DNA of 57,486 bases, taken from positions 1 through 57,486 of the forward strand of contig JAADFL010000085.1 of assembly GCA_013152945.1 (NCBI GenBank), written 5' to 3'. Below, piece by piece: positions 1 through 57,486 of this stretch; positions within the stretch are counted from its first letter, which is position 1; every line of letters begins with the position of its first letter. The DNA is from Deltaproteobacteria bacterium (GTDB lineage Bacteria; Myxococcota_A; JAADFL01). Made by a program: the position numbers and the translations under genes. The notes below the pieces were generated by a model. That model did not search any database and had not been told where the DNA came from. It saw only the letters and a program-made list of their open reading frames with translations.

Positions 1-1
1 T

Positions 2-2569
2 TTGTTTTGCTCTTTCTCGATTCTTCTGCTCGCTTTTCTCGACGGGTGCGGGAGCACCACCAAGAACGCTGCGCCGGATTGTGTCACTGACACGGATTGT
101 CCCCAGGGATTCGAGTGCTTGAAGGGAAATTGCCATGAAAAAGGAGACACCGACACCGACACGGATACCGACACTGACACTGACACCGACACCGACACTG
201 ATACTGATACCGACACGGACACCGACACAGACACCGACACCGACACCGACATGGATACCGACACTGACACGGATACCGACACAGACGTTGACACCGATAC
301 CGACACGGACACGGACACAGACACAGGCATAGATAAGGACAAGGATGGTTATTCCGTGAACAAGGGTGATTGTGATGATAATGACCCTGACGTAAACCCT
401 GGAGAGAAAGAGATTCCGTACAATGGCAAAGACGATGATTGCAACCAGGGAACAAGAGATGACGACCTGGACCAGGATGGGTATGGTAAGGAATTCGATT
501 GTAACGACCAGGACCAGGATATCAATCCTGCGGCTGCGGAAATTTGTGGCGATGGAATTGATCAGGATTGTGTGAACGGTGACCTCGAGTGCTCGGATGC
601 GGACAAGGACGACGACGGCTATTCAACCAACCAGGGAGACTGCAACGATGATGATCCGGATGTGAACCCAGGGGAAAAAGAGATTCCATACAATGATAAA
701 GACGACGACTGCAATCCAAATACCAGGGACAATGACCTTGACATGGATGGGTATCCCAAGCCGGAAGATTGTAATGATGGCGACGATTCAATCAACCCGG
801 GCGCAACAGAGATATGTGGTGACGGCATCGACCAGGACTGTAAAGATGGAGATCTGCCGTGCTCAAACATCGATCGGGACGGTGACGGCTATTCAACCAA
901 CGAGGGAGACTGCAACGACAATGACCCGGATGTAAATCCCGGGGAAAAAGAAATTCCGTACAATGGCAAAGATGACGATTGCAATCCTGATACAAGGGAC
1001 AACGATCTTGATAAAGACAACTATCCCTGGCCCCAGGACTGTAACGATAATGATGATTCGGTGCATCCCGGCGCTGTCGAAATATGCGGTGACGGCATAG
1101 ACCAGGACTGTGACAAAAAGGATCTTCCCTGCTCATGCGACGATCACAACGTGTGCACCGATGACAGCCTCGATCCCAATACCCAGGATTGCATTCATTT
1201 GCCGAACAACAAGCCTTGTGACGATGACGACCCCTGCACAATAGGTGATTTTTGCGCCAATAAAAAGTGTCACAGCGGCACTATTATAAGGAACTGCGAC
1301 GACCAGAAGCCATGCACGGAAAACTACTGTGATGCGACGGCCGAGGGCTCGGATCCTGAAACAGGTTGTGTTACCAAGAATAAAAAACCCGGGACGACGT
1401 GTGACGATGGGGATCCATGCACTGTCACGTCCTATTGCAATGATTCGGGAATTTGCAAGGGAGGAGCAATCCGGGTATGCAACGACAACCTGGACTGCAC
1501 GAACGACTATTGCGATGCATCCGCCCAGGGCGCGGATCCGGATACGGGGTGCGTATTCGAAGCGGATGACGGTAAGTGCCTTGATGACTACGACTGCACG
1601 CAGGATTTGTGTGATCCGGATAATTCACCAGACGCTTCCGGCTGCGTCCACAATCCGATAGACCAGAAATGCAATGATGATATTGCATGCAGCATCGATC
1701 GTTGCATCGGCCCCGGTGGTGAGCCCGGTTCAGGTTGCAAGTATGATTATTCCGGTTGTGTCTGCCCGATCGGGCTGGATTGCAAAGACACGGGCGAAGC
1801 ATGTCCATTCGATCTTGAATGCCGGGAACAGGATTTCGACGGGACCAGGATTTCTTTCTGCACAAAGGATTGCACACCCGGCGAATTGAACACCTGCAAG
1901 ACCGGTGGATCGAGCAGAAATTTCATTTGCAATGGGGCCTACAATATTTGTACGTGTAAGCCGGGCTGCCCGCAAAACTGCAAAGAAAACAATGACCCCA
2001 TTTGCCCTCTTACAGGTTTTGTTTCCTGTAACCCGCCCGAGGGAACCTGCACGATGAATTCAGATGGAGGTACTGATTTCTCATGCGAGTCGAACAAAGA
2101 ATGCCCCCCGACCTACTGGTGTGATGTAGATTCCAGGTGCGAGTGTAGTACGTGCCTGACATGCAATCCGGAAGAGGGATGCGGTGTTTTCAATTGGAAC
2201 TGCGCTTTGAGAGACCCGTTCGGTTTCCAGTGCTCCAAATCTTGCATCAACAATAAAGACTGCAAGGAAGCGCCGTTCGGCGCCGATGCCTGGTGCAGAA
2301 ACCCGGGAAGCAACGGGGGCCAGTGTTTCTGTGATCCGGGAGACAGGTGTATTCAGTGCGATGCCGTGCCGGGCGCATGCGAGGAATTCGGTTTGACCTG
2401 TGGGCAATTCAAGTTCCAGGGTCAACGCGGCAACCCGGCATATACACTTAATATCTGCACTGCGCCGTGCACTTCCAGTGATCAATGCCCGGCCTCGTAC
2501 GAGTGCATTCCGGACGATCGAGGCAATTTCTATTGTATCCATCCCGGATGCGCACTGCTCCAGCCCTAG
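2..2569 (+). CDS. Cys-rich lipoprotein with Asp-Thr stalk and MopE-type repeats (5' end at window edge)
   Basis: This is a secreted or surface protein of at least 855 residues. The frame is open from base 2 (TTG), so the true start may lie upstream. The visible N-terminus is hydrophobic and ends in a lipobox-like LDGC (Cys 16), which suggests lipid anchoring. A CxxxxDC..GFxC segment follows, then about 60 residues of almost pure Asp-Thr, then three pairs of units of the form DxDxDGY...DC.D.DP.VNPG..E.PYN..DDDCN. These match the MopE-type metal-binding motif seen in many deltaproteobacterial exoproteins. The C-terminal half (from about residue 385) has many CDD.DPCT..YC and related Cys repeats, likely disulfide-bonded. 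The acidic DxDxDG loops suggest calcium binding, which is inference. No enzymatic domain was recognised. The three other Asp-Thr stalk proteins of the window are at 18025, 20402 and 22427. Confidence 0.85.
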   Translation: MFCSFSILLLAFLDGCGSTTKNAAPDCVTDTDCPQGFECLKGNCHEKGDTDTDTDTDTDTDTDTDTDTDTDTDTDTDTDTDTDMDTDTDTDTDTDVDTDTDTDTDTDTGIDKDKDGYSVNKGDCDDNDPDVNPGEKEIPYNGKDDDCNQGTRDDDLDQDGYGKEFDCNDQDQDINPAAAEICGDGIDQDCVNGDLECSDADKDDDGYSTNQGDCNDDDPDVNPGEKEIPYNDKDDDCNPNTRDNDLDMDGYPKPEDCNDGDDSINPGATEICGDGIDQDCKDGDLPCSNIDRDGDGYSTNEGDCNDNDPDVNPGEKEIPYNGKDDDCNPDTRDNDLDKDNYPWPQDCNDNDDSVHPGAVEICGDGIDQDCDKKDLPCSCDDHNVCTDDSLDPNTQDCIHLPNNKPCDDDDPCTIGDFCANKKCHSGTIIRNCDDQKPCTENYCDATAEGSDPETGCVTKNKKPGTTCDDGDPCTVTSYCNDSGICKGGAIRVCNDNLDCTNDYCDASAQGADPDTGCVFEADDGKCLDDYDCTQDLCDPDNSPDASGCVHNPIDQKCNDDIACSIDRCIGPGGEPGSGCKYDYSGCVCPIGLDCKDTGEACPFDLECREQDFDGTRISFCTKDCTPGELNTCKTGGSSRNFICNGAYNICTCKPGCPQNCKENNDPICPLTGFVSCNPPEGTCTMNSDGGTDFSCESNKECPPTYWCDVDSRCECSTCLTCNPEEGCGVFNWNCALRDPFGFQCSKSCINNKDCKEAPFGADAWCRNPGSNGGQCFCDPGDRCIQCDAVPGACEEFGLTCGQFKFQGQRGNPAYTLNICTAPCTSSDQCPASYECIPDDRGNFYCIHPGCALLQP

Positions 2570-2659
2570 CTGCCTAAGAATGGGCGATAGGTAATGGATT
2601 TTATATCCCTTATTTTATTATCATGATACCAGCTTTGTGAACGGATCGAAATACATGGA

Positions 2660-2688
2660 TTGACTTCAAGGGCCAAGGTCCATATTAT
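2660..2688 (+). promoter_or_regulatory. sigma70-type promoter for the 2756 gene
   Basis: TTGACT (2660-2665) and TATTAT (2683-2688) are separated by exactly 17 bp. Transcription would start near 2695, giving a leader of about 60 nt that ends in a strong Shine-Dalgarno sequence. It lies in the 186-bp gap after the first gene. Seen in sequence; activity is inferred. Confidence 0.6.
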
Positions 2689-2755
2689 CTCGACAAGAAT
2701 AAGGTAGCATGGTTTGGCCGGTCAAAAAACATGATCGCCATAAGGGAGGAACAAT

Positions 2756-3400
2756 ATGAGAAAGATGGGCATTACAAGCTGGATTTTGATCGTGCCGGTA
2801 GTAGCGGCCTCCAGTTTGTTTTTCGGATGCAGGAAGAGCGGTGAATATCAACCTCCGGGGTATTCACCTCCTCCACCTCCACTCCCGGCAACCCAGGCCC
2901 CGGTCGATCAAAAAGGGCCGGCTCCATTGAAGAGAGTGGATCTTGATAATATACCGCCCAAGCTCACCGATCCCAAAGATGCCGCGGATCCTTCAACCGA
3001 TCTGAAGTCAGTGATTGCAGGCATTGAGGACAACGAAGTGGTCATGCGGTTCGAAACCTATGGCCCACCGTTCACAGATAACAATACATGGTACCTCGCA
3101 TGGCTGAAAACTTCCGGTAGTCCCTTGATCTACAAGGTACAGGTGAGTCAATCGGGTCATTACATTCTCGGCGGGTTGTTCAAGGAAGGAAAGCAAGTCG
3201 TCGAAGATGTGGTCATATCCAACGATGTGGAGGCCAAGGGTAATGTCGTGGAAGCAAGGTTCCCCTGGTCGAAGCTGCCCAAGGAGCTCCAGATGAGGGA
3301 CCTCATTATTAGTGAGCCTACGATAATTTCCGCCAAGAAAGAGGGCGCCAAGGCCGACGTAATCGACATTATCGACGGATCCGACGAGGTCCGGCTGTAG
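2756..3400 (+). CDS. small lipoprotein of unknown function
   Basis: The protein has 214 residues, and the ATG is preceded by a strong Shine-Dalgarno (AAGGGAGG). The N-terminus is a lipoprotein signal: a basic start, a hydrophobic run and a lipobox FFGC at about residue 25. A Pro-rich linker (PPGYSPPPPPLP) follows and probably spans the periplasm or cell wall. The remaining ~150 residues form a soluble domain with mixed charge and no motif I recognise. The next gene, a membrane diguanylate cyclase, follows closely, and its reading frame stays open back into the end of this gene, so the two may be co-transcribed. Function is unknown. Confidence 0.8.
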   Translation: MRKMGITSWILIVPVVAASSLFFGCRKSGEYQPPGYSPPPPPLPATQAPVDQKGPAPLKRVDLDNIPPKLTDPKDAADPSTDLKSVIAGIEDNEVVMRFETYGPPFTDNNTWYLAWLKTSGSPLIYKVQVSQSGHYILGGLFKEGKQVVEDVVISNDVEAKGNVVEARFPWSKLPKELQMRDLIISEPTIISAKKEGAKADVIDIIDGSDEVRL

Positions 3401-3492
3401 ATAGGACCCTGGAAGTAATCCTGCTCTATATCGTTCCCTTTATACTGGGACTGACCTGCCTGTTAGGGTGGCGATTTCACAGGACAAAGGTC

Positions 3493-4527
3493 GTGTACAG
3501 TCAATTGGTGTTGGCTGCAACTTTTTTTTTGATCAAGTACAGCAACAACCATTGCCTTTTACATGCCGTCGGATTGGTGCTGCCCCCGACTCTCGCCGTT
3601 CTTTTTCTTGTCAAGGAGGTGGGGCTGATAAGCACGAAATCTCTCTTGCGGTTGGCCGTGCTTGCCGGAATTGCAGCGGTTATCATACTGTTATGCCTGT
3701 ATGAACCGAGATTAATCATTTTGTCGGCGACTCCATTGATTGAAAAGACGATACATGATGTTCACATCGTCCTTACCTGGGGCATACTATCGTGGCTCGT
3801 TGCCATCGTATTGATTTTGTTTGTGCCTTCCGGGGAAGCGACATCATTGAAGCTTTCTTTTCTTGGAGCGATCATTCTTACGGGGTTGCAACCTACCCTT
3901 AAGGATTGGTTCGTTGCAGCTCATTATTCGAACTTGGCTGACTCGGTTGCCGTCGGCGGTTCATCAATATTCATGATCGTCGGTCTGGTTCAACTTTCCT
4001 ATTCCATGGCTTACAAGGATCCGCTCACAGGTCTGCCTGCGAGAAGAGCCTTGGACGAGGCCATGGAAAGGCTTTCAAGCAACTATGTAATGGCTATGCT
4101 CGATGTTGATCACTTCAAGCGTTTCAATGACCGCTTCGGCCACGAGGTCGGCGACCAGGTCCTCAAGATGGTTGCATCCAGGATGGCCCGGGTCGGCAAG
4201 GGAAAGGCATACAGGTATGGGGGAGAGGAATTCACTCTGGTATTCCAGGGATGCAATATGGATACGGCCCGGGAATACCTCGAGCGTTTGAGAATAGACA
4301 TCCAGGAGAGCAAGCTTACTATAAGGAGCAAAAAAAGGCCGAAAAAAAAGCCGGACAAGCCGACAAGACAGAAAGGGAATGCCAAACAGGTTTCCGTGAC
4401 CGTCAGTATAGGGTTTGCAGATTTCAAAGGCCGAAGGAAGATGCCCGAGATGGTGCTGAAGGCTGCGGACAAGGCGCTGTACCAGGCCAAGAAAAAAGGA
4501 AGGAACAAGGTGGTGCCGGCCAAGTAG
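3493..4527 (+). CDS. membrane-bound GGDEF diguanylate cyclase
   Basis: The N-terminal half carries about six hydrophobic segments and the C-terminal half a GGDEF domain, which makes cyclic di-GMP from two GTP. The domain has the opening DPLTGLPARRAL, a metal-binding MLDVDHFKRFND and a canonical active site RYGGEEF. The usual RxxD inhibitory site five residues before GGEEF is absent (RVGK instead). A very basic insertion (KKRPKKKPDK) sits late in the domain, before VTVSIGFA. GTG at 3493 is the first ATG/GTG/TTG start, but the frame is open upstream and encodes a convincing extra membrane segment (EVILLYIVPFILGLTCLLG) beginning at a CTG at 3409. The true start may therefore be non-standard, or an ATG was lost. 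Confidence 0.85.
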   Translation: MYSQLVLAATFFLIKYSNNHCLLHAVGLVLPPTLAVLFLVKEVGLISTKSLLRLAVLAGIAAVIILLCLYEPRLIILSATPLIEKTIHDVHIVLTWGILSWLVAIVLILFVPSGEATSLKLSFLGAIILTGLQPTLKDWFVAAHYSNLADSVAVGGSSIFMIVGLVQLSYSMAYKDPLTGLPARRALDEAMERLSSNYVMAMLDVDHFKRFNDRFGHEVGDQVLKMVASRMARVGKGKAYRYGGEEFTLVFQGCNMDTAREYLERLRIDIQESKLTIRSKKRPKKKPDKPTRQKGNAKQVSVTVSIGFADFKGRRKMPEMVLKAADKALYQAKKKGRNKVVPAK

Positions 4528-4580
4528 GATCTGAATACATGGTATTGCGCAAATATTGCATGATGCGTGAGTTCAATTAT

Positions 4581-4656
<76 letters not shown>

Positions 4657-4823
4657 CCGCTGAAACCTGTATTACCAAGGATCTTCATCAGCATAACATG
4701 ATATTACGCTGCATTATTTGAAGATGAACTATTAGTCTATCATCGGCGCAAGATCAAGAACTGATTCACGTGGATGCAGATCATCGAACTATAAATTGCA
4801 CGGGCAGCGAGGTCGAATACGGT

Positions 4824-5474
4824 TCAGGCTTTCTTTTTCAAGGACAACAATGTAATAGTATTCATGAAGTAGGGCCTTTCCGATACTTTTTCAAAGCCGA
4901 ATTCCGGGAATATTTCATCCCAGTCCCTGTTGACATAGTCCCAGGCATAGGGGCATTCAAGGGTTCTGAAGATGAGTTTGACGGCAAAGTTCTTGTTTAC
5001 GAGCTCCTTCGAGAAATCAAGGATATGAAAAAGTCCGGACGGTTTCAGGTTGTTGTGCACGTTTTTCAGAACCTCAAGCCTGTTGGGATGCGGCAGGCCG
5101 TGGATTACAAAAGAAATGAAGGCCTTGTCCGCAGGCGGATCTATTTTGAACGGTTGGTCGATTCTTTTTTCGAGCAGTTCGATTTCCCTGGTTTGTCCGC
5201 ATCTTGCATGGAATCGGTCGGTCATGTCCTTGCCGATCTCGAATGCAGTGATCTTGCCCCGGCCCTCCAGGTATTCAGCCATGAGCTTGGTGTTTCGTCC
5301 CGTGCCTGCGCCGAGATCCAGGATATGGTGTCCGGGTTCTATATCGAGGTTTCGTACTGCACTTCGTATGAAAGCGTCATAACGCCCGAAACTCATGAGG
5401 TCCATCCACAGGTCGTAGTGTCTCGCCACGAAACCGGAAACTTCAACTTGTGAGCCGGGATACAATTTTGCCAT
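4824..5474 (-). CDS. class I SAM-dependent methyltransferase
   Basis: A 216-residue soluble protein with the Rossmann-type methyltransferase core. Motif I, ILDLGAGTGRNTKLM, lies near residues 51-65 and binds S-adenosylmethionine. An acidic residue follows at the end of strand beta-2 (ITAFEIG). The later KPSGLFHILDFSKE is the post-III region typical of UbiE/COQ5-like small-molecule methyltransferases. The substrate cannot be told from sequence. The start ATG has a good Shine-Dalgarno (AGGAGG) in the leader. A possible but weak promoter (TTGACT, 17 bp, CATGTT) lies upstream on the same strand. It is monocistronic, between the tRNA and a divergent lipase-like gene. Confidence 0.85.
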   Translation of the reverse strand: MAKLYPGSQVEVSGFVARHYDLWMDLMSFGRYDAFIRSAVRNLDIEPGHHILDLGAGTGRNTKLMAEYLEGRGKITAFEIGKDMTDRFHARCGQTREIELLEKRIDQPFKIDPPADKAFISFVIHGLPHPNRLEVLKNVHNNLKPSGLFHILDFSKELVNKNFAVKLIFRTLECPYAWDYVNRDWDEIFPEFGFEKVSERPYFMNTITLLSLKKKA

Positions 5475-5704
5475 TTAAATTCCTCCTGGTGCAGATCGTC
5501 TTGACAAGAAACCATATCAAACTGCACGTTCAAGTGAACATGATCCCATTTTTTCCACGAGTCAAGAATCAAAATTTCTTAAGATGTTGATGCATTTTTT
5601 ATGTGTACTTGCTTGCTGTAATAGGGTATGTATTGATTCGTGTTTTGAAGATACGGGACATGTACCCGAAGTAGTGCCGGTATGCTGGAGCAGGGAGGTG
5701 TTGA

Positions 5705-7756
5705 ATGTTGTTTTCCAGCGGCTCGAAAGAAATAAAAACAGGGAGAGCAGGTATGCTTTACCGGCTTGCACCGATATTCCTCTTCGTCTCGAGTTCATGT
5801 TTGGTTTCCTGTTCCACTGAATCAAACCCCGGGGCCAACGATGCAGATGCTCCGGAAAATGACGCACAGCAGGATGGTGGTGAAATACCGGAGCAACCCT
5901 TTTATTCCACGGCAGTGATGTTCGACCCGTCAAGGTCGGGCCATCTTTTCGATGCACCCTTTCCGAACAACGATCGCCTGAAGGACGGCAGGGCAGATTT
6001 TTCCGGCTATCCCAACACGGATCCGCCCAGCTCGGTCCTCAAGAATTATCTGAAACTCGCAAACAGCGTTCTGGACGGTTTCGGCTGCAACAGTCCGGTC
6101 TATTTCAGGTTCACAAACGACATCGATGAGTCCTCCTTGCCTGCCGGCGAGGAAGAGAGTTTGTCGCCCGGTTCATCCGTATTCATGGTCGATGTCGATC
6201 GGGACAGCCCGGAATACGGAAACAGGATCCCTGTTTCTCTGGAGTACAACCAGGAGAAACTTACATTCAGGCCGGCCTTCACTTTGGCCGTAAAACCCAT
6301 GTGGGGCTTTCCTTTGCGGCCGTCCACGACATATGCGGTAGTGATAACCACTTCTGTAAGGGACAAGGATGGGAATGCCGTGGGACCTGACCGGCCGTTT
6401 TGGGAAATGATGAACGGTATATCCAAGGATGACAAGCAGCTCTCGCCTTTCAGGGAGGCATTGGCACCCTTGCTGAAATGGGCTGATTCAGAGGGCATTG
6501 ACGTTTCATCGTTTGCAGGCGCATCGGTATTTACCACCCAGGATCCAGTACGGGAACTCAAGGTTATACGGGACTATGTATATAATAACTTGCCTGGACC
6601 TGAACTGATTGATGTTGCTTTCGACTCGGAAAGAACAGACTTTTACATATACAAGGGGCACTGGAACGGCACCAACTTCCAACATGGAGATCCGCCATAT
6701 TCGAGTTCGGGTGGGGAATTCGAGTTCGATGATAAGGGCCTTCCGATTCCATACAAGAACGAGGAGCTACGGTTTTCATTCATAGTGCCGAAAGGCCCCC
6801 AGCCTGCATCCGGTTGGCCTGTACTCATATACAGTCATGGCACGGGAGGTTCCTATACGAGTGTATATTCGTCCAGCGGTAATGCGCCTGCCTCGCTGCT
6901 GGCCCAAAGGGGAATCGCATCTTTCGGCATCGATCAGCCATTGCATGGTCCGAGGGCTCCCGAAGGAACCAACGTTGACATGTGGACATTCAACTTCATC
7001 AATCCGGAATCAGGCAGGACCGTGTTCAGGCAGTCCGCCATAGACTCCATCGAGGCCTTGAGATTCGTGCGCGAAACCCTGGCAGTCCCATCCGTAATAT
7101 CGGCAACAGGTAAGGAGATCCGGCCCGATCCTGATACCGTGCTGTACGCAGGTCATTCACAGGGAGGAATGGCGGGGGCATTGGTTGCAGCAGTTGAACC
7201 TGGTTTCAAGGGGTTCGTGCTCTCCGGGGCGGCCGGGGGATTGGCGATAACCATATTGGAACGAAAGGATCCGGTCGACCTGGAGGCTGCCGTCCGCCTT
7301 GTCCTGGGACTGCCCGATGAAGAAAAGCTGACTACGTTCCACCCTGTATTGGCCTTGATTCAAACCCTGGTGGATGTTACGGACATGATAAACTACGCAC
7401 CTTTCTGGCACGATATTTCAGGCCCTGAAAGGCCGAGAAACCTTCTCATGACCGAAGGTCTCCTGGATGACCAGAGCCCTCCCCGTGCGGCAGAGGCTTT
7501 GATCGTGGCAGGCAGGCTCCCTATTCTCGAACCAGTAGGCAGGACCATCAAGGGCTTGGATGTGCTGGGCATAGCTCCGATCGCGCGGCCTGCATCAGGA
7601 AATGTCGAGAACGCAACAGGGCTGTCGGCTACAGAGGCGGCTTCCCAGTATCCGAACGGAAACCACTGGACCATTTTCGATGATCCGGCCGCCGGCAGGC
7701 TATATGCCGATTTCCTTTTGTCCCTGGTCCATGAAGACATTGGAGTGTTGAAGTGA
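5705..7756 (+). CDS. lipase-like alpha/beta-hydrolase lipoprotein
   Basis: An exported hydrolase of 683 residues. The lipobox LVSC follows a hydrophobic run at about residues 20-36. ATG at 5705 has a strong Shine-Dalgarno (AGGGAGGT), and a second ATG at 5753 would give a more standard signal peptide, so the start is uncertain between them. The mature N-terminus (FDPSRSGHLFDAPFPNNDRL) resembles the N-terminal domain of bacterial virulence-factor lipases. The hydrolase part has an oxyanion region LIYSHGTGG and a nucleophile elbow GHSQGG with the serine at residue 485. A late NHW.IF stretch (near residue 655) may supply the catalytic His. The substrate is unknown, probably an ester or lipid. It is the first of three overlapping genes. 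Confidence 0.8.
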   Translation: MLFSSGSKEIKTGRAGMLYRLAPIFLFVSSSCLVSCSTESNPGANDADAPENDAQQDGGEIPEQPFYSTAVMFDPSRSGHLFDAPFPNNDRLKDGRADFSGYPNTDPPSSVLKNYLKLANSVLDGFGCNSPVYFRFTNDIDESSLPAGEEESLSPGSSVFMVDVDRDSPEYGNRIPVSLEYNQEKLTFRPAFTLAVKPMWGFPLRPSTTYAVVITTSVRDKDGNAVGPDRPFWEMMNGISKDDKQLSPFREALAPLLKWADSEGIDVSSFAGASVFTTQDPVRELKVIRDYVYNNLPGPELIDVAFDSERTDFYIYKGHWNGTNFQHGDPPYSSSGGEFEFDDKGLPIPYKNEELRFSFIVPKGPQPASGWPVLIYSHGTGGSYTSVYSSSGNAPASLLAQRGIASFGIDQPLHGPRAPEGTNVDMWTFNFINPESGRTVFRQSAIDSIEALRFVRETLAVPSVISATGKEIRPDPDTVLYAGHSQGGMAGALVAAVEPGFKGFVLSGAAGGLAITILERKDPVDLEAAVRLVLGLPDEEKLTTFHPVLALIQTLVDVTDMINYAPFWHDISGPERPRNLLMTEGLLDDQSPPRAAEALIVAGRLPILEPVGRTIKGLDVLGIAPIARPASGNVENATGLSATEAASQYPNGNHWTIFDDPAAGRLYADFLLSLVHEDIGVLK

Positions 7757-9255
7757 AAAGAGAGACAACAGGCATGTTGCCCGTGCTTTGCAATGCTGTT
7801 CCGTCGGACGTGGGCACGGCGCTTTTTCTGGGCGGCAGGGGCAGGTCATGGACCGAGGCTGTTGAGAGCCTGAAGAGGACGATAGGAGATCTTGATGCCG
7901 GTAATTCCCTTTCGGAACTCCTCGGCCCCTTAGGCGATTCAGGGCTGGACATGACGAGGCCCGCCTCGTTGGGACTTGTGGCCCAAGACGGTATTGCCGT
8001 GTTCGATGCGGGCACGGCGATTGGAATGATCGGTAAGATCCGTTCTCCGGTCAAATGGAGGACTGCCTTGGCAAAGGCTGCCGGGGGCAAGGTGCACAAG
8101 CTGAATATCACCTCGGCAAGGGAATCGGGTTGGGCAAGGTTAAGGAGTAAAAAGGGGACCGAAGAACCCCTGGAAATGTTCTTTGCAAGGACCCCGCCGT
8201 TTCTCTATTGCCTTTTCGGCGCAGGAGACAGGAAGGAGGTGAAAGCCTTGCTTTCTTCGTGGTGTGCCAGAGGAGAGTCAGAGGTCCTGTCCGATTTACG
8301 GGCAATGAAAGAGGTTGCGGCGAACCTGGGAGACGATCTTGACGCGTTGCTTTGGCTGAATACATCGAATCTGTGGAGTTCTTCGGATGATTCGACATTG
8401 AATGGAGCCATTGCTTCCATAATCAGGCCCCTGGGACTGGGAGTGGGCATTACTACAGAGGGAGACGACTTATTGATAAAGGTGTTCCTGTCAGCCAGGG
8501 GCTCACTCATGAACGAGTTGTCAAGGTATGTATCCAGGTCACGCACGGCAAGGATATCGTGCACAAGTTTGTCAAAGGCGACCAAGGCGTGGCTCCTGGT
8601 GCTGCTGGACCTGGGCCTGGTTTTCAGGCTGGCGCCTTCACTTGCCGGTGAACTCGCAAAGTTGATTTCAGAAATCAAGGAACGTTTCAAGATCGGAATT
8701 TCTTCAGGCACATCCATTGCCCTGGGCATAACGTCCATCCATTTCCAGGAAAAGGGAGACCCGGATACATTGTCAGGGTACAACGGATTCCTGATAGTAC
8801 AGGTATTGGGCGATGCCATGGCAGCAAAGGCGGCCGGCAAGGGCCTGGATGCCCTCGGAACTATTTGGGGCGCCTCAAAGAGATTTATGAAAATGGGCGT
8901 TGATCAAGGCAAGGGCGCGGTAATGACTATCGGCGGGGTGGAAGTGACGACGACGTGGCACAAAGGCTGTTTGATCCTGGCCACGGACAGGCAATCCCTG
9001 GATAGAGGAGTTTCTGTCCTTGATTCGTCGCAAACCGGGCCGTTGCCCGTGGGAATGCTGGCCGGGTTCGGGGTCAAGGCCGGAGAATTGATGGCACAGA
9101 TGGAACAGGAACAGGAGAAGCAAGAGTCGAGAGAGCAATTACAGGGAGAAACACCAGGTGGAAGCAGGGAGACATTCGAATGGCTGGGTGACATGGATGC
9201 CAGGCTGTACAATTCCGGCCGTGGTTTTCTCCTGGAGGTCACAAAGAGGCGTTGA
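7753..9255 (+). CDS. conserved-looking protein of unknown function
   Basis: The protein has 500 residues. Its GTG start at 7753 overlaps the stop of the lipase-like gene by 4 bp (GTGA), so the two are translationally coupled. There is no clear signal peptide. The sequence reads as a mixed alpha/beta protein with several weak hydrophobic stretches (for example WLLVLLDLGLVFRLAP near residue 280) and short segments such as GLVAQDGIAVFDAG and GGVEVTTTWHKGCLILATD. These are reminiscent of DUF3352-type proteins, but I would not assign it on that. A Gln/Glu-rich stretch (MEQEQEKQESREQ) lies near residue 455. Its position suggests a role alongside the exported hydrolase and the large envelope protein downstream. 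Confidence 0.75.
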   Translation: MKRETTGMLPVLCNAVPSDVGTALFLGGRGRSWTEAVESLKRTIGDLDAGNSLSELLGPLGDSGLDMTRPASLGLVAQDGIAVFDAGTAIGMIGKIRSPVKWRTALAKAAGGKVHKLNITSARESGWARLRSKKGTEEPLEMFFARTPPFLYCLFGAGDRKEVKALLSSWCARGESEVLSDLRAMKEVAANLGDDLDALLWLNTSNLWSSSDDSTLNGAIASIIRPLGLGVGITTEGDDLLIKVFLSARGSLMNELSRYVSRSRTARISCTSLSKATKAWLLVLLDLGLVFRLAPSLAGELAKLISEIKERFKIGISSGTSIALGITSIHFQEKGDPDTLSGYNGFLIVQVLGDAMAAKAAGKGLDALGTIWGASKRFMKMGVDQGKGAVMTIGGVEVTTTWHKGCLILATDRQSLDRGVSVLDSSQTGPLPVGMLAGFGVKAGELMAQMEQEQEKQESREQLQGETPGGSRETFEWLGDMDARLYNSGRGFLLEVTKRR

Positions 9256-12197
9256 ATCCCTGTAACGGTGACAGCGGATTCGGCTTGCACGCTTTGGAAC
9301 GGCCTCGTTTGTCACGTGGACAAAGCTTGCGATGGATCGTGGCTGCGGTTATGGCCTTGCTTTGCGTTGTTCCAGGCAATGCCCAGGCTGTTCCAAGAAA
9401 CCTGAAATGGTGGACGCTCAGGACGGAACACTTCGAGATCAATTATCATGAGGGCGTCTATTCCCTTGCCGTAAGGGCCGCCGGCATATTGGAGAAGGCA
9501 TATGCAAGGCTTTCATCCTGGTTCGACTGGAAGATAGCCCGCAGGGTACAAGTTGTGCTGTCGGATGAGACGGATTCTTCCAACGGTTCGGCCCGAGTCG
9601 TGCCGTACAACCTTATAACGGTATTTCTCGCTCCCCCTGCATCCGATTCGACACTCAACGATGCATCGAATTGGTTCAAGGTGCTTCTCGTGCACGAGTT
9701 GACCCACATCTTCCACATGGACCAGGCCCGGGGAGCGCCATGGTTGCTCAATAAAATATTGGGAAAGGTTGTAACTCCGAATGCCGCCGAGCCGGTATGG
9801 CTGGTGGAGGGCACGGCAGTGCTTTCCGAGTCGGCCCTCACGGACGGCGGCCGGCTGAGGAATTCCATTTACCACATGATGCTCCGGTCTTCTGCATTGG
9901 CCGGCGACCTGCCGAAACCGGATACCTTGTCGGGTACAGGCACCAGATGGCCCGGGTACACCTCTGCATATCTTTTCGGGTCCGGCCTTATGCTGGACCT
10001 CGCTTTTTGGTACGGCATGGGAGCCGTATCCGAGATGGCGGCCAGGTACTCGTCCAAACTCATTCCATTTTCATTGAACATCACCTTGAGGGAATCCATC
10101 GGCATTTCATGGCTGGACTTGTATGAAAACTGGAAAAGACGGGTTATCGATGAATCGAGGGCTGCCGAACAAGAGGTGACGAGGCTTGGCGCAAGGCAGG
10201 GCAGGCGAATAACCCATAGGGGTTTTCATGTCCAGTGGCCCAGGTTCGATGTGACCGGAAAATCGCTGTTGTTCACTGCCAGGGGAATCGACGACGATTC
10301 CTTGCTTATAACAAGACGCGGGGACGGAACAGAGAAGATCCTGTTGAGGTTGAAGGGCAGGGCGGGCGCTGATTTCACTCCGGACGGCAGGGGAATCGTT
10401 TTTTGCCAGAGAGGAATAATCAGGAATGATTTCAACTACAACGATTTATACTACCTGGATTTGAAAACAGGGTTGCAAAGAAGACTGACCAATGGATTAA
10501 GGGTGGAGAGGCCGGATGTCTCTCCAAACGGTAAAAAAATAGCAGTCAGCCTGGTAAAGGCGGGTAGAAGGGACGTGGCTGTACTGGATCTCGAAACAGG
10601 TGCATTGCAGGTTTTGACCGGGCGCATGGACGTCCAGTCTTGTGATGCTCCGCGATGGTCTCCCGACGGCAGGAAAATCGTGTTCAGCACGTGGAGAAAG
10701 GACGGTGCGAGGAATATCACCTTGATGGACGTCTCCTCCGGGAAGAGTGAGTTTCTTACCGCCCAAAGGAGTCAGGATATTGATCCCTGTTTCACGCCGG
10801 ATGGTAAGGCAATAATTTTTTCTTCAGACCGATCCGGGATATACCAACTCTATCAGTACGACATCGCCACGGGCGGGCTTCATGGAATTACCAGGTTGAT
10901 AGGCGGAGCATTTGCCCCCGAACCTTCACCGGATGGAAAGAATCTCGTGTACGTCGGTTACACTGATGACGGTTACGACCTGTTCGAAATTCCATTAAAC
11001 GGTGATTTATACGAGGTTGAACCCGAACCGTCCGACAGGCCGATCCTTTCGGATGCCGGGAAAGAAGACGTTGTAATATCCGGGCCGGAGTCTTATTCAC
11101 CGTGGCACACCATGGCTCCAAGGGCATGGGTTCCCGTTATCGTGGCGGATTCGAAAAGGCAGGAGTTGGGAATGTTTCTTTCGGGAAGGGACGCCCTGGG
11201 CCGGCTGTTTTGGGCCGCTGACTTGAATTACACATTCGGAGGTACGGGTTGGATGGGCCAGGCTACTTACGTGTACTCGCGCTTGTACCCGACATTTTCC
11301 CTGAACGCCTGGTACAGCCATTCAAATCATGCAATGGGTTATCTTTTGCGGGATGGAAGTTACAGGCCTTACGAACAGCATAATTTCGGTGGTTCACTGT
11401 ACATGTCGTTGCCGGTTATAAACTATTGGAGTTATCACAGATTGTTACTGGGTTTTAAAGTGAACGCATGGATCAGGAAGGCTGAAAGGCAGACTGATTT
11501 CGACCCGGCGGAACTGCAACCGGTATATCCGAAAGACCGGATTTCCTCGGGGATCATCTTTGGATATTATTATTCCAATTCAAGGTCCTATGTCCTTACA
11601 CCCGGCCCTGCCAGGGGGCGTAGAATCTCGGCAAGGTTGTCATTGCACTTGCCAGAACTCGGCTCGGATTTCAGGAATGCTGCCGCGGACTTGAGGTACA
11701 CCGAGTATTTGCCGCTTTCATGGCGCGACCACGTGCTTGCCTTGAATCTTGCCCTGGGGATGGGTATAGGTGACTTCGGCCACACTCCTTATTACAGCCT
11801 TGGCGGAATGCCTGACCAGGATCTGTTTCAGGCTCTCCTGATAGGGGAACGTTTGCCGTCAGCCGTATTGAGGGGATTTGAACCCGGCGCCCTGTCTTCG
11901 AACAGGTTTATTCTCTTGAATCTGGAGCACCGGTTCCCGCTTTCATTCGTTGAGCGCGGGCTGTCCACCCTACCTTTCTATCTGGGCAAGGTTTACGGCG
12001 CGGTCTTTTTGGATGCTGCAGAGGCCGGGCGGGGCGGTTTCGAACCGGAGGACTTGAAGTTCGGTACAGGCCTTGAAATAAGAGCTGATACGACTCTTGC
12101 GTATTATTTGCCTTTTACGTTCAGACTTGGTTTCTCACACGGCTGGGGATATTATGGAGAAAACAGGTTTTACTTCGGTATTGGAACACCGTATTGA
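9252..12197 (+). CDS. HExxH metallopeptidase / beta-propeller / outer-membrane barrel fusion
   Basis: A 981-residue envelope protein. A TTG start at 9252 overlaps the previous stop (TTGA), and a signal peptide ends at about residue 46 (PGNAQA). The peptidase part has the zinc motif HELTH at residues 148-152 and a downstream WLVEG glutamate at residue 186, the usual third ligand of gluzincin-type peptidases. From about residue 300 to 620 there are repeated TolB/WD40-like blades (DFTPDGRGIVF, DVSPNGKKIAV, RWSPDGRKIVFST, CFTPDGKAIIFSS, EPSPDGKNLVYVG). The last ~340 residues alternate aromatic and small residues in long amphipathic strands and end in FYFGIGTPY, like an Omp85-type surface-antigen barrel with a C-terminal aromatic residue. 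It may be a surface-anchored protease; that is inference from domain order. Confidence 0.82.
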   Translation: MNPCNGDSGFGLHALERPRLSRGQSLRWIVAAVMALLCVVPGNAQAVPRNLKWWTLRTEHFEINYHEGVYSLAVRAAGILEKAYARLSSWFDWKIARRVQVVLSDETDSSNGSARVVPYNLITVFLAPPASDSTLNDASNWFKVLLVHELTHIFHMDQARGAPWLLNKILGKVVTPNAAEPVWLVEGTAVLSESALTDGGRLRNSIYHMMLRSSALAGDLPKPDTLSGTGTRWPGYTSAYLFGSGLMLDLAFWYGMGAVSEMAARYSSKLIPFSLNITLRESIGISWLDLYENWKRRVIDESRAAEQEVTRLGARQGRRITHRGFHVQWPRFDVTGKSLLFTARGIDDDSLLITRRGDGTEKILLRLKGRAGADFTPDGRGIVFCQRGIIRNDFNYNDLYYLDLKTGLQRRLTNGLRVERPDVSPNGKKIAVSLVKAGRRDVAVLDLETGALQVLTGRMDVQSCDAPRWSPDGRKIVFSTWRKDGARNITLMDVSSGKSEFLTAQRSQDIDPCFTPDGKAIIFSSDRSGIYQLYQYDIATGGLHGITRLIGGAFAPEPSPDGKNLVYVGYTDDGYDLFEIPLNGDLYEVEPEPSDRPILSDAGKEDVVISGPESYSPWHTMAPRAWVPVIVADSKRQELGMFLSGRDALGRLFWAADLNYTFGGTGWMGQATYVYSRLYPTFSLNAWYSHSNHAMGYLLRDGSYRPYEQHNFGGSLYMSLPVINYWSYHRLLLGFKVNAWIRKAERQTDFDPAELQPVYPKDRISSGIIFGYYYSNSRSYVLTPGPARGRRISARLSLHLPELGSDFRNAAADLRYTEYLPLSWRDHVLALNLALGMGIGDFGHTPYYSLGGMPDQDLFQALLIGERLPSAVLRGFEPGALSSNRFILLNLEHRFPLSFVERGLSTLPFYLGKVYGAVFLDAAEAGRGGFEPEDLKFGTGLEIRADTTLAYYLPFTFRLGFSHGWGYYGENRFYFGIGTPY

Positions 12198-12305
12198 TAC
12201 GTTTATCCAAAAACTGAAAATACTCGACCTTCCATGTTGACCGGCCGGTGTGATAGAGTCATGGTCGAAATATTGGATTGATAAGAAGGCAGGGAAAGAT
12301 CAGTC

Positions 12306-15278
12306 TTGAAAGAAAGAGATGATAATAATCCTGTTCACCAAAAAGACCTGATATCCCAGCTCCTCCAGGTAAGGCCCGGAGAGTACAAGCTGGTTGCGAT
12401 GATGTTCCTTGCACTCTTATTCGGCGTGGCCTCCCTGGTAGTGGGCAGGGCTGTAAGGGATGCCCTTTTCCTGGCCAGGCACGGCAGTGAGGATTTGCCC
12501 CAGGTATACATGCTCCAGGCGGTTGTTGTGGGGCTTGCATCGTACCTTTATTCAAGGATAGTGGACAGAAAGAGGCGGGACAGGGTCATTACCTGGGTCA
12601 GTCTCTTTCTTGCAGCCACACTGATCGGCCTGCGTCTCCTGGTGGGAAGCTGCAATAAAGAGGTTGTTTTCTTTATCCTGTACCTGTGGATAGAGGTCGT
12701 GGGCGCACTGCTCCTTATCCAGTTCTGGACACTTGCCAACGACCTCTTCCATCCGCGCGAGGCAAAGAGATTATTCGGCATTATCGGCGCAGGAAGTGTT
12801 TTTGCAGGTGCGCTTGGAGGCTTTTCCGTAAAGTTCCTTGCCGTAATGGTCAATGATACTGCTGATCTGCTTTACTTGAGTGCGGGACTGATTATGCTGA
12901 TGGTAGTGTGCATCAACGTGGTCGGGCTCGTGGCGAGAGAAAGGTTGATTGGAGCATATTTGCTGGCAAAGCCGGGACGCAGGAGATTCCGGCTCAAGGT
13001 GTCTGGACGCAAGGTCCTGTCCGATCCATATCTCATATTGATCTCTTCGGTGGTGGTATTGACCTTTGTTGCCACTACAATCATTGACTATGAGTTCAAA
13101 ATTATTACAAGGAATCACTTCGAAGAGATGTACCCAAAGGACCGAGGAAAAGGTTATTCTCCTCCTCTCGAACAAGCTGAAAGGTTCGACGAGAACAAGG
13201 CCCTGAAGCCTGGCAGTGGAACAATAGGTCCGGAGGCTGAACAGGCTATGGCCATATTTTTCGGCCGGTTCTATGGCTGGGCTGGTATTGCAGCGTGTAT
13301 ATTTCAATTGTTATTGACTGCAAGATTTTTACGGTACCGGATTTTTTCATTGTTGTTCTTGCCGTTGACATTGTTGCCCGGACTATTCGGCTTGGTGTTG
13401 TACCCCGGTTTCATAGCTGCCATGGCAGGCAAGGCTGCTGATACCATGTTCAGGTATACATTGAATGATTCAGCATCACAGATCTTGTACCAGCCGGTAC
13501 CCAAAGAAAGGGTGGGCAAGGCCAAGGCCTTTATAGAGGGCATTTTAAAGCCCGGTGCAATCGGACTGGCAGGGAGCATGATTATACTTTTTTCTCTGTA
13601 CAGGTCACCTGCCCTGGCAGGAGTCATAGCCTTGGTCATGACAATTGCCTGGATGCTGCTGGTCCCGTTCATTACCAAGCGGTATCACGCTACAATGGTC
13701 GCCTCTTTGATTGAGAAGAAACTGGGGAAGGAAGGGATGTCTCTCCTGGCCGGTTCCAGAACGGCCAGGGAACTTGAAAGTCATCTCGAGTTGGGTGATG
13801 ACGAACACGTGCTTCATGCGCTGGAACTGTTGGCAAGCCTGGAAGACATCAATCTTGCTCCGGCCGTGGCGGGCTTGCTTCCAAATCGTGGTCCCGGAGT
13901 TCAGATTGCGGCCCTGAAGTACCTTTCTCAAAAGGGAGGCCAGGCTCAGCTTGGAGCGATACTGCTGCTCTTCGATGCTGCAGATGACCAGGTGAGGGCT
14001 GAGGCGGTCAGGGCATATTGCGCTGTCGGCAAGGAAAAGGCCATAAGAACAGTCGTCTCGCTTTTAGAGGATGCATCGGGGCTTGTACGGTCGGCCGCGG
14101 TGGCCGGGCTGATACGATACGGGGGCCTGGATGGAATTTTGAAAGCTGCACGGGTGCTCAAAGAAATGTTGACATCCGATGATCGCCAGGACAGGTTTCT
14201 GGCCGCCCAGGTCTTGCAGTTCATAGGAGTCAAGACTTTCTACAGGGAAATTATGAGCCTGTTTTCGGATGATTGCCTGGATGTGCGCAGGGCGGCCATT
14301 GCGGCGGCGGGAACGGTCCAGAGTCCGGAATTACTACTCGCCCTTGTCTACAAGTTGGGAGACAGGAGCGTATCGAGCCAGGCGGCGGAAGCCCTTGTAA
14401 AATATGGCCCGTCGGCGGTGCCGCCGTTGGTGAGGGCTTTGGACCAGCTCAAGGAAGATCACGTTGTCAGGGTCAACGCAGCCTCGGTGCTCGGCGAACT
14501 GGCGATCCAGGAAGGCGTGGACTGTCTTGTGCGTCACCTGGATGACAAGCACGAAGCCGTCAGGGTGGCTGCAACCAGGGGCCTGGTTTCAGCGCGGAGA
14601 AAGGGCAGTGGATTGAGGGTTCCAGCAGGTCCCGCGCTGGAGCAAATAAGAAACGAGCTCAAGGAATACTATGTTTGGCTGGCTGCCGATAATGACTTGG
14701 TGAAACATGGGTTTCAGGTTCTTCACACCGGGTTGCTGGAAAAACGCCAAGCCATCATGAAAAGGGTATTTGGATTACTGGGCTTGATACTGGATGCGAG
14801 GGAGGTTGATGCCATCTATGAAAAACTCAATTCCAATGCACCCAGGCTTCGTTCCACCGCACTTGATGCAGTTGAATACATGTTGCAACATCTCAAAGAC
14901 CTGAAAACCGCATTGATGCCGATAGTGGATCCGGAGAGTTCATTCGAAGATCTTGAACGAGGGAAATCGGTATTTGCAGAGCATATCCCGTCTCTTTCAG
15001 TAAAACAATGGATTGAAAAGCTGCTTGACGACCCGAGTGATTGGATTCGTGCCCTTGCACTGCATTGCGTCGGAGAGCACAAGCTCAAGTCATTGGCGGA
15101 AAAGGTCAGGGACATGCTTTCAAGTGAATCCGAGTTACTAAGGGAGACTGCCTTGTTCGCTGCACATAGACTGGGGAACACATTGGACATGGAATACTAC
15201 CTGTCCCTTTGTTCCGAAGATCCTTGTCCAAGGATTGCCGATGCTGCAAAGAGCCTGGCTGCAGGAGTAGTCAAATGA
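12306..15278 (+). CDS. Npt/Tlc-type nucleotide transporter with C-terminal HEAT repeats
   Basis: The protein has 990 residues and starts at TTG after a GGGAAAG Shine-Dalgarno. Residues ~30-460 contain about 11-12 membrane segments and the family-like motif VGRAVRDALFLARHG near the first helix, as in the ATP/ADP-translocase-like (Npt1/Npt2) branch of the major facilitator superfamily. From about residue 480 to 800 there is a run of helical HEAT-type repeats (VLHALELLASLEDINLAPAV, RAEAVRAYCAVG, VRRAAIAAAGTVQSPELLL, VRVNAASVLGELAIQEG), followed by a less regular helical tail. Free-living relatives often carry such HEAT repeats. The transported substrate is unknown. It overlaps the cyclic-nucleotide-binding gene downstream by 4 bp. 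Confidence 0.82.
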   Translation: MKERDDNNPVHQKDLISQLLQVRPGEYKLVAMMFLALLFGVASLVVGRAVRDALFLARHGSEDLPQVYMLQAVVVGLASYLYSRIVDRKRRDRVITWVSLFLAATLIGLRLLVGSCNKEVVFFILYLWIEVVGALLLIQFWTLANDLFHPREAKRLFGIIGAGSVFAGALGGFSVKFLAVMVNDTADLLYLSAGLIMLMVVCINVVGLVARERLIGAYLLAKPGRRRFRLKVSGRKVLSDPYLILISSVVVLTFVATTIIDYEFKIITRNHFEEMYPKDRGKGYSPPLEQAERFDENKALKPGSGTIGPEAEQAMAIFFGRFYGWAGIAACIFQLLLTARFLRYRIFSLLFLPLTLLPGLFGLVLYPGFIAAMAGKAADTMFRYTLNDSASQILYQPVPKERVGKAKAFIEGILKPGAIGLAGSMIILFSLYRSPALAGVIALVMTIAWMLLVPFITKRYHATMVASLIEKKLGKEGMSLLAGSRTARELESHLELGDDEHVLHALELLASLEDINLAPAVAGLLPNRGPGVQIAALKYLSQKGGQAQLGAILLLFDAADDQVRAEAVRAYCAVGKEKAIRTVVSLLEDASGLVRSAAVAGLIRYGGLDGILKAARVLKEMLTSDDRQDRFLAAQVLQFIGVKTFYREIMSLFSDDCLDVRRAAIAAAGTVQSPELLLALVYKLGDRSVSSQAAEALVKYGPSAVPPLVRALDQLKEDHVVRVNAASVLGELAIQEGVDCLVRHLDDKHEAVRVAATRGLVSARRKGSGLRVPAGPALEQIRNELKEYYVWLAADNDLVKHGFQVLHTGLLEKRQAIMKRVFGLLGLILDAREVDAIYEKLNSNAPRLRSTALDAVEYMLQHLKDLKTALMPIVDPESSFEDLERGKSVFAEHIPSLSVKQWIEKLLDDPSDWIRALALHCVGEHKLKSLAEKVRDMLSSESELLRETALFAAHRLGNTLDMEYYLSLCSEDPCPRIADAAKSLAAGVVK

Positions 15279-15733
15279 TGTCCACTGTTGAAAAGGCCCT
15301 TATATTGAAAGAAATAGAACTATTCTCCCGAATACCGGGTGATGACCTGGCCCGCCTGGCCTTTTTGGCGGAAGAGGTGATATTCGAACCAGGTGAAATC
15401 GTATTCGAGGAAGGGGAACTTGGTGATGCCCTTTACCTGGTCCTGTCCGGCAGAGCAAAGATTTACCGCGGTAAGACGGTGCTGGCCGAGGTAAAAGAAA
15501 AAGATGTCTACGGCGAGATGGCATTATTGGATTCTGAGCCGAGATCTGCGTCGGTCTCTGCAATCGATGAACTCAAGTGCCTGCGCATTGCAAGAGCTGA
15601 TTTCAATGATTTGCTTTCAGAGAGAAATTCGGTTGCCCGGGGCATCATACAAGTACTGGTGAAGAGACTACGTGTTACGAGTGACGAGCTGGAGGAAGCA
15701 AGACAATATACAGCCCCCCATTCTACGGGGTGA
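15275..15733 (+). CDS. cyclic-nucleotide-binding (CNB) domain protein
   Basis: A 152-residue protein, essentially a single CNB domain. Landmarks are the entry helix (LILKEIELFSRIPGDDLARLA), the strand VIFEPGEIVFEEGELGDALYLVLSGRAKI and the phosphate-binding-cassette region DVYGEMALLDSEPRSASVSA (GE..LL....R..S). A helical tail follows. ATG at 15275 overlaps the transporter stop (ATGA), which fixes the start better than more upstream codons. It probably senses a cyclic nucleotide and acts on the transporter, because in related proteins a CNB domain can be part of the same chain; that link is inference. Confidence 0.85.
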   Translation: MMSTVEKALILKEIELFSRIPGDDLARLAFLAEEVIFEPGEIVFEEGELGDALYLVLSGRAKIYRGKTVLAEVKEKDVYGEMALLDSEPRSASVSAIDELKCLRIARADFNDLLSERNSVARGIIQVLVKRLRVTSDELEEARQYTAPHSTG

Positions 15734-15743
15734 ATATCCAAGT

Positions 15744-16775
15744 ATGAAAATAAAGAGAACAATTGGAATCCTTGTTTCAACCGGTGCCGGGATTCTCCTT
15801 TTATTCTTGTTTCTCGAAATTGCGGTGAGGCTTTCCGGATATTCAAAGAAGTATCTATATGATCCTATTTATAAAAAGAGCGATTTGCCTGGAGTGGTGT
15901 ACGAGCACAAGCCTGATGTTGACGGCAGGGCCAGGTCCGGTACCCCGGTGCATATCGACAACATCGGTGCCAGGTCGGACAGGGATTATCCGATTCTCAA
16001 GCCCGGGAATACATGTCGCGTGGTATTACTCGGCGATTCGTGGACATTCGGCCAGGGTGTGGAATTGCAACATACCTTTGGATATCTCTTGGAGAGAAAA
16101 CTATTGCCGGGGAGATTTCCATCATACCATTTTGAAGTCATCAACTTGGGCGTATGCGGATACAACATCGCCAACATGGTGGCATCTTTCGTGCAAAAGG
16201 CGATTCGCCTCAATCCTGATGTTGTTGTGCTTGCACTAATCGGGGAAGATCTTTCCCTGGACAGGAGATTGGCTGCCGACAAGTTCGGGTACACACGAAA
16301 CCTCTTGAGCCCGCAAGTTCCGGACTGGCTCAAGTCGTGGTTGAGAAACCTGCACATGGCGTACTGGATACGTGACAAGTGGTGGATTTTGACGCACAAG
16401 GGCGAACAGGGCTTGAAGGGAGTGGAAGAGCCCGGCGCTCCGGTATATCGAAAAACCTGGAACAGGGCCGGGAAGCTGTTACAGGAATTCCGGGACAAGG
16501 CAAAAGAGGAAAATATCAGGACGCTAATCATCGACCTGGATTTCAAGCCAAAGCATTCGGCCGAGATGTTGAAGAGGCTGGCCGGGAAACTCGGGGTTCC
16601 TTTTGTGGCATGCTCCCAAGGTGTTTCAGTAAGTGCAAAGAGCCGGGACATTGCACAACTTGTGTTGCCGAATGACGGACATCCCGGTATCAAGGGTCAC
16701 GAGCTGATTGCATCATTGCTTCTCGAAGCTATTACCGCGCAGCTTTCAAATGCCGGGTGTATGAACAGCCTATAG
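15744..16775 (+). CDS. membrane-anchored SGNH/GDSL-type hydrolase
   Basis: The protein has 343 residues and starts at ATG 15744, ten bases after the CNB gene. One N-terminal membrane helix (IGILVSTGAGILLLFLFLEIA) anchors an extracytoplasmic domain. SGNH-family blocks are visible: block I VVLLGDSWTFGQGV with the nucleophile Ser, the block II Gly in NLGVCGYN, and block V NDGHPGIKGHELIA with the Asp and His. The block III Asn is not obvious (VVVLALIGEDLS). Family members deacylate or deacetylate polysaccharides, lipids or peptidoglycan; the substrate here is unknown. It is the likely last gene of the 12.3-16.8 kb transcript, ending at a hairpin (16778-16798). Confidence 0.82.
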   Translation: MKIKRTIGILVSTGAGILLLFLFLEIAVRLSGYSKKYLYDPIYKKSDLPGVVYEHKPDVDGRARSGTPVHIDNIGARSDRDYPILKPGNTCRVVLLGDSWTFGQGVELQHTFGYLLERKLLPGRFPSYHFEVINLGVCGYNIANMVASFVQKAIRLNPDVVVLALIGEDLSLDRRLAADKFGYTRNLLSPQVPDWLKSWLRNLHMAYWIRDKWWILTHKGEQGLKGVEEPGAPVYRKTWNRAGKLLQEFRDKAKEENIRTLIIDLDFKPKHSAEMLKRLAGKLGVPFVACSQGVSVSAKSRDIAQLVLPNDGHPGIKGHELIASLLLEAITAQLSNAGCMNSL

Positions 16776-16777
16776 CG

Positions 16778-16798
16778 AAACGGCCTGTCGGGCCGTTT
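16778..16798. terminator. bidirectional hairpin between convergent genes
   Basis: AAACGGCC and GGCCGTTT form a perfect 8-bp stem around loop TGTCG. It lies three bases past the stop of the SGNH gene and 13 bases from the stop of the convergent lipoprotein gene. There is no clean U-tract on either side, so termination is plausible rather than certain. Confidence 0.5.
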
Positions 16799-16811
16799 AC
16801 CTCTTTGCCTG

Positions 16812-17582
16812 CTATTTGAGTTCCTTTATCTTTCTGTTCCCCTTGATCTCGTAACCCTGGAGCCATTTGTCGGTGCCATCCGCCATCTTCACGTGCAGAT
16901 CGAACTTTCCGGACGGGGCCAGCCCGGCAGCACCACGGTTCTCAGAGTCGTACCTGGCAATATGGAGCTTATCCGGTATGGAGTCGAGCATTCCGCGTTC
17001 CTTGTACTTGGTGTACGTGCCCGGCGGGAAAACAACGACCCCGGAATACTTGTTCAGGTCCAGGTCGAACATGGCGGCGTTCATCAACACGGTGACCCTT
17101 GTCTTGCCCTTTGAAGTCAAGGCAACATTTCTCAACCATCCCTTGCCCAGGGCCCCGTCCTGCTCCACCTCAACGTCGTACACGCCTGCAGGAATCTTGC
17201 CGCCATTGTCCCAAAGAAAGTCCATCTTGACTTCCTTTTTTGTCTTGGTGTCGATGAATTTCTTGGGGTACACCACCCCTGCTCCGAGTCCGTCGGTCCA
17301 TTCGCAGAAGAACTTTGCCAGGGCCGTTCCAGAGGCCTGTGGATCGCCTTCTACCTCTGTCTTTACGGTTACAGCCTTCCACCACGGGCCGAAGTCGGCC
17401 TTGGCCTGAACCTCTGGAACAGGCTTTTCCTGTGCCGCCTTGGCTGGTTTTGCCTGTTCCACCTTGGGGTTGGTTTGACTCTCCGGCTTGGAGACGGCCT
17501 CGTCCTTATGTATTGGCGAGGCACAGCCAAAGGCTACTGGGATCAAATAGGATGTGGCGAACAACAGCACAATACGTTTCAT
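16812..17582 (-). CDS. periplasmic lipoprotein of unknown function
   Basis: A 256-residue lipoprotein starting at ATG 17582, which has AAGGAG seven bases upstream; longer frames upstream lack this. The signal peptide MKRIVLLFATSYLIPVAFGC ends in lipobox AFGC. A Lys/Pro/Glu-rich linker (residues ~25-60) follows, then a compact beta-rich domain of ~190 residues with phrases such as GKIPAGVYDVEVEQDG, FPPGTYTKYKERGMLD and GKFDLHVKMADGTDKWLQGYEI. The ...PAGVYDVEV pattern recalls carbohydrate- or PEGA-like beta-sandwiches, but I do not assign a family. It converges on the SGNH hydrolase gene and diverges from the DUF4185-like surface protein gene. Confidence 0.75.
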   Translation of the reverse strand: MKRIVLLFATSYLIPVAFGCASPIHKDEAVSKPESQTNPKVEQAKPAKAAQEKPVPEVQAKADFGPWWKAVTVKTEVEGDPQASGTALAKFFCEWTDGLGAGVVYPKKFIDTKTKKEVKMDFLWDNGGKIPAGVYDVEVEQDGALGKGWLRNVALTSKGKTRVTVLMNAAMFDLDLNKYSGVVVFPPGTYTKYKERGMLDSIPDKLHIARYDSENRGAAGLAPSGKFDLHVKMADGTDKWLQGYEIKGNRKIKELK

Positions 17583-17673
17583 CCGTTTACTCCTTTTCCA
17601 GATTTCAGGTTGGTGTTGCAGGTTCAATAATCACCGGATCGAAAACCACAGGCTCTGGATATTCCATTCGGCA

Positions 17674-17703
17674 TATGTAAACACATGTAGGAATTCCAGT
17701 CAA
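17674..17703 (-). promoter_or_regulatory. candidate promoter for the 16812-17582 lipoprotein
   Basis: On the minus strand TTGACT (17698-17703) and TACATA (17674-17679) are spaced by 18 bp. The -35 is good, the -10 weak. Confidence 0.35.
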
Positions 17704-17905
17704 TGATGCCCTTTTTCAGGCGTTTCGAGAGCCGGCGGGATACCAGGGAAAAGGGGAATTTCGATGGTGATAGGAGCATGCAGTCGAGCTGGTGGATTAT
17801 GCAAGGAGGCATTTTCCCAGGCCGGCAGAGGCCGACAATACAAGTCGAACTCGTTTTAAACCGAAAACAGGGGGAACGAAAAACAATGCGAGACGGAAAA
17901 TATTA

Positions 17906-17934
17906 TTGGCAAGGCTTTAATAATTTCATAGGAT
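17906..17934 (+). promoter_or_regulatory. candidate sigma70 promoter for the 18025 surface protein
   Basis: TTGGCA (17906-17911) and TAGGAT (17929-17934) are 17 bp apart. The start would be near 17941, giving a leader of about 84 nt. Confidence 0.45.
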
Positions 17935-18024
17935 TATCAACAATGACACGTCAAAGAGGTTTTCGCGTGATTTATAGCCGCATCAGGGTCGGGTGCGGTC
18001 CAACCCAATGACAGGAGGCGCGTG

Positions 18025-20331
18025 ATGTCGGGTACCAAGATCTTTATAAAAATCTTTTCGTGTTCAATAGCGGTCTTGTCGGTCGCAGCCGTAATAACTT
18101 CCACCGCCCGGGCTGCGGCCCCATATTCCAAAAGCGACTCGATTACCGGGGTGGAGTTCAAGTGGGACACCCACAAACGCTATGCTTCGGGCAGTGACAA
18201 CTGGCCCATAACCTGGGCCGATGACGGCAACCAGTATGCCTCCTGGGGAGACGGAGGGGGCTTTGGGGGCAGCAACTCGGACGGCCGGGTTTCTCTGGGT
18301 TTTGCAAGGATAGAGGGAGATAAGGGCTCATATAAAGGTAAAAATGTTTGGGGAGGCAAGGGAGGCGAGAACGCGGCCCAATTCGACGGCAAGAGTTATG
18401 GGATAGTCTCAATAGCCGGCGTCCTTTACATGTGGCGAGGGCCAGGGTCGGGAACCGACTCGTACCAGGATGCCCGCATCTACAAATCAACCAATCACGC
18501 TGCATCCTGGAGTGGAGCAGACTGGACATTCACCAAGTCCACCAGGCTCATAATGCCCACCATATTGAACTTCGGAAAAGACTATGCAGGGGCCAGGGAC
18601 CAATACGTGTACCATTATTTCATTAGGCTCCAGGGAGATCCAGGCAGCCTCGAAGTGCACAAACCGGGCAAGATAGATCTTGCGCGTGTCCCAAGGGGCA
18701 AGCTCATGGATAAGAACTCTTACGAGTTCTTTGCAGGGCTGGACGGCCAGGGCAACCCGGCCTGGACCCCGGACCAGAGTCAGAGAAAGCCTGTGTTCGA
18801 GGACGGCAATGGCGTGGGCTGGAATGTAAGTGTCAGCTATAATGCCGGACTTGGGCGTTACATCCTTTGCACAGAGCACACCAAGAGCTTGAGCGGCAAC
18901 CTGGGTATGTTCGAGGCCAAAGAACCGTGGGGACCATGGAAGACCGTTTACTATGCAGAGGGAGGCAATGCGTTCGGCAAGGGACACATACAGACAAACA
19001 CCTTCTTTTGGAACTTCTCCAACAAGTGGATGAGCAACAACGGCAAGGACTTTGTGCTCGTTTTTTCAGGGATAAACAACAACGACTCGTGGAACACGGT
19101 ACAGGGTTCGTTTCAGGTGGCTGCACCGGACACGACACCGCCCAAGCCCATGAGTGCGGTTTCCAACGTGCCGACCCGGGTCAGGGTGGTTTTTGACGAA
19201 GACTTGGACAGGGCTTCGGCCCAGGACAAGGGAAACTATTCCATAAATCACGGTATCGTGGTCGATTCGGCCTTGCTCCAAGGTGACGGCAAGAGCGTTG
19301 TCCTGAACACCACCGAACACCAGGAAGGAGTAACATATACACTCACTATTGACGGAGTAAAAGACATGGCCGGCAATACGGCAAGAGGTGAAAACATAAG
19401 TTATATTTACGTGGATCGTTTTGCAGTCACCGATATATCGCGGCCCGGGTACAAACTGGACACCTTGAGTGTGGGTAAGCCTGTATATATAGACAGGGAT
19501 TACACCTTTACGAACGTGTACAAGCTCGGCGGACGGATCTACATAGTGACGGCAAACGATGACAAGACCGGTACCGGAGATGATTTCCTGACATTCGGCT
19601 TAACCAAGGCTGCCAGGGTGTACGTGGGACTGGACCAGAGATTGAGCGTTCCATCGTGGCTTTCGGGTTGGACACCAGAAGGAGCATACCTTGAGACGAC
19701 CAATGCGGGTATCCACATGGACCTGTACTCAATGGATTTCGAGGCAGGAATGGTCAGCCTGGGTGGACCCGAGGGAACAGGTGCCGAGAGCATGTACACA
19801 GTGGTCCTTGTACCAAAGTCCGGCAGTGATGCTGATACTGACAGCGACACCGATATTGATACAGATACGGACACTGACATTGATACAGATACGGACACTG
19901 ACAGCGACACCGACATTGATACAGATACGGACACTGACAGCGACACCGATATTGATACAGATACGGACACTGACAGCGACACTGACATTGATACCGATAC
20001 GGACACTGACAGCGACACTGACATTGATACCGATACGGACACTGACAGCGACACTGACATTGATACAGATACGGACACTGACAGCGACACTGACATTGAT
20101 ACAGATACGGACACTGACAGCGACACCGACATTGATACAGATACGGATACTGACAGCGACACCGACATTGATACAGATGTTGATACGGATACGGATACAG
20201 GTTCGAGCGGATCGAATGATAACGGCGGATGTACATCTGTGGGGCATCCAAGTGCTTCGTGGTTGGGGATCTTGAGTTTGATATATATATTAGGGTTGAT
20301 AATGAAAAAGAGGGGCAAAGATCAGGGGTAG
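18025..20331 (+). CDS. DUF4185-like surface protein with Asp-Thr stalk and MYXO-CTERM-like tail
   Basis: A 768-residue exported protein. ATG 18025 is preferred because AGGAGG lies six bases upstream (a GTG at 18022 is also possible). A signal peptide ends near residue 30 (STARA). Residues ~35-370 (QYASWGDGGGFGGSNSDGRVS, ILCTEHTK, MFEAKEPWGPWKTVYY) resemble DUF4185-type propeller domains related to glycoside-binding or sialidase-like folds. Residues ~372-475 look like a bacterial Ig-like domain (PPKPMSAVSNVPTRVRVVFDED). A ~120-residue Asp-Thr/Ser/Ile stalk built on a 36-bp tandem repeat follows. The tail has a GC pair, a 17-residue hydrophobic helix and KKRGK, as in MYXO-CTERM/GlyGly-CTERM sorting signals. 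It is probably a cell-surface carbohydrate-associated protein. Confidence 0.82.
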   Translation: MSGTKIFIKIFSCSIAVLSVAAVITSTARAAAPYSKSDSITGVEFKWDTHKRYASGSDNWPITWADDGNQYASWGDGGGFGGSNSDGRVSLGFARIEGDKGSYKGKNVWGGKGGENAAQFDGKSYGIVSIAGVLYMWRGPGSGTDSYQDARIYKSTNHAASWSGADWTFTKSTRLIMPTILNFGKDYAGARDQYVYHYFIRLQGDPGSLEVHKPGKIDLARVPRGKLMDKNSYEFFAGLDGQGNPAWTPDQSQRKPVFEDGNGVGWNVSVSYNAGLGRYILCTEHTKSLSGNLGMFEAKEPWGPWKTVYYAEGGNAFGKGHIQTNTFFWNFSNKWMSNNGKDFVLVFSGINNNDSWNTVQGSFQVAAPDTTPPKPMSAVSNVPTRVRVVFDEDLDRASAQDKGNYSINHGIVVDSALLQGDGKSVVLNTTEHQEGVTYTLTIDGVKDMAGNTARGENISYIYVDRFAVTDISRPGYKLDTLSVGKPVYIDRDYTFTNVYKLGGRIYIVTANDDKTGTGDDFLTFGLTKAARVYVGLDQRLSVPSWLSGWTPEGAYLETTNAGIHMDLYSMDFEAGMVSLGGPEGTGAESMYTVVLVPKSGSDADTDSDTDIDTDTDTDIDTDTDTDSDTDIDTDTDTDSDTDIDTDTDTDSDTDIDTDTDTDSDTDIDTDTDTDSDTDIDTDTDTDSDTDIDTDTDTDSDTDIDTDTDTDSDTDIDTDVDTDTDTGSSGSNDNGGCTSVGHPSASWLGILSLIYILGLIMKKRGKDQG
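19885..20172 (+). repeat. 8 x 36-bp in-frame tandem repeat (Asp-Thr stalk)
   Basis: Eight consecutive 36-bp units each encode DTDTDTDSDTDI. Units differ only at silent positions (ACA/ACC, GAC/GAT). Partial units flank the array on both sides. It encodes the stalk of the 18025 protein and is not a CRISPR array, because there are no spacers. Confidence 0.9.
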
Positions 20332-20401
20332 GCGTTGGATAGATTGTAACCGGAACAAAGAGAGAAAAATTTGCTTTGAAAAGCTTCTTGGAGGATGCGC
20401 C

Positions 20402-22312
20402 ATGCAACCGAGCATACCAAAGCCGTATGATTACAGGAGCCGGGTTCGTATCTGCATGGAGATAGGACAGTTCCTGCTCATCTTGTTGTTGCTGGCAGGT
20501 TTGTTCTGGTCATGTTCAACAGGCGGTTCCTCGGGTCCGGATTCTGACGTGGACACGGATACCGATACAGATACAGATACAGATACTGACTACATTCCAT
20601 GCAGCCATGACCGGGATTGCCCGGACGGGTACTGGTGTGACAGAGGGTTTTGCGAGAAACCCTCTGGCGATACCGACACCGATACAGACACAGATACCGA
20701 TGCTGATACTGATACTGACACCGACACTGACATTGATGCAGACACCGACACTGACGCAGATACCGATACTGATACAGACACCGACACTGACATTGATAGT
20801 GACATTGACACAGACACCGACACTGACGCAGATACCGATACCGATACGGACACAGACACTGACATGGATAGTGACATTGACACAGACACCGACACTGACG
20901 CAGATACCGATACCGATACAGACACCGACACTGACATTGATAGTGACATTGACACAGACACCGACACCGACGCAGATACCGATACCGATACGGACACAGA
21001 CACTGACGCAGATACTGATACCGACACCGATACTGGTCCTGTCTTGCCCAGGGGACTGAAATGGGTCCGGAACAACCCGATGTTCATAAGTGGCCTTACC
21101 GTGAGTATGGGTAAGCCGCCCAAAAGCGTGGTGGACGAGTACTTTGACCAGTTTCATGCAACAGCAGTGCACCTCTGGGAAACCGGGGTTCCCACCGAGA
21201 TTTCCGGGTGGAAGGATGCAGGAAATTCAAAGTTCAGGTTCGTATCTTGGCTGGACAAGGACGGCACCAGCCTGGATGGCGGGAAACTCGCCGGAGGGTA
21301 TCCTCCGGGAGGCGAGGGCTTGATCGGGTATCAGATAGGAGATGAGCCCACCACATGGGAAGAATACATGGAAATGGCGGATGGAATAGAAAAAGTCCGG
21401 GCCTACGATCCCGATGCCCTGTTAATCTTGAACTTCACTTACCAACTAAACGACAACGGAAAGCTTGACGACGCACTTAATAACTTCGGCAACCAGGTTG
21501 ACGGCGACGTTTACAGCTACGACGTGTACACGTGGTCAAGCAAGACGTACGAACATCTTGCCCGGTACAGGTCGTACGGGCTCAAGTACAGAAAACCATA
21601 TTGGCGGTACCTTTACTGTTACCTGAAGGATGCAGGTGACGAGATCGACGAGTCGGACCTGCGCTGGGATGCTTTCATAGGCCTTGCATTCGGGTACACG
21701 GGACATACGTGGTTCCTGTACCAGGTGGCCTCGAATCACAACCTGATACCTGCGTTGTACAAGTCGGCCGGGGATTTCTCGGCGGAAAAGACGCCCCTGT
21801 GGTCCGTGGTTGCGCAGATAAACCTGGAAATGGCGAACCTTGGCAAGGCCATAACCCAGCTTACGAGCACCGGCGTTTGTTACGTGCCAACCCTGGACTA
21901 TTACTGGCCGAAAGGCACGAAGAAATGGGTGCCGGGATGCGGCGGAGACAAGTACATCACCACCATCCAGAAAGGCCAGGGCGAGTTGGCACTGGAGATC
22001 CTGGTTGGTGTATTCGAGGACGATGCAGGCGAAACCTATGTAATGGTACAAAATGTGCGGCATAAGCACGGACCTTTTCCCATAGACAGCGACAAGCCAG
22101 GAACCATCCACCTGGAGTTCGACTTCTCGCCTGCGCCACAGGACCTGGATCCGGATAGACTCCTGGTCTTGAACAAGGAGAGCGGCCAGGTGGAGGAGTT
22201 ATCCCTCGTGTCCGATGGAGGCTCGAAATATCACCTGGACCTCACCCTGGCCGCAGGTGACCCGGTCCTGTTCAAGTACAAGACATCCAAGCCTTTTGCA
22301 CTACAACGATAG
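20402..22312 (+). CDS. lipoprotein with Asp-Thr stalk and glycosidase-like TIM barrel
   Basis: The protein has 636 residues and starts at ATG 20402 behind GGAGG. The N-terminus has an extended n-region, a hydrophobic run (FLLILLLLAGLFW) and a lipobox-like WSC at about residue 38. A short Asp-Thr run, a Cys module (CSHDRDCPDGYWCDRGFC) and then a ~115-residue Asp-Thr/Ala/Ile/Ser stalk with 24-residue periodicity follow. The C-terminal ~420 residues look like a TIM-barrel glycoside hydrolase: AVHLWETGVPTEISGW, GEGLIGYQIGDEPTTWEEY (the Glu of GDEP is a candidate acid/base), ALLILNFTYQ, DVYSYDVYTW. A C-terminal beta-sandwich-like segment ends it. No specific GH family can be named. It lies 70 bp after the DUF4185-like gene and is probably co-expressed. 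Confidence 0.8.
   Translation: MQPSIPKPYDYRSRVRICMEIGQFLLILLLLAGLFWSCSTGGSSGPDSDVDTDTDTDTDTDTDYIPCSHDRDCPDGYWCDRGFCEKPSGDTDTDTDTDTDADTDTDTDTDIDADTDTDADTDTDTDTDTDIDSDIDTDTDTDADTDTDTDTDTDMDSDIDTDTDTDADTDTDTDTDTDIDSDIDTDTDTDADTDTDTDTDTDADTDTDTDTGPVLPRGLKWVRNNPMFISGLTVSMGKPPKSVVDEYFDQFHATAVHLWETGVPTEISGWKDAGNSKFRFVSWLDKDGTSLDGGKLAGGYPPGGEGLIGYQIGDEPTTWEEYMEMADGIEKVRAYDPDALLILNFTYQLNDNGKLDDALNNFGNQVDGDVYSYDVYTWSSKTYEHLARYRSYGLKYRKPYWRYLYCYLKDAGDEIDESDLRWDAFIGLAFGYTGHTWFLYQVASNHNLIPALYKSAGDFSAEKTPLWSVVAQINLEMANLGKAITQLTSTGVCYVPTLDYYWPKGTKKWVPGCGGDKYITTIQKGQGELALEILVGVFEDDAGETYVMVQNVRHKHGPFPIDSDKPGTIHLEFDFSPAPQDLDPDRLLVLNKESGQVEELSLVSDGGSKYHLDLTLAAGDPVLFKYKTSKPFALQR
20674..21033 (+). repeat. degenerate Asp-Thr repeat array (72-bp higher-order unit)
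   Basis: Hexanucleotide GACACC-type repeats encode the stalk of the 20402 protein. A higher-order unit of 24 codons (DTDTDTDADTDT followed by DTDTDTDIDSDI) is repeated about three times with silent differences. Confidence 0.8.
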
Positions 22313-22426
22313 GGTAAATGGATTGTGACTGTATGTGTTCGAAACAGGGATTGAGCCCAAAAGAGCGAAAGCCCTGAATGTCCGGGCATACCGTTCTTGC
22401 TTGGCCCTATTAATGACCGGAAAGGC

Positions 22427-24295
22427 TTACTTGGTCTCGAAGGCGCCAATGTCAGGCGCTGACCCGAGGTAGTCCAGGGAAACTTCCTGCTCCTTGGTAT
22501 ACGTTACATCCCTGTCCAGGGTGAGCTGGTTTGAGCCCATGTTCACCGAGACTACTACCGCTCTCTGATCGGTTCCCACGAGCCTGATGGTGTCGCCCTT
22601 CTCCCCGGGTATCGAGAAACCGTCGTAGAACCACGAGGCGTCTTCCACGGGCAAGGTCTTGCCTTTCCCTGAATCTGTTGTACGTGTCAGGTACCTGCCT
22701 GCATCCACGAGCGTACTGTTCGACTCGATCCTGAAATCTGCATTGTCCGGGTCCTTGAACAGGGGATCCGCCTCGATACTGTACTTGACCAGTTGCGGGT
22801 AATTGCTCTCCCACCACTGGACATTCTTCTGCTCGTTCCAGGCCGAACTGCGCCAGCCATAGGTTATCAGCCACGGCCGGCCCACCTGGTCCTGGCTGAA
22901 GAAGAAGCAGTTGTGGTCCAGGACGAACCCGTCCAGCCTTGATGTCTTGAACTGCACGTGCTTGCCGTCCAGTACGTTGACCCACCAGTCCCACCTGGTG
23001 TCGTTAGCCACAAAAGTGCTCCCGCTGAACACGTTGTTCACGAAACGATTGTCATTGAATGTATCACCCTCTGCCAGGTCGACTCCTGCAAAGTCAGTAC
23101 CGTGAAAAACGTTGTTGTACACCCTGTTGCCGGTGTTGTGCCTGGCCTCTTTTCCGTAAAGCGCCATCCTGAGGCCCGGCCCCACCGTGCTGTGGAAAAT
23201 GTTTTTCCTTATGATTCCGTCCTGTCCTGCGTATTGTATTCCAGAGTACGGCGAATGGTTGCCGCTGGAGGGAACATACGCAAACTCGTTGGCCTCGACC
23301 AGGTTCCGCTTTGTTGCGTCGTACTTGGTTATTCCGCCCGGTCCGTCACAGTCGTATATTTCACCGTCCTTTTCGAGATTATTGTACATATAGTTATCAC
23401 GGATAACATTGTAGTTGCTGCATCGTAGAGCCCACAATGCGTGTCCGGCGTTCACGAACTCGTTTCCCTGTATCAGGTTGTGGTCGGACGCAACCAGCGC
23501 CATGGCGTCCTCTGTATTGTCCTTTATGGTGTTGTCCAGGATCTTGTTAAAGTTTGCATTTCGAAGGAATATGCCCGCCTTTGAACCTGCGCCCTGGTCT
23601 GTGTTGCCAAGGAAGCTGTTTCCCCGCACGATCACGTGGTCAGCACCGTCCAGGTAGATCCACCTGGCGGTATTCTTGATAACCATTCCTTGAACTACGA
23701 TGTAACTCAACCCGGTGAGGTCTATTGGCGGGCGCAATGATCCCGTGAACTCGGGCTTCTCCCCCGGATAGGCCATGAAGGTAATGGGCGCTCCCCGGCT
23801 GCCGGATTCGGTGGGTTTCAACTGCTTTGTGTACGAGCCCTGGCGAAGCACAACCGTATCCCCTGCCTTGGCCGCTGCCGCAGCATCCGGCAGAGACTTG
23901 AACGCCCTTGAATCTCCATGGCCGCAAGTCCGGTCCTTTACAGAGTAATCATTGCACTGCCCATTGGAAATAGATTGATCCACGTAGATCGCGGAATCCG
24001 GCACCTGGCTGGTGTCAGTATCCGTGTCAGTATCCGTGTCAGTATCCGCGTCAGTATCCGAATCCGTATCTGCGTCAGTATCAATGTCAGTGTCCGTGTC
24101 AGTATCAATGTCAGTGTCCGTGTCAGTATCAATGTCAGTATCAATATCAGTGTCAGTATCAGTATCCGTATCAGTGTCAATGTCAGTGTCACTGCTTGGC
24201 GTATGGTTGCTGCTACATCCTATAATGCCAAGCATTGACGTCAATACAACCAAAACGGAAACAAATGAAAATCTGAACAGCCTGATTTTTTTCAT
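22427..24295 (-). CDS. right-handed beta-helix lipoprotein with Asp-Thr stalk
   Basis: A 622-residue lipoprotein starting at ATG 24295 with a perfect AGGAGG. The signal ends in lipobox IIGC at about residue 27. An Asp-Thr/Ile/Ala stalk covers residues ~36-96. The rest is a parallel beta-helix: an entry segment (AIYVDQSISNGQCND, GDTVVLRQGSYTKQL), then many short turns such as HVIVRGNSFLGNTDQG, NKILDNTIKDNTEDA, HNLIQGNEFVNAGHA, NVIRDNYMYNN and NRVYNNVFHGTDFAG. This is the pectate-lyase/NosD-like fold of polysaccharide lyases, epimerases and surface adhesins; no catalytic residues can be assigned with confidence. It converges on the 20402 gene and has its own strong promoter. Confidence 0.83.
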   Translation of the reverse strand: MKKIRLFRFSFVSVLVVLTSMLGIIGCSSNHTPSSDTDIDTDTDTDTDTDIDTDIDTDTDTDIDTDTDTDIDTDADTDSDTDADTDTDTDTDTDTSQVPDSAIYVDQSISNGQCNDYSVKDRTCGHGDSRAFKSLPDAAAAAKAGDTVVLRQGSYTKQLKPTESGSRGAPITFMAYPGEKPEFTGSLRPPIDLTGLSYIVVQGMVIKNTARWIYLDGADHVIVRGNSFLGNTDQGAGSKAGIFLRNANFNKILDNTIKDNTEDAMALVASDHNLIQGNEFVNAGHALWALRCSNYNVIRDNYMYNNLEKDGEIYDCDGPGGITKYDATKRNLVEANEFAYVPSSGNHSPYSGIQYAGQDGIIRKNIFHSTVGPGLRMALYGKEARHNTGNRVYNNVFHGTDFAGVDLAEGDTFNDNRFVNNVFSGSTFVANDTRWDWWVNVLDGKHVQFKTSRLDGFVLDHNCFFFSQDQVGRPWLITYGWRSSAWNEQKNVQWWESNYPQLVKYSIEADPLFKDPDNADFRIESNSTLVDAGRYLTRTTDSGKGKTLPVEDASWFYDGFSIPGEKGDTIRLVGTDQRAVVVSVNMGSNQLTLDRDVTYTKEQEVSLDYLGSAPDIGAFETK

Positions 24296-24341
24296 ATAAT
24301 GACCTCCTAAACTTATCTTTTTTTGGATTATTTGGGAACAA

Positions 24342-24370
24342 TTTATAAAAGCGAGTTTTTACAATGTCAA
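24342..24370 (-). promoter_or_regulatory. strong sigma70 promoter for the beta-helix lipoprotein
   Basis: Minus strand: TTGACA (24365-24370), 17-bp spacer, TATAAA (24342-24347). It is the closest match to the consensus in the window. The start would be near 24335, about 40 nt before the ATG. Confidence 0.7.
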
Positions 24371-24417
24371 ACTAATTTAATTTCCACAACGGCAATAGTT
24401 ATGGTGGACAGGTATGA

Positions 24418-24502
24418 GGCCCTCCCCACCCAGGTTGATTTTCGGCCCTCGGCCCTCGGCCCTCCCCACCCAGGTTGTCCTCGGCCCTCCCCACCCAGGT
24501 TG
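24418..24502. repeat. C-rich 20-mer repeated three times
   Basis: GGCCCTCCCCACCCAGGTTG occurs at 24418-24437, 24458-24477 and 24483-24502. Related copies lie at 43578-43617. The complementary strand has runs GGG-T-GGGG-A-GGG. Confidence 0.85.
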
Positions 24503-24609
24503 ATTTTCAGGGTGCCTAAAATATGCTGTTATTTCATGAAGTAGGGGCGGTTCGCGAACCGCCCATGCGAGATCAGATCCAATCCCAATAATTTGCATTT
24601 TTGCCTCCC

Positions 24610-24676
24610 GGACCAGGCCGGCTTTCCACCGCCCTCACCCCCTTTTGTCCCCCTCTCCCGCAGAGCGGGCGAGGGG
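24610..24676. repeat. 67-bp dispersed repeat with REP-like hairpin (copy 1)
   Basis: Identical base for base to 43666-43732. The right half (24649-24676) folds as CCCCCTCTCCCGC / GCGGGCGAGGGG with one mismatch. Similarity continues for ~20 bp through a GATCGTTTGGTACCA stretch in both copies. Confidence 0.88.
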
Positions 24677-24747
24677 TGATCGTTTGGTACCAAATAATTC
24701 CAGGAGCGTTGCCTCTGGAATTGTTATCACATACGAAAATCTCCTTC

Positions 24748-24776
24748 TTGACCCTTGCCCTTTGCCGCGTTAAAAA
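24748..24776 (+). promoter_or_regulatory. candidate sigma70 promoter for the por operon
   Basis: TTGACC (24748-24753) and TAAAAA (24771-24776) are spaced by 17 bp. The start would be near 24783, about 70 nt before porG. Confidence 0.5.
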
Positions 24777-24853
24777 GGCAAGTGCTGTTCTGTGGGTAAT
24801 TGGTTTTGGATTATCACAGGCAACGCGCATCAGCCTGGAAAGGAAAGCGAAAC

Positions 24854-25417
24854 ATGCTTGAGATCCGATTTCATGGTCGTGGAGGTCAGGGAACCGTGGT
24901 GGCTTCGGAGATCCTGGCTCTGGCTGCATTCAAGGAGGGCAGGTATCCTGCATCCTTTCCATCCTTTGGTTCCGAGCGCAGGGGTGCCCCGGTCGTGGCA
25001 TACGTGAGATTGGACGACAAGCCGATCGAGCAGAGAACAGAGGTATATACTCCTCATGGATTAGTGGTGCTCGATCAGAACCTCATACTGCTCAAGTTGG
25101 CTCCTGTCACCGAGGGCCTGCGAGAAAAGGGCTGGCTTCTCATCAACAGCGCCAAGTCCCCGGCAGAGTGGTCGAAGATATTGCCCGGTTACAAGATTGC
25201 CACTGTAGACGCAAGTGCCATCGCAGTCAAAAACGGCCTTGGGAGCAAGACTTCTCCAATAGTAAATACTGCAATACTTGGCGCGCTTGCAAAGGTGCCT
25301 GGAGTCGCCGGCATAGAGGCGATATTGGATGCAGTACATGAAACGGTTCCAATCAAGCCCGAAGCGAACGTCGAGGCTGCCAGAGAATCGTACGACAGTA
25401 TGAGACCGTGGGTCTAG
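24854..25417 (+). CDS. porG: 2-oxoacid:ferredoxin oxidoreductase, gamma subunit
   Basis: A 187-residue subunit of a pyruvate-type 2-oxoacid:ferredoxin oxidoreductase, which oxidises and decarboxylates a 2-oxo acid to acyl-CoA and reduces ferredoxin. The N-terminus EIRFHGRGGQGTVVASEILA is the hallmark of the gamma subunit. Further family-like stretches are SFGSERRGAPVVAYVRLDD and TVDASAIAVKNGLGSKTSPIVNTAILGA. ATG 24854 is chosen because the hallmark begins directly after it and AAAGGAAAG lies upstream. It is the first gene of the por operon. Confidence 0.93.
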   Translation: MLEIRFHGRGGQGTVVASEILALAAFKEGRYPASFPSFGSERRGAPVVAYVRLDDKPIEQRTEVYTPHGLVVLDQNLILLKLAPVTEGLREKGWLLINSAKSPAEWSKILPGYKIATVDASAIAVKNGLGSKTSPIVNTAILGALAKVPGVAGIEAILDAVHETVPIKPEANVEAARESYDSMRPWV

Positions 25418-25481
25418 CTTGGACAAGTGCGCCGAAGAGAAGTGCGTTGACTTGACGTATTAACGAAACGGAGGAATACAC

Positions 25482-27209
25482 ATGATCAAGACCGAAGGCA
25501 AGATATCCTTGGAAAGGATATCGGACTACCCACCGATGCCCTACTCCTTCGGACTAATCGATATCAACCGTACCGGCACCTGGAAATACGTGCAACCGTT
25601 CTATGATGACAAGTTGGCGCCGTGCAGCCATGCATGTCCTGCTGGCAACGATATTTCAAAGTGGATGGACCTGGTGTCCAGGGGCGAGGAGGAAAAGGCG
25701 TACGCCATTGCAAGGAGCGCCCACCCGTTTTCCTCGACCCTGGGCAGGATATGCCCGCATCCCTGCGAGTCGAACTGCAACAGGGCCAAGATGGGTGGAG
25801 AAGTTGCGATACATGCGGTGGAAAGGTACATCGGTGATTGCTCACTTGCGGATAAGTTCAGGCCCGGGAGGCCTCCCGTGTCCGGGAGAAGGCACGAAAA
25901 GGTGGCTATCGTGGGCTCGGGCCCTGCTGGCCTTACTGCGGCGTACAATCTTGCACTCAAGGGATACAAGGTGGACGTGTTCGAGGCAAAGGATGCCCCG
26001 GGTGGGTACCTGCGTTACGGTATCCCCACGTACAGGCTTCCAAGGCAAATCCTGGATGCAGAGATCGACCTTGTAGTCAAGGCAGGTGTGAAGATCAGGA
26101 CAAATACGGCCCTTGGCCGGAACCTGACCTTCAGCAGGCTCGAAAAGTACAACGCAGTGTTGCTGGCCATCGGCTTTCATAAAAGCCGGGATCTCGGTGT
26201 GCCCGGACAGGACCTTTCCGGTGTCGTGCCGGGCATCGAGGTGCTCGAAAAAATCGCCAAGGGCAAACGAATAAACCTGGGCAGGAAGGTCGCCGTGATA
26301 GGCGGCGGCAACACTGCAATGGACGTTGCGAGGAGTCTCCATAGGAAGGGTTGCAAGGTTACCGTGTACTACCGCAGAACCAGGAAAGAGATGCCCGCCA
26401 TATCTTCCGAGGTGGACGAGGCTGTTGAGGAGGGCATTCCGATACACTTCCTGACGGCACCGGACAAGGTGGAGAAGCGCGGCAAGGGACTGAGGCTCAC
26501 GCTCAAGAAGATGAAACTCGGCAGGCCCGATGAATCGGGTCGGCGAAGGCCGGTACCTGTAAAGGGGTCGGAGTTCCCGGTTGTAGTAGACACGGTTGTA
26601 ACCGCCATCGGAGAGACAACCGACCTGTCGGTTCTGCCTGAAGATGTGACTACCACGGGTTTCGGGATGGCTGTAGACCGAAACATGGCATTGTCGAGGC
26701 CCGGTTTTTTTGCTGCAGGTGACGCGGCAACAGGGATGGGCACGGTCACCGCCGCTGTGGGGGACGGCAGGAGGGCTGCTGCCGCAATAGACGAATACTT
26801 GAACGGCGGGCTTCAAAAGACAACAGAAACTCCGCTTGCAATGAATCTGAACAGGAGAACGCGATCAGACGAAGTTGTGTATTTCGAAAACCTGAACACG
26901 GCGTACTTCAAATCCGAACCGCCGGTTCAAGAAAAACACATGGACCCGCAAAAAAGGATACATTCCTTCAGGGAGGTGGTGAGCGGACTGACGATAGACC
27001 AGGCCAGGGCAGAGGCCCACAGGTGCTTCAAGTGCGGAACCTGCAATTCTTGTGAGAACTGCCTGGTCTTTTGTCCCGATGTTTCGATAATCAGGAGAAG
27101 CAAAGATGAATATCCCTACTTCGAGGTGGACCTGGATCACTGCAAGGGATGCGGCGTGTGTGTGGCCGAGTGTCCGAGAGATGCTCTGTCTCTAAAGGAG
27201 GTGGGCTGA
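25482..27209 (+). CDS. GltD/NfnB-like flavoprotein fused to a delta-type 2[4Fe-4S] ferredoxin domain
   Basis: The protein has 575 residues and lies in the place where the por delta subunit is expected. Residues ~45-110 form an N-terminal Fe-S helical domain (CSHACPAGNDISKW, ICPHPCESNCNRA). Residues ~140-440 are a GltD-type pyridine nucleotide/FAD oxidoreductase, with a FAD motif VAIVGSGPAGLTAAYNLA, GGYLRYGIPTYRLP, an NAD(P) motif VAVIGGGNTAMDVARS and a C-terminal FAD motif FFAAGDAATG. The end carries CFKCGTCNSCENCLVFCP and DHCKGCGVCVAECP, two [4Fe-4S] sites like PorD. It probably passes electrons between ferredoxin and NAD(P)H at the complex; direction is unknown. The first Cys of the common CGR.CP motif is Leu here (LGRICP). 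Confidence 0.88.
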   Translation: MIKTEGKISLERISDYPPMPYSFGLIDINRTGTWKYVQPFYDDKLAPCSHACPAGNDISKWMDLVSRGEEEKAYAIARSAHPFSSTLGRICPHPCESNCNRAKMGGEVAIHAVERYIGDCSLADKFRPGRPPVSGRRHEKVAIVGSGPAGLTAAYNLALKGYKVDVFEAKDAPGGYLRYGIPTYRLPRQILDAEIDLVVKAGVKIRTNTALGRNLTFSRLEKYNAVLLAIGFHKSRDLGVPGQDLSGVVPGIEVLEKIAKGKRINLGRKVAVIGGGNTAMDVARSLHRKGCKVTVYYRRTRKEMPAISSEVDEAVEEGIPIHFLTAPDKVEKRGKGLRLTLKKMKLGRPDESGRRRPVPVKGSEFPVVVDTVVTAIGETTDLSVLPEDVTTTGFGMAVDRNMALSRPGFFAAGDAATGMGTVTAAVGDGRRAAAAIDEYLNGGLQKTTETPLAMNLNRRTRSDEVVYFENLNTAYFKSEPPVQEKHMDPQKRIHSFREVVSGLTIDQARAEAHRCFKCGTCNSCENCLVFCPDVSIIRRSKDEYPYFEVDLDHCKGCGVCVAECPRDALSLKEVG

Positions 27210-28402
27210 TGAAACGCATACTGAAAGGCAACTATGCAGCGGCCCACGCGGTCAAACTTTGTAAGGCACAGGTGATTGCAGCCTATCCCATAACGCCGCA
27301 GACCACCATTATCGAGGGAATAGCCGATATAATCGACGAGGGAAAGCTCGATGCAAAGTTCATAAAGGTGGAGTCCGAGCACTCGGCCATGGCCGCATGC
27401 ATTGGCGCTGCCAGCGCAGGCTCCAGGACCTTTACCGCCACGAGTTCGCACGGTCTTCTGCTCATGAACGAAATGATCCACTGGGCAGCCGGAGCAAGGC
27501 TTCCCATAGTGGCCTGCAACGTGAACAGGGCAATCGGCCCGGGCTGGAACATATGGACGGACCAGAACGACTCCTTGTCCATGCGGGATACAGGCTGGAT
27601 GCAGTTCTATTGCCAGACCTCGCAGGAGGTCATGGATTCTGTTATACAGGCCTACAAGATCAGTGAAAGGCTGCTCCTGCCTTCCATGATTGTCATGGAT
27701 GCATTCTTTTTGTCGCATACGTCCGAGGTCATCGACGAGCCTGATCCGAAAAAGGTGGATGCATTCCTTCCACCCTGGAAGGCAGAATTCAAGCTGGACA
27801 CCAATAAGCCGGGTTTCTTTGGCGCGATAGTTTCTCCGGACAACTACATGGAGTTCAGGTATCTCATGCACGAGGGCCAGGAAAAGGCCCTGGATGTCAT
27901 AGAAGAGGTGGGACAGGAATACGGCCGGATGTTCGGCAGGCCGTACGGCTTGCTCGAGGAATACAGGACCGAAGGTGCGGATACATTGTTCGTTACATCG
28001 GCCACGCCGGCTTCCACGGCCAGGGCCGTCATTGATGAACTGCGTGAAAAGGGCCACAAGGTGGGCCTCGTGAGATTGAGGGTGTTCAGGCCCTTCCCCG
28101 GCGAGAGAGTAAGGCAAATCCTAGGAAAGGCCGAGAAGGTCGCGATCTTGGACCGGGACATTTCTTATGGCATGGGCGGTATCTGGGCCCAGGAAGTGAG
28201 AAACGCATTGTTCCCGCTCAAGGGCGAGGCTCCAATAGTGCAGGGGTACATTGCCGGAATAGGCGGCCGGGATATAACCACTGACATCATCAGGGAAATC
28301 ATTCTCGAGACCGAAGATGTCGACCAGGACAGGTTTATCGTGTGGAAGGGGCTTAAACCAAAGGGGAAAGACGCGAAAGCCGAGGGTATTAAAAATGCTT
28401 GA
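27209..28402 (+). CDS. porA: 2-oxoacid:ferredoxin oxidoreductase, alpha subunit
   Basis: A 397-residue subunit. ATG 27209 overlaps the previous TGA by one base and follows AGGAGGTG. The opening GNYAAAHAVKLCKAQVIAAYPITPQTTIIE is the conserved pyrimidine-binding N-terminal domain. ESEHSAMAACIGAASAG, TATSSHGLLLMNEMIHWAAG and NRAIGPGWNIWTDQND follow and shape the thiamine diphosphate site with the beta subunit. The C-terminal transketolase-type domain (RPFPGERVRQIL, AILDRDISYGMGGIWAQEV) is complete. The sequence is closest in feel to pyruvate oxidoreductases, but substrate specificity is not proven. Confidence 0.93.
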   Translation: MKRILKGNYAAAHAVKLCKAQVIAAYPITPQTTIIEGIADIIDEGKLDAKFIKVESEHSAMAACIGAASAGSRTFTATSSHGLLLMNEMIHWAAGARLPIVACNVNRAIGPGWNIWTDQNDSLSMRDTGWMQFYCQTSQEVMDSVIQAYKISERLLLPSMIVMDAFFLSHTSEVIDEPDPKKVDAFLPPWKAEFKLDTNKPGFFGAIVSPDNYMEFRYLMHEGQEKALDVIEEVGQEYGRMFGRPYGLLEEYRTEGADTLFVTSATPASTARAVIDELREKGHKVGLVRLRVFRPFPGERVRQILGKAEKVAILDRDISYGMGGIWAQEVRNALFPLKGEAPIVQGYIAGIGGRDITTDIIREIILETEDVDQDRFIVWKGLKPKGKDAKAEGIKNA

Positions 28403-29405
28403 AAAACTTGACAGGAAGGCGCGCAAGAAGGCTCGGGTTCATGATCCGAGAAACTATGTTCTCGATGACATCGAATTGATGACACCCGGCCACGTGGCAT
28501 GCCCGGGATGCGGCGCCACCATGTGCATGAGAATGGCCTTGAAGGCGCTCGGACCGAACACGGTTATGATCATCCCTGCCTGTTGCTGGGCCGTCATTCC
28601 AGGTCCTTTTCCTTACACTGCATTGAAGGTGCCTGGAATGTGCGTGGCATTCGAAACGGCGGCGATTTCCGCCACGGCGGTCAAGGCCGCCTACGAGATG
28701 CAGGGTAAGACCGGCATAAACGTGGTGGCCTGGGCCGGTGACGGTGGAACATTTGACATCGGCCTGCAATCCCTTTCCGGCGCAGCCGAGCGGAACGAGG
28801 ATTTCATCTATGTATGCTACGACAACGAGGCGTACATGAACACTGGCATTCAACGTTCCGGGGCAACCCCTTACGGGGCCTGGACCACTACCACGCCGGT
28901 CCATCATCCAAAGGGCGAATTCAAGAAAAACCTGCTGGATATCATTGCAGCTCACAGGATCCCCTATGCCGCAACTGCAACGGTTGCGTTTCCCGACGAT
29001 CTGACCAGGAAGCTCAAGAAGGCTGCGAGCATAAGGGGATCAAAGTTGATACACATATTCTCCCCTTGTCCGCCGGGCCAGAAGATACACGAGAACCAGT
29101 CCATAAAGCTTTCAAGGCTTATTGTGGAGACAGGCATGTTTCCATTGCTCGAGGTCGAGTACGGCAAGTATTGGAAGCTGACACATGAACCTGAATTCCG
29201 GCCCGTCGAGGAATACCTGGGCATGCAAGGCAGGTTCAGGCATCTGTCAAAAAAAGACGTGGAAGTGATCAGGCGGAATATGCTGGCCGATTGGAAAACA
29301 TTGAGAGCCAAGATAGAGCTTAGCGAACGCTTCCGCGAGGAAGACAGGAAGCAGGAAAAGGCCGAAAAGGCGGCAGCGCGCCGGAAAAAGAAGGCCAAGG
29401 CCTGA
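28395..29405 (+). CDS. porB: 2-oxoacid:ferredoxin oxidoreductase, beta (TPP-binding) subunit
   Basis: A 336-residue subunit. ATG 28395 overlaps porA by 8 bp, the usual coupled arrangement. CPGCGATMCMRMALKAL gives the early Cys pair, and two further conserved Cys lie nearby (PACCW). The thiamine diphosphate motif is VVAWAGDGGTFDIGLQSLSGA, followed by the hallmark YDNEAYMNTGIQRSGATP. HIFSPCPPGQKI supplies the distal Cys. The last ~40 residues are a charged helix ending in Lys/Ala-rich sequence, probably disordered. Gene order is porG, flavoprotein-ferredoxin, porA, porB, a full complex. Confidence 0.94.
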   Translation: MLEKLDRKARKKARVHDPRNYVLDDIELMTPGHVACPGCGATMCMRMALKALGPNTVMIIPACCWAVIPGPFPYTALKVPGMCVAFETAAISATAVKAAYEMQGKTGINVVAWAGDGGTFDIGLQSLSGAAERNEDFIYVCYDNEAYMNTGIQRSGATPYGAWTTTTPVHHPKGEFKKNLLDIIAAHRIPYAATATVAFPDDLTRKLKKAASIRGSKLIHIFSPCPPGQKIHENQSIKLSRLIVETGMFPLLEVEYGKYWKLTHEPEFRPVEEYLGMQGRFRHLSKKDVEVIRRNMLADWKTLRAKIELSERFREEDRKQEKAEKAAARRKKKAKA

Positions 29406-29435
29406 ATCGTTGGGCGATTCGGAGGTTTGCCTGTC

Positions 29436-29777
29436 ATGGACTGTGTTTTTTGCAAGATTCGTGATGGAGAATTGCCGGCCGAGTTCGAGTACAGAGACGA
29501 TCATGTAATGGTGTTCAAGGATCTGAACCCGGTGGCTCCGTACCATTACCTTGTGGTTCCCACAGAGCACATAGAGTCTATAAACCAGGCCGGCGCCGCG
29601 GCCGCAGAGAGCCTGACAAACCTGTTTCTGGCGGCAGAGCACGTTGCCAAGAAACTGGGATTCGAGAAAAACGGGTACAGGTGTGTAATCAATACCGGAG
29701 CGAATGCGGGCCAGGTGGTCATGCACCTGCACATGCACCTTTTGGCAGGCAGGGAGTTTTCCTGGCCCCCGGGATGA
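29436..29777 (+). CDS. HIT-family nucleotide-binding protein (HinT-like)
   Basis: A 113-residue purine-nucleotide phosphoramidase-type protein. The zinc/helix start CVFCKIRDGELPAEFEYRDD and the histidine triad HLHMHLL near the C-terminus are complete, and the end GREFSWPPG is typical of HinT-like proteins. ATG 29436 is chosen with GGAGGT nine bases upstream rather than TTG 29427, which lies immediately beside the Shine-Dalgarno. It follows porB after 30 bp and probably shares its transcript. Confidence 0.92.
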   Translation: MDCVFCKIRDGELPAEFEYRDDHVMVFKDLNPVAPYHYLVVPTEHIESINQAGAAAAESLTNLFLAAEHVAKKLGFEKNGYRCVINTGANAGQVVMHLHMHLLAGREFSWPPG

Positions 29778-29898
29778 AAAAAAGGCGTTTCGAAAGCCGG
29801 AGGGATGCGGAATATATTGTCGGCAACAACTCCGGATCCTGCACGTTCGGCATGGAGAGAATGCATTGCATGCCCGTGCACAGGTGTAGAGCAGGCTT

Positions 29899-30858
29899 GT
29901 GACCGATCCCGAGCACAACCGGAGCGGCGATAGGAGCTATTCTACGATCTTCGAAGTTCCTTTCGACCTGGACGGCACACGACTGGACAAGGTGCTGGCA
30001 TCGTGCGTGGAATCCATGTCCAGGTCGGTTGCAAGACGTGCCATTGCCGACGGTGCCGTGTTTGTCGACAGCAGGAGAGTACGTATTGCTTCGCGACCGG
30101 TAAGGGCCGGGGAAAGGGTGCGCGTTGGAAGCGGCCCCAGGCCTGAACCGCCTGATTTTCGTGTTGTCTTCGAAGATGATGCACTTATCGTGGTCGACAA
30201 GCCTCCTGGAGTGCCGGTACAACCTACGAGGAATTTTTCCAGAGGTTGCCTGCTCGAGGCGGTGAAAGATTACCGTTGCGCCCGGGCCGCCGGCTCTTAT
30301 GTAGGTCTCCTGCACAGGATCGACCGTGATACCTCCGGTCTGGTGATTTTCACCACTGACAAGAGGGCCAACAAGCCTATGTCAACGGCTTTCAGGAAAC
30401 ACGAACTGGGCAGGCGTTATGATGCACTGGTGCTGGGAGAGATTGAGCAGGAAGCAGGTGTTGTCGATCGGCCGATAATTAGGGCCGATTCAAGGGGAAG
30501 GAGAAGGGTTGCGAGTGAAGGCAAACTTGCATTGACAAGGTTCGAGGTCAAGCAGAGGTTCGAAGGGGCCACTTGGCTGACATTGGAACTCGAAACAGGC
30601 AGGACACACCAAATAAGGGTCCACCTCTCGCACATAGGCCATCCTGTTGTCGGGGACAGGCTTTACGGAAGGGGAGTCGTTCCAACCGGCAGACATGCTT
30701 CGGCTCTGGCCGACTTCAAAAGACAGGCACTTCATGCATCCAGGCTTTCATTTCGCCATCCGTTGACAGGCGCGGACCTTTTTTTCGAATCTCCCCTTCC
30801 CCTGGACATGGCGGAACTCGTGGACCTGTTGAAAATCCGGGTTATTCATCCGCGGTGA
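29899..30858 (+). CDS. RluA/RluD-family pseudouridine synthase
   Basis: A 319-residue RNA-modifying enzyme. An N-terminal S4-like RNA-binding domain (RLDKVLASCVESMSRSVARRAI.DGAVFVD) precedes the catalytic domain. The catalytic aspartate lies in HRIDRDTSGLV, and LVIFTTDKRAN, RRYDALVLGE and LETGRTHQIRVHLSHIGHPVVGD are the usual RluA motifs. GTG 29899 has no strong Shine-Dalgarno. Which rRNA or tRNA uridine it modifies cannot be read from sequence. Confidence 0.9.
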   Translation: MTDPEHNRSGDRSYSTIFEVPFDLDGTRLDKVLASCVESMSRSVARRAIADGAVFVDSRRVRIASRPVRAGERVRVGSGPRPEPPDFRVVFEDDALIVVDKPPGVPVQPTRNFSRGCLLEAVKDYRCARAAGSYVGLLHRIDRDTSGLVIFTTDKRANKPMSTAFRKHELGRRYDALVLGEIEQEAGVVDRPIIRADSRGRRRVASEGKLALTRFEVKQRFEGATWLTLELETGRTHQIRVHLSHIGHPVVGDRLYGRGVVPTGRHASALADFKRQALHASRLSFRHPLTGADLFFESPLPLDMAELVDLLKIRVIHPR

Positions 30859-30972
30859 TTTGGAAAGGAAAAATCAGGCGGCAATGGCTTTGAGATGGAG
30901 AAAAGGCCGGGCACCCGGATCACCCGGATATATCAGTTGGACAAATCGGTTTTCTTTTTGAACGGTAATGTT

Positions 30973-31563
30973 TCAGCCCTTGCAGGTTTTCATTATTTGT
31001 TCGATTAGATCATCGCAGCATGTATTCTTGCCGAAATAGATGTCGAACAGGATGCGTCCGAAGTCCTTGCCTTCAAGCGGCGGACCGAGTTGCTTGCCGT
31101 CCTGCTTGATTATCGTTCCCTTTCCGGGAACGTAGTACATCTCCAGGACCACGCCTTCCTTGCATTCATCCTTGAAGTATCCCTTGAAGGTTTTGACCTG
31201 CTCCTTGAGCTTCGGGGAAGCGCCGTTGGGCATGTGCTTGCCGAAAGATTCGGCCAGGGTGGAACTCATCTTTTCAGCGGATACGTCACGGAGCATGTCG
31301 AGGCGCAGGTACTTGACTTGGTCCGTATCGATGAGGTCCTTGGCATCGCATTTGCCGCTCTCCGAGTAAACGCCCATGGTGTACACGTCGAAGAACCACT
31401 TTTCCCGCAATCCGGCTCCCACGAGCTTCAGTGTCTTTCCTTCCAGGTTGATCGTGGGAGCATATGACTTGCCTTCTACTTTCACGGTCTTGCTTGCAGA
31501 AAGAGCCGTGCCCATGGGCACCAACGAAATTGCCAGAATAAAAGCCAGTTTTTTCATTACCAT
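30973..31563 (-). CDS. secreted chalcone-isomerase-like protein
   Basis: A 196-residue exported protein. ATG 31563 lies ten bases after AGGAG, and a second in-frame ATG at 31557 is the other candidate. The signal peptide KKLAFILAISLVPMGTALSA is clear. The mature part has the bacterial chalcone-isomerase-like pattern (SYAPTINLEGKTLKLVGAGLREKWFFDVYTMGVY, YLRLDMLRDVSAEKMSSTL, GVVLEMYYVPGKGTII, FGRILFDIYFG). Most bacterial members lack isomerase activity and may bind fatty acids. Two adjacent Cys (NTCCDDLIEQ) lie near the end, with a third Cys beyond. It is monocistronic with its own promoter and diverges from the glycosyltransferase. Confidence 0.82.
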   Translation of the reverse strand: MVMKKLAFILAISLVPMGTALSASKTVKVEGKSYAPTINLEGKTLKLVGAGLREKWFFDVYTMGVYSESGKCDAKDLIDTDQVKYLRLDMLRDVSAEKMSSTLAESFGKHMPNGASPKLKEQVKTFKGYFKDECKEGVVLEMYYVPGKGTIIKQDGKQLGPPLEGKDFGRILFDIYFGKNTCCDDLIEQIMKTCKG

Positions 31564-31646
31564 CTTACATGTTCTCCTTTCGTAACCGCCGGTCAAAGGG
31601 CGAAAATTTCCAGAGTCATCGTTTACTCTTGATAGTCTTGGCCGGT

Positions 31647-31674
31647 ATTATGCCACCTTGGGACAAAAGGTCAA
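31647..31674 (-). promoter_or_regulatory. sigma70-type promoter for the chalcone-isomerase-like gene
   Basis: Minus strand: TTGACC (31669-31674), 16-bp spacer, CATAAT (31647-31652). The start would be near 31640. Confidence 0.5.
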
Positions 31675-31760
31675 CATGGAGAAGTACATTTCACTAAGCG
31701 CGGGGAGCGATTGGAATCGGTAAAAAGAACATATGTATTTTCAATAGGTTTTCTTTTTAT

Positions 31761-31789
31761 TTGACACGGTGCATTCTCTTGATTACTAA
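31761..31789 (+). promoter_or_regulatory. possible promoter directly in front of the glycosyltransferase
   Basis: TTGACA (31761-31766), 17-bp spacer, TACTAA (31784-31789). The -35 is perfect and the -10 poor. A start near 31796 would fall on the ATG itself, giving a leaderless mRNA. Confidence 0.3.
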
Positions 31790-31796
31790 CGGCTCC

Positions 31797-33335
31797 ATGT
31801 ACAACCTTCTGGTAGGCATACTTCTCGGATTCTACGTGATAACAGCGGCGGCGCTGTTCCTGTACGGAACCAACTGCTATGTCATGATCTATCTATGTCT
31901 CAAGTCCAAAAAAAAGGCGGACAAAGAAGAACAGGACGTGCTCGACAGGTTCTGGAGGCCGGAACATGACATAGACTGGCCCATGGTTACGACCCAGCTT
32001 CCCATTTATAACGAGAGGAACGTTGTCGGGCGACTCATCGAGGCGGTATGCAGGATCGATTATCCGCGTGACAGGCACGAGATACAGGTGCTGGACGATT
32101 CTACCGATGACACGGCGGAACTCGTGGCAGGTCTTGTCGCTGAGAAGAAAGCACAGGGATTCGACATCAGTCACCTTCGACGGACCAACCGGCGGGGTTA
32201 CAAGGCCGGGGCCCTTGCAGAGGGCATGGAAAAGGCAAAGGGCGAATACCTGGCCGTCTTTGATGCCGATTTCGTTCCGAACAGGGACTTTCTCAAGAAG
32301 ACCGTTCCCTTTCTGGCCAAGGACGAGCATTGTGGATTCGTGCAGACCAGGTGGGGACATAGGAACCGTTGGTTTTCTCCGTTGACACTGGCCCAGTCCA
32401 TTGGTATCGACGGCCATTTCGCGGTGGAGCAATCGGCCAGGTCATGGAACGGCCTTTTCCTGAACTTCAACGGTACCGCCGGGTTGTGGAGGCGGAAGGC
32501 TATCGAGGAAGCCGGGGGGTGGCAGTCCGACACTCTTACAGAAGACCTTGACCTTTCTTACAGGACCCAGCTCGCAGGGTGGAATCCCAGGTTTCTCTTC
32601 AATGTTGTCACGCCTGCTGAAATTCCCATCGACATAAATGCGTTCAAATCACAACAGCACAGGTGGGCCAAGGGCTCAATCCAAACGGCAATCAAGATAC
32701 TACCAGAGGTCTTTCGAAGGGAAGATATAAGCTTGTTCAAAAAAGTGCAGGCTTTTTTACACCTTACTCACTACATGATCCACCCGATGATGCTGATAAT
32801 GACCGTACTGGTGCTTCCGTTGTTGTACCTGGCAAGAACCTGGTTCTCTCCTGTGATAATGGTTCCATTACTCGGATTCATGGTCCTGTCCCTGATTGCG
32901 CCGAATGCCTTGTACATCTTTTCCCAGAAGATGGCGTACAAGGATGGTTGGATAAAGGCCGTGTTGTTTCTTCCCGCCCTTATGGCCCTTGGTGTCGGGC
33001 TGGCCGTGAACAACTCGAGGGCGGTTCTGGAAGCTTTGTTGGACAAGCCCAGCGAGTTCGTCAGGACACCGAAACTGGGTGAATTGGCGGAGAAAACAGG
33101 AAAGGCCGGTTCAAAAAAGAAGAAAGGCACGGGCAGGAATTACTCTTTGCCTTTGAGCAAGGGATTCCTGCTGGAGATCTTCATGGGTCTATGGTCTTTT
33201 ATTGCTTTTTTAAAGTACCTTTTTCTTACCAAGTTCATCATAGGTCCCTTGCTTCTGCTATACTCGGTAGGATTTACCAGTGTCGGCGTAATATCGCTGT
33301 TACATAGTCTGCGAGCCAGGAAGATCGGCGGGTGA
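31797..33335 (+). CDS. membrane family-2 glycosyltransferase (CesA/mannan-synthase-like)
   Basis: A 512-residue processive-type glycosyltransferase. One membrane helix opens the protein (LLVGILLGFYVITAAALFLYG). The cytosolic GT-A domain follows with the full D, D, D, QxxRW set: LDDSTDD, FDADF, LTEDLDLSYR and QQHRWAKG. Four more helices follow, with two near the C-terminus. This matches bacterial cellulose- or glucomannan-synthase-like enzymes that polymerise and export a beta-glycan; the product is unknown. No Shine-Dalgarno precedes ATG 31797. TTG 31761 is an alternative start, adding 12 residues. Confidence 0.88.
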   Translation: MYNLLVGILLGFYVITAAALFLYGTNCYVMIYLCLKSKKKADKEEQDVLDRFWRPEHDIDWPMVTTQLPIYNERNVVGRLIEAVCRIDYPRDRHEIQVLDDSTDDTAELVAGLVAEKKAQGFDISHLRRTNRRGYKAGALAEGMEKAKGEYLAVFDADFVPNRDFLKKTVPFLAKDEHCGFVQTRWGHRNRWFSPLTLAQSIGIDGHFAVEQSARSWNGLFLNFNGTAGLWRRKAIEEAGGWQSDTLTEDLDLSYRTQLAGWNPRFLFNVVTPAEIPIDINAFKSQQHRWAKGSIQTAIKILPEVFRREDISLFKKVQAFLHLTHYMIHPMMLIMTVLVLPLLYLARTWFSPVIMVPLLGFMVLSLIAPNALYIFSQKMAYKDGWIKAVLFLPALMALGVGLAVNNSRAVLEALLDKPSEFVRTPKLGELAEKTGKAGSKKKKGTGRNYSLPLSKGFLLEIFMGLWSFIAFLKYLFLTKFIIGPLLLLYSVGFTSVGVISLLHSLRARKIGG

Positions 33336-33386
33336 CAGCGCCGGCACACTCCGGGGTGTTGTCCCGATCTTGTGCTTGCGGGAAGA

Positions 33387-33411
33387 CCGGTTGCTCGTCC
33401 GAGCAGGCCGG
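33387..33411. terminator. hairpin between convergent genes
   Basis: CCGG-T-TGCTCG / CGAGCA-GG-CCGG folds as a two-part stem with a 2-nt loop, in the 78 bp between the stops of the glycosyltransferase and the convergent lipoprotein gene. There is no U-tract. Confidence 0.4.
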
Positions 33412-33413
33412 AA

Positions 33414-35858
33414 TCAGTAAGGCGCCTCCCTGTAGTCGTGCTCCTGGTTCTGAACCTTGCCGTTGGGCCAACCGAAGTTCGTGCATTCCATGGTGTTTTT
33501 TAAGATATCGCTTTTCATTACGCCCGCGCCCCCGCAGGTGCCGGGTTTTTCGAAGGTGAAACTCGTATCCAGTTCGTTCAGGCGCTTCTTGTTCGCCACG
33601 AGCCAGTCGACACCGGCCTTGTATGCTGTTTCGTGCTCGTCCGACCACCTGTCGTTGTCTATGTTTTGGTTGTAGTCGTCCGGGTCGCTTGTCTCGGATA
33701 AGCAATCGCCGTCACAGTCCCCGGGAGTGCAGACCTGGCAGTCGTACAGCCCCTTGCCCACGTCCAGGCAACCCGGATTGCAGGAATCGTTCTTGCCATG
33801 CTGCGAAATCACTTTATTGAGTTCTTTCCAATTAACATAATGCTGGTACTCGTGGTTGGCTGTTTCTGCAAAATGCCAAATGCCGTTGACAAGTTTGCCG
33901 ATCGGCTTCTCGTGTCCTGTGTCGCAGAAATGGTAGAGATCCGTTGTGCCGGGTACCAACGGAAACTCGCCGGTTTTCTCCAGGTCGCACTCGCTTGCCA
34001 TGTAACCACCCGCCACCGATGACCACATCTTTGCCGCATCGCAGATGTACACGTGCGGTTGTCCCGTATCTTTATCGGGCGGCCTGAAGTAGCCCGATCT
34101 CAGTTTGCCGTCCTCCTGCAGGCAGTTCGGTCTGTACTTCAGAACAGCGGAAACCTCCGGGTTCAAAAGTTGCTTCCAGTAATAGAACCAGTTGGGCGTT
34201 TTGTCCTGTCCCGGATGGCTGGTCGCATCTCTTAAGAAGAAAAGATCGACGTTCGCAACATCGGTTTCACACCGAGTACACTTGGAGGTACATGGAATCT
34301 TGGCCCGCACCTTGAGCTTTCTGAAGTCTTCGATGTTATTGGGCAGCCCGGTAATGGTCACCTCCACCTCCGGACCCACTCCCTTGCCCGAAGGGTCGTG
34401 TGGTTCGAAGGACGCGTTGAACAGCCCGTCCGGCTCGACGGTCCACTTTATTTCCGACTCGAGGGGTGAGCCCTGCACAGGCTGGTTGCCCTCAAATAGT
34501 ATAGCCTTTGCCTTGAACGTCGCAACTCCGTCCACGAAGACGACATTGTTCTCTGCATCGGGCCCGAGAGCCAGGAATTGGTCGTCCGTGAGTGTTGAAT
34601 CCCTTATGTAACCTATCACTACACTGACCACCTGGCTGTCATCCGGAGCAGGAGAACCATGGTCACCAAAACCGGCCATGCACGGAACAGGGGGAGGAGC
34701 GCTCTCGGGCTTTTTTTTCAACAGCCAATGAACGGTATACGCGCCGGGCCAGTAGCCGTCCGGGGCCGGGCAGAACTCGCACTTATTCGGTCCAAGGAAC
34801 TCGTATTCGAACCCCAGTGCCGCGATGTTACCCTCGTCGTCCGTGTAGTAGGGGAATCGTTCGACCGAACCGGTCGGGCAGTCCCCGGGGTCATCTCCGG
34901 GCTGTTCCATTGTCGGCTTCCAGGTCTTTTCATCCTTGTTCATTACTGCCTTTCCGAACTCGCCTTTGTTGCCGCCAACGTCGCATTCCGAAAAGTAGTC
35001 GTCTGTCACAGTCACGTTGCAGTTATCGTCTATTTCCACCGTAAAGAACGTGTCCGTGAACCAGCGATTGAAGCAACGGCTCATCATCTCGTAGTTGTCG
35101 CAGAAGTCCTTGCAGGTTTTGCGGCACTCGGCCGGATCCGGTGCAATTCCGCAAAGCCAGCAGGGAGAAGACGAGTCCTGGCATCGCTGCATGCATATTT
35201 CGTGATCGAAATCGTACCAGGTGTCAGGAGGATCCGGTGCGCCACCCTGCCGGCAGGTTTCCCAAGTTCCAGTGAACGGGCAGGCCGGCTCCTTTGGCGG
35301 GGCCGAACGCTGGTCCGGTGAACCTTTGTCGGGTTCGTCCGGCTCGCAGGCATGAGATGCGCTGTTACATTCGCCTCCATTAGGAGGGAGCGTGTAGTTG
35401 ACGGAATAGGTGGACAGGTGGCCTATCCCGGCCTCGACCGTTTCTTTGCTCGTGTCGACAGTACTTTTCCACAAGGGCTGCCATGCTTTTTTTTCAGTAT
35501 CGAAGAAGGCGAGCTGGAGGCGTTCGGGTGTCACTGTTTGCGGCACGCCCGAGAGATCGATCTCATGGTAGCTCCATTCGAGGACGGCAGGTATTTTTAG
35601 TGAAATTCCCGATGGTTCCAGTTCCACTGCTTTGTCCAGGTGGTTGCCGGGAGCAAACAGGCTCGGGTGCACGGAAAACTCTACTTGCTTGTCGATCGCT
35701 CCCGGAGGAACCACAAGTTTTACCCTGCCACAGGATATACTGCCTCCCCCTGGACCGATTGTCTTTGAAAACAAGCCCGGTGAGCCCTTTGAAGAGCTGG
35801 AGCATCCGGGGAACTGAAACAACAAGGCGGCAAGGAACAAGAGAACCACTTTTTTCAT
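33414..35858 (-). CDS. large Cys-rich lipoprotein with ZU5-like domain and HExxH motif
   Basis: An 814-residue lipoprotein. ATG 35858 begins the signal KKVVLLFLAALLFQFPGC (lipobox FPGC); the longer open frame upstream shadows the neighbour gene. Residues ~30-130 resemble a ZU5 domain (GPGGGSISCGRVKLVVPPGAID). A Cys-rich stretch with a repeated C..TC..FCD pattern follows, then Ig-like regions. At residues 669-673 there is HEYQH, an HExxH zinc site, in the context WHFAETANHEYQHYVNW. Asp/Cys-rich sequence (CTPGDCDGDCLSE) comes after. It could be a surface metallopeptidase, but a third ligand is not identified. It lies four bases after the 35863-36897 lipoprotein gene on the same strand, so they form an operon. 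Confidence 0.8.
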   Translation of the reverse strand: MKKVVLLFLAALLFQFPGCSSSSKGSPGLFSKTIGPGGGSISCGRVKLVVPPGAIDKQVEFSVHPSLFAPGNHLDKAVELEPSGISLKIPAVLEWSYHEIDLSGVPQTVTPERLQLAFFDTEKKAWQPLWKSTVDTSKETVEAGIGHLSTYSVNYTLPPNGGECNSASHACEPDEPDKGSPDQRSAPPKEPACPFTGTWETCRQGGAPDPPDTWYDFDHEICMQRCQDSSSPCWLCGIAPDPAECRKTCKDFCDNYEMMSRCFNRWFTDTFFTVEIDDNCNVTVTDDYFSECDVGGNKGEFGKAVMNKDEKTWKPTMEQPGDDPGDCPTGSVERFPYYTDDEGNIAALGFEYEFLGPNKCEFCPAPDGYWPGAYTVHWLLKKKPESAPPPVPCMAGFGDHGSPAPDDSQVVSVVIGYIRDSTLTDDQFLALGPDAENNVVFVDGVATFKAKAILFEGNQPVQGSPLESEIKWTVEPDGLFNASFEPHDPSGKGVGPEVEVTITGLPNNIEDFRKLKVRAKIPCTSKCTRCETDVANVDLFFLRDATSHPGQDKTPNWFYYWKQLLNPEVSAVLKYRPNCLQEDGKLRSGYFRPPDKDTGQPHVYICDAAKMWSSVAGGYMASECDLEKTGEFPLVPGTTDLYHFCDTGHEKPIGKLVNGIWHFAETANHEYQHYVNWKELNKVISQHGKNDSCNPGCLDVGKGLYDCQVCTPGDCDGDCLSETSDPDDYNQNIDNDRWSDEHETAYKAGVDWLVANKKRLNELDTSFTFEKPGTCGGAGVMKSDILKNTMECTNFGWPNGKVQNQEHDYREAPY

Positions 35859-35862
35859 GGCG

Positions 35863-36897
35863 CTAGTCCTTATAGTCGCAGAACAGGGCCAGGGCGGAGT
35901 TGATGCACGCTCCCAGCTCTGCCCCTGCAAACGGATAACAACACCTCGATCCCTGTGAACAGTCCGAGGTCGAGCCGCAAATCGGAAAACCGTCCGGAGG
36001 TCTGCACCCGTCCTTGCATGAAGATTGGATGAACAGCCCATCGCGGTTTCGCAGCTTTTCGGTATCAACCAAGGCGCAGCAAAGCGCACCAGAGCAGTCC
36101 CGGGAATCATCGCACAGCAAAGACACCTGCCCGGTGCACTCATCCTCGGCAGGCTGACACTTATTGGCCAGTAGATGCCCGGAACCCGCTTCCATGCAGC
36201 ATTTTTGCCCGGGCTCGCACGCGATATCATGGCAGTGGATATCGAAAGTAGTTTCTTCCCGGATCTCCTGCTCTCTTGTTTCGGTTGTTTTCTCGTTTTC
36301 TTCCGTTGTATTCAGCTCCTCTCCTGATTGTTCGATATGCCTGTCGTCAAGTGGCCTGTAATCCCCTATGTCAGGTGTGTCGGATATTGTTTCTTGGACC
36401 TGGTCCGAAGCGTCGGTTGCCGGTTCGCCTGGATCTCCGTCCACTGGTAGATCGCTCAACTCTGCTTCCTCTGTCGCCTCTTGTTCTGTTTCTGCCGCCT
36501 CGGCGTCTGGTGTAATGCAGAGACCCCGGCAGGCCGCCGCCCCGTCGCTATCGTAAAAATCCTTGCAACCGTCCATGCCAATCTGGTCAAAGCATGACCG
36601 GACCTTGGTGCTCACCAAGTTTTCACCTGCAGGGCACCGGCTGTCACACACCTCTTGTTCAAGCGACTCCCGGCACTCAGACTCGCTCGAACCAAAGGTC
36701 GTGGTAAAGCTTTCGAATTTCTTCTCCGACTCGGAGGTGCACTTCCATGCGAGGCTGCACAGCTTTGCTACCCGGCCCGGGCAACTTGAACCAAGTGGCT
36801 TGTTTGAACTGCATGCAGTCAAACCCACGAGCGAGAGTGACAATATCAGTAAGGTAGGGAAAAGCCTTTTAAGAGGAAATTCGGAACCGGCGATCAT
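35863..36897 (-). CDS. Cys-rich acidic lipoprotein
   Basis: A 344-residue lipoprotein of unknown function. ATG 36897 is preferred (GGGGG six bases upstream); a GTG at 36927 lies in a hairpin. The signal ends in lipobox LTAC. The N-terminal domain (residues ~35-140) has eight or more Cys (CPGRVAKLCSLAWKC, CRESLEQEVCDSRC). A Glu/Thr-rich acidic linker with no Cys spans ~140-225. The C-terminal third is Cys-dense with CC pairs (GQKCCMEAGSG, GALCCALVD, GSRCCYPFAG), a pattern seen in myxobacterial-type exoproteins. It is the first gene of a two-gene operon with the HExxH lipoprotein; the leader is structured. Confidence 0.78.
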   Translation of the reverse strand: MIAGSEFPLKRLFPTLLILSLSLVGLTACSSNKPLGSSCPGRVAKLCSLAWKCTSESEKKFESFTTTFGSSESECRESLEQEVCDSRCPAGENLVSTKVRSCFDQIGMDGCKDFYDSDGAAACRGLCITPDAEAAETEQEATEEAELSDLPVDGDPGEPATDASDQVQETISDTPDIGDYRPLDDRHIEQSGEELNTTEENEKTTETREQEIREETTFDIHCHDIACEPGQKCCMEAGSGHLLANKCQPAEDECTGQVSLLCDDSRDCSGALCCALVDTEKLRNRDGLFIQSSCKDGCRPPDGFPICGSTSDCSQGSRCCYPFAGAELGACINSALALFCDYKD

Positions 36898-36910
36898 GTT
36901 CAACCCCCAT

Positions 36911-36982
36911 ATCCGGTTTCGGATCACGGGACAGCCCTGAAGTCGGCTTCGACCTTCAGGCCTGGATTTTTGGGTATCCAGG
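36911..36982 (-). other. three consecutive stem-loops in the 5' leader
   Basis: Between the promoter and ATG 36897 the transcript can form, in order, CCTGGAT/ATCCAGG (36961-36982), a 10-bp stem with one bulge (36936-36960) and ATCCG/CGGAT (36911-36924). No known riboswitch core was recognised. Confidence 0.5.
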
Positions 36983-36995
36983 TTATTTTATAAAG

Positions 36996-37026
36996 ATTAT
37001 ACCGAATTATGGTTGTTAGTTTCAAT
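36996..37026 (-). promoter_or_regulatory. sigma70-type promoter for the Cys-rich lipoprotein operon
   Basis: Minus strand: TTGAAA (37021-37026), 19-bp spacer, perfect TATAAT (36996-37001). The start would be near 36989, giving a ~92-nt leader. Confidence 0.5.
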
Positions 37027-37041
37027 AACAACGGCACTAAG

Positions 37042-37082
37042 GGAAAGGGCGGGTGGGGAAAAGGGGAAAGGGCGGGTGGGGA
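37042..37082 (+). repeat. tandem G-quadruplex-forming repeat
   Basis: Two adjacent copies of GGGAAAGGGCGGGTGGGG on the plus strand (37042-37059 and 37064-37082). Each has four G-runs with loops of 3, 1 and 1. They lie between the HDOD-GGDEF stop and the -35 of the lipoprotein operon. Confidence 0.75.
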
Positions 37083-37094
37083 AAAAGTGAAAGG

Positions 37095-38579
37095 TTACTT
37101 TCCTGCGGCAACCCGGTTTCTGCCTGATTCCTTGGCATCGTAGAGTGCGTCGTCAGCCTCTCTCAAGCTTAGGACCTTGGCCCTGGAATGCAGAGGATCC
37201 CGCACCTGGGCCACGCCGATGCTTACCGTCACGCCGAGCTTGCCGTCTTTGGTATCCACCTCCAAGGCTGCGATGTTGTTCCTTATTCTCTCGGCAGCAA
37301 TTACGGCGTTTGCAATGTTGGTGTTTCTGAGAAGCACCAGAAATTCCTCACCGCCGTACCTGGCTGCAAAGTCTGACGTGCGCAGGGAGCCGTTAATGGC
37401 CTCTGAAACCGCCTTGAGCACCACGTCGCCCGTATCATGGCCGTGCTTGTCGTTGAACTTCTTGAAGTGGTCTATGTCGATCATGGCCATGCACAGGTCC
37501 GCCTTGTAGCGCGCACAGTATGAGATCTCCCTGTCCAGAGTTTCCTCCATGGCCCTGCGGTTCGGCAGACCTGTCAGAGGATCGGTCATGGATAGGCGCT
37601 CGAGTTTCTTGTTGGAATCCTCCAGTTGCCGCGCCAGCCGCCTTTGCTCTTCCAGGGCCTGCTTGAGTTTTCCTGTTATCTCCTCGTACGAGGCGTTCAG
37701 TTCGAGCAGCCCATTGCTGGCTGTCTCGACAATCTTGGAATAGTCAGGCTGCTCGTTTGCGTCCAGGTCCAGCATTTCCGCGGCTTGTTGCACTTGGCCG
37801 GCCACCTCGTTTAATATCTCTCCCATGGAGACTTGGTCGATGCCCAGTCGCGATAGCCCCTCCATGACCCTGGACAGTGCCGCCAATCTGTCGTGGACGA
37901 AGAAGGAGTCTGCAATGTCCTCTGCAACGAAGCAGATCATGCACTCCTTCTCGAAATTCTGGTCGCAAATCTCCGGCTCGTGGTGCTTATCTGCGATCTC
38001 GATGAATAAATCGGGCAGCTTCCAAGACCTGAACATGCTCTTGCCAATCTTGTCGTGGCCCAGGGGAGCCTCGCTCTGCTCGAATTCGAGCCTCTCCCTG
38101 TTTTCAGCACTGGCCATGGAAGCCATTTTCGAAGCAAGGCCGGAATCCTGTTGCAACAAGGTCAAGACTCCCAGATCCTGGCACAGCCCGATCGTGAACA
38201 TTTCTTTATTGTTCTGAAGGCCGATTCGCCTGGACAGTACCGAAGCTGCGCATGCTCTTCGAAGGCTTGCCTCCCAGAACTGTTTCAGCGGGTAAGGCGA
38301 TGTGCCGGGCGATAGCTTTCGTATTCCCAGGCAGAGAACAAGGTTCCTGACCGCCCTGATTCCAAGGAAGGACACGGTGTGATCAACGGATGTTATCTTG
38401 GATCTCAAACCGTGAAGGGGAGAGTTCGCCGCCTTGAGCAGGTTTGCAGCGAAGACCGGATCGGTTCTTATCACAGCCCCCAGTTCCTGTATGCTGCAAT
38501 CAGGATCGGCCGCAAGTTTCACCACCCGTGCCACCACTGAGGGCAGCACCGGCAATTTGAAATCTTTTTCGTCCGCCAT
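37095..38579 (-). CDS. HDOD-GGDEF signalling protein
   Basis: A 494-residue cytoplasmic regulator starting at ATG 38579 behind GAGGAGG. Residues ~8-210 form an HDOD domain (LPVLPSVVARVVKLA.DPDCSI, VDHTVSFLGIRAVRNLVL, CQDLGVL, APLGHDKIGKSMFRSWKLPD). A coiled-coil-like helix (LKQALEEQRRLARQLEDSNKKLERL) leads to a complete GGDEF domain with DPLTGLPNRRAM, MIDIDHFKKFNDKHGHD and RYGGEEF. RTSD, five residues before GGEEF, is a canonical inhibitory I-site, so feedback by cyclic di-GMP is expected. This combination is common in deltaproteobacteria and links a protein-interaction module to cyclic di-GMP synthesis. Confidence 0.92.
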   Translation of the reverse strand: MADEKDFKLPVLPSVVARVVKLAADPDCSIQELGAVIRTDPVFAANLLKAANSPLHGLRSKITSVDHTVSFLGIRAVRNLVLCLGIRKLSPGTSPYPLKQFWEASLRRACAASVLSRRIGLQNNKEMFTIGLCQDLGVLTLLQQDSGLASKMASMASAENRERLEFEQSEAPLGHDKIGKSMFRSWKLPDLFIEIADKHHEPEICDQNFEKECMICFVAEDIADSFFVHDRLAALSRVMEGLSRLGIDQVSMGEILNEVAGQVQQAAEMLDLDANEQPDYSKIVETASNGLLELNASYEEITGKLKQALEEQRRLARQLEDSNKKLERLSMTDPLTGLPNRRAMEETLDREISYCARYKADLCMAMIDIDHFKKFNDKHGHDTGDVVLKAVSEAINGSLRTSDFAARYGGEEFLVLLRNTNIANAVIAAERIRNNIAALEVDTKDGKLGVTVSIGVAQVRDPLHSRAKVLSLREADDALYDAKESGRNRVAAGK

Positions 38580-38640
38580 CGACTCACCTCCTCGATGACT
38601 TCATATTTCCTCCGCGCCGAACCGGCCACTTAATTTGCCA

Positions 38641-38669
38641 TTTCTACCGGACATTTGTCGTACTGACAA
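38641..38669 (-). promoter_or_regulatory. candidate promoter for the HDOD-GGDEF gene
   Basis: Minus strand: TTGTCA (38664-38669), 17-bp spacer, TAGAAA (38641-38646). It overlaps the opposite-facing candidate below. Confidence 0.4.
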
Positions 38670-38683
38670 CAGGGGCGCTTAAT
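38655..38683 (+). promoter_or_regulatory. candidate promoter for the DUF4159-like gene
   Basis: TTGTCG (38655-38660), 17-bp spacer, CTTAAT (38678-38683). The two divergent candidates share bases, so their use could be mutually exclusive. Confidence 0.35.
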
Positions 38684-38728
38684 GAACCACCTCTTGTCTG
38701 TGAGCCGGCTTGAGGTTAGGATGCATTC

Positions 38729-39484
38729 ATGTGCGGGAAAGTGAAACATGGAACCATTAGCCTTGCATCATTAGTTATCTTATTCATCTCCATGCTTACA
38801 TGGCTTTCTTTCGGCCGGGCCTCGAAATTGGTTTTCGGAACCATATCTTTTTCAGGAGAGAAATTCGACCGTGCAGGAGGTCTTGCATACTTGGCCTTGC
38901 AGCTCATTAAAAGGACCAGCGTGGAAGTGGAACCCGAACCCCAATCCCTGGCCTTGAATTCAAACCAGGTGTTCGACTATCCATTGCTTATAGCTTCCGG
39001 TTCCGGTAGTTTCCCTGTGCCGGGGCAGACCGAGCTTGCATTGCTGCGCAGGCACTTGAGGAGAGGCGGAACTTTATTGCTGGACGATATTGATCCGGAT
39101 TCGGGAAACTTCACTGCTTCGGCAGTCAAGCTTGCAAAAGCTTTATTCCCGCATGAAAGGCTGGAACCTGTTCCCAAATCCCACACTGTCTTCAAGTCGT
39201 TCTATCTCCTCGACAGGGCATATGGCAGGAAGATGCAGGATTCGAGATTGCTCGGCGTGAACCTGGACGGTCGCATGGCTCTTTTCATTTCCAGGAATGA
39301 TTTACTGGGGGCCTTCCAGCAGGACAACCTGGGCGGATGGGCGCTCCCATCATCTCCCGGCGGGGATGAGCAGAGAGAGCTTGCACTGCGCCTGGCCATA
39401 AATATCGTGTACTATGCGCTGTGCCTGGATTACAAGGACGACCAGGTCCATGCGCCGTTCATCATAGAAAGGCGCAGGAAGTAA
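38729..39484 (+). CDS. DUF4159-like membrane-anchored protein
   Basis: A 251-residue protein with one N-terminal membrane helix (ISLASLVILFISMLTWLSFG). The rest resembles DUF4159: an early FDRAGGLAYLALQLIKRTSVEV, then YPLLIASGSGSFPVPGQTELALLRRHLRRGGTLLLDDID, an ALFPHERLEPVPKSHTVFKSFY stretch, and a terminal LALRLAINIVYYALCLDYKDDQVH. This family usually sits with VWA-domain and MoxR/DUF58 genes. It ends three bases before the VWA gene, so the pair is co-translated. The biochemical role is unknown. Confidence 0.8.
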   Translation: MCGKVKHGTISLASLVILFISMLTWLSFGRASKLVFGTISFSGEKFDRAGGLAYLALQLIKRTSVEVEPEPQSLALNSNQVFDYPLLIASGSGSFPVPGQTELALLRRHLRRGGTLLLDDIDPDSGNFTASAVKLAKALFPHERLEPVPKSHTVFKSFYLLDRAYGRKMQDSRLLGVNLDGRMALFISRNDLLGAFQQDNLGGWALPSSPGGDEQRELALRLAINIVYYALCLDYKDDQVHAPFIIERRRK

Positions 39485-39487
39485 GCC

Positions 39488-41743
39488 ATGCAGGGCATGA
39501 CTTACAGCCGCAAGTTCATCGTATTCATGGGCCTGGAAAAGGGCTGGCTGGGTTGGCTCGCTTTGTTCCTGCTTGCATCGGCCCTGATAGTATCCCTTTG
39601 GTCAGGCCTGCGCAGGCCTGCTGCAAGCCGTAATCTGCCCATGTTGCTGTTACGGAGCGTGGGCCTGCTTATCCTGGCGATATTCGTGTTGCAGCCGGCC
39701 GTTAGGTTACAGAAGGTTATTCGAAAAAGGGCACACCTGGTGTTTCTGATGGACTGTTCGAGGAGCATGTCTGTCAAAGATGATCCGGGCGGACTGACAC
39801 GGGCGAAAAAGATAGGCGCTTTCTTCAAGGACAATAAAGATGCCATGGACAAACTGGCATCCAAATTCATAATGGATTTCTATTGCTTCGGCGGCCGGGT
39901 AAGGCCTATGTCCAGGACAAGGGCAATGAAGGGGCCGGATCCGGTCGAGCCGAAGACAGATATCAACGGTGCATTGACTGAAATACTCTCGGCAGTGCCG
40001 GCAGGAGATCTGTCCGGTATCATTCTCATTTCCGATGGCAGGGATCGTTCGGCCAAGGCCGGGCCGGTTGATATGCCTGTCCCGGTGTATGCGATCGCTC
40101 CTGCGGCTTCCGGCGAGCTTGCAGACGTAGCGGTTTCCTCGGTAAAGGCGGATGACTTCGCTTTTGTCAGGACGCCTACAAAGGTGAAGACGCGGATTTC
40201 CATCACTGGTATGGATAGGGAAGAGATCCCTGTTACATTGCTCAAGGACGGCTCGCCCCTGGTTACCAGACTGGCACGCATCGGTCCTGACAAAACGGCT
40301 GTAGTCGAACTGCCGTTCAATCCGACCAGGGTTGGAAAAGCCGCTCTTGCAGTTACTGTCCCTGATTTTCCCGAGGACACGTTAAAGGACAACAACAGGC
40401 TCGAGTTCAGCCTGGAAGTTCTCCGGGACAGGATAAGGGTGCTGCACGTCGCAGGCAGGCCGAGCTGGGATGTCCGTTTCTTGAGAGAACTCTTGAAACG
40501 GGATCCATCAGTGGATCTGATCTCCTTTTTCATACTCCGAACACCGGGCGATCTCGCAGTGGGCACGAATGACGAACTCTCGTTGATACGGTTTCCGGTC
40601 CAGGAGCTTTTTGCAGGGGCACTGGATACGTTCGACCTCGTTATATTTCAGAACTTTACCTACCGTGGTTACCAGATGAGACCGTACTTGAAGAACATTC
40701 GCAATCACGTGGTGCAGGGCGGCGGTGCATTCGTCATGATAGGCGGCGAACAAAGCTTTTCTTCCGGGGGATACGATGGAACGTACATAGAGGATATCCT
40801 GCCCGTGAATCTCACAGGCAACTATGGTTCTGATTCGGCAATGTTCAGGCCCAAGCTTACCAGAACAGGTCTGTACCATCCTGTTTCATCGTTTGCAGCT
40901 ACTCCCGCCGGTAATAAGGCCCTGTGGTCGAGGCTTCCTAAACTGCCTGGTTGCAACCTGGGATTGTCAGCCAAGCCCGGTGCCGCGGTTTTGGCGGTGC
41001 ATCCCTTTATCAAGAGCCCTGACGGTTCGCCTCTGCCGCTCCTTTCCGTGACAGAGGCTGGCAAAGGAAGGACCATGGCGATAGCATGGGACGGCTCCTG
41101 GAAATGGCGGTTTTCGGGCCGGGCCACAGATGCCTCGATAAGGACATACAGGAGGTTTTTCAGGGGAGCCATGCGCTGGCTCGTGCGCGATCCCTCGGTT
41201 GCGCCTGTCCGGTTCATAAAGGGTGGAGGAAGACAACCGGCCGGTAAACCCCTGGACCTTGTTTTGAAGGTCATGAGGCCCGACTACGAGCCGGCCTCGG
41301 GTGCCCGTGTCAACGTCAGACTGGAAAACGGCAATCAAAACGGGCAGGTATTTCAGGCTCAAGGAACAGCCGATCATGACGGCATTGTTCACATCAAAAT
41401 GCCTGCTCCTGCAAAAGGAGCCTACAAGCTGGTGGCCGAGGCGTTTTATAAAGGAGCTTCTTTGGGGCAGGTAAAAGATATTACGGTTGTTGGCGGAGCG
41501 GACCCGGAGCTTTTGGACCCGAGAATAAACAGGGAAAAGCTACAGGACCTTGCAAAGGCGAGCAATGGTTCTTTTCACGTCCTGCCTTTCGATCTTTCGA
41601 ATCTCGATATCAAGGATCCCAAGCCGCTGCAGGTAACCGGGCAAAGAGATCACCAGCTTTGGGACAAGTGGTGGCTCGCCGGGCTCGGTATATCCTTCTT
41701 GTGCCTTGAATGGTTTCTGCGTCGCAGGATTGGGCTTGCATAG
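39488..41743 (+). CDS. membrane protein with VWA and glutamine-amidotransferase-like domains
   Basis: The protein has 751 residues. Two N-terminal helices (GWLGWLALFLLASALIVSLW and LLRSVGLLILAIFVL) and one C-terminal helix (WWLAGLGISFLCLEWFL) anchor it. The VWA domain carries the MIDAS DCSRS (FLMDCSRSMSVKDD). Later sequence (RVLHVAGRPSWDVRFLRELL, GGGAFVMIGGEQSFSSGGYDGTYIEDILPV, KGRTMAIAWDGSWKWRFSG) is the GATase1-like region found in large bacterial VWA membrane proteins. It is likely part of a MoxR-type assembly or stress module whose MoxR and DUF58 genes are not in this window. It converges to within 5 bp of the next gene. Confidence 0.85.
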   Translation: MQGMTYSRKFIVFMGLEKGWLGWLALFLLASALIVSLWSGLRRPAASRNLPMLLLRSVGLLILAIFVLQPAVRLQKVIRKRAHLVFLMDCSRSMSVKDDPGGLTRAKKIGAFFKDNKDAMDKLASKFIMDFYCFGGRVRPMSRTRAMKGPDPVEPKTDINGALTEILSAVPAGDLSGIILISDGRDRSAKAGPVDMPVPVYAIAPAASGELADVAVSSVKADDFAFVRTPTKVKTRISITGMDREEIPVTLLKDGSPLVTRLARIGPDKTAVVELPFNPTRVGKAALAVTVPDFPEDTLKDNNRLEFSLEVLRDRIRVLHVAGRPSWDVRFLRELLKRDPSVDLISFFILRTPGDLAVGTNDELSLIRFPVQELFAGALDTFDLVIFQNFTYRGYQMRPYLKNIRNHVVQGGGAFVMIGGEQSFSSGGYDGTYIEDILPVNLTGNYGSDSAMFRPKLTRTGLYHPVSSFAATPAGNKALWSRLPKLPGCNLGLSAKPGAAVLAVHPFIKSPDGSPLPLLSVTEAGKGRTMAIAWDGSWKWRFSGRATDASIRTYRRFFRGAMRWLVRDPSVAPVRFIKGGGRQPAGKPLDLVLKVMRPDYEPASGARVNVRLENGNQNGQVFQAQGTADHDGIVHIKMPAPAKGAYKLVAEAFYKGASLGQVKDITVVGGADPELLDPRINREKLQDLAKASNGSFHVLPFDLSNLDIKDPKPLQVTGQRDHQLWDKWWLAGLGISFLCLEWFLRRRIGLA

Positions 41744-41748
41744 AGGGG

Positions 41749-43407
41749 TCATTGCATTAGCGCCGTTGCCCGTTTCAACACCTTGAACCTGCCGATGACG
41801 GCTATAGTAACGAATTTTTCCTTCATGTAATTAGTCAATCGAGGTGCATAGGAGGACAGGGGGCTTCCATCCATGGGCCTGTTGACATCCAGCTTGACGG
41901 CATATCTGACATGGAACCTCTCCAGGTCGCGTACCACCTCGTCTGTCTCCCTCTTTCCTATCCATCCGAACATCTGGTCCAGGAACCTGGTCGGCGGGGG
42001 CATGTCGAAAAGGAAATAGAAATACGAAAAATCAGGGTACGCAAACACGAGTTCACCTTGTTTTACATTGTGACGCAGGAATTTATTCAGGCTATTCAAC
42101 TCCCGGGCGCTTTTCGGCCTCATCGGGAAACCCTCGAGGCAGGGAATACCCTGGACAAAAGCCCTGTCGAAATCCAACCTGGAAGCGTTTTCCATGGTGC
42201 CGGCGACAAGCATCAGGCCTGTTCCGCACAGCCCTGCCGCAAGTATGGGCCAACGGGCCAATCCCGCCCATCCAGAACTCCGGGCATCATGGGCTCCAAC
42301 AGGGGCTTCGACCGATCCGTGTCGAACCGGCACCTTGAGCAACCGAACCGCCAGGGGAAGCATCAGCCCCATTGCCGGAGCAAGATGATCGAGGTCGGCC
42401 CTGGGATACATCGTGAGCAGGCCTGAAAGGGCCATGAGAGATTCGATTGTAATGGTTTTGCCGCTTTCGTGGTCGCGTGTTCGTCCCTTGTGCATGAAAG
42501 CGTCAAAGAGCAGGAACACCATGTACAAGGCAACCGCAAGTGGAAGCAGGTACAATAACCTTGCTGCGGTTGTGTCACCATAGAAAGCAAACCTGCTTGA
42601 TTTCATAAACGGTACGGGCGGGGGCAGGAACATCTCGTGAAACTGGTGCCACCTTGAAAAAGGACCTGCCACTCCCATGTCCAGAAAATCCCGGAGCGCT
42701 CCTCCTGCAAGGAGCAACAATGCAACAATTGCAGCAGGCACTAATGCCGATCCGAGGAAGGCCCATAGTTGAATGTGGTTTTTCCTGGATCGATTCAAAG
42801 ACAATATTACAACCCCTGAAATAATCGAAAACACTGCCAGGTCGGGAAAGAAACAACCTGCCAGACTGAATGTAAGGCCAGGGCCCATTGTCTTCAAGTA
42901 CCTTCCTGCTGCAGGATTTTTCAGATCGTCCTGCCTCGAATCCAGCATCCAATAGCCGGAGATTACAAGTACGACACCTGTCCAGTCTCCTCCCTCGATA
43001 GGCCATAGTGGTCCTGCACAAATCGAAAATATCGCTGTGCCCAAAAAGGCATGAAAAAGATCCTGCCGTCTCCTGATCCACGAAAACAAGATAACCGCGA
43101 TAAGCCAGATTTGCATTGTCACGAGGAACCTGATTGCAGTGAGGCTCCGACCGGCAAGCATAAGCCAGGCGGCAGTCAGGTACACACCGGGTTTAGGGTA
43201 ATTGAAGTCAATACCGGGCATTCCGCCTTCAAGCACCTGCCGGGCCGAGGCAAGATGTATCCCTTCATCGACGTGAAAGAGATGGTCCGATTCTGCCGCG
43301 TACAGAAACCAGGCAAAGAGAATAATAAAGAAAATCCACGTGGTAATACGAACAAACCATGACCTGCCGTATGAATGATCGAGATTTTGATTTCCCGTGT
43401 TTTTCAT
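41749..43407 (-). CDS. polytopic membrane protein, GT-C glycosyltransferase-like
   Basis: A 552-residue protein with about ten to eleven predicted membrane segments followed by a ~130-residue extracytoplasmic C-terminal domain. The first external loop has an acidic motif HVDEGIHLASARQVLEGG.P, the place of the catalytic Asp/Glu in GT-C (ArnT/PMT-like) glycosyltransferases that use lipid-linked sugars, and YPKPGVYLTAAW follows. The soluble tail has LVFAYPDFSYFYFLFD. The donor and acceptor are unknown. No promoter was clear; its start lies about 80 bp from the left end of the mobile-element-like repeat. Confidence 0.78.
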   Translation of the reverse strand: MKNTGNQNLDHSYGRSWFVRITTWIFFIILFAWFLYAAESDHLFHVDEGIHLASARQVLEGGMPGIDFNYPKPGVYLTAAWLMLAGRSLTAIRFLVTMQIWLIAVILFSWIRRRQDLFHAFLGTAIFSICAGPLWPIEGGDWTGVVLVISGYWMLDSRQDDLKNPAAGRYLKTMGPGLTFSLAGCFFPDLAVFSIISGVVILSLNRSRKNHIQLWAFLGSALVPAAIVALLLLAGGALRDFLDMGVAGPFSRWHQFHEMFLPPPVPFMKSSRFAFYGDTTAARLLYLLPLAVALYMVFLLFDAFMHKGRTRDHESGKTITIESLMALSGLLTMYPRADLDHLAPAMGLMLPLAVRLLKVPVRHGSVEAPVGAHDARSSGWAGLARWPILAAGLCGTGLMLVAGTMENASRLDFDRAFVQGIPCLEGFPMRPKSARELNSLNKFLRHNVKQGELVFAYPDFSYFYFLFDMPPPTRFLDQMFGWIGKRETDEVVRDLERFHVRYAVKLDVNRPMDGSPLSSYAPRLTNYMKEKFVTIAVIGRFKVLKRATALMQ

Positions 43408-43473
43408 ATACCGGATGGTGTCACCTGTGCGAAAAGCATGTCAAGCAAGATAATCAAGCAGGAATCCGAAAGG

Positions 43474-43488
43474 GCCAAAATGTCGGCC
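43474..43488. repeat. left 15-bp direct repeat (target-site-duplication-like)
   Basis: GCCAAAATGTCGGCC, identical to 44047-44061 in the same orientation; the element lies exactly between the two copies. Confidence 0.85.
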
Positions 43489-43577
43489 TGTCGAAGCCGA
43501 GTCAATATGTCAGTAAAGTGCCGAGTGAAAATGTCGTTGGGGTAATGGTTTATGCCACATACCTTTGGGCGGTGTCA

Positions 43578-43617
43578 GGCCCTCCCCACCCGAGTCAGGC
43601 CCTCCCCACCCAGGTTG
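43578..43617. repeat. C-rich 20-mer repeat (two copies)
   Basis: Two units beginning GGCCCTCCCCACCC, the second identical to the 20-mer at 24418-24437. They lie inside the 558-bp element. Confidence 0.8.
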
Positions 43618-43665
43618 ATTTTCAAGGCATGAAAAAAAGCAAAACGATTTGTTTTTTTATATCCT

Positions 43666-43732
43666 GGACCAGGCCGGCTTTCCACCGCCCTCACCCCCTT
43701 TTGTCCCCCTCTCCCGCAGAGCGGGCGAGGGG
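43666..43732. repeat. 67-bp dispersed repeat with REP-like hairpin (copy 2)
   Basis: Identical to 24610-24676 and followed by the same GATCGTTTGGTACCA stretch. The hairpin arms CCCCCTCTCCCGC and GCGGGCGAGGGGG pair with one mismatch. Confidence 0.88.
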
Positions 43733-44046
43733 GATCGTTTGGTACCAATAATTGGGGCGTTGCCCCAGGCTATTTTATTTCGCCCCTTTGGGGCTTTTTG
43801 GGGAATTGGTTTTATTTGATTTAATTGGAAATGATTCAATCGGGGAAAATGTCCCTATGATGCGGGATGTATGGCCGGATGCTTCGAATGTCCGGCACCA
43901 ATTAAGCCCTGAAGGGGCGTAATATGTCAGACAGGGGCAACGCCCCTGGAATTGTTGCGAACAGCCTGAATCCATATGGGACGAATCTTCTTCCTACTGA
44001 CATATTCATTCGGCATTACTACTGACATTTTAATTCGGCTACCACA

Positions 44047-44061
44047 GCCAAAATGTCGGCC
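44047..44061. repeat. right 15-bp direct repeat (target-site-duplication-like)
   Basis: Second copy of GCCAAAATGTCGGCC, directly adjoining the right inverted repeat of the element. Confidence 0.85.
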
Positions 44062-44091
44062 TTGACATGTTTCGGTTCCATTTGCTAGCGT
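44062..44091 (+). promoter_or_regulatory. candidate promoter for the outer-membrane-like protein
   Basis: TTGACA (44062-44067), 18-bp spacer, TAGCGT (44086-44091). The -35 begins right after the direct repeat. The leader contains GGCGCAT/ATGCGCC (44117-44132), an operator- or hairpin-like inverted repeat. Confidence 0.35.
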
Positions 44092-44145
44092 TCTAATAAT
44101 TCGACTTTGAACCAGCGGCGCATGTATGCGCCTCTTGGAGGTCCG

Positions 44146-45213
44146 ATGAGGAGTACTGTGGCGCTTGTCGCAGCGGCTGTTTTTGTGACGTGGGCAGGAT
44201 CTGCGGCGGCCATGTCCCATGACATCGACTTGTCGCACATGGTCCTGGACAAAGACGGCAAACCGTGGGACGGGGTTAACCCGTACGGCACGCTTTTCAA
44301 GGATAGTAACCAGCTTCATCCGATAGCCAACCAGGACTTCTTTAAAAAGCTGTCGAGTGAACTCGGTCTGGCCATAGCGCCCGCTTTCCTGGCCCCGGCA
44401 AAGACACTGGGCCACCTTGGGTTCGATATCGGCGTGGAATTCTCGGTCTCGGACATTCACGAGTCAGAGGACTATTGGAACGGACCATGCGGAGGCACAA
44501 GTGTTTCCACCTGTAAGACGAGCAGCTTTATCGAGGACGACAAGACCCCGCGAACAGTTCTGTCTTCAGGCAGGGTGCACATTCGAAAGGGGCTTCCGTT
44601 CTCTTTCGAGCTTGGGGGAACCGCTACATATCTTTTTTATACTGAAATGGCGGCATTGGGCATGGAACTTAAGTGGGCCGTAAACGAGGGCTTCTACTAT
44701 ATCCCGGATTTTTCGGTCAGGGGTTCGGTCACCAGGCTGTTCGGCAGCAAGGACCTGGACCTGACAATGGGCGGATTCGATATTACCATCAGCAAGACAT
44801 TCGGCGTTGGCGGCACGGTGCAACTGTCGCCGTACGGCGGGTACAATTTCTTGTACATGCGTGCTGCAAGCTATGTGCTGGATGCGACCCCCAAGGTCTC
44901 GGCAGGAACAGTGAAACTGACCAATGATGAGATGCCCCCGGGATATACCGGCTCCCTTACTGATTGGCAGAATGGATTCGACAATTTAACACAGCAGGAA
45001 CGGGACAATTATCAAAAAGATCTGCAGAGCGCGGAACGCAAGATGTATTTTTCATTCAATGCCGAGGGTATGATTACCCATCGTGAATTTGTTGGTTTCA
45101 TGTTCAAGACAAATATCCTGACATTGGCTGCGGAAGCAGTATTTGCCGAGTTGCCGTCGGCAGGCATAGGTTTTATTTGGCAGGTCAACACGAAGATTGG
45201 GCTGGATTTTTAG
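44146..45213 (+). CDS. outer-membrane-barrel-like secreted protein
   Basis: A 355-residue exported protein. ATG 44146 follows GGAGGT, and a signal peptide (STVALVAAAVFVTWAGSAAA) is cleaved near residue 22. The mature part alternates polar and hydrophobic residues in strand-like runs (LGFDIGVEFSVSDI, SFELGGTATYLFY, PDFSVRGSVTRLFG, GTVQLSPYGGYNFLYMRA) and ends with GIGFIWQVNTKIGLDF, a C-terminal Phe as in outer-membrane barrels. A small Cys pair lies in an early loop (GPCGGTSVSTCK). It may be a barrel of ~10-12 strands. No family was recognised. It is monocistronic and converges on the repeat-protein gene. Confidence 0.78.
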   Translation: MRSTVALVAAAVFVTWAGSAAAMSHDIDLSHMVLDKDGKPWDGVNPYGTLFKDSNQLHPIANQDFFKKLSSELGLAIAPAFLAPAKTLGHLGFDIGVEFSVSDIHESEDYWNGPCGGTSVSTCKTSSFIEDDKTPRTVLSSGRVHIRKGLPFSFELGGTATYLFYTEMAALGMELKWAVNEGFYYIPDFSVRGSVTRLFGSKDLDLTMGGFDITISKTFGVGGTVQLSPYGGYNFLYMRAASYVLDATPKVSAGTVKLTNDEMPPGYTGSLTDWQNGFDNLTQQERDNYQKDLQSAERKMYFSFNAEGMITHREFVGFMFKTNILTLAAEAVFAELPSAGIGFIWQVNTKIGLDF

Positions 45214-45240
45214 GATCCCCGTTTGTCGAAAGAAGGCCTT

Positions 45241-46005
45241 TCAATTATCTTCTTGCATTTTGCTCCTACGCCTTTCAACAAGCCTTTTTGCCTCTGTCAC
45301 CACTGATTCGTGCAACGAAGGATCCCCTGCCGTTTCCCTGAGATCCTGTAACATGAGTTGGGGCAGCAAACGCAAAGCAATGTCAGTAGGCGTATAAGGG
45401 TTTCTTACCAGTGCGACTTTGACCCTCCTGCTTGTGAACCACTTCGGGTGCTTGAAAATCACGCGAAGGACATCCGGGTTGGCCGGTCTCTTGGCTGCGA
45501 TGCGTACCACATCCGGTTCTGTTACCCTTGGATTGGCCAGGACCCTTCTTACCACGCCGGGGTCAGGGTCCATGGCAAGCCTGTCCAAAAGGTTTTTGTC
45601 GGGTTTCCTGGCCATCTGTCTTCTCATGCCCAGGCTGATATTTGAGAACATCTTGTTCGGGCGAAGTTCCTTCGGCCCGGGCTCGCGTTTTGCCCTGGCA
45701 GGGGCCAGCAGCGCCTGTACCCAGGAGTGGCCTTTTTCTATTGCAGCCGAGTACACCGCTGCTATCCAATCATAATTCAGATAATCCAATTCAAGTGCAC
45801 GTGTAACCGCCTGCATTGCCCTGTTGGTCCCTTGTTCGCCCTTATGTGCCCGTTCCTCGAGTCCGGACAGGACATCGGTTGCTTGAACAGGCTTCAATGA
45901 TACGAGAAGCTCTCTCAAGAATGCAGCCCTCTGGTCCAGGTCGGCAATAGCAATGCATCGTTTCAAAATGGAATCGACAATGACTCGTGATTCATCAGGC
46001 AACAT
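45241..46005 (-). CDS. LRV/HEAT-like helical repeat protein
   Basis: A 254-residue cytoplasmic protein with no signal. The N-terminal half is helical (LDQRAAFLRELLVSLKPVQATDVLSGLEERA). The C-terminal half repeats a ~23-residue pattern of short helices ending in P: LLDRLAMDPDPGVVRRVLANP, RVTEPDVVRIAAKRP, NPDVLRVIFKHP and RRVKVALVRNPYTPTDIALRLLPQL. This is the look of leucine-rich-repeat-variant (LRV) domains in deltaproteobacteria, which probably act as interaction surfaces. Partner and role are unknown. Its start lies 20 bp after the stop of the zinc-ribbon protein gene on the same strand, so they are probably one operon. Confidence 0.78.
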   Translation of the reverse strand: MLPDESRVIVDSILKRCIAIADLDQRAAFLRELLVSLKPVQATDVLSGLEERAHKGEQGTNRAMQAVTRALELDYLNYDWIAAVYSAAIEKGHSWVQALLAPARAKREPGPKELRPNKMFSNISLGMRRQMARKPDKNLLDRLAMDPDPGVVRRVLANPRVTEPDVVRIAAKRPANPDVLRVIFKHPKWFTSRRVKVALVRNPYTPTDIALRLLPQLMLQDLRETAGDPSLHESVVTEAKRLVERRRSKMQEDN

Positions 46006-46025
46006 GACTTGCCCGGCCGAAGGGT

Positions 46026-47795
46026 CTAGCCCCTTCCCTTGTGGTCTATATAAACGGAATAGCTGTACTTGGACAAGTGCTCTGGACCGTCAAAGAAGAT
46101 TACCACGAAGTTCTTCGAGGAATCCGGGGATAAACCGGCCTGCCCTTGTGAGCAAAAACCATCCAGGTCGGTCTCGCGTCCCAAACGGTACAATTTTTCC
46201 GGAGTCACTTTACAGCCAAGCCTGGCAGGCCTGGTATAAAGGAGCCTGCCCGCCTTGTCGAAAATGGATGCCTTGATGCCGGGTACCTGAATTTCCTTGT
46301 CGCCGGTGTTTACGACATTGCCCTCAACAACCAGGAGATGGCGGCCCGATGCATTGTCATAGGCATAGGCCCTTGTGTCCCGTACATTTATTTGTTGTTT
46401 TCCCGTAAGGGTTTTCTCTCCCATGAGCCACTCGGGAGTCAATGATGAAAAGTCCACCCTATCTCCGGCAAGCACAAGTGTTCCGACAAGTACCACTATG
46501 GCGATGACGCCCACTGTAGCAAGAAGAAATCCATACACATCCCTCTCTTTTTTTTGATTGTCTTCAGAAGCTGTATAAAACATGATGCTCTGTGTACGAT
46601 CAGGTTTGGGTGCAAGGCCGCTGCCGGTTGACTGGCTGAAGGCCGGTTCCACGGGACTGTGTGCAACCTCGCCCAGTTCGAATGCAGTGTCCAAATTCGG
46701 CTGACCGGAGCTGAAGATGTCTTCCGCTTCAGTCGCCCCCGTAGAATCGGCAGGGCTCCCTGTCATCTCTCCAAAATCGATATTGTCAAAATCAAAGGCA
46801 TCAGCCTTTCGATTTTCCGCCGGTTGGATCGAATCCTGGGAAGTTTTCGGGATATTTGACTCTACTTTATCAGGTATCTGTGAAAGATCCGCAAACAAGT
46901 CGCGGGCAAGCTCTGCTGAATCTCCCGGGCCCGGACCTGTATCTGACGTGGGGGGCGCCTGTCCGGCCGGCTTTTCTTCTTGATTTTCAGGAGCTTTTTC
47001 CTCGGATTTGCCTTCAGATTTGCCTTCACCAGAGGCATCGAAGGTTCCTTCACCGGAAACAAGGTTTAGGTCGAGGTCTGCAAAGAAATCATCATCCTTA
47101 ATTGCCGGGCCCTTGGACTCCTCGCTCCCCGTGTCCATGGGCACTTCATCCAGTGTAGGCTCCAGGGCATCAAATATGTCACCTTCAAGAGGCATGCCGG
47201 CGGACTCACCCTTTCCACCTTTTTTTTCCAAAGGCTCGAATGACGGGACATCAGCCTTTGCATCGATTTTATCGAAAGGATCTTCTATCCCAAGGCCGCG
47301 TTTTCCATTGTCCGAAAATTCAGGGGGTTCGATATCCTTTGGCCCCTCTATTTTTCCAGGCTCGCTGATATGGACTTCTTCAGGCCCCATGGACAAGTCG
47401 CCGAAACTGAAAAGGTCGTCCGCATATTCTTCCACAGGCTTTTTGTCTGCCTTTCCCTGTTGCCCGGGCCCGGGCACCTCGCCGTTATCTTCCAATCCTG
47501 CTTTGCCAAGTGCGGCCATGAGTTTTGGATCTGCGATTCTTGTCGCTTCATCGAATAATTCTGAACCGGTGCGCCAACCTGATGCCTCTTTGGGTTCATC
47601 GGGTTTTGGAACCGGTGCTCTTGTGGTTTTCTGCCTATTGACGGGCCCTTGGGTTTTCTTGGGTTTCTTAACCAGAAACATGGTGCCGCACTTGTTGCAC
47701 TTAATCTTGGAGCCTGTCTCACCGATTTTTGCAGGATCTACCTTGTACCTTGCCTTGCACTTTGGGCAACTTACTACCACTTGATCCTCCAACTG
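46026..47795 (-). CDS. MJ0042-type zinc-ribbon protein with acidic linker and membrane anchor
   Basis: A 589-residue protein. ATG 47795 directly precedes the zinc finger VVSCPKCKARYKVDPAKI..TGSKIKCNKCGTMFLV (two CxxC pairs), the MJ0042/zinc-ribbon type common in myxobacterial-type genomes; starts up to 47852 are possible. A ~330-residue acidic, Pro/Gly/Ser-rich linker follows with repeated short motifs around D-F-F/I-D-x-L. One membrane helix (VGVIAIVVLVGTLVLAG, near residue 430) precedes a C-terminal beta-rich domain (NVRDTRAYAYDNASGRHLLVVEGNVVNTGDKEIQVPGIKASIFDKAG), DUF3426-like. The zinc finger is probably cytoplasmic and the end external. Role unknown; possibly signal transduction across the membrane. 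Confidence 0.83.
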   Translation of the reverse strand, partial: QLEDQVVVSCPKCKARYKVDPAKIGETGSKIKCNKCGTMFLVKKPKKTQGPVNRQKTTRAPVPKPDEPKEASGWRTGSELFDEATRIADPKLMAALGKAGLEDNGEVPGPGQQGKADKKPVEEYADDLFSFGDLSMGPEEVHISEPGKIEGPKDIEPPEFSDNGKRGLGIEDPFDKIDAKADVPSFEPLEKKGGKGESAGMPLEGDIFDALEPTLDEVPMDTGSEESKGPAIKDDDFFADLDLNLVSGEGTFDASGEGKSEGKSEEKAPENQEEKPAGQAPPTSDTGPGPGDSAELARDLFADLSQIPDKVESNIPKTSQDSIQPAENRKADAFDFDNIDFGEMTGSPADSTGATEAEDIFSSGQPNLDTAFELGEVAHSPVEPAFSQSTGSGLAPKPDRTQSIMFYTASEDNQKKERDVYGFLLATVGVIAIVVLVGTLVLAGDRVDFSSLTPEWLMGEKTLTGKQQINVRDTRAYAYDNASGRHLLVVEGNVVNTGDKEIQVPGIKASIFDKAGRLLYTRPARLGCKVTPEKLYRLGRETDLDGFCSQGQAGLSPDSSKNFVVIFFDGPEHLSKYSYSVYIDHKGRG

Positions 47796-47897
47796 CATTT
47801 CCAGGCCTTTGATGCCCATGCTCTCAACTATTTTGTAAATTATTGTGGCCAATAGGAAAAAAGATCAAGGAAATAAACATAAGGGGAATAATAAATC

Positions 47898-47926
47898 ATT
47901 ATTTGGAAATTTATTCCTGTTGACAA
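47898..47926 (-). promoter_or_regulatory. candidate promoter for the zinc-ribbon/LRV operon
   Basis: Minus strand: TTGTCA (47921-47926), 17-bp spacer, AATAAT (47898-47903). The same -35 lies in a palindrome (TGTTGACAACA) readable in both directions. Confidence 0.5.
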
Positions 47927-48100
47927 CAGAATAGCGCTTTGGTACCCATGGCGGCTGAAAAATAACAGTATTGTAGAAGGTTAGTGGTATTATGAATTAT
48001 TTTTCAGGAATAATTCCAATCGCGCGTGCGTTTTGGGGTGCAAGAGCCTGTATTGTAGGTTGAAGTTGAATACTTCAAAAGCCTGTGAAAGAGGTGGATA

Positions 48101-48853
48101 ATGATTGAGGTAAAAGACCTAGTCAAGACATTCGGCGATGTTCGGGCTGTGGACAATATTTCCTTTTCCATCGAACCGGGTGAAATAGTTGCATTTCTCG
48201 GCCCAAACGGAGCAGGAAAGACCACTACCATGAGGATGATGACCGGCTTTTTACCGCCGTCTTCGGGTTACGTTCGGGTGGACGGACACGATGTTATGAA
48301 AGACCCGATAGCAGCAAGGAAGAAGGTCGGGTACCTGCCGGAAATACCGCCCTTGTACGACAACATGAAGGTGAAAGAGTATCTCGTTTACGTGGCCAGG
48401 CTCCACGGAGTCAAACGTTTAGATATCAAAAAAGTAGTGGAAAGGGAATTGGATCGTTGCGGACTTGGGAAACAGGCGGACAGGATAATCGGCAACTTGT
48501 CCAAGGGGCAGAGACAGAGGGTGGGACTGGCGCAAGCCCTGGTCCACGACCCGGAAATCCTGATACTGGACGAGCCCACAATCGGCCTGGATCCTTTGCA
48601 AATTCGTGAGATCAGGGAACTCGTTAAAAACCTCGGTAAAAACCGGACCGTGATTCTCTCTACCCACATCCTGCCCGAGGCACAGCAAGTGTGTGGCAGG
48701 GTATTGATAATCAGCCAGGGAAGGTTGGTTTTGGACTCCAAGATAGGAACCTTGCTAGAGGAAGAAGGCAAGACTCTCGAGGATGTGTACTCACAGATAA
48801 TGCTGTCCGATACCGGTGCTGTCGCAGCAGACCTGGAGGTGGAGCATGCGTAA
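48101..48853 (+). CDS. ABC transporter ATP-binding protein (GldA-like)
   Basis: A 250-residue ATPase. The Walker A is GPNGAGKTT, the Q-loop region follows at YLPEIPPLYDNM, the signature is LSKGQRQRVGLAQALVHDP, and the Walker B is ILILDEPTIGLDP. A switch His is in ILSTHILPEAQQVC. The N-terminal IEVKDLVKTFGDVRAVDNI is typical of the CcmA/GldA group. Together with the next two genes it forms the export-type cluster known from gliding and lipoprotein-export loci (gldA-gldFG-DUF4340). Its Shine-Dalgarno is AGAGGTGG. The cargo is unknown. Confidence 0.92.
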   Translation: MIEVKDLVKTFGDVRAVDNISFSIEPGEIVAFLGPNGAGKTTTMRMMTGFLPPSSGYVRVDGHDVMKDPIAARKKVGYLPEIPPLYDNMKVKEYLVYVARLHGVKRLDIKKVVERELDRCGLGKQADRIIGNLSKGQRQRVGLAQALVHDPEILILDEPTIGLDPLQIREIRELVKNLGKNRTVILSTHILPEAQQVCGRVLIISQGRLVLDSKIGTLLEEEGKTLEDVYSQIMLSDTGAVAADLEVEHA

Positions 48854-51188
48854 TCTTTGGACTGTGTTCCGCAAGGAGTTGGCCGAGTTTTTTCACAGGC
48901 CGCACGCATATGTATTCATAGGTGTGTACTTTTTTCTTTGCGCCTTTTTCTTCAACCAGGCATTGCAGAGATTTTCCGAAGGTATGCTCAATCTTATCAG
49001 GCAGAATCCCAGGTTATTGGACATGATCAACCTCAATGATCACTTGTTTCAGCCGTTTTCGTATACCATGGGTGTGGTTCTCCTTTTTGTGGTTGTAGTC
49101 CTTACAATGGGTTCATTCGCAGAAGAGAGGGCCAAGGGCACGTACGAGCTCTTGATGACCGCCCCGGTTCGCCTTGTCCAGCTCATTTTCGGAAAATTCC
49201 TGGCCTCGTTCTTCGTATTCCTTGTAGCTCTTGCCCTGACCTGGATTTTTCCAATATTTCTTTGGAAGTACGGTAACATGGAGATGGCGCCGGTCTGGAC
49301 CGCATACCTTGGACTGGTCCTGGCAGGAGCTGCTTTTATTGCCATCGGCATATTCTGGTCAGCTGTTTTCGAAAGCCAGGTCGTGGCCGCCCTGATGACC
49401 TTCGGCAACCTTCTGCTCTTCTGGCTCGTAGGCATGGCCGACAGTGGGGACAGCAGTTTTGTTTCGGAAATAGCCCGGAATTTGTCCGCAGTAATGCACT
49501 TGATAGGTTTTACAAAGGGCACGATCGAGTTAAAAGACGTGGTTTTCTACCTTACCGTAGCAGGCTTTTTCCTCTTCCTGACACACAAGGCACTGGATTG
49601 GCATCGATGGGGCCAGGGACCAAGCAGGAAGGTGACATCCTTCTATGGCAAGTTTGCGGGCGTGGCAGCCTTGCCGTTCCTGGTAGCTGCAGCAGCCATC
49701 AGGTACATTTCCTCCGAACTCCAGGTGGTATTCTGGAGCGTGCTGATAATAGGCATTCTTGCTTTGCTCATTTTTATCATCTTCGAGCTTTCATGGGTCA
49801 AGGAACTATTTTCAAGAAAGAGCACCTTGTACGGCGCCAACACGGTAATTTATTCTCTGATTGTGACCGTCATTGCAGTGATAATCAATGTTGTAGTGCT
49901 CTGGAAACCGGTAAAAGCAGACCTAACCGCAGACAAGCTTTTTACCCTGAATGAAAAGACCACAAACCTCTTGAAGGGGTTGGACAAGGAAGTGAAGATA
50001 ACCGCCTTTTTCCAAAAACAGGTCATCCCCGAGGAAAAGGCAGGGGAAGACCTGAAGGATCTCATAGAAAGATACAGGGAATATACCGACAAGATAGACT
50101 ATGATATCGTAGATCCCAATGAAAACCCGGCATTGGCAAAGAAGTACAATATTACAGCCAGGGGGGAACGTATCATTATCGAATCAGGCGGCAACCAGGC
50201 CAGGATCAGTCGGCCGACCGAAGAGGCTCTTACGAACGGATTGTTGAAGGTCACAAGGAAGGGCGGCCGTTCCATATGTTTTACCACGGGTCATGGGGAA
50301 TCAGACCCTGATGCTGTCGAGGCCACAGGATACAGCGAAGCAAAGAAACTCATGGAATCCGACCGGTACAAGGTTGAAAAGTTGGACTTGCTGCACCAGG
50401 AGAAACAAAAAGTTCCGGATCGCTGCAGCGTAATCGTAGCAGCCGGGCCAAGGTACCCCTTCCAGAAGCCTGAAATCAAGGCCTTGAGGTCTTTCCTGCA
50501 TTCCGGAGGCAGGGCCATGTTCCTGCTGGAACCGGACACAAAGCCTGGACTGGATGGTATCCTGGAGGAGTACGGTATCAGGGTTATGGATGATCATGTG
50601 GTCGATGTAGGCGTGAGACTGCAAGATGCCAGCCCGTACACGGTCACGGCGCAACGTTACGGAAAGCATGAGATAACCAAGGGCCTGGGTGGATTCGCGT
50701 TCAGCAAGTTCCCAATGGCCCGGTCTCTGGAAAAGGATCAAAAGCCGCCGGCAATGACCACGGTGGTGCCACTTGTTCAGACCACGGCCAGGTCTTTCGG
50801 CGAGACAAAGCTTACCCAGGAAGGCCCGAAGTTCGATCCCGGCGAGGACAGGCGGGGTCCGCTTTCTATCGCCATGGCGGCTGAAAAAAAATCGCCTGGC
50901 TCCGACAACGGCAAGAAGACGAGCCGGGTAGTGGTATTCGGCGATGCAGATTTTGCCAGCAATGCACAACTGCACTTCCTGGTTAACGGAACACTGTTCG
51001 AAAATTCAATCAACTGGCTTTCCGAGCAGACCGACCTGATATCCTTTCCCGCGAAGAGACGGAAGGGATCGACCTTGTTTCTGACCCAGAACCAAAAGAA
51101 CCTGATCCTCGTATCAACGGTCCTCCTTGTTCCTCTTGCGGTTATACTGGCAGGGTTGTTCATGCGCATGGCCAGGAGGGGAAGATGA
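48846..51188 (+). CDS. ABC permease fused to Gld-type auxiliary domain (GldFG-like)
   Basis: A 780-residue fusion. ATG 48846 overlaps the ATPase gene by 8 bp behind GGAGGTGGAGC, which fits better than any upstream start. The N-terminal ~240 residues are a GldF-type ABC-2 permease (FRKELAEFFHRPHAYVFIGVYFFLCAFFF, EERAKGTYELLMTAPV) with six helices. Two further helices and a soluble domain (residues ~360-750; FTLNEKTTNLLKGLDKEVKI, YREYTDKIDYDIVDPNENP, CFTTGHGESDPDA, LHSGGRAMFLLEPD) form the GldG-like part, followed by a final helix (LILVSTVLLVPLAVILAGLF). It combines what are separate subunits in Bacteroidetes. It is coupled to the DUF4340 gene by ATGA. Confidence 0.9.
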   Translation: MRNLWTVFRKELAEFFHRPHAYVFIGVYFFLCAFFFNQALQRFSEGMLNLIRQNPRLLDMINLNDHLFQPFSYTMGVVLLFVVVVLTMGSFAEERAKGTYELLMTAPVRLVQLIFGKFLASFFVFLVALALTWIFPIFLWKYGNMEMAPVWTAYLGLVLAGAAFIAIGIFWSAVFESQVVAALMTFGNLLLFWLVGMADSGDSSFVSEIARNLSAVMHLIGFTKGTIELKDVVFYLTVAGFFLFLTHKALDWHRWGQGPSRKVTSFYGKFAGVAALPFLVAAAAIRYISSELQVVFWSVLIIGILALLIFIIFELSWVKELFSRKSTLYGANTVIYSLIVTVIAVIINVVVLWKPVKADLTADKLFTLNEKTTNLLKGLDKEVKITAFFQKQVIPEEKAGEDLKDLIERYREYTDKIDYDIVDPNENPALAKKYNITARGERIIIESGGNQARISRPTEEALTNGLLKVTRKGGRSICFTTGHGESDPDAVEATGYSEAKKLMESDRYKVEKLDLLHQEKQKVPDRCSVIVAAGPRYPFQKPEIKALRSFLHSGGRAMFLLEPDTKPGLDGILEEYGIRVMDDHVVDVGVRLQDASPYTVTAQRYGKHEITKGLGGFAFSKFPMARSLEKDQKPPAMTTVVPLVQTTARSFGETKLTQEGPKFDPGEDRRGPLSIAMAAEKKSPGSDNGKKTSRVVVFGDADFASNAQLHFLVNGTLFENSINWLSEQTDLISFPAKRRKGSTLFLTQNQKNLILVSTVLLVPLAVILAGLFMRMARRGR

Positions 51189-52660
51189 ACTGGAAGGCGA
51201 CGATAGGAGCATTAGTGGTCCTGCTTGGCGTCGGTGCGTACTACTTGCTCGTGGCAGAGCCCGAGCACATGGAGAAAGTGGCAAAAGAAGCAAAAAAGAC
51301 CGTATTGACCACCTTCGACGACAAGGATATCCAGAAGATCGAGGTCAAGAAGGGCCAGGATGCCAAGCCGGTGACAGCCGAACGGCGGGGCGAGAAAAAA
51401 TGGGTCATTACGTCTCCTGTACAAACAAGGGGAGATAGGTATGCGTGGGATGGTATCGCCAGGAAAATGGCGAAGCTCAAGGCCAAGCGTTTTATTAAGG
51501 ATTCCGCCGGTGACCTGAAACCTTTCGGACTCGACAAGCCGAGAGTTGTCGTTACCGCCACTACCAAAGCGGGCAAGGTGGTTTCACTGCTCCTTGGGGA
51601 AGACAACAAGTTCGATAACACCGTGTTTGCAAAGACCGCCGATGCAACCAGGATCGTGAGTGTGGACAAGGATGTTTTCTCTTCAGCGGACAAGGACCTG
51701 CTTGGTCTGCGTGACAAGAAACTCCTGGACTTCGAGCAAAAGGATGTTCAAAGATTCACAGTCAAGGTCGTTCATGAGCAAGAAAAGAAAGGTGAAGAGC
51801 AGAGCAAGAAAAAGACCAAGAAAACCAGGAAGGCAAAAAAAGAATCTCAAGAGAAATCAATTGAAACAACCGTGGAATATACGCTCAACAGGAAGGGAGA
51901 TGATTGGGAACTAGAAAAGCCTATCAAGGGACCGGCCGATAAATCGACGGCCTCCTCCATCCTTTCTTCCATAAGCAACATAAGGGCCGAAAGCTTTGTC
52001 AAAGAAAAGGTCAAGGACTTGGCTGATGCAGGGATTGAATCCCCAGGCCTGCAAGTAACAATTGAACTTAAGGGAAAGAAGGAACCCCTAAAGGTATGGG
52101 TCGAAAAGCCGAAACCCGGTGAAGAGGCGTCCAAGCAGGAGCTGCTTGCAACAGCCGGCCCCGGCAATCCCCTGGCAAAGATTAAGGGATACATATACAA
52201 GAACGTGGACAAGGGCTTGTTTCAACTACGGGATAAGAGCCTGGTCAAGTTCGATCGCAAGGATGTCAAGAAGATCGTGGTTCGCGACAAGGACGTGAGT
52301 TACACGCTGGAGGCCGCCGGAGAACCAATCAACTGGAAAATAACAGCACCGACAACCGCCCCTGCAAAAAAATACAAGGTATCGTCGCTCCTGTCTTCCC
52401 TTTCATACCTCAAGGCAAAAGAATTTGCAGAAGAGTCTGCATCCGATCTTTCCAAGTACGGCCTGGATAAACCCGATAGGGAGATAACACTGTTCGACAA
52501 GGCAGGTAAAGAGCTTGCAAGGCTTCTCATTGGGAAAGCGGACGGTGATGTATATTATGCCAAGGGGGCGGCGCAAAAGAGGGTATCCAAGCTGGACAAG
52601 AAGGCAGTGGACAGGTGGGCCTGGAAAATGGACGATGTGCAGGACAAGAACAAGAAATAG
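51185..52660 (+). CDS. DUF4340-containing membrane-anchored protein
   Basis: A 491-residue protein with one N-terminal helix (TIGALVVLLGVGAYYLLVA) and two copies of the DUF4340-type region: FDDKDIQKIEVKKG...FGLDKPRVVVTATTKAGKVVSLLLGEDN near residues 38-140, and FDRKDVKKIVVRDKD...YGLDKPDREITLFDKAGKELARLLIGKADG near residues 355-460. A Lys-rich charged run (KKTKKTRKAKKESQ) lies about residues 205-218. ATG 51185 overlaps the previous stop (ATGA). DUF4340 genes regularly accompany GldFG-type ABC genes; the role is unknown, possibly in the extracytoplasmic part of the transporter. Confidence 0.86.
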   Translation: MNWKATIGALVVLLGVGAYYLLVAEPEHMEKVAKEAKKTVLTTFDDKDIQKIEVKKGQDAKPVTAERRGEKKWVITSPVQTRGDRYAWDGIARKMAKLKAKRFIKDSAGDLKPFGLDKPRVVVTATTKAGKVVSLLLGEDNKFDNTVFAKTADATRIVSVDKDVFSSADKDLLGLRDKKLLDFEQKDVQRFTVKVVHEQEKKGEEQSKKKTKKTRKAKKESQEKSIETTVEYTLNRKGDDWELEKPIKGPADKSTASSILSSISNIRAESFVKEKVKDLADAGIESPGLQVTIELKGKKEPLKVWVEKPKPGEEASKQELLATAGPGNPLAKIKGYIYKNVDKGLFQLRDKSLVKFDRKDVKKIVVRDKDVSYTLEAAGEPINWKITAPTTAPAKKYKVSSLLSSLSYLKAKEFAEESASDLSKYGLDKPDREITLFDKAGKELARLLIGKADGDVYYAKGAAQKRVSKLDKKAVDRWAWKMDDVQDKNKK

Positions 52661-52894
52661 GCATTTCTTGTTAGAGGCGGCATTATGCCGGTCTTGGAAT
52701 CATCGATTGTGTAGACCTTTATTGGACTGATTCGTCCCAATATCTCCAATAGTGCAAGGGCGGCAATAATCCCCGGCATGTAAAGGCTGGTTTTTTAACA
52801 ATGAAGGACAGGGTGGACAACCCGGAATATTAATGCGTGACACGAAGGCCGGTTCTGAGTTATCCGGGCCACACGTTCAATAGGAGGCATCGGT

Positions 52895-55870
52895 ATGGCT
52901 CATAGAATAGAGGTGGCCCTGAAACCGAATATCAGGGATGCCCAGGGTGAAAAAACGGCCCGGAGAATTCGAGAAGACCTGCTCCTGGAAATTCAAAGAG
53001 TTGCCGTGGTAGAGGTTTACACCATAGATGCCGGGCTTTCGGATGCCGAGCTCGAAGGCCTGGCCGCCGGACCTTTCAGCGATCCGATCATCCATTACTG
53101 GAGTGTAGACAAACCCGCGGCCCATGATTTCGACTGGTTGATCGAAGTGGGATTCAAGCCGGGTGTTACCGATAATGCAGGCCGTACGGCTAGGGAGGCC
53201 ATTGAGTTTTTTCTGGACAGGCGGCTTGATAAGGAAGAAGGGGTTTACACGTCCAGGCAATACCTCATAAAGGGAAATCAAACAAGGCGGCAGATTGAAA
53301 CGATTGCCAGGGATCTTTTGGCCAACGAATTGATACAACGCTTCATTATATTGTCTTGGGACGAGTTCGATCAGGAAAACGGCATCCAGGCCACAGTACC
53401 CAAAGTCATTGAAAGGATCGAGCCGAGAGTCGAAACCATAGATCTCGAACTGGACGACCAGGGACTCATGGAGCTTTCAAGGCGCAGGCTTTTGGCGTTG
53501 TCACTGGAAGAAATGCGAGCAATAAAGGATTACTACTTAAGAGACGATGTTATGAAGAGGAGAGAGATCGCAGGCCTTGCCAAGGGACCGACTGATGTCG
53601 AGCTCGAGTGCATAGCACAGACATGGTCGGAGCACTGCAAGCACAAGATATTCAACGCCGAGATAAAATACACGGATGAAAATGGCGAACGTACGATAGA
53701 CAGCCTTTTCGATACTTATATCAGGGGGACTACGAAGAAGGTAAGGGCTGCTGTGGGCCAAGAGGATTACTGCAAGTCCGTGTTTGAAGACAATGCCGGA
53801 GTAATAAAGTTCAATGATGACTGGGACCTGGTTTTCAAGGTTGAAACACATAACTCTCCGTCCGCCCTCGATCCTTACGGGGGAGCTCTTACAGGTATTG
53901 TTGGTGTCAACCGTGATCCCTTCGGCACCGGAAAGGGCGCCAAGCTGATATTCAATACGGACGTGTTCTGCTTTGCCTCTCCTTTTTACAATGGGGAACT
54001 GCCCAAGGGATTGCTTCACCCGAGGAGAATCCTCGAGGGTGTCCGCGAGGGTGTGGAACACGGCGGCAACAAAAGCGGCATTCCCACGGTCAACGGCTCG
54101 GTGCTCTTCGACGACAGGTACTTGGGCAAGCCCTTGGTTTATTGCGGCACAGGCGGCTTGCTCCCGGCCCGTTTACACGGTGAACCGGGCTGGAAAAAGG
54201 ACGTGAAACCGGGTGACAGGATAGTTATGACCGGTGGCAGGATCGGCAAGGACGGCATACATGGGGCCACTTTTTCAAGTGAGGAGCTTAACGAAGGCAG
54301 CCCGGCGACCGCCGTGCAGATAGGCGATCCAATAACGCAAAAGAGGATGACTGATTTCCTGCTTAGGGCAAGAGATGAGAATCTCTATCGCTGTATAACG
54401 GACAACGGTGCAGGCGGCTTGTCTTCATCGGTAGGTGAAACGGCCAGAATGAGCGGCGGCGCCGACCTTTACCTGGATCGTCCGCCGTTGAAGTATCCCG
54501 GGCTGATGCCGTGGGAGATATTTCTATCAGAGGCGCAGGAGCGCATGACTCTCGCAGTTCCGGCCGACAAGCTTGACAGGCTGATGGATCTTGCGAAGAG
54601 CATGGAAGTGGAGGCCACAGACCTTGGTGAGTACAACGATGCGGGTTTCTTGAGATGCTATTTCCAAGGAGATCTGGTGGCTGAGCTGGACATGGATTTC
54701 CTGCACGACGGTGTTCCGAAGATGCGCATCGAGGCAGTGTTCGAGCCTCCCCCGAGAGCAAAACCGGATTATCAGCCCCCGAAAGATCTTGCGGATGAAC
54801 TGCTCGTGATGCTCGGACGGCTCAATATATGCAGTAAGCATTACTGGGTAAGGCAATACGACCACGAGGTGCAAGGTGGCAGCGTGGTCAAGCCCCTGGT
54901 GGGCTCCAGGGATCACGGTCCATCCGATGCCGCTGTATTGAGGCCCTTGCTGGACAGCATGGAAGCCGTGGTGGTGGCACATGGCATTTGTCCGAGATAC
55001 TCGGACATAGACACTTACGACATGGCTGCGAACGCGGTCGACGAGGCTGTGCGAAACGCAATAAGCGTGGGTGCCGATCCTGCCAGGCTTGCTGCTCTCG
55101 ACAACTTTTGCTGGTGCGATCCCATACAGTCAAAGAAGAACCCGGACGGGAAACACAAGCTGGCCCAGTTGGTAAGGGCATGTAACGGAGTGTACGATGT
55201 TTGCACCACTTACGGCATTCCCCTGATATCCGGCAAGGACTCCATGAAGAACGATGCGGTTATCGAAGGCAGGAGAATATCCATTCCACCGACATTGTTG
55301 ATATCCCTGCTCGGCAAGATTGAAGATGCTGAAACGGCCGTAACAATGGATGCGAAAGCAGAAGGGGATGTGGTGTTCATGTTGGGCATGACCCGGCCCG
55401 AGCTCGGAGCTTCCGAGTACTATGCAATGAAGGGTTCAATCGGCAACTCCATACCAAGGGTGGATCCGGAAGCCTTTTTCGAAATGTACAAGGCGTTTCA
55501 TCTTGCAATCAGGGAAGGACTCCTTGCTTCGTGTCACGATTGCTCGGATGGTGGCTTGGCCGTGGCACTTGCAGAGACGGCCCTTGCAGGTGATCTTGGA
55601 ATGAATCTCGACCTGTCAGGGATTCCGCAAGACGGCATTACAAGGCCGGAGCAACTCTTGTTCTCCGAGTCAGCCGGCAGGTTTGTGGTTACGACACATC
55701 CTGAAAAGGCCGGCAGGTTCGAAGAATTAATGAGAGGCTTTCCTGTATCCGAGTTGGGACTTGTAACCAGCGACAGGAGTTTCAATCTAAAGGGGCTGCC
55801 TTTGGGGGGCGGCCTCGAGACAACGATCGATGACATCGAAAAGGCGTGGAAGGCAACACTGGATTTCTGA
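52895..55870 (+). CDS. purL: FGAM synthase large subunit with fused PurS-like modules
   Basis: A 991-residue enzyme of purine biosynthesis step 4, turning FGAR plus ATP and ammonia into FGAM. It starts at ATG 52895 with AGGAGG. Residues ~1-80 and ~83-175 look like two PurS-type modules (IEVALKPNIRDAQGEKTARRI and IEVGFKPGVTDNAGRTAREA), normally a separate small protein. The catalytic part has QTWSEHCKHKIFNAEI, KVETHNSPSALDPYGGALTGIVGVNRD, GNKSGIPTVNGSVLFDDRY, NGAGGLSSSVGETA and DCSDGGLAVALAETAL. Ammonia should come from PurQ encoded next. Confidence 0.92.
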   Translation: MAHRIEVALKPNIRDAQGEKTARRIREDLLLEIQRVAVVEVYTIDAGLSDAELEGLAAGPFSDPIIHYWSVDKPAAHDFDWLIEVGFKPGVTDNAGRTAREAIEFFLDRRLDKEEGVYTSRQYLIKGNQTRRQIETIARDLLANELIQRFIILSWDEFDQENGIQATVPKVIERIEPRVETIDLELDDQGLMELSRRRLLALSLEEMRAIKDYYLRDDVMKRREIAGLAKGPTDVELECIAQTWSEHCKHKIFNAEIKYTDENGERTIDSLFDTYIRGTTKKVRAAVGQEDYCKSVFEDNAGVIKFNDDWDLVFKVETHNSPSALDPYGGALTGIVGVNRDPFGTGKGAKLIFNTDVFCFASPFYNGELPKGLLHPRRILEGVREGVEHGGNKSGIPTVNGSVLFDDRYLGKPLVYCGTGGLLPARLHGEPGWKKDVKPGDRIVMTGGRIGKDGIHGATFSSEELNEGSPATAVQIGDPITQKRMTDFLLRARDENLYRCITDNGAGGLSSSVGETARMSGGADLYLDRPPLKYPGLMPWEIFLSEAQERMTLAVPADKLDRLMDLAKSMEVEATDLGEYNDAGFLRCYFQGDLVAELDMDFLHDGVPKMRIEAVFEPPPRAKPDYQPPKDLADELLVMLGRLNICSKHYWVRQYDHEVQGGSVVKPLVGSRDHGPSDAAVLRPLLDSMEAVVVAHGICPRYSDIDTYDMAANAVDEAVRNAISVGADPARLAALDNFCWCDPIQSKKNPDGKHKLAQLVRACNGVYDVCTTYGIPLISGKDSMKNDAVIEGRRISIPPTLLISLLGKIEDAETAVTMDAKAEGDVVFMLGMTRPELGASEYYAMKGSIGNSIPRVDPEAFFEMYKAFHLAIREGLLASCHDCSDGGLAVALAETALAGDLGMNLDLSGIPQDGITRPEQLLFSESAGRFVVTTHPEKAGRFEELMRGFPVSELGLVTSDRSFNLKGLPLGGGLETTIDDIEKAWKATLDF

Positions 55871-55881
55871 CCGGAGGAATA

Positions 55882-56703
55882 ATGGCTTCAAAGGTCAAGG
55901 CCCTTGTGGTTACGGGAAATGGCGTCAATTGCGAGATGGAGACAGCCCATGCCTGCCGTTTGGCGGGTGCAAAGGTAGATATTGTAACCGTGTACGACCT
56001 CATGGCAGGCAGGACCAGGCTGGACGATTACCAGTTTTTAAACCTGGCGGGAGGTTTTTTGGACGGCGATGATCTTGGCAGTGCAAAGGCCGGAGCCAAC
56101 AGGTGGGCACATGCAAAGACGCTGGACCGGGGAGAGCGCCTCTTGGATCAGTTGAAGAGGTTCATCGAGGCGGATAAACTCGTAATGGGTGTGTGCAACG
56201 GTTTTCAGCTTTTGGTCAAGCTGGGTATTTTGCCGGGGCTGGAGAACCGTATCGGGCAGACAGTCACCCTGACTTACAATGACTCTGGAAGATTCGAAGA
56301 CAGGTGGGTTCATCTGCTATGCGATCCAAAGTCACCTTGTATATTCACCAGGGACCTGGGACCCGGCATTTTCCTCCCCATCAGGCATGGAGAAGGTAAA
56401 TTGGTTACATCCGGAAATGATGTGCTGGAACAGATCGAACAGCAACACCTTGCCCCCCTGAAGTATTCGACTTCGGATTATTCAAAACCCGCAATGGAAT
56501 ATCCGGAAAATCCAAATGGCTCGCAAAACTCGATAGCAGGAATGTGTGATTCCTCGGGCAGGATACTGGGCCTCATGCCCCATCCAGAGGCATATACACA
56601 CAAGACCAATCATCCGAGATGGACGAGAATGCCGGACCTTCCTAAAGAGGGGATGGGCCTGAAGTTGTTCAGAAATGCAGTTGCATGGCTCGATCAGGCA
56701 TAG
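55882..56703 (+). CDS. purQ: FGAM synthase glutaminase subunit
   Basis: A 273-residue class I glutamine amidotransferase that supplies ammonia to PurL. The nucleophile Cys 105 lies in GVCNGFQLLVK, and the catalytic His-Glu pair in LGLMPHPEAYTHK. The N-terminal ALVVTGNGVNCEMETAHACRLAGAKVDIV is the PurQ pattern. ATG 55882 has GGAGG eight bases upstream and starts 11 bp after purL ends, so the two are one operon. A convergent ferritin-like gene follows. Confidence 0.93.
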   Translation: MASKVKALVVTGNGVNCEMETAHACRLAGAKVDIVTVYDLMAGRTRLDDYQFLNLAGGFLDGDDLGSAKAGANRWAHAKTLDRGERLLDQLKRFIEADKLVMGVCNGFQLLVKLGILPGLENRIGQTVTLTYNDSGRFEDRWVHLLCDPKSPCIFTRDLGPGIFLPIRHGEGKLVTSGNDVLEQIEQQHLAPLKYSTSDYSKPAMEYPENPNGSQNSIAGMCDSSGRILGLMPHPEAYTHKTNHPRWTRMPDLPKEGMGLKLFRNAVAWLDQA

Positions 56704-56805
56704 AGTTTCAGTGCAGGCTATACCCACCGGACATTTTATCTATGTTTCCATGAATTGATTTTTATTGAAAGTAACTAATGTTGTATCCAATGTTATCGTC
56801 CAACC

Positions 56806-56827
56806 GGACAACCATTAAGGTTGGTCC
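56806..56827. terminator. hairpin between purQ and the ferritin-like gene
   Basis: GGACAACC and GGTTGGTCC pair around ATTAA with one bulged G, in the 159 bp between convergent stops. No clear U-tract, so tentative. Confidence 0.35.
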
Positions 56828-56862
56828 TGGGTCACATATAAAACAGGATTTTCGGTAATGCC

Positions 56863-57318
56863 CTAATTTTCCTTGAGTACATGGTCATCGTACTCGACCT
56901 CGAAACGAAGCTTATGTTTGGCCTCTTCCTGTGCCAAGGCTAGAAAAGTGCTTTGTAGATCCGGGTCATCAACCTGTTCGGACAGGTCCATGTACAGCCT
57001 GAAAGCCTTTTTCTCTTTTTTCATGGCCAAAATCAATGCATCCTGGTAGCTCATATCCGGCGTGGGGGATTCTTCGACCAGATAATCTCCAATCTTGAGA
57101 TCCTGTATCTTCTTTTCCGCGGGAAATAGCTTCTTTCCTTCCTTGATACCCTCGAGCTTGGCTTTGTGTCCTTTCTCCTCGGCAGCAAAGTTTTGGAAAA
57201 TCTTTTTCATCCACTCCTGGTCCACCTTGCCTGCCAAGTCAGAGTAGAAATCGACTGCTTCCTGCTCGCGCTCAATTGCAAAATTCAAAACCTCGTCAAC
57301 AGATCCGAAATTACTCAT
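56863..57318 (-). CDS. ferritin-like diiron protein (rubrerythrin-type helical domain)
   Basis: A 151-residue four-helix protein starting at ATG 57318 after AAGGAGG. Iron-ligand motifs are visible in all four helices: AIEREQEAVDFY, AAEEKGHKAKLE, AMKKEKKAFRLY and AQEEAKHKLRFE, that is paired E...ExxH as in the rubrerythrin group. The C-terminal rubredoxin domain of true rubrerythrin is missing. Such proteins reduce peroxide or store iron in anaerobes. This fits the oxygen-sensitive ferredoxin oxidoreductase in the window; that link is inference. Confidence 0.9.
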   Translation of the reverse strand: MSNFGSVDEVLNFAIEREQEAVDFYSDLAGKVDQEWMKKIFQNFAAEEKGHKAKLEGIKEGKKLFPAEKKIQDLKIGDYLVEESPTPDMSYQDALILAMKKEKKAFRLYMDLSEQVDDPDLQSTFLALAQEEAKHKLRFEVEYDDHVLKEN

Positions 57319-57395
57319 ATTGCATCCTCCTTGCCAAAAATGACTTTCTCTGAGTATCAATGCGCTGGTTAATAGTCAAGAATAAGGTATCAGGA

Positions 57396-57486
57396 TGTGG
57401 TAGCCGAATTAAAATGTCAGTAGGAAGGGGATTCGTCCCATACGGATTCAGGCTGTTCGCAACAATTCCAGGGGCGTTGCCCCTGT
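57396..57486. mobile_element. second copy of the repeat element, entering from the right edge
   Basis: Starting at TGTGGTAGCCGA, this is the reverse complement of the right part of the 558-bp element (43931-44046). It matches with a few substitutions but has one terminal subrepeat instead of two. It continues beyond the window. Confidence 0.75.

Follow-up and report, generated by a model that had tools for sequence, protein, structure and literature searches.

What is an Asp-Thr repeat doing in three neighboring genes whose products carry different heads and different anchors, and does sharing it make them a system? The window, the whole stretch of 57,486 nucleotides that was analyzed, contains three ORFs at positions 18,025 to 24,295, each with a (DT)n stalk. 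An earlier note on this DNA had counted these three and the window's first gene as stalk carriers, and had proposed that they form a carbohydrate-binding or -processing surface system. All four stalk genes were borne out (Table 1), as was the allotment of anchors, which by sequence are one C-terminal tag (gene 1) and two N-terminal lipoprotein signals (genes 2 and 3).

Table 1. Stalk-bearing genes of the window and their parts, in nucleotide positions of the window.
Feature	Coordinates	Strand	Content or evidence
Window's first gene, fourth stalk carrier	2..2569	+	Lipobox, Cys-rich knot, stalk, six MopE repeats; 5′ end cut by contig edge
Window's first gene, stalk, aa 49-108	146..325	+	
Gene 1	18025..20331	+	Signal peptide, DUF4185/GH183-like propeller, Big_5 Ig-like domain, beta domain, (DT) stalk, MYXO-CTERM-like tail
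Gene 1 head 1, DUF4185/GH183-like	18103..19170	+	Fold match to EndoMA1, PF13810 relatives, invariant Asp pair
Gene 1 stalk, 124 residues, aa 602-725	19828..20199	+	
Gene 1 MYXO-CTERM-like tail	20200..20331	+	Cys nt 20230-20232, then hydrophobic segment and KKR
Gene 2	20456..22312	+	Predicted lipoprotein with Cys at nt 20513-20515; Cys-rich knot between a short and a long stalk, then a glycosidase-like head
Gene 2 first stalk, 18 residues, aa 29-46	20540..20593	+	
Gene 2 Cys-rich knot (CSHDRDCPDGYWCDRGFC), resembling the Myxo_Cys_RPT repeat	20594..20668	+	Sequence; Lustrin_cystein at E 0.03 only
Gene 2 second stalk, 122 residues, aa 72-193	20669..21034	+	
Gene 2 head 2, TIM barrel and C-terminal beta domain	21035..22309	+	Model pLDDT 84.4; Asp-Glu-Pro, invariant, where barrel strand 4 ends
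Gene 3	22427..24295	-	Predicted lipoprotein with Cys at nt 24217-24215; stalk; head a right-handed beta-helix
Gene 3 stalk, 60 residues, aa 36-95	24011..24190	-	

The start of gene 1 is the ATG at 18025, with a Shine-Dalgarno sequence (AGGAGG) ahead of it; for gene 2 the ATG at 20456 is the likelier one, since a signal peptide with lipobox does not result from starting at 20402. Genes 2 and 3 have signal peptides ending in a lipobox Cys (LLILLLLAGLFWSC, a relaxed box, in gene 2 and SVLVVLTSMLGIIGC in gene 3), the lipobox-like motifs being GLFWSC and GIIGC, respectively, and FLDGC in the window's first gene, where TIGR04201 also matches weakly (E 0.014). Genes 1 and 2 are in tandem and gene 3 is convergent with gene 2, so the trio is not one operon. 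Promoter and terminator scans did no better than shuffled sequence.

Several neighbors can be described. A lipoprotein-like ORF adjoins the trio at 16812-17627 (-), with a Lys/Pro/Glu/Ala-rich linker after its Cys in place of Asp-Thr. An ORF at 12306-15278 (+) joins an ATP/ADP-transporter-like (TLC) domain to HEAT repeats, an unusual combination, and another at 9252-12197 (+) fuses PD40 beta-propeller repeats to an Omp85-type barrel. Short tandem repeats at 24454-24502, 37039-37094 and 43574-43611 have in common a CCCTCCCCACCC-like core or its complement.

Sequence searches of the PDB with head profiles gave no significant match, and the heads were compared as structure models. The DUF4185-like and Ig-like reading of gene 1 in the earlier note agrees with what was found. 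Head 1 (AlphaFold2 model, pLDDT 83.3) is predicted as a five-bladed propeller of the GH183 fold and matches the endo-D-arabinofuranase EndoMA1 (8ic1) at Z 28.1, rmsd 2.6 over 272 residues, the next entry scoring Z 19.5. In the Pfam search PF13810 (DUF4185) was not reported for the window protein itself; four homologues (L167, L168, L059, L169) pass its cut-off of 39.5 bits and a fifth (L052) scores 38.2. A Big_5 Ig-like domain was identified in gene 1, and the beta domain beyond it recurs in two MYXO-tagged paralogues. Asp58 (nt 18196-18198) and Asp76 (nt 18250-18252), which are D32 and D50 of the model, fall at the catalytic positions. Matched by motif and spacing, they correspond to the nucleophile Asp33 and acid/base Asp51 of EndoMA1, numbered after its alignment, with a spacing of 18 in both, and are invariant in seven homologues. 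Glu243, essential in EndoMA1, is not kept in the head-1 family, where the aligned positions hold N, C, S, T, G or R and no conserved acid lies there or adjacent. We infer that head 1 is a retaining-type furanosidase-like enzyme.

Gene 2 had been called glycosidase-like, and its model points the same way: a TIM barrel whose nearest structures are GH42, GH164 and GH140 at Z 17-23, with no Pfam match for the head. Its Asp-Glu-Pro, invariant in five homologues, follows the strand at 96-101, the position of the clan GH-A acid/base Glu at the end of strand 4. No invariant Glu follows the strand at 189-193, where the strand-7 nucleophile would be expected; D158 and D163 are invariant. The beta-helix proposed for gene 3 is supported by Pfam (Beta_helix, 7.9e-21), with a weak match to Chondroitinas_B (7.1e-6). 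Going by the models, two or three of the trio are probably sugar-cutting enzymes, and it is plausible that the locus acts on surface or environmental glycans, which would be a property of its heads and not of the stalk.

We searched the genome for the stalk. (GAYACN)4 matches the 4.84-Mb genome 1,764 times, and its reversed control 4 times. Every one of the 312 arrays with at least four units in the fetched DNA falls within an ORF and is read there as Asp-Thr (310 in listed ORFs, 2 by eye). A protein search gave 126 matches, nearly all to the stalk itself, and the DNA surveyed was 100 stretches around stalk and MYXO-CTERM matches, 1.17 Mb including the window. Requiring (DX)8 or longer, with X mostly Thr, yielded 118 ORFs. 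These amount to about 110 genes, four pairs being halves of frameshifted genes and others contig-edge fragments; this number and the stalk lengths (182 residues in the longest) are uncertain because the assembly often breaks at (DT)n arrays. Among 97 heads no Pfam family occurs in more than five members of either set. They include HYDIN-type Ig, FGE-sulfatase-like, beta-helix, PKD, penicillin amidase, trypsin and subtilase domains, and further PAD, PhoD, S15 peptidase, GH123, redoxin and MopE repeats. The proposal that the shared stalk marks a carbohydrate system is not supported by this survey, with about 110 genes carrying it on unrelated heads. Nor is the trio a special cluster that the stalk defines, the stalk being genome-wide. 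Stalk genes are mildly clustered, with 14 pairs of neighbors within 1.5 kb (18 minus the four split genes) where uniform placement predicts about 4 (Poisson p 8e-5, a rough value), and the trio belongs to such clustering. The earlier note had held that stalks scattered over unrelated families with no common context would speak against it; the families are indeed unrelated, but they share a context in the membrane anchor.

Frameshifts inside the stalk, by which DTDT becomes RHGYRHGY and similar, split genes at L088 (C163, ~14.9-17 kb), L115 (C66, ~68.5 kb), L125 (C185, ~44 kb), L110 (C59, ~5-6.6 kb) and L078. They do not come from whole-hexamer slippage, and may be assembly error or real inactivation. 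Breaks of the assembly at (DT)n arrays are seen, for example, at C206:1, C186:12, C167:6, C97:80 and the ends of C20 (L116) and C135 (L111). At L118, 11650-14313 and 14259-16382 (+) are adjacent Cys-rich paralogues of which only the first has a long DT stalk, in mid-protein.

The position of the stalk follows the anchor. Simple rules, in place of a trained signal-peptide predictor, were used to sort the anchors, and on these 83 of the 118 ORFs have an N-terminal signal with Cys, 19 have a C-terminal Cys with a transmembrane segment and basic tail, and 16 are partial or unassigned. The gap from lipid Cys to stalk is at most 15 residues in 39 of the 83 predicted lipoproteins; in 33 it is 16-75, with a small Cys-rich knot often coming between; in the other 11 the first stalk begins more than 75 residues from the Cys. 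The gap from stalk to tag Cys is 5-20 residues in 13 of the 19 tagged proteins, 45-68 in five and 576 in one. Median relative position of the stalk is 0.17 in N-lipoproteins and 0.84 in tagged proteins (Mann-Whitney p=5e-8), and the stalk lies in the N-terminal half of 64/73 lipoproteins versus 0/13 tagged proteins. Asp at +2 after the Cys occurs in none of the 83. The (DT) stalk is not required for anchoring, as this genome encodes many lipoproteins and MYXO-tagged proteins that lack it.

One protein departs from the anchor rule: the ORF at L119:3889-6144 (-) has its stalk in a fibronectin-like stretch, followed by a CFIATTVYGS motif, a hydrophobic segment and an end resembling outer-membrane proteins. 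A third anchor type, an outer-membrane barrel, was considered from this ORF and set aside, the stalk lying inside the fibronectin-like stretch. Two others (L097, C92 ~21.6-23.7 kb; L067, C32 ~29-31 kb) combine a lipobox-like Cys at the N-terminus with a MYXO-CTERM tail, carry the stalk on the C-terminal side, and are possibly anchored at both ends. The N-terminal region of the L097 protein is 52% identical to a trypsin-like ORF of L116.

Related heads are found on opposite predicted anchors, and the linker moves with the anchor. Head 2 is on a predicted N-lipoprotein in the window, and a relative (L069; 26-32% identity) is MYXO-tagged with its stalk on the C-terminal side. Head 1 is MYXO-tagged in the window, and a relative (L065; 38-39%) is an N-lipoprotein with an acidic, non-DT linker after the N-terminal Cys. 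In three other genomes the homologues of head 2 are N-lipoproteins whose linkers are acidic but non-repetitive; those of head 1 elsewhere also include N-lipoproteins, with a short linker in one case and a PPPMN linker in another. Acidic or disordered linkers are therefore common, and the regular DT repeat is one form of them.

The tail of gene 1 has the Cys signature, hydrophobic helix and basic end of a MYXO-CTERM tag (NGGCTSVGHPSASWLGILSLIYILGLIMKKRGKDQG). It scores 21.1 bits (E 7e-5) against a profile built from 19 stalk-less tails of its own genome, one decoy reaching E 0.71. TIGR03901 does not list it up to E 10 in its own genome, nor did the isolated tail match in NCBIfam; 11 tails of this genome pass the TIGR03901 cut-off, whereas in 14 control genomes no tail does. 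The genome has a myxosortase-family gene (C57:15196-15837; Mrt_core 118.3 bits, cut-off 100), its product falling under the MrtX (168.6 versus 180), MrtC and MrtP cut-offs, and a gene for the type II secretin GspD (559, cut-off 351). MYXO-CTERM tails and myxosortase point to Myxococcota or a close relative as the phylum of this genome. In Myxococcus xanthus, myxosortase cleaves MYXO-CTERM proteins, the surface is reached via the type II secretion system (T2SS), and lipidation of the Cys is predicted (PMC11980579).

Of 377 genomes of the phylum, 123 have the stalk pattern, and the highest counts fall in a few families (f1, that of this genome, and f41, f22, f12 and f15). In four other families (G243, G295, G099, G245), the best loci, inspected by eye, are mostly N-lipoproteins with the stalk after the Cys, and a few are tagged with the stalk before the tag. 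Outside this genome, relatives of head 1 and of head 2 were not seen together in any sampled genome of the phylum, and this speaks against a fixed system of two or three genes; on this ground and from the convergent gene 3, a dedicated operon was rejected. Among the papers searched, none gave a relevant description of Asp-Thr repeat stalks.

Stalk Asp codons are GAC and GAT at 54/46, and all four ACN codons are used; adjacent hexamers are identical in 14% of cases, where 8.6% is expected. Over 4,256 units the Asp phase is 99.65% Asp, a figure biased upward as ORF selection required Asp runs. Glu is at 0, although merging let one or two units without Asp pass, among which Glu would have been counted. 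The alternate phase is T 79%, I 6.4, A 4.2, V 3.7, S 2.8, M 1.5 and L 1.2, with almost no N, K, P or R. Mixed synonymous codons, together with the retention of Asp and the absence of Glu, mean that selection acts on the protein and not on the DNA repeat.

The reading that we prefer, and judge likely, is that (DT)n is a general anchor-proximal acidic spacer for proteins predicted to be lipid-anchored. In N-lipoproteins it would begin just after the lipid-attachment Cys; in MYXO-CTERM-like tagged proteins it would end just ahead of the tag Cys, the presumed cut site of the myxosortase-family protease. Either anchor would leave the head at the far end of an extended polyanionic chain, here 60-140 residues or some 20-50 nm if fully stretched. 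Asp alternating with Thr, Ile, Val, Ala or Ser, with no Glu, Lys, Arg or Pro, would keep the chain extended and non-helical and repelled from an acidic surface. At the level of sequence this reading is built on the architecture, its genome-wide distribution, the correlation with anchors, protein-level conservation, and the presence of a myxosortase-family gene and GspD. Stalk proteins would on this reading be lipidated, extended, displayed on the outer-membrane surface and, for some heads, enzymatically active.

Other readings were weighed against the spacer. Tandem arrays with hexamer periods, at some of which the assembly breaks, are what neutral microsatellite expansion with no protein function would leave. 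However, every array is in one reading frame, synonymous sites are mixed with Asp almost invariant, and where Thr is replaced, Lys, Arg, Pro and Asn are avoided, residues no farther off in codon space than Ile and Ala; the codon data rule out microsatellite drift, and we regard this reading as extremely improbable. The strictness of the residues could instead mean that the stalk is stiffened by Ca2+ chelation at regular Asp or by O-glycosylation of Thr. The keeping of Asp to the exclusion of Glu and the predominance of Thr at alternate positions are consistent with this, and the Ser-Asp repeats of staphylococci are glycosylated. Against it, the stalk lacks the Gly periodicity of thrombospondin type 3 repeats, and DTD lies outside the Bacteroidetes glycosylation motif D(S/T)(A/I/L/V/M/T). 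We hold such stiffening to be unlikely.

The stalk might also be mainly a surface-export signal read by export machinery, like the acidic lipoprotein export signal of Bacteroidetes, where a few acidic residues near the Cys suffice and their position is critical (PMC5080379). Acidic residues here do begin at a modal 9-10 residues past the lipid Cys, but the longest stalk is far longer than a signal, 33 lipoproteins have it displaced by 16-75 residues whereas the Bacteroidetes position is critical, C-terminally tagged proteins have it too, and many lipoproteins do without it; we find this reading very doubtful. The view of the earlier note, a dedicated surface system for binding or processing carbohydrate in which stalk proteins work together, has more in its favor. 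Heads 1 and 2 fold, in their models, as glycosidases and head 3 as a polysaccharide-lyase-type beta-helix, a GDSL esterase-like gene lies upstream at 15672-16775, and a Bacteroidales homologue of head 1 is near an ORF that by eye resembles DUF4038-type glycosidases. It meets, however, the unrelated heads of the other stalk genes, the failure to see relatives of heads 1 and 2 together in any other sampled genome, the orientation of gene 3, and neighbors among which, where examined, no transporter or binding partner was recognized. Such a system is tentative and less probable than the general spacer.

A bolder form of the spacer reading is that the stalk is a shared surface-display determinant of Myxococcota-like bacteria, recognized or required by two lipid-anchoring routes of opposite polarity that use the same type II secretion step, and so marks the surface proteome. 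We consider this a long shot. If the spacer reading is right, about 100 candidates for outer-surface proteins could be picked out in each genome, across several families of the phylum, by a simple sequence feature, and the mirrored position of the stalk would lend independent support to the view that the Cys of the C-terminal MYXO-CTERM tag and that of the N-terminal lipobox serve as equivalent membrane anchors. The subject bears on the lipoprotein route to the surface in this phylum and on the question of lipid at the C-terminal Cys. The Asp sites hold no Glu, an unusually clear rule set by nature for extended polyanionic linkers.

Each part has counterparts in known systems. Gene 1 resembles MYXO-CTERM/myxosortase substrates such as M. 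xanthus TraA in its C-terminal Cys, hydrophobic helix and basic tail, and both genomes have a myxosortase-family protease and a T2SS secretin; TraA has an irregular disordered region before its tag (PMC11980579) where gene 1 has the regular stalk, and, unlike in M. xanthus, the tail is not listed by TIGR03901 and the protease is under the MrtX/MrtC/MrtP cut-offs. Head 1 shares with EndoMA1 (PMC10509167) the five-bladed propeller and the nucleophile and acid/base Asp pair 18 residues apart; unlike EndoMA1, gene 1 is without Glu243 and adds the Ig-like domain, stalk and C-terminal anchor. Head 2 resembles GH-A-type glycosidases (GH42, GH164 and the GH140 apiosidase) in its barrel with beta domain and its Asp-Glu-Pro at the acid/base site, but is only 10-14% identical to them, with no Pfam match and no Glu seen at the usual nucleophile position of strand 7.

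For the stalk itself, the likeness to Ser-Asp stalks that the earlier note had drawn stands: as in the staphylococcal Clf/Sdr proteins, a polyanionic chain with Asp at alternate residues lies between head and anchor, and the NCBIfam Sdr/Clf models match the stalk only. Here, unlike in Clf/Sdr, Thr replaces Ser, the predicted anchors are of Gram-negative lipid type, the stalk is at either end and the heads are unrelated. Membership in MSCRAMM Sdr/Clf was ruled out, with at most 75 bits against cut-offs of 999-2500 and no LPXTG in the sequence. Tethered surface lipoproteins and the Bacteroidetes export signal also have a flexible or acidic segment after the lipid Cys (PMC7857515, PMC5080379); in contrast, alternation here is strict over 16-182 residues and is mirrored at C-terminal anchors. 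Periscope proteins (PMC9704523) likewise project a head on a repeat stalk, but theirs has folded repeat domains and the (DT) stalk does not. As a probable spacer of general use next to the anchor, the (DT) stalk fits best as a variation on known stalk and tether designs.

Follow-up and report, generated by a model that had tools for sequence, protein, structure and literature searches.

The element at positions 43489..44046 of the window, by which we mean the whole 57,486-nucleotide stretch of DNA analysed, is very probably a MITE that is mobilised in trans by a DDE transposase of the IS1202 family (ISNCY_2; long-duplication group) and that inserts immediately upstream of predicted sigma-70 promoters. 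It is short and multicopy, has inverted ends and target duplications and lacks a transposase, and so has the features that define a MITE. Both the MITE and its full-length relatives are found at predicted sigma-70 promoters, in an orientation that is fixed within each subfamily.

Structure of the element

The element (+ strand, left end to right end) spans 558 bp, starts with TGT and ends with ACA. It is directly abutted on both sides by GCCAAAATGTCGGCC, the left-end (43474..43488, +) and right-end (44047..44061, +) copies of the target-site duplication, which are identical. A preliminary description had reported a 558-bp transposase-free element with a perfect 15-bp flanking repeat; these coordinates and the identity of the repeats were confirmed, and inspection of the open reading frames inside the 558 bp found none of transposase length. 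The inverted ends with two subrepeats each, also reported there, are present in imperfect form, the outer 26 bp of the two ends matching at 21 positions. The left end (43489..43535, +) contains two GCCGARTNAAWATGTC subrepeats on the plus strand (43496-43511 and 43520-43535) and the right end (43999..44046, −) two on the minus strand (43999-44014 and 44024-44039), with a spacing of 24–25 bp at each end; all four are probable transposase-binding sites. Allowing up to one mismatch, the window holds five subrepeat sites, against 0 expected from shuffles. The fifth, at 57403, is part of a second copy of the element (57396..57486, −), a right end cut by the end of the contig.

The interior contains two GTCAGGCCCTCCCCACCC units (43574..43611, +) and an inverted pair (43739..43961, +) with arms at 43739-43796 and 43904-43961, which forms a single long stem on folding (z −5.8). 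A match to the Rfam family Acido-Lenti-1 (RF01687) lies in one of these arms (43751..43795, +). Further Acido-Lenti-1 matches lie inside other copies in the genome (L003, L006, L010, L013, L017 and L023), several of which outscore the copy in the window; part of this RNA family may represent a hairpin carried by a transposon.

Copies in the same genome

BLAST of the element against its source genome, a check proposed in the preliminary description, gave 94 matching stretches, and at least 70 copies are present. The subrepeat pattern occurs at 133 sites in the genome, compared with 2 for a reversed control pattern, and the repeats are therefore far beyond chance. Collection of the ends with their flanks gave at least 71 right and 22 left ends once four poor matches had been removed. 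As contigs often break inside copies, ends were paired through their flanks: 14 of the 22 left ends share a flanking duplication with a right end, against 0 for shuffled flanks. The duplications are 15 bp long in six pairs and 16 bp in eight; 11 are exact, two have one mismatch and one has two. Other copies are flanked by their own, unrelated 15–16 bp sequences rather than by GCCAAAATGTCGGCC, and two copies with both ends (L044 and L071) lack a matching duplication. The paired flanks show copy-by-copy insertion with target duplication. The preliminary description had named flanks that never duplicate as evidence against its reading, which is the reverse of what these pairs reveal. Its interpretation of the direct repeat as a target-site duplication is borne out by the 14 pairs, but the length that it considered unusual is normal for the IS1202 long-duplication group.

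Around 20 right-end-only copies end abruptly at AATCAACCTGGGTGGGGAGGGCC, with a variable count of GGTGGGGAGGGCC units, and continue into unique DNA without a duplication (for example L003, L019, L027, L041, L076, L082, L091, L097, L098, L103 and L107); the GTCAGGCCCTCCCCACCC units at 43574-43611 of the window lie near this stopping point. Around 12 further copies retain only 22–57 bp of the right end. Our guess is that the excess of right ends (71 vs 22) arises from deletions that spare the end beside a needed promoter.

The target resembles a sigma-70 promoter

Going outward on the right-end side, TTGACA or a close variant comes directly after the duplication, and a TATAAT-like hexamer lies about 17 bp past it. 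All promoters at element edges discussed here were predicted from sequence. In 14 of 14 pairs the −35 hexamer begins exactly at the duplication edge, with TTG as its first three bases every time. Across the 71 right-end flanks, a −35-like hexamer was found at offset 15, 16 or 17, taking the best of these three, in 24, 39 and 8 flanks respectively; with any offset from 10 to 23 allowed, it still lay at 15–17 in 67 of 71. The six positions of TTGACA are conserved at 96, 93, 96, 77, 76 and 55% in these flanks, with C favoured directly before the TTG (54%). A TATAAT-like hexamer, defined as at least four of six positions matching at a spacing of 16–18, accompanies 63% of targets compared with 11% of 528 control TTGACN sites elsewhere in the fetched DNA, coding DNA included (p = 8e-16); the spacing between −35 and −10 is 17 in 31 of 45. 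Targets whose −35 is not TTGAC also have a TATAAT-like hexamer in 63% of cases (p = 1e-9). Together, these two controls indicate that the whole promoter matters, not TTGAC alone. In 43 of 69 cases a ribosome-binding site and gene start were found 45–200 bp farther out, compared with 14% of random positions (p = 4e-20), and no promoter motif was found in the left flanks of the own-genome copies. The MITE copies sit, on these predictions, just upstream of gene promoters in one fixed orientation.

For the copy in the window, the predicted −35 box TTGACA starts at the duplication edge (44062..44067, +) and is followed, at a spacing of 18, by a weak predicted −10 box, TAGCGT (44086..44091, +). The gene 3′ of this promoter (44146..45213, +) encodes a 355-aa product with an apparent signal peptide, judged by eye, and no Pfam match. 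The second copy has a predicted promoter 16 bp from its right end (57351..57379, −), consisting of TTGACT (57374-57379), a spacing of 17 and TACTCA (57351-57356); the gene 3′ of it (56863..57360, −) has an ATG after a ribosome-binding site at 57318.

The same arrangement is seen in relatives of the element (described below). For 14 relatives with duplications of 15–17 bp, a simple promoter score read exactly at the duplication edge, taking the better of the two sides, averaged 8.93, compared with a mean of 4.57 (sd 0.37) at offsets more than two bases away; one base off the edge, the score drops from 8.9 to about 5.1–5.6. Eight of the 14 (L242, L243, L244, L247, L248, L250, L254 and L258) came from a search that postdated the rule. 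Examples at the duplication edge are L218 (AAGTCAATGATGGAAC, then TTGACA-17-TAGATT), L229 (GTAGGCGCTCCCGAAA, then TTGACT-17-TAGAAT) and L243 (GCCGTCGCCTTCGAC, then TTGACA); in L254, TTGACC lies two bases off the edge. A −10 is kept even in relatives whose −35 is poor (TAGACA or GCGACA, for example).

These features suggest a pathway in which the subrepeats bind the transposase and the transposase, most likely, docks on promoter-bound RNA polymerase holoenzyme, possibly aided by reading of the TTG. One strand would be joined at the upstream edge of the −35 hexamer and the other 15–17 bp further upstream, and gap repair would then duplicate about −36 to −52, leaving the whole promoter intact beside the element. 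The duplicated segment would be the region upstream of the −35, and the promoter would retain its own upstream sequence. The outcome would be a safe landing place, with no gene broken and the promoter core kept. Docking on polymerase is favoured because targets with poor −35 boxes still have good −10 boxes, and because the dif-targeting cousins within the IS1202 family have been proposed to dock on XerC (PMC10132070).

The main rival to docking is direct recognition of the −35 DNA (TTGAC) by the transposase, with no part for polymerase, insertions elsewhere having been lost by selection; we consider this somewhat unlikely. The base preferences fit it, with TTG at 93–96%, the A and C that follow at 77 and 76% and the preceding C at 54%, and the relatives encode no extra target-choice protein. 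TTG at 93–96% also looks more conserved than in promoters generally, which favours some direct reading of DNA. What direct reading would not predict is the −10 at the right spacing in 63% of targets but only 11% of control TTGACN sites, its equal frequency where the −35 is not TTGAC, or its retention in relatives with TAGACA or GCGACA. Part of the first difference could reflect survivorship in intergenic DNA, as the control sites include coding DNA. Random intergenic insertion, with selection retaining only copies that leave promoters intact, is very improbable: the elements are indeed intergenic and the adjoining promoters intact, but the −35 coincides with the duplication edge in every one of the 14 pairs and lies at offsets of 15–17 elsewhere, and the relatives behave alike at base resolution (8.9 falling to about 5.1–5.6 one base away). 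Selection cannot produce spacing of this kind.

Autonomous relatives and the transposase family

When 84,980 genomes were scanned for pairs of adjacent subrepeats, the same ends turned up in other bacteria; in 36 genomes of the same phylum the subrepeat pattern found no relatives. Two contigs carry complete elements with these ends and a transposase (L136 and L134), of the kind that the preliminary description had proposed to look for. L136 (6513-7860) is 1348 bp long, with a single open reading frame of 400 aa and an exact 15-bp duplication, TTTTTTAAAAAATGG. L134 (49-1504) encodes a 426-aa protein, 61% identical to that of L136, and has no matching duplication. Both transposases match the NCBIfam model transpos_ISNCY_2 (NF033594; E 1e-122), well above its cut-off. 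Residues D170, D230, E280 and Q287 are invariant in an alignment of 16 relatives, and D, D, E with Q at E+7 is the mark of the IS1202 family (PMC10132070). The predicted transposase structure (pLDDT 81) is closest to the IstA and TnsB strand-transfer complexes.

The element itself is best classed as a passenger of this family, judging from its ends, its duplication length and the transposases of its relatives. At 558 bp it differs from autonomous IS1202 members, which carry their own transposase of 394–507 aa in 1.3–1.75 kb, and where members of the ISAjo2 group have a dif-like site 3–5 bp from one end it has a predicted promoter at 15–16 bp. Its own genome contains a transposase relic of 63 residues (C73:9868-10056), 70% identical to L136 and retaining SPQAKGRVERLWGTIQ. 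No intact IS1202-family transposase was seen in that genome, so that mobilisation in trans is here an inference, and the copies may no longer be mobile, or their partner may be unassembled. A search for rve domains found only an IS3-like pair, on contig C82. The element had no match in plasmid DNA; tblastn of plasmids with three promoter-type transposases gave nothing at strict limits, and with L156 as query one partial match. Viral contigs yielded one distant relative (L204), and none for the L218 query.

The preliminary description had inferred a MITE-like passenger of an IS481, IS21 or related transposase. The first part holds, given the copies, the paired duplications and the same-end relatives; IS21 or IS481 in the strict sense is a highly unlikely mobiliser. 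The IS1202-family transposases are distant relatives of both, and IS21-type ends also have spaced subrepeats and TGT termini. Against this, the transposases of the same-end relatives are of the ISNCY_2 type, far above that model's cut-off; they score 106.6 and 88 bits with the IS481 model NF033577 (cut-off 224) and also fall under the cut-offs of the IS21 models, and exact duplications of 15–17 bp suit the IS1202 long-duplication group. No IS21 or IS481 element with these ends was found in the element's own or related genomes. The single istB locus of the genome was considered as a source of an IS21 mobiliser and rejected; its ends are different (TGTAAATGGCAACCGAAAAATGACCC). The suggestion that another copy's end served as the insertion site, with the direct repeat as a leftover of that end, draws on the presence of AAAATGTC in the repeat and is extremely improbable. 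The duplications of thirteen other copies are equally long but unrelated in sequence, the feature common to them being the predicted promoter beyond, which the preliminary description does not mention, and the flanks outside the direct repeat contain no further end sequence.

Comparison with known systems

Published IS1202-family duplications fall into groups of 3–5 bp or 16–28 bp, the longer group comprising ISTde1, ISCARN53/62/63 and IS1202; in that survey the 5-bp group was located at dif sites and no target was found for the longer duplications (PMC10132070). With the long group, the element and its relatives have in common TGT...ACA ends of about 23–27 bp (criterion 22–29 bp) with an extra inner site per end, and the relatives also have long duplications and a single DDE transposase with Q at E+7. 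The differences are that the copy in the window has no transposase, that its 15-bp duplication is one base under the published range and that the target here is a predicted sigma-70 promoter, ISTde1 being compared by its published description. The 15-bp duplications extend the lower bound of the group by one base.

With Tn7 and its TnsB, the relatives share a TnsB-like DDE fold (predicted here), TGT/ACA ends and a fixed orientation at a chosen site (PMC10132070); unlike Tn7 they have one protein only, without TnsA, TnsC or TnsD, and differ in target and duplication length. Bacterial MITEs such as Correia and MITEAba12 are likewise short, intergenic and non-autonomous, but have been described with outward promoters or an AT-rich preference, whereas the present element appears to land at a fixed distance from existing promoters (PMC10969869, PMC6382973).

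The reading of the target as a promoter class recalls transposition in eukaryotes. The yeast retrotransposons Ty1 and Ty3 insert upstream of Pol III genes. What marks a harmless place to insert is, in both cases, the region of transcription initiation; Ty1 and Ty3 are eukaryotic retrotransposons and the present system a bacterial DDE element at predicted sigma-70 promoters, for which contact with polymerase is inferred. We give about even chances to the broader proposition that the long-duplication IS1202 branch is widespread and uses sigma-70 RNA polymerase on promoters as its landing platform, which would make it the bacterial equivalent of yeast retrotransposons that track Pol III.

We found no report of promoter targeting by the IS1202 family in the open-access literature; a subscription paper could exist. 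As far as the open-access literature goes, the putative promoter target class of this MITE, itself assigned to the IS1202 family, has not been described before. The predictions give a promoter target at base resolution for most of the long-duplication group, in several unrelated bacteria. If confirmed, this would make available a transposase able to integrate upstream of promoters while leaving genes unbroken. The insertions would also serve as a natural record of which promoters uncultured bacteria use, and in sister groups of transposases a switch of target could be followed alongside a switch of duplication length and defined protein insertions.

Target groups among the relatives

Further autonomous relatives were obtained from searches of three groups of 377–396 genomes; most genomes examined are metagenome assemblies. 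Five relatives with 5-bp duplications (L205, L207, L251, L256 and L261) adjoin dif-like sites, as published. This dif-hunting group, exemplified by ISAjo2 and ISAba71, has in common with the promoter-types the transposase family, a fixed orientation and a position one duplication length from a host-protein-bound site, and differs in having a 5-bp duplication and a XerC/XerD site in place of 15–17 bp and a promoter (PMC10132070). Seven gammaproteobacterial relatives with duplications of 16–17 bp (L208-L214) were located neither at promoters (z 0.4) nor at dif-like sites. These lie on plasmids of Vibrio, Shewanella and Pseudoalteromonas and have exact or near-exact duplications, and L212 and L213 have a common target, CTAG|CTCAGACTTGATCTRACAGTTACCC. 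Their position away from promoters and this common target make a third kind of target likely for the group. Three edge or damaged relatives (L220, L252 and L257) gave a weak promoter result or none that could be read, and the ends of several others (L245, L246, L255 and L260) could not be placed.

In the transposase tree the dif-types form one clade (100/100, together with unclassified rows), as does the gammaproteobacterial group (100/100); the promoter-types are not one clade and fill the remainder. In the alignment, an additional stretch, about DGCVTQGSIVDNKLL, follows the beta-barrel in dif-type transposases and is absent from the promoter-types, in which the loop separating the second D from TQFG is longer. 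The stretch and the loop are candidate target-choice elements. The promoter-facing end is the left one in the LacPavin genome (L131 and L136) and the right one in the element's own genome (G000) and a Myxococcales genome (G378), and the ends are clearly homologous despite this reversal.

In L221, the target promoter and its downstream leader lie on both sides of the transposase gene (1331-1500 and 2740-2960), and the 5′ end of the element is missing. The layout looks as if a rearrangement had given the transposase the promoter of its target.
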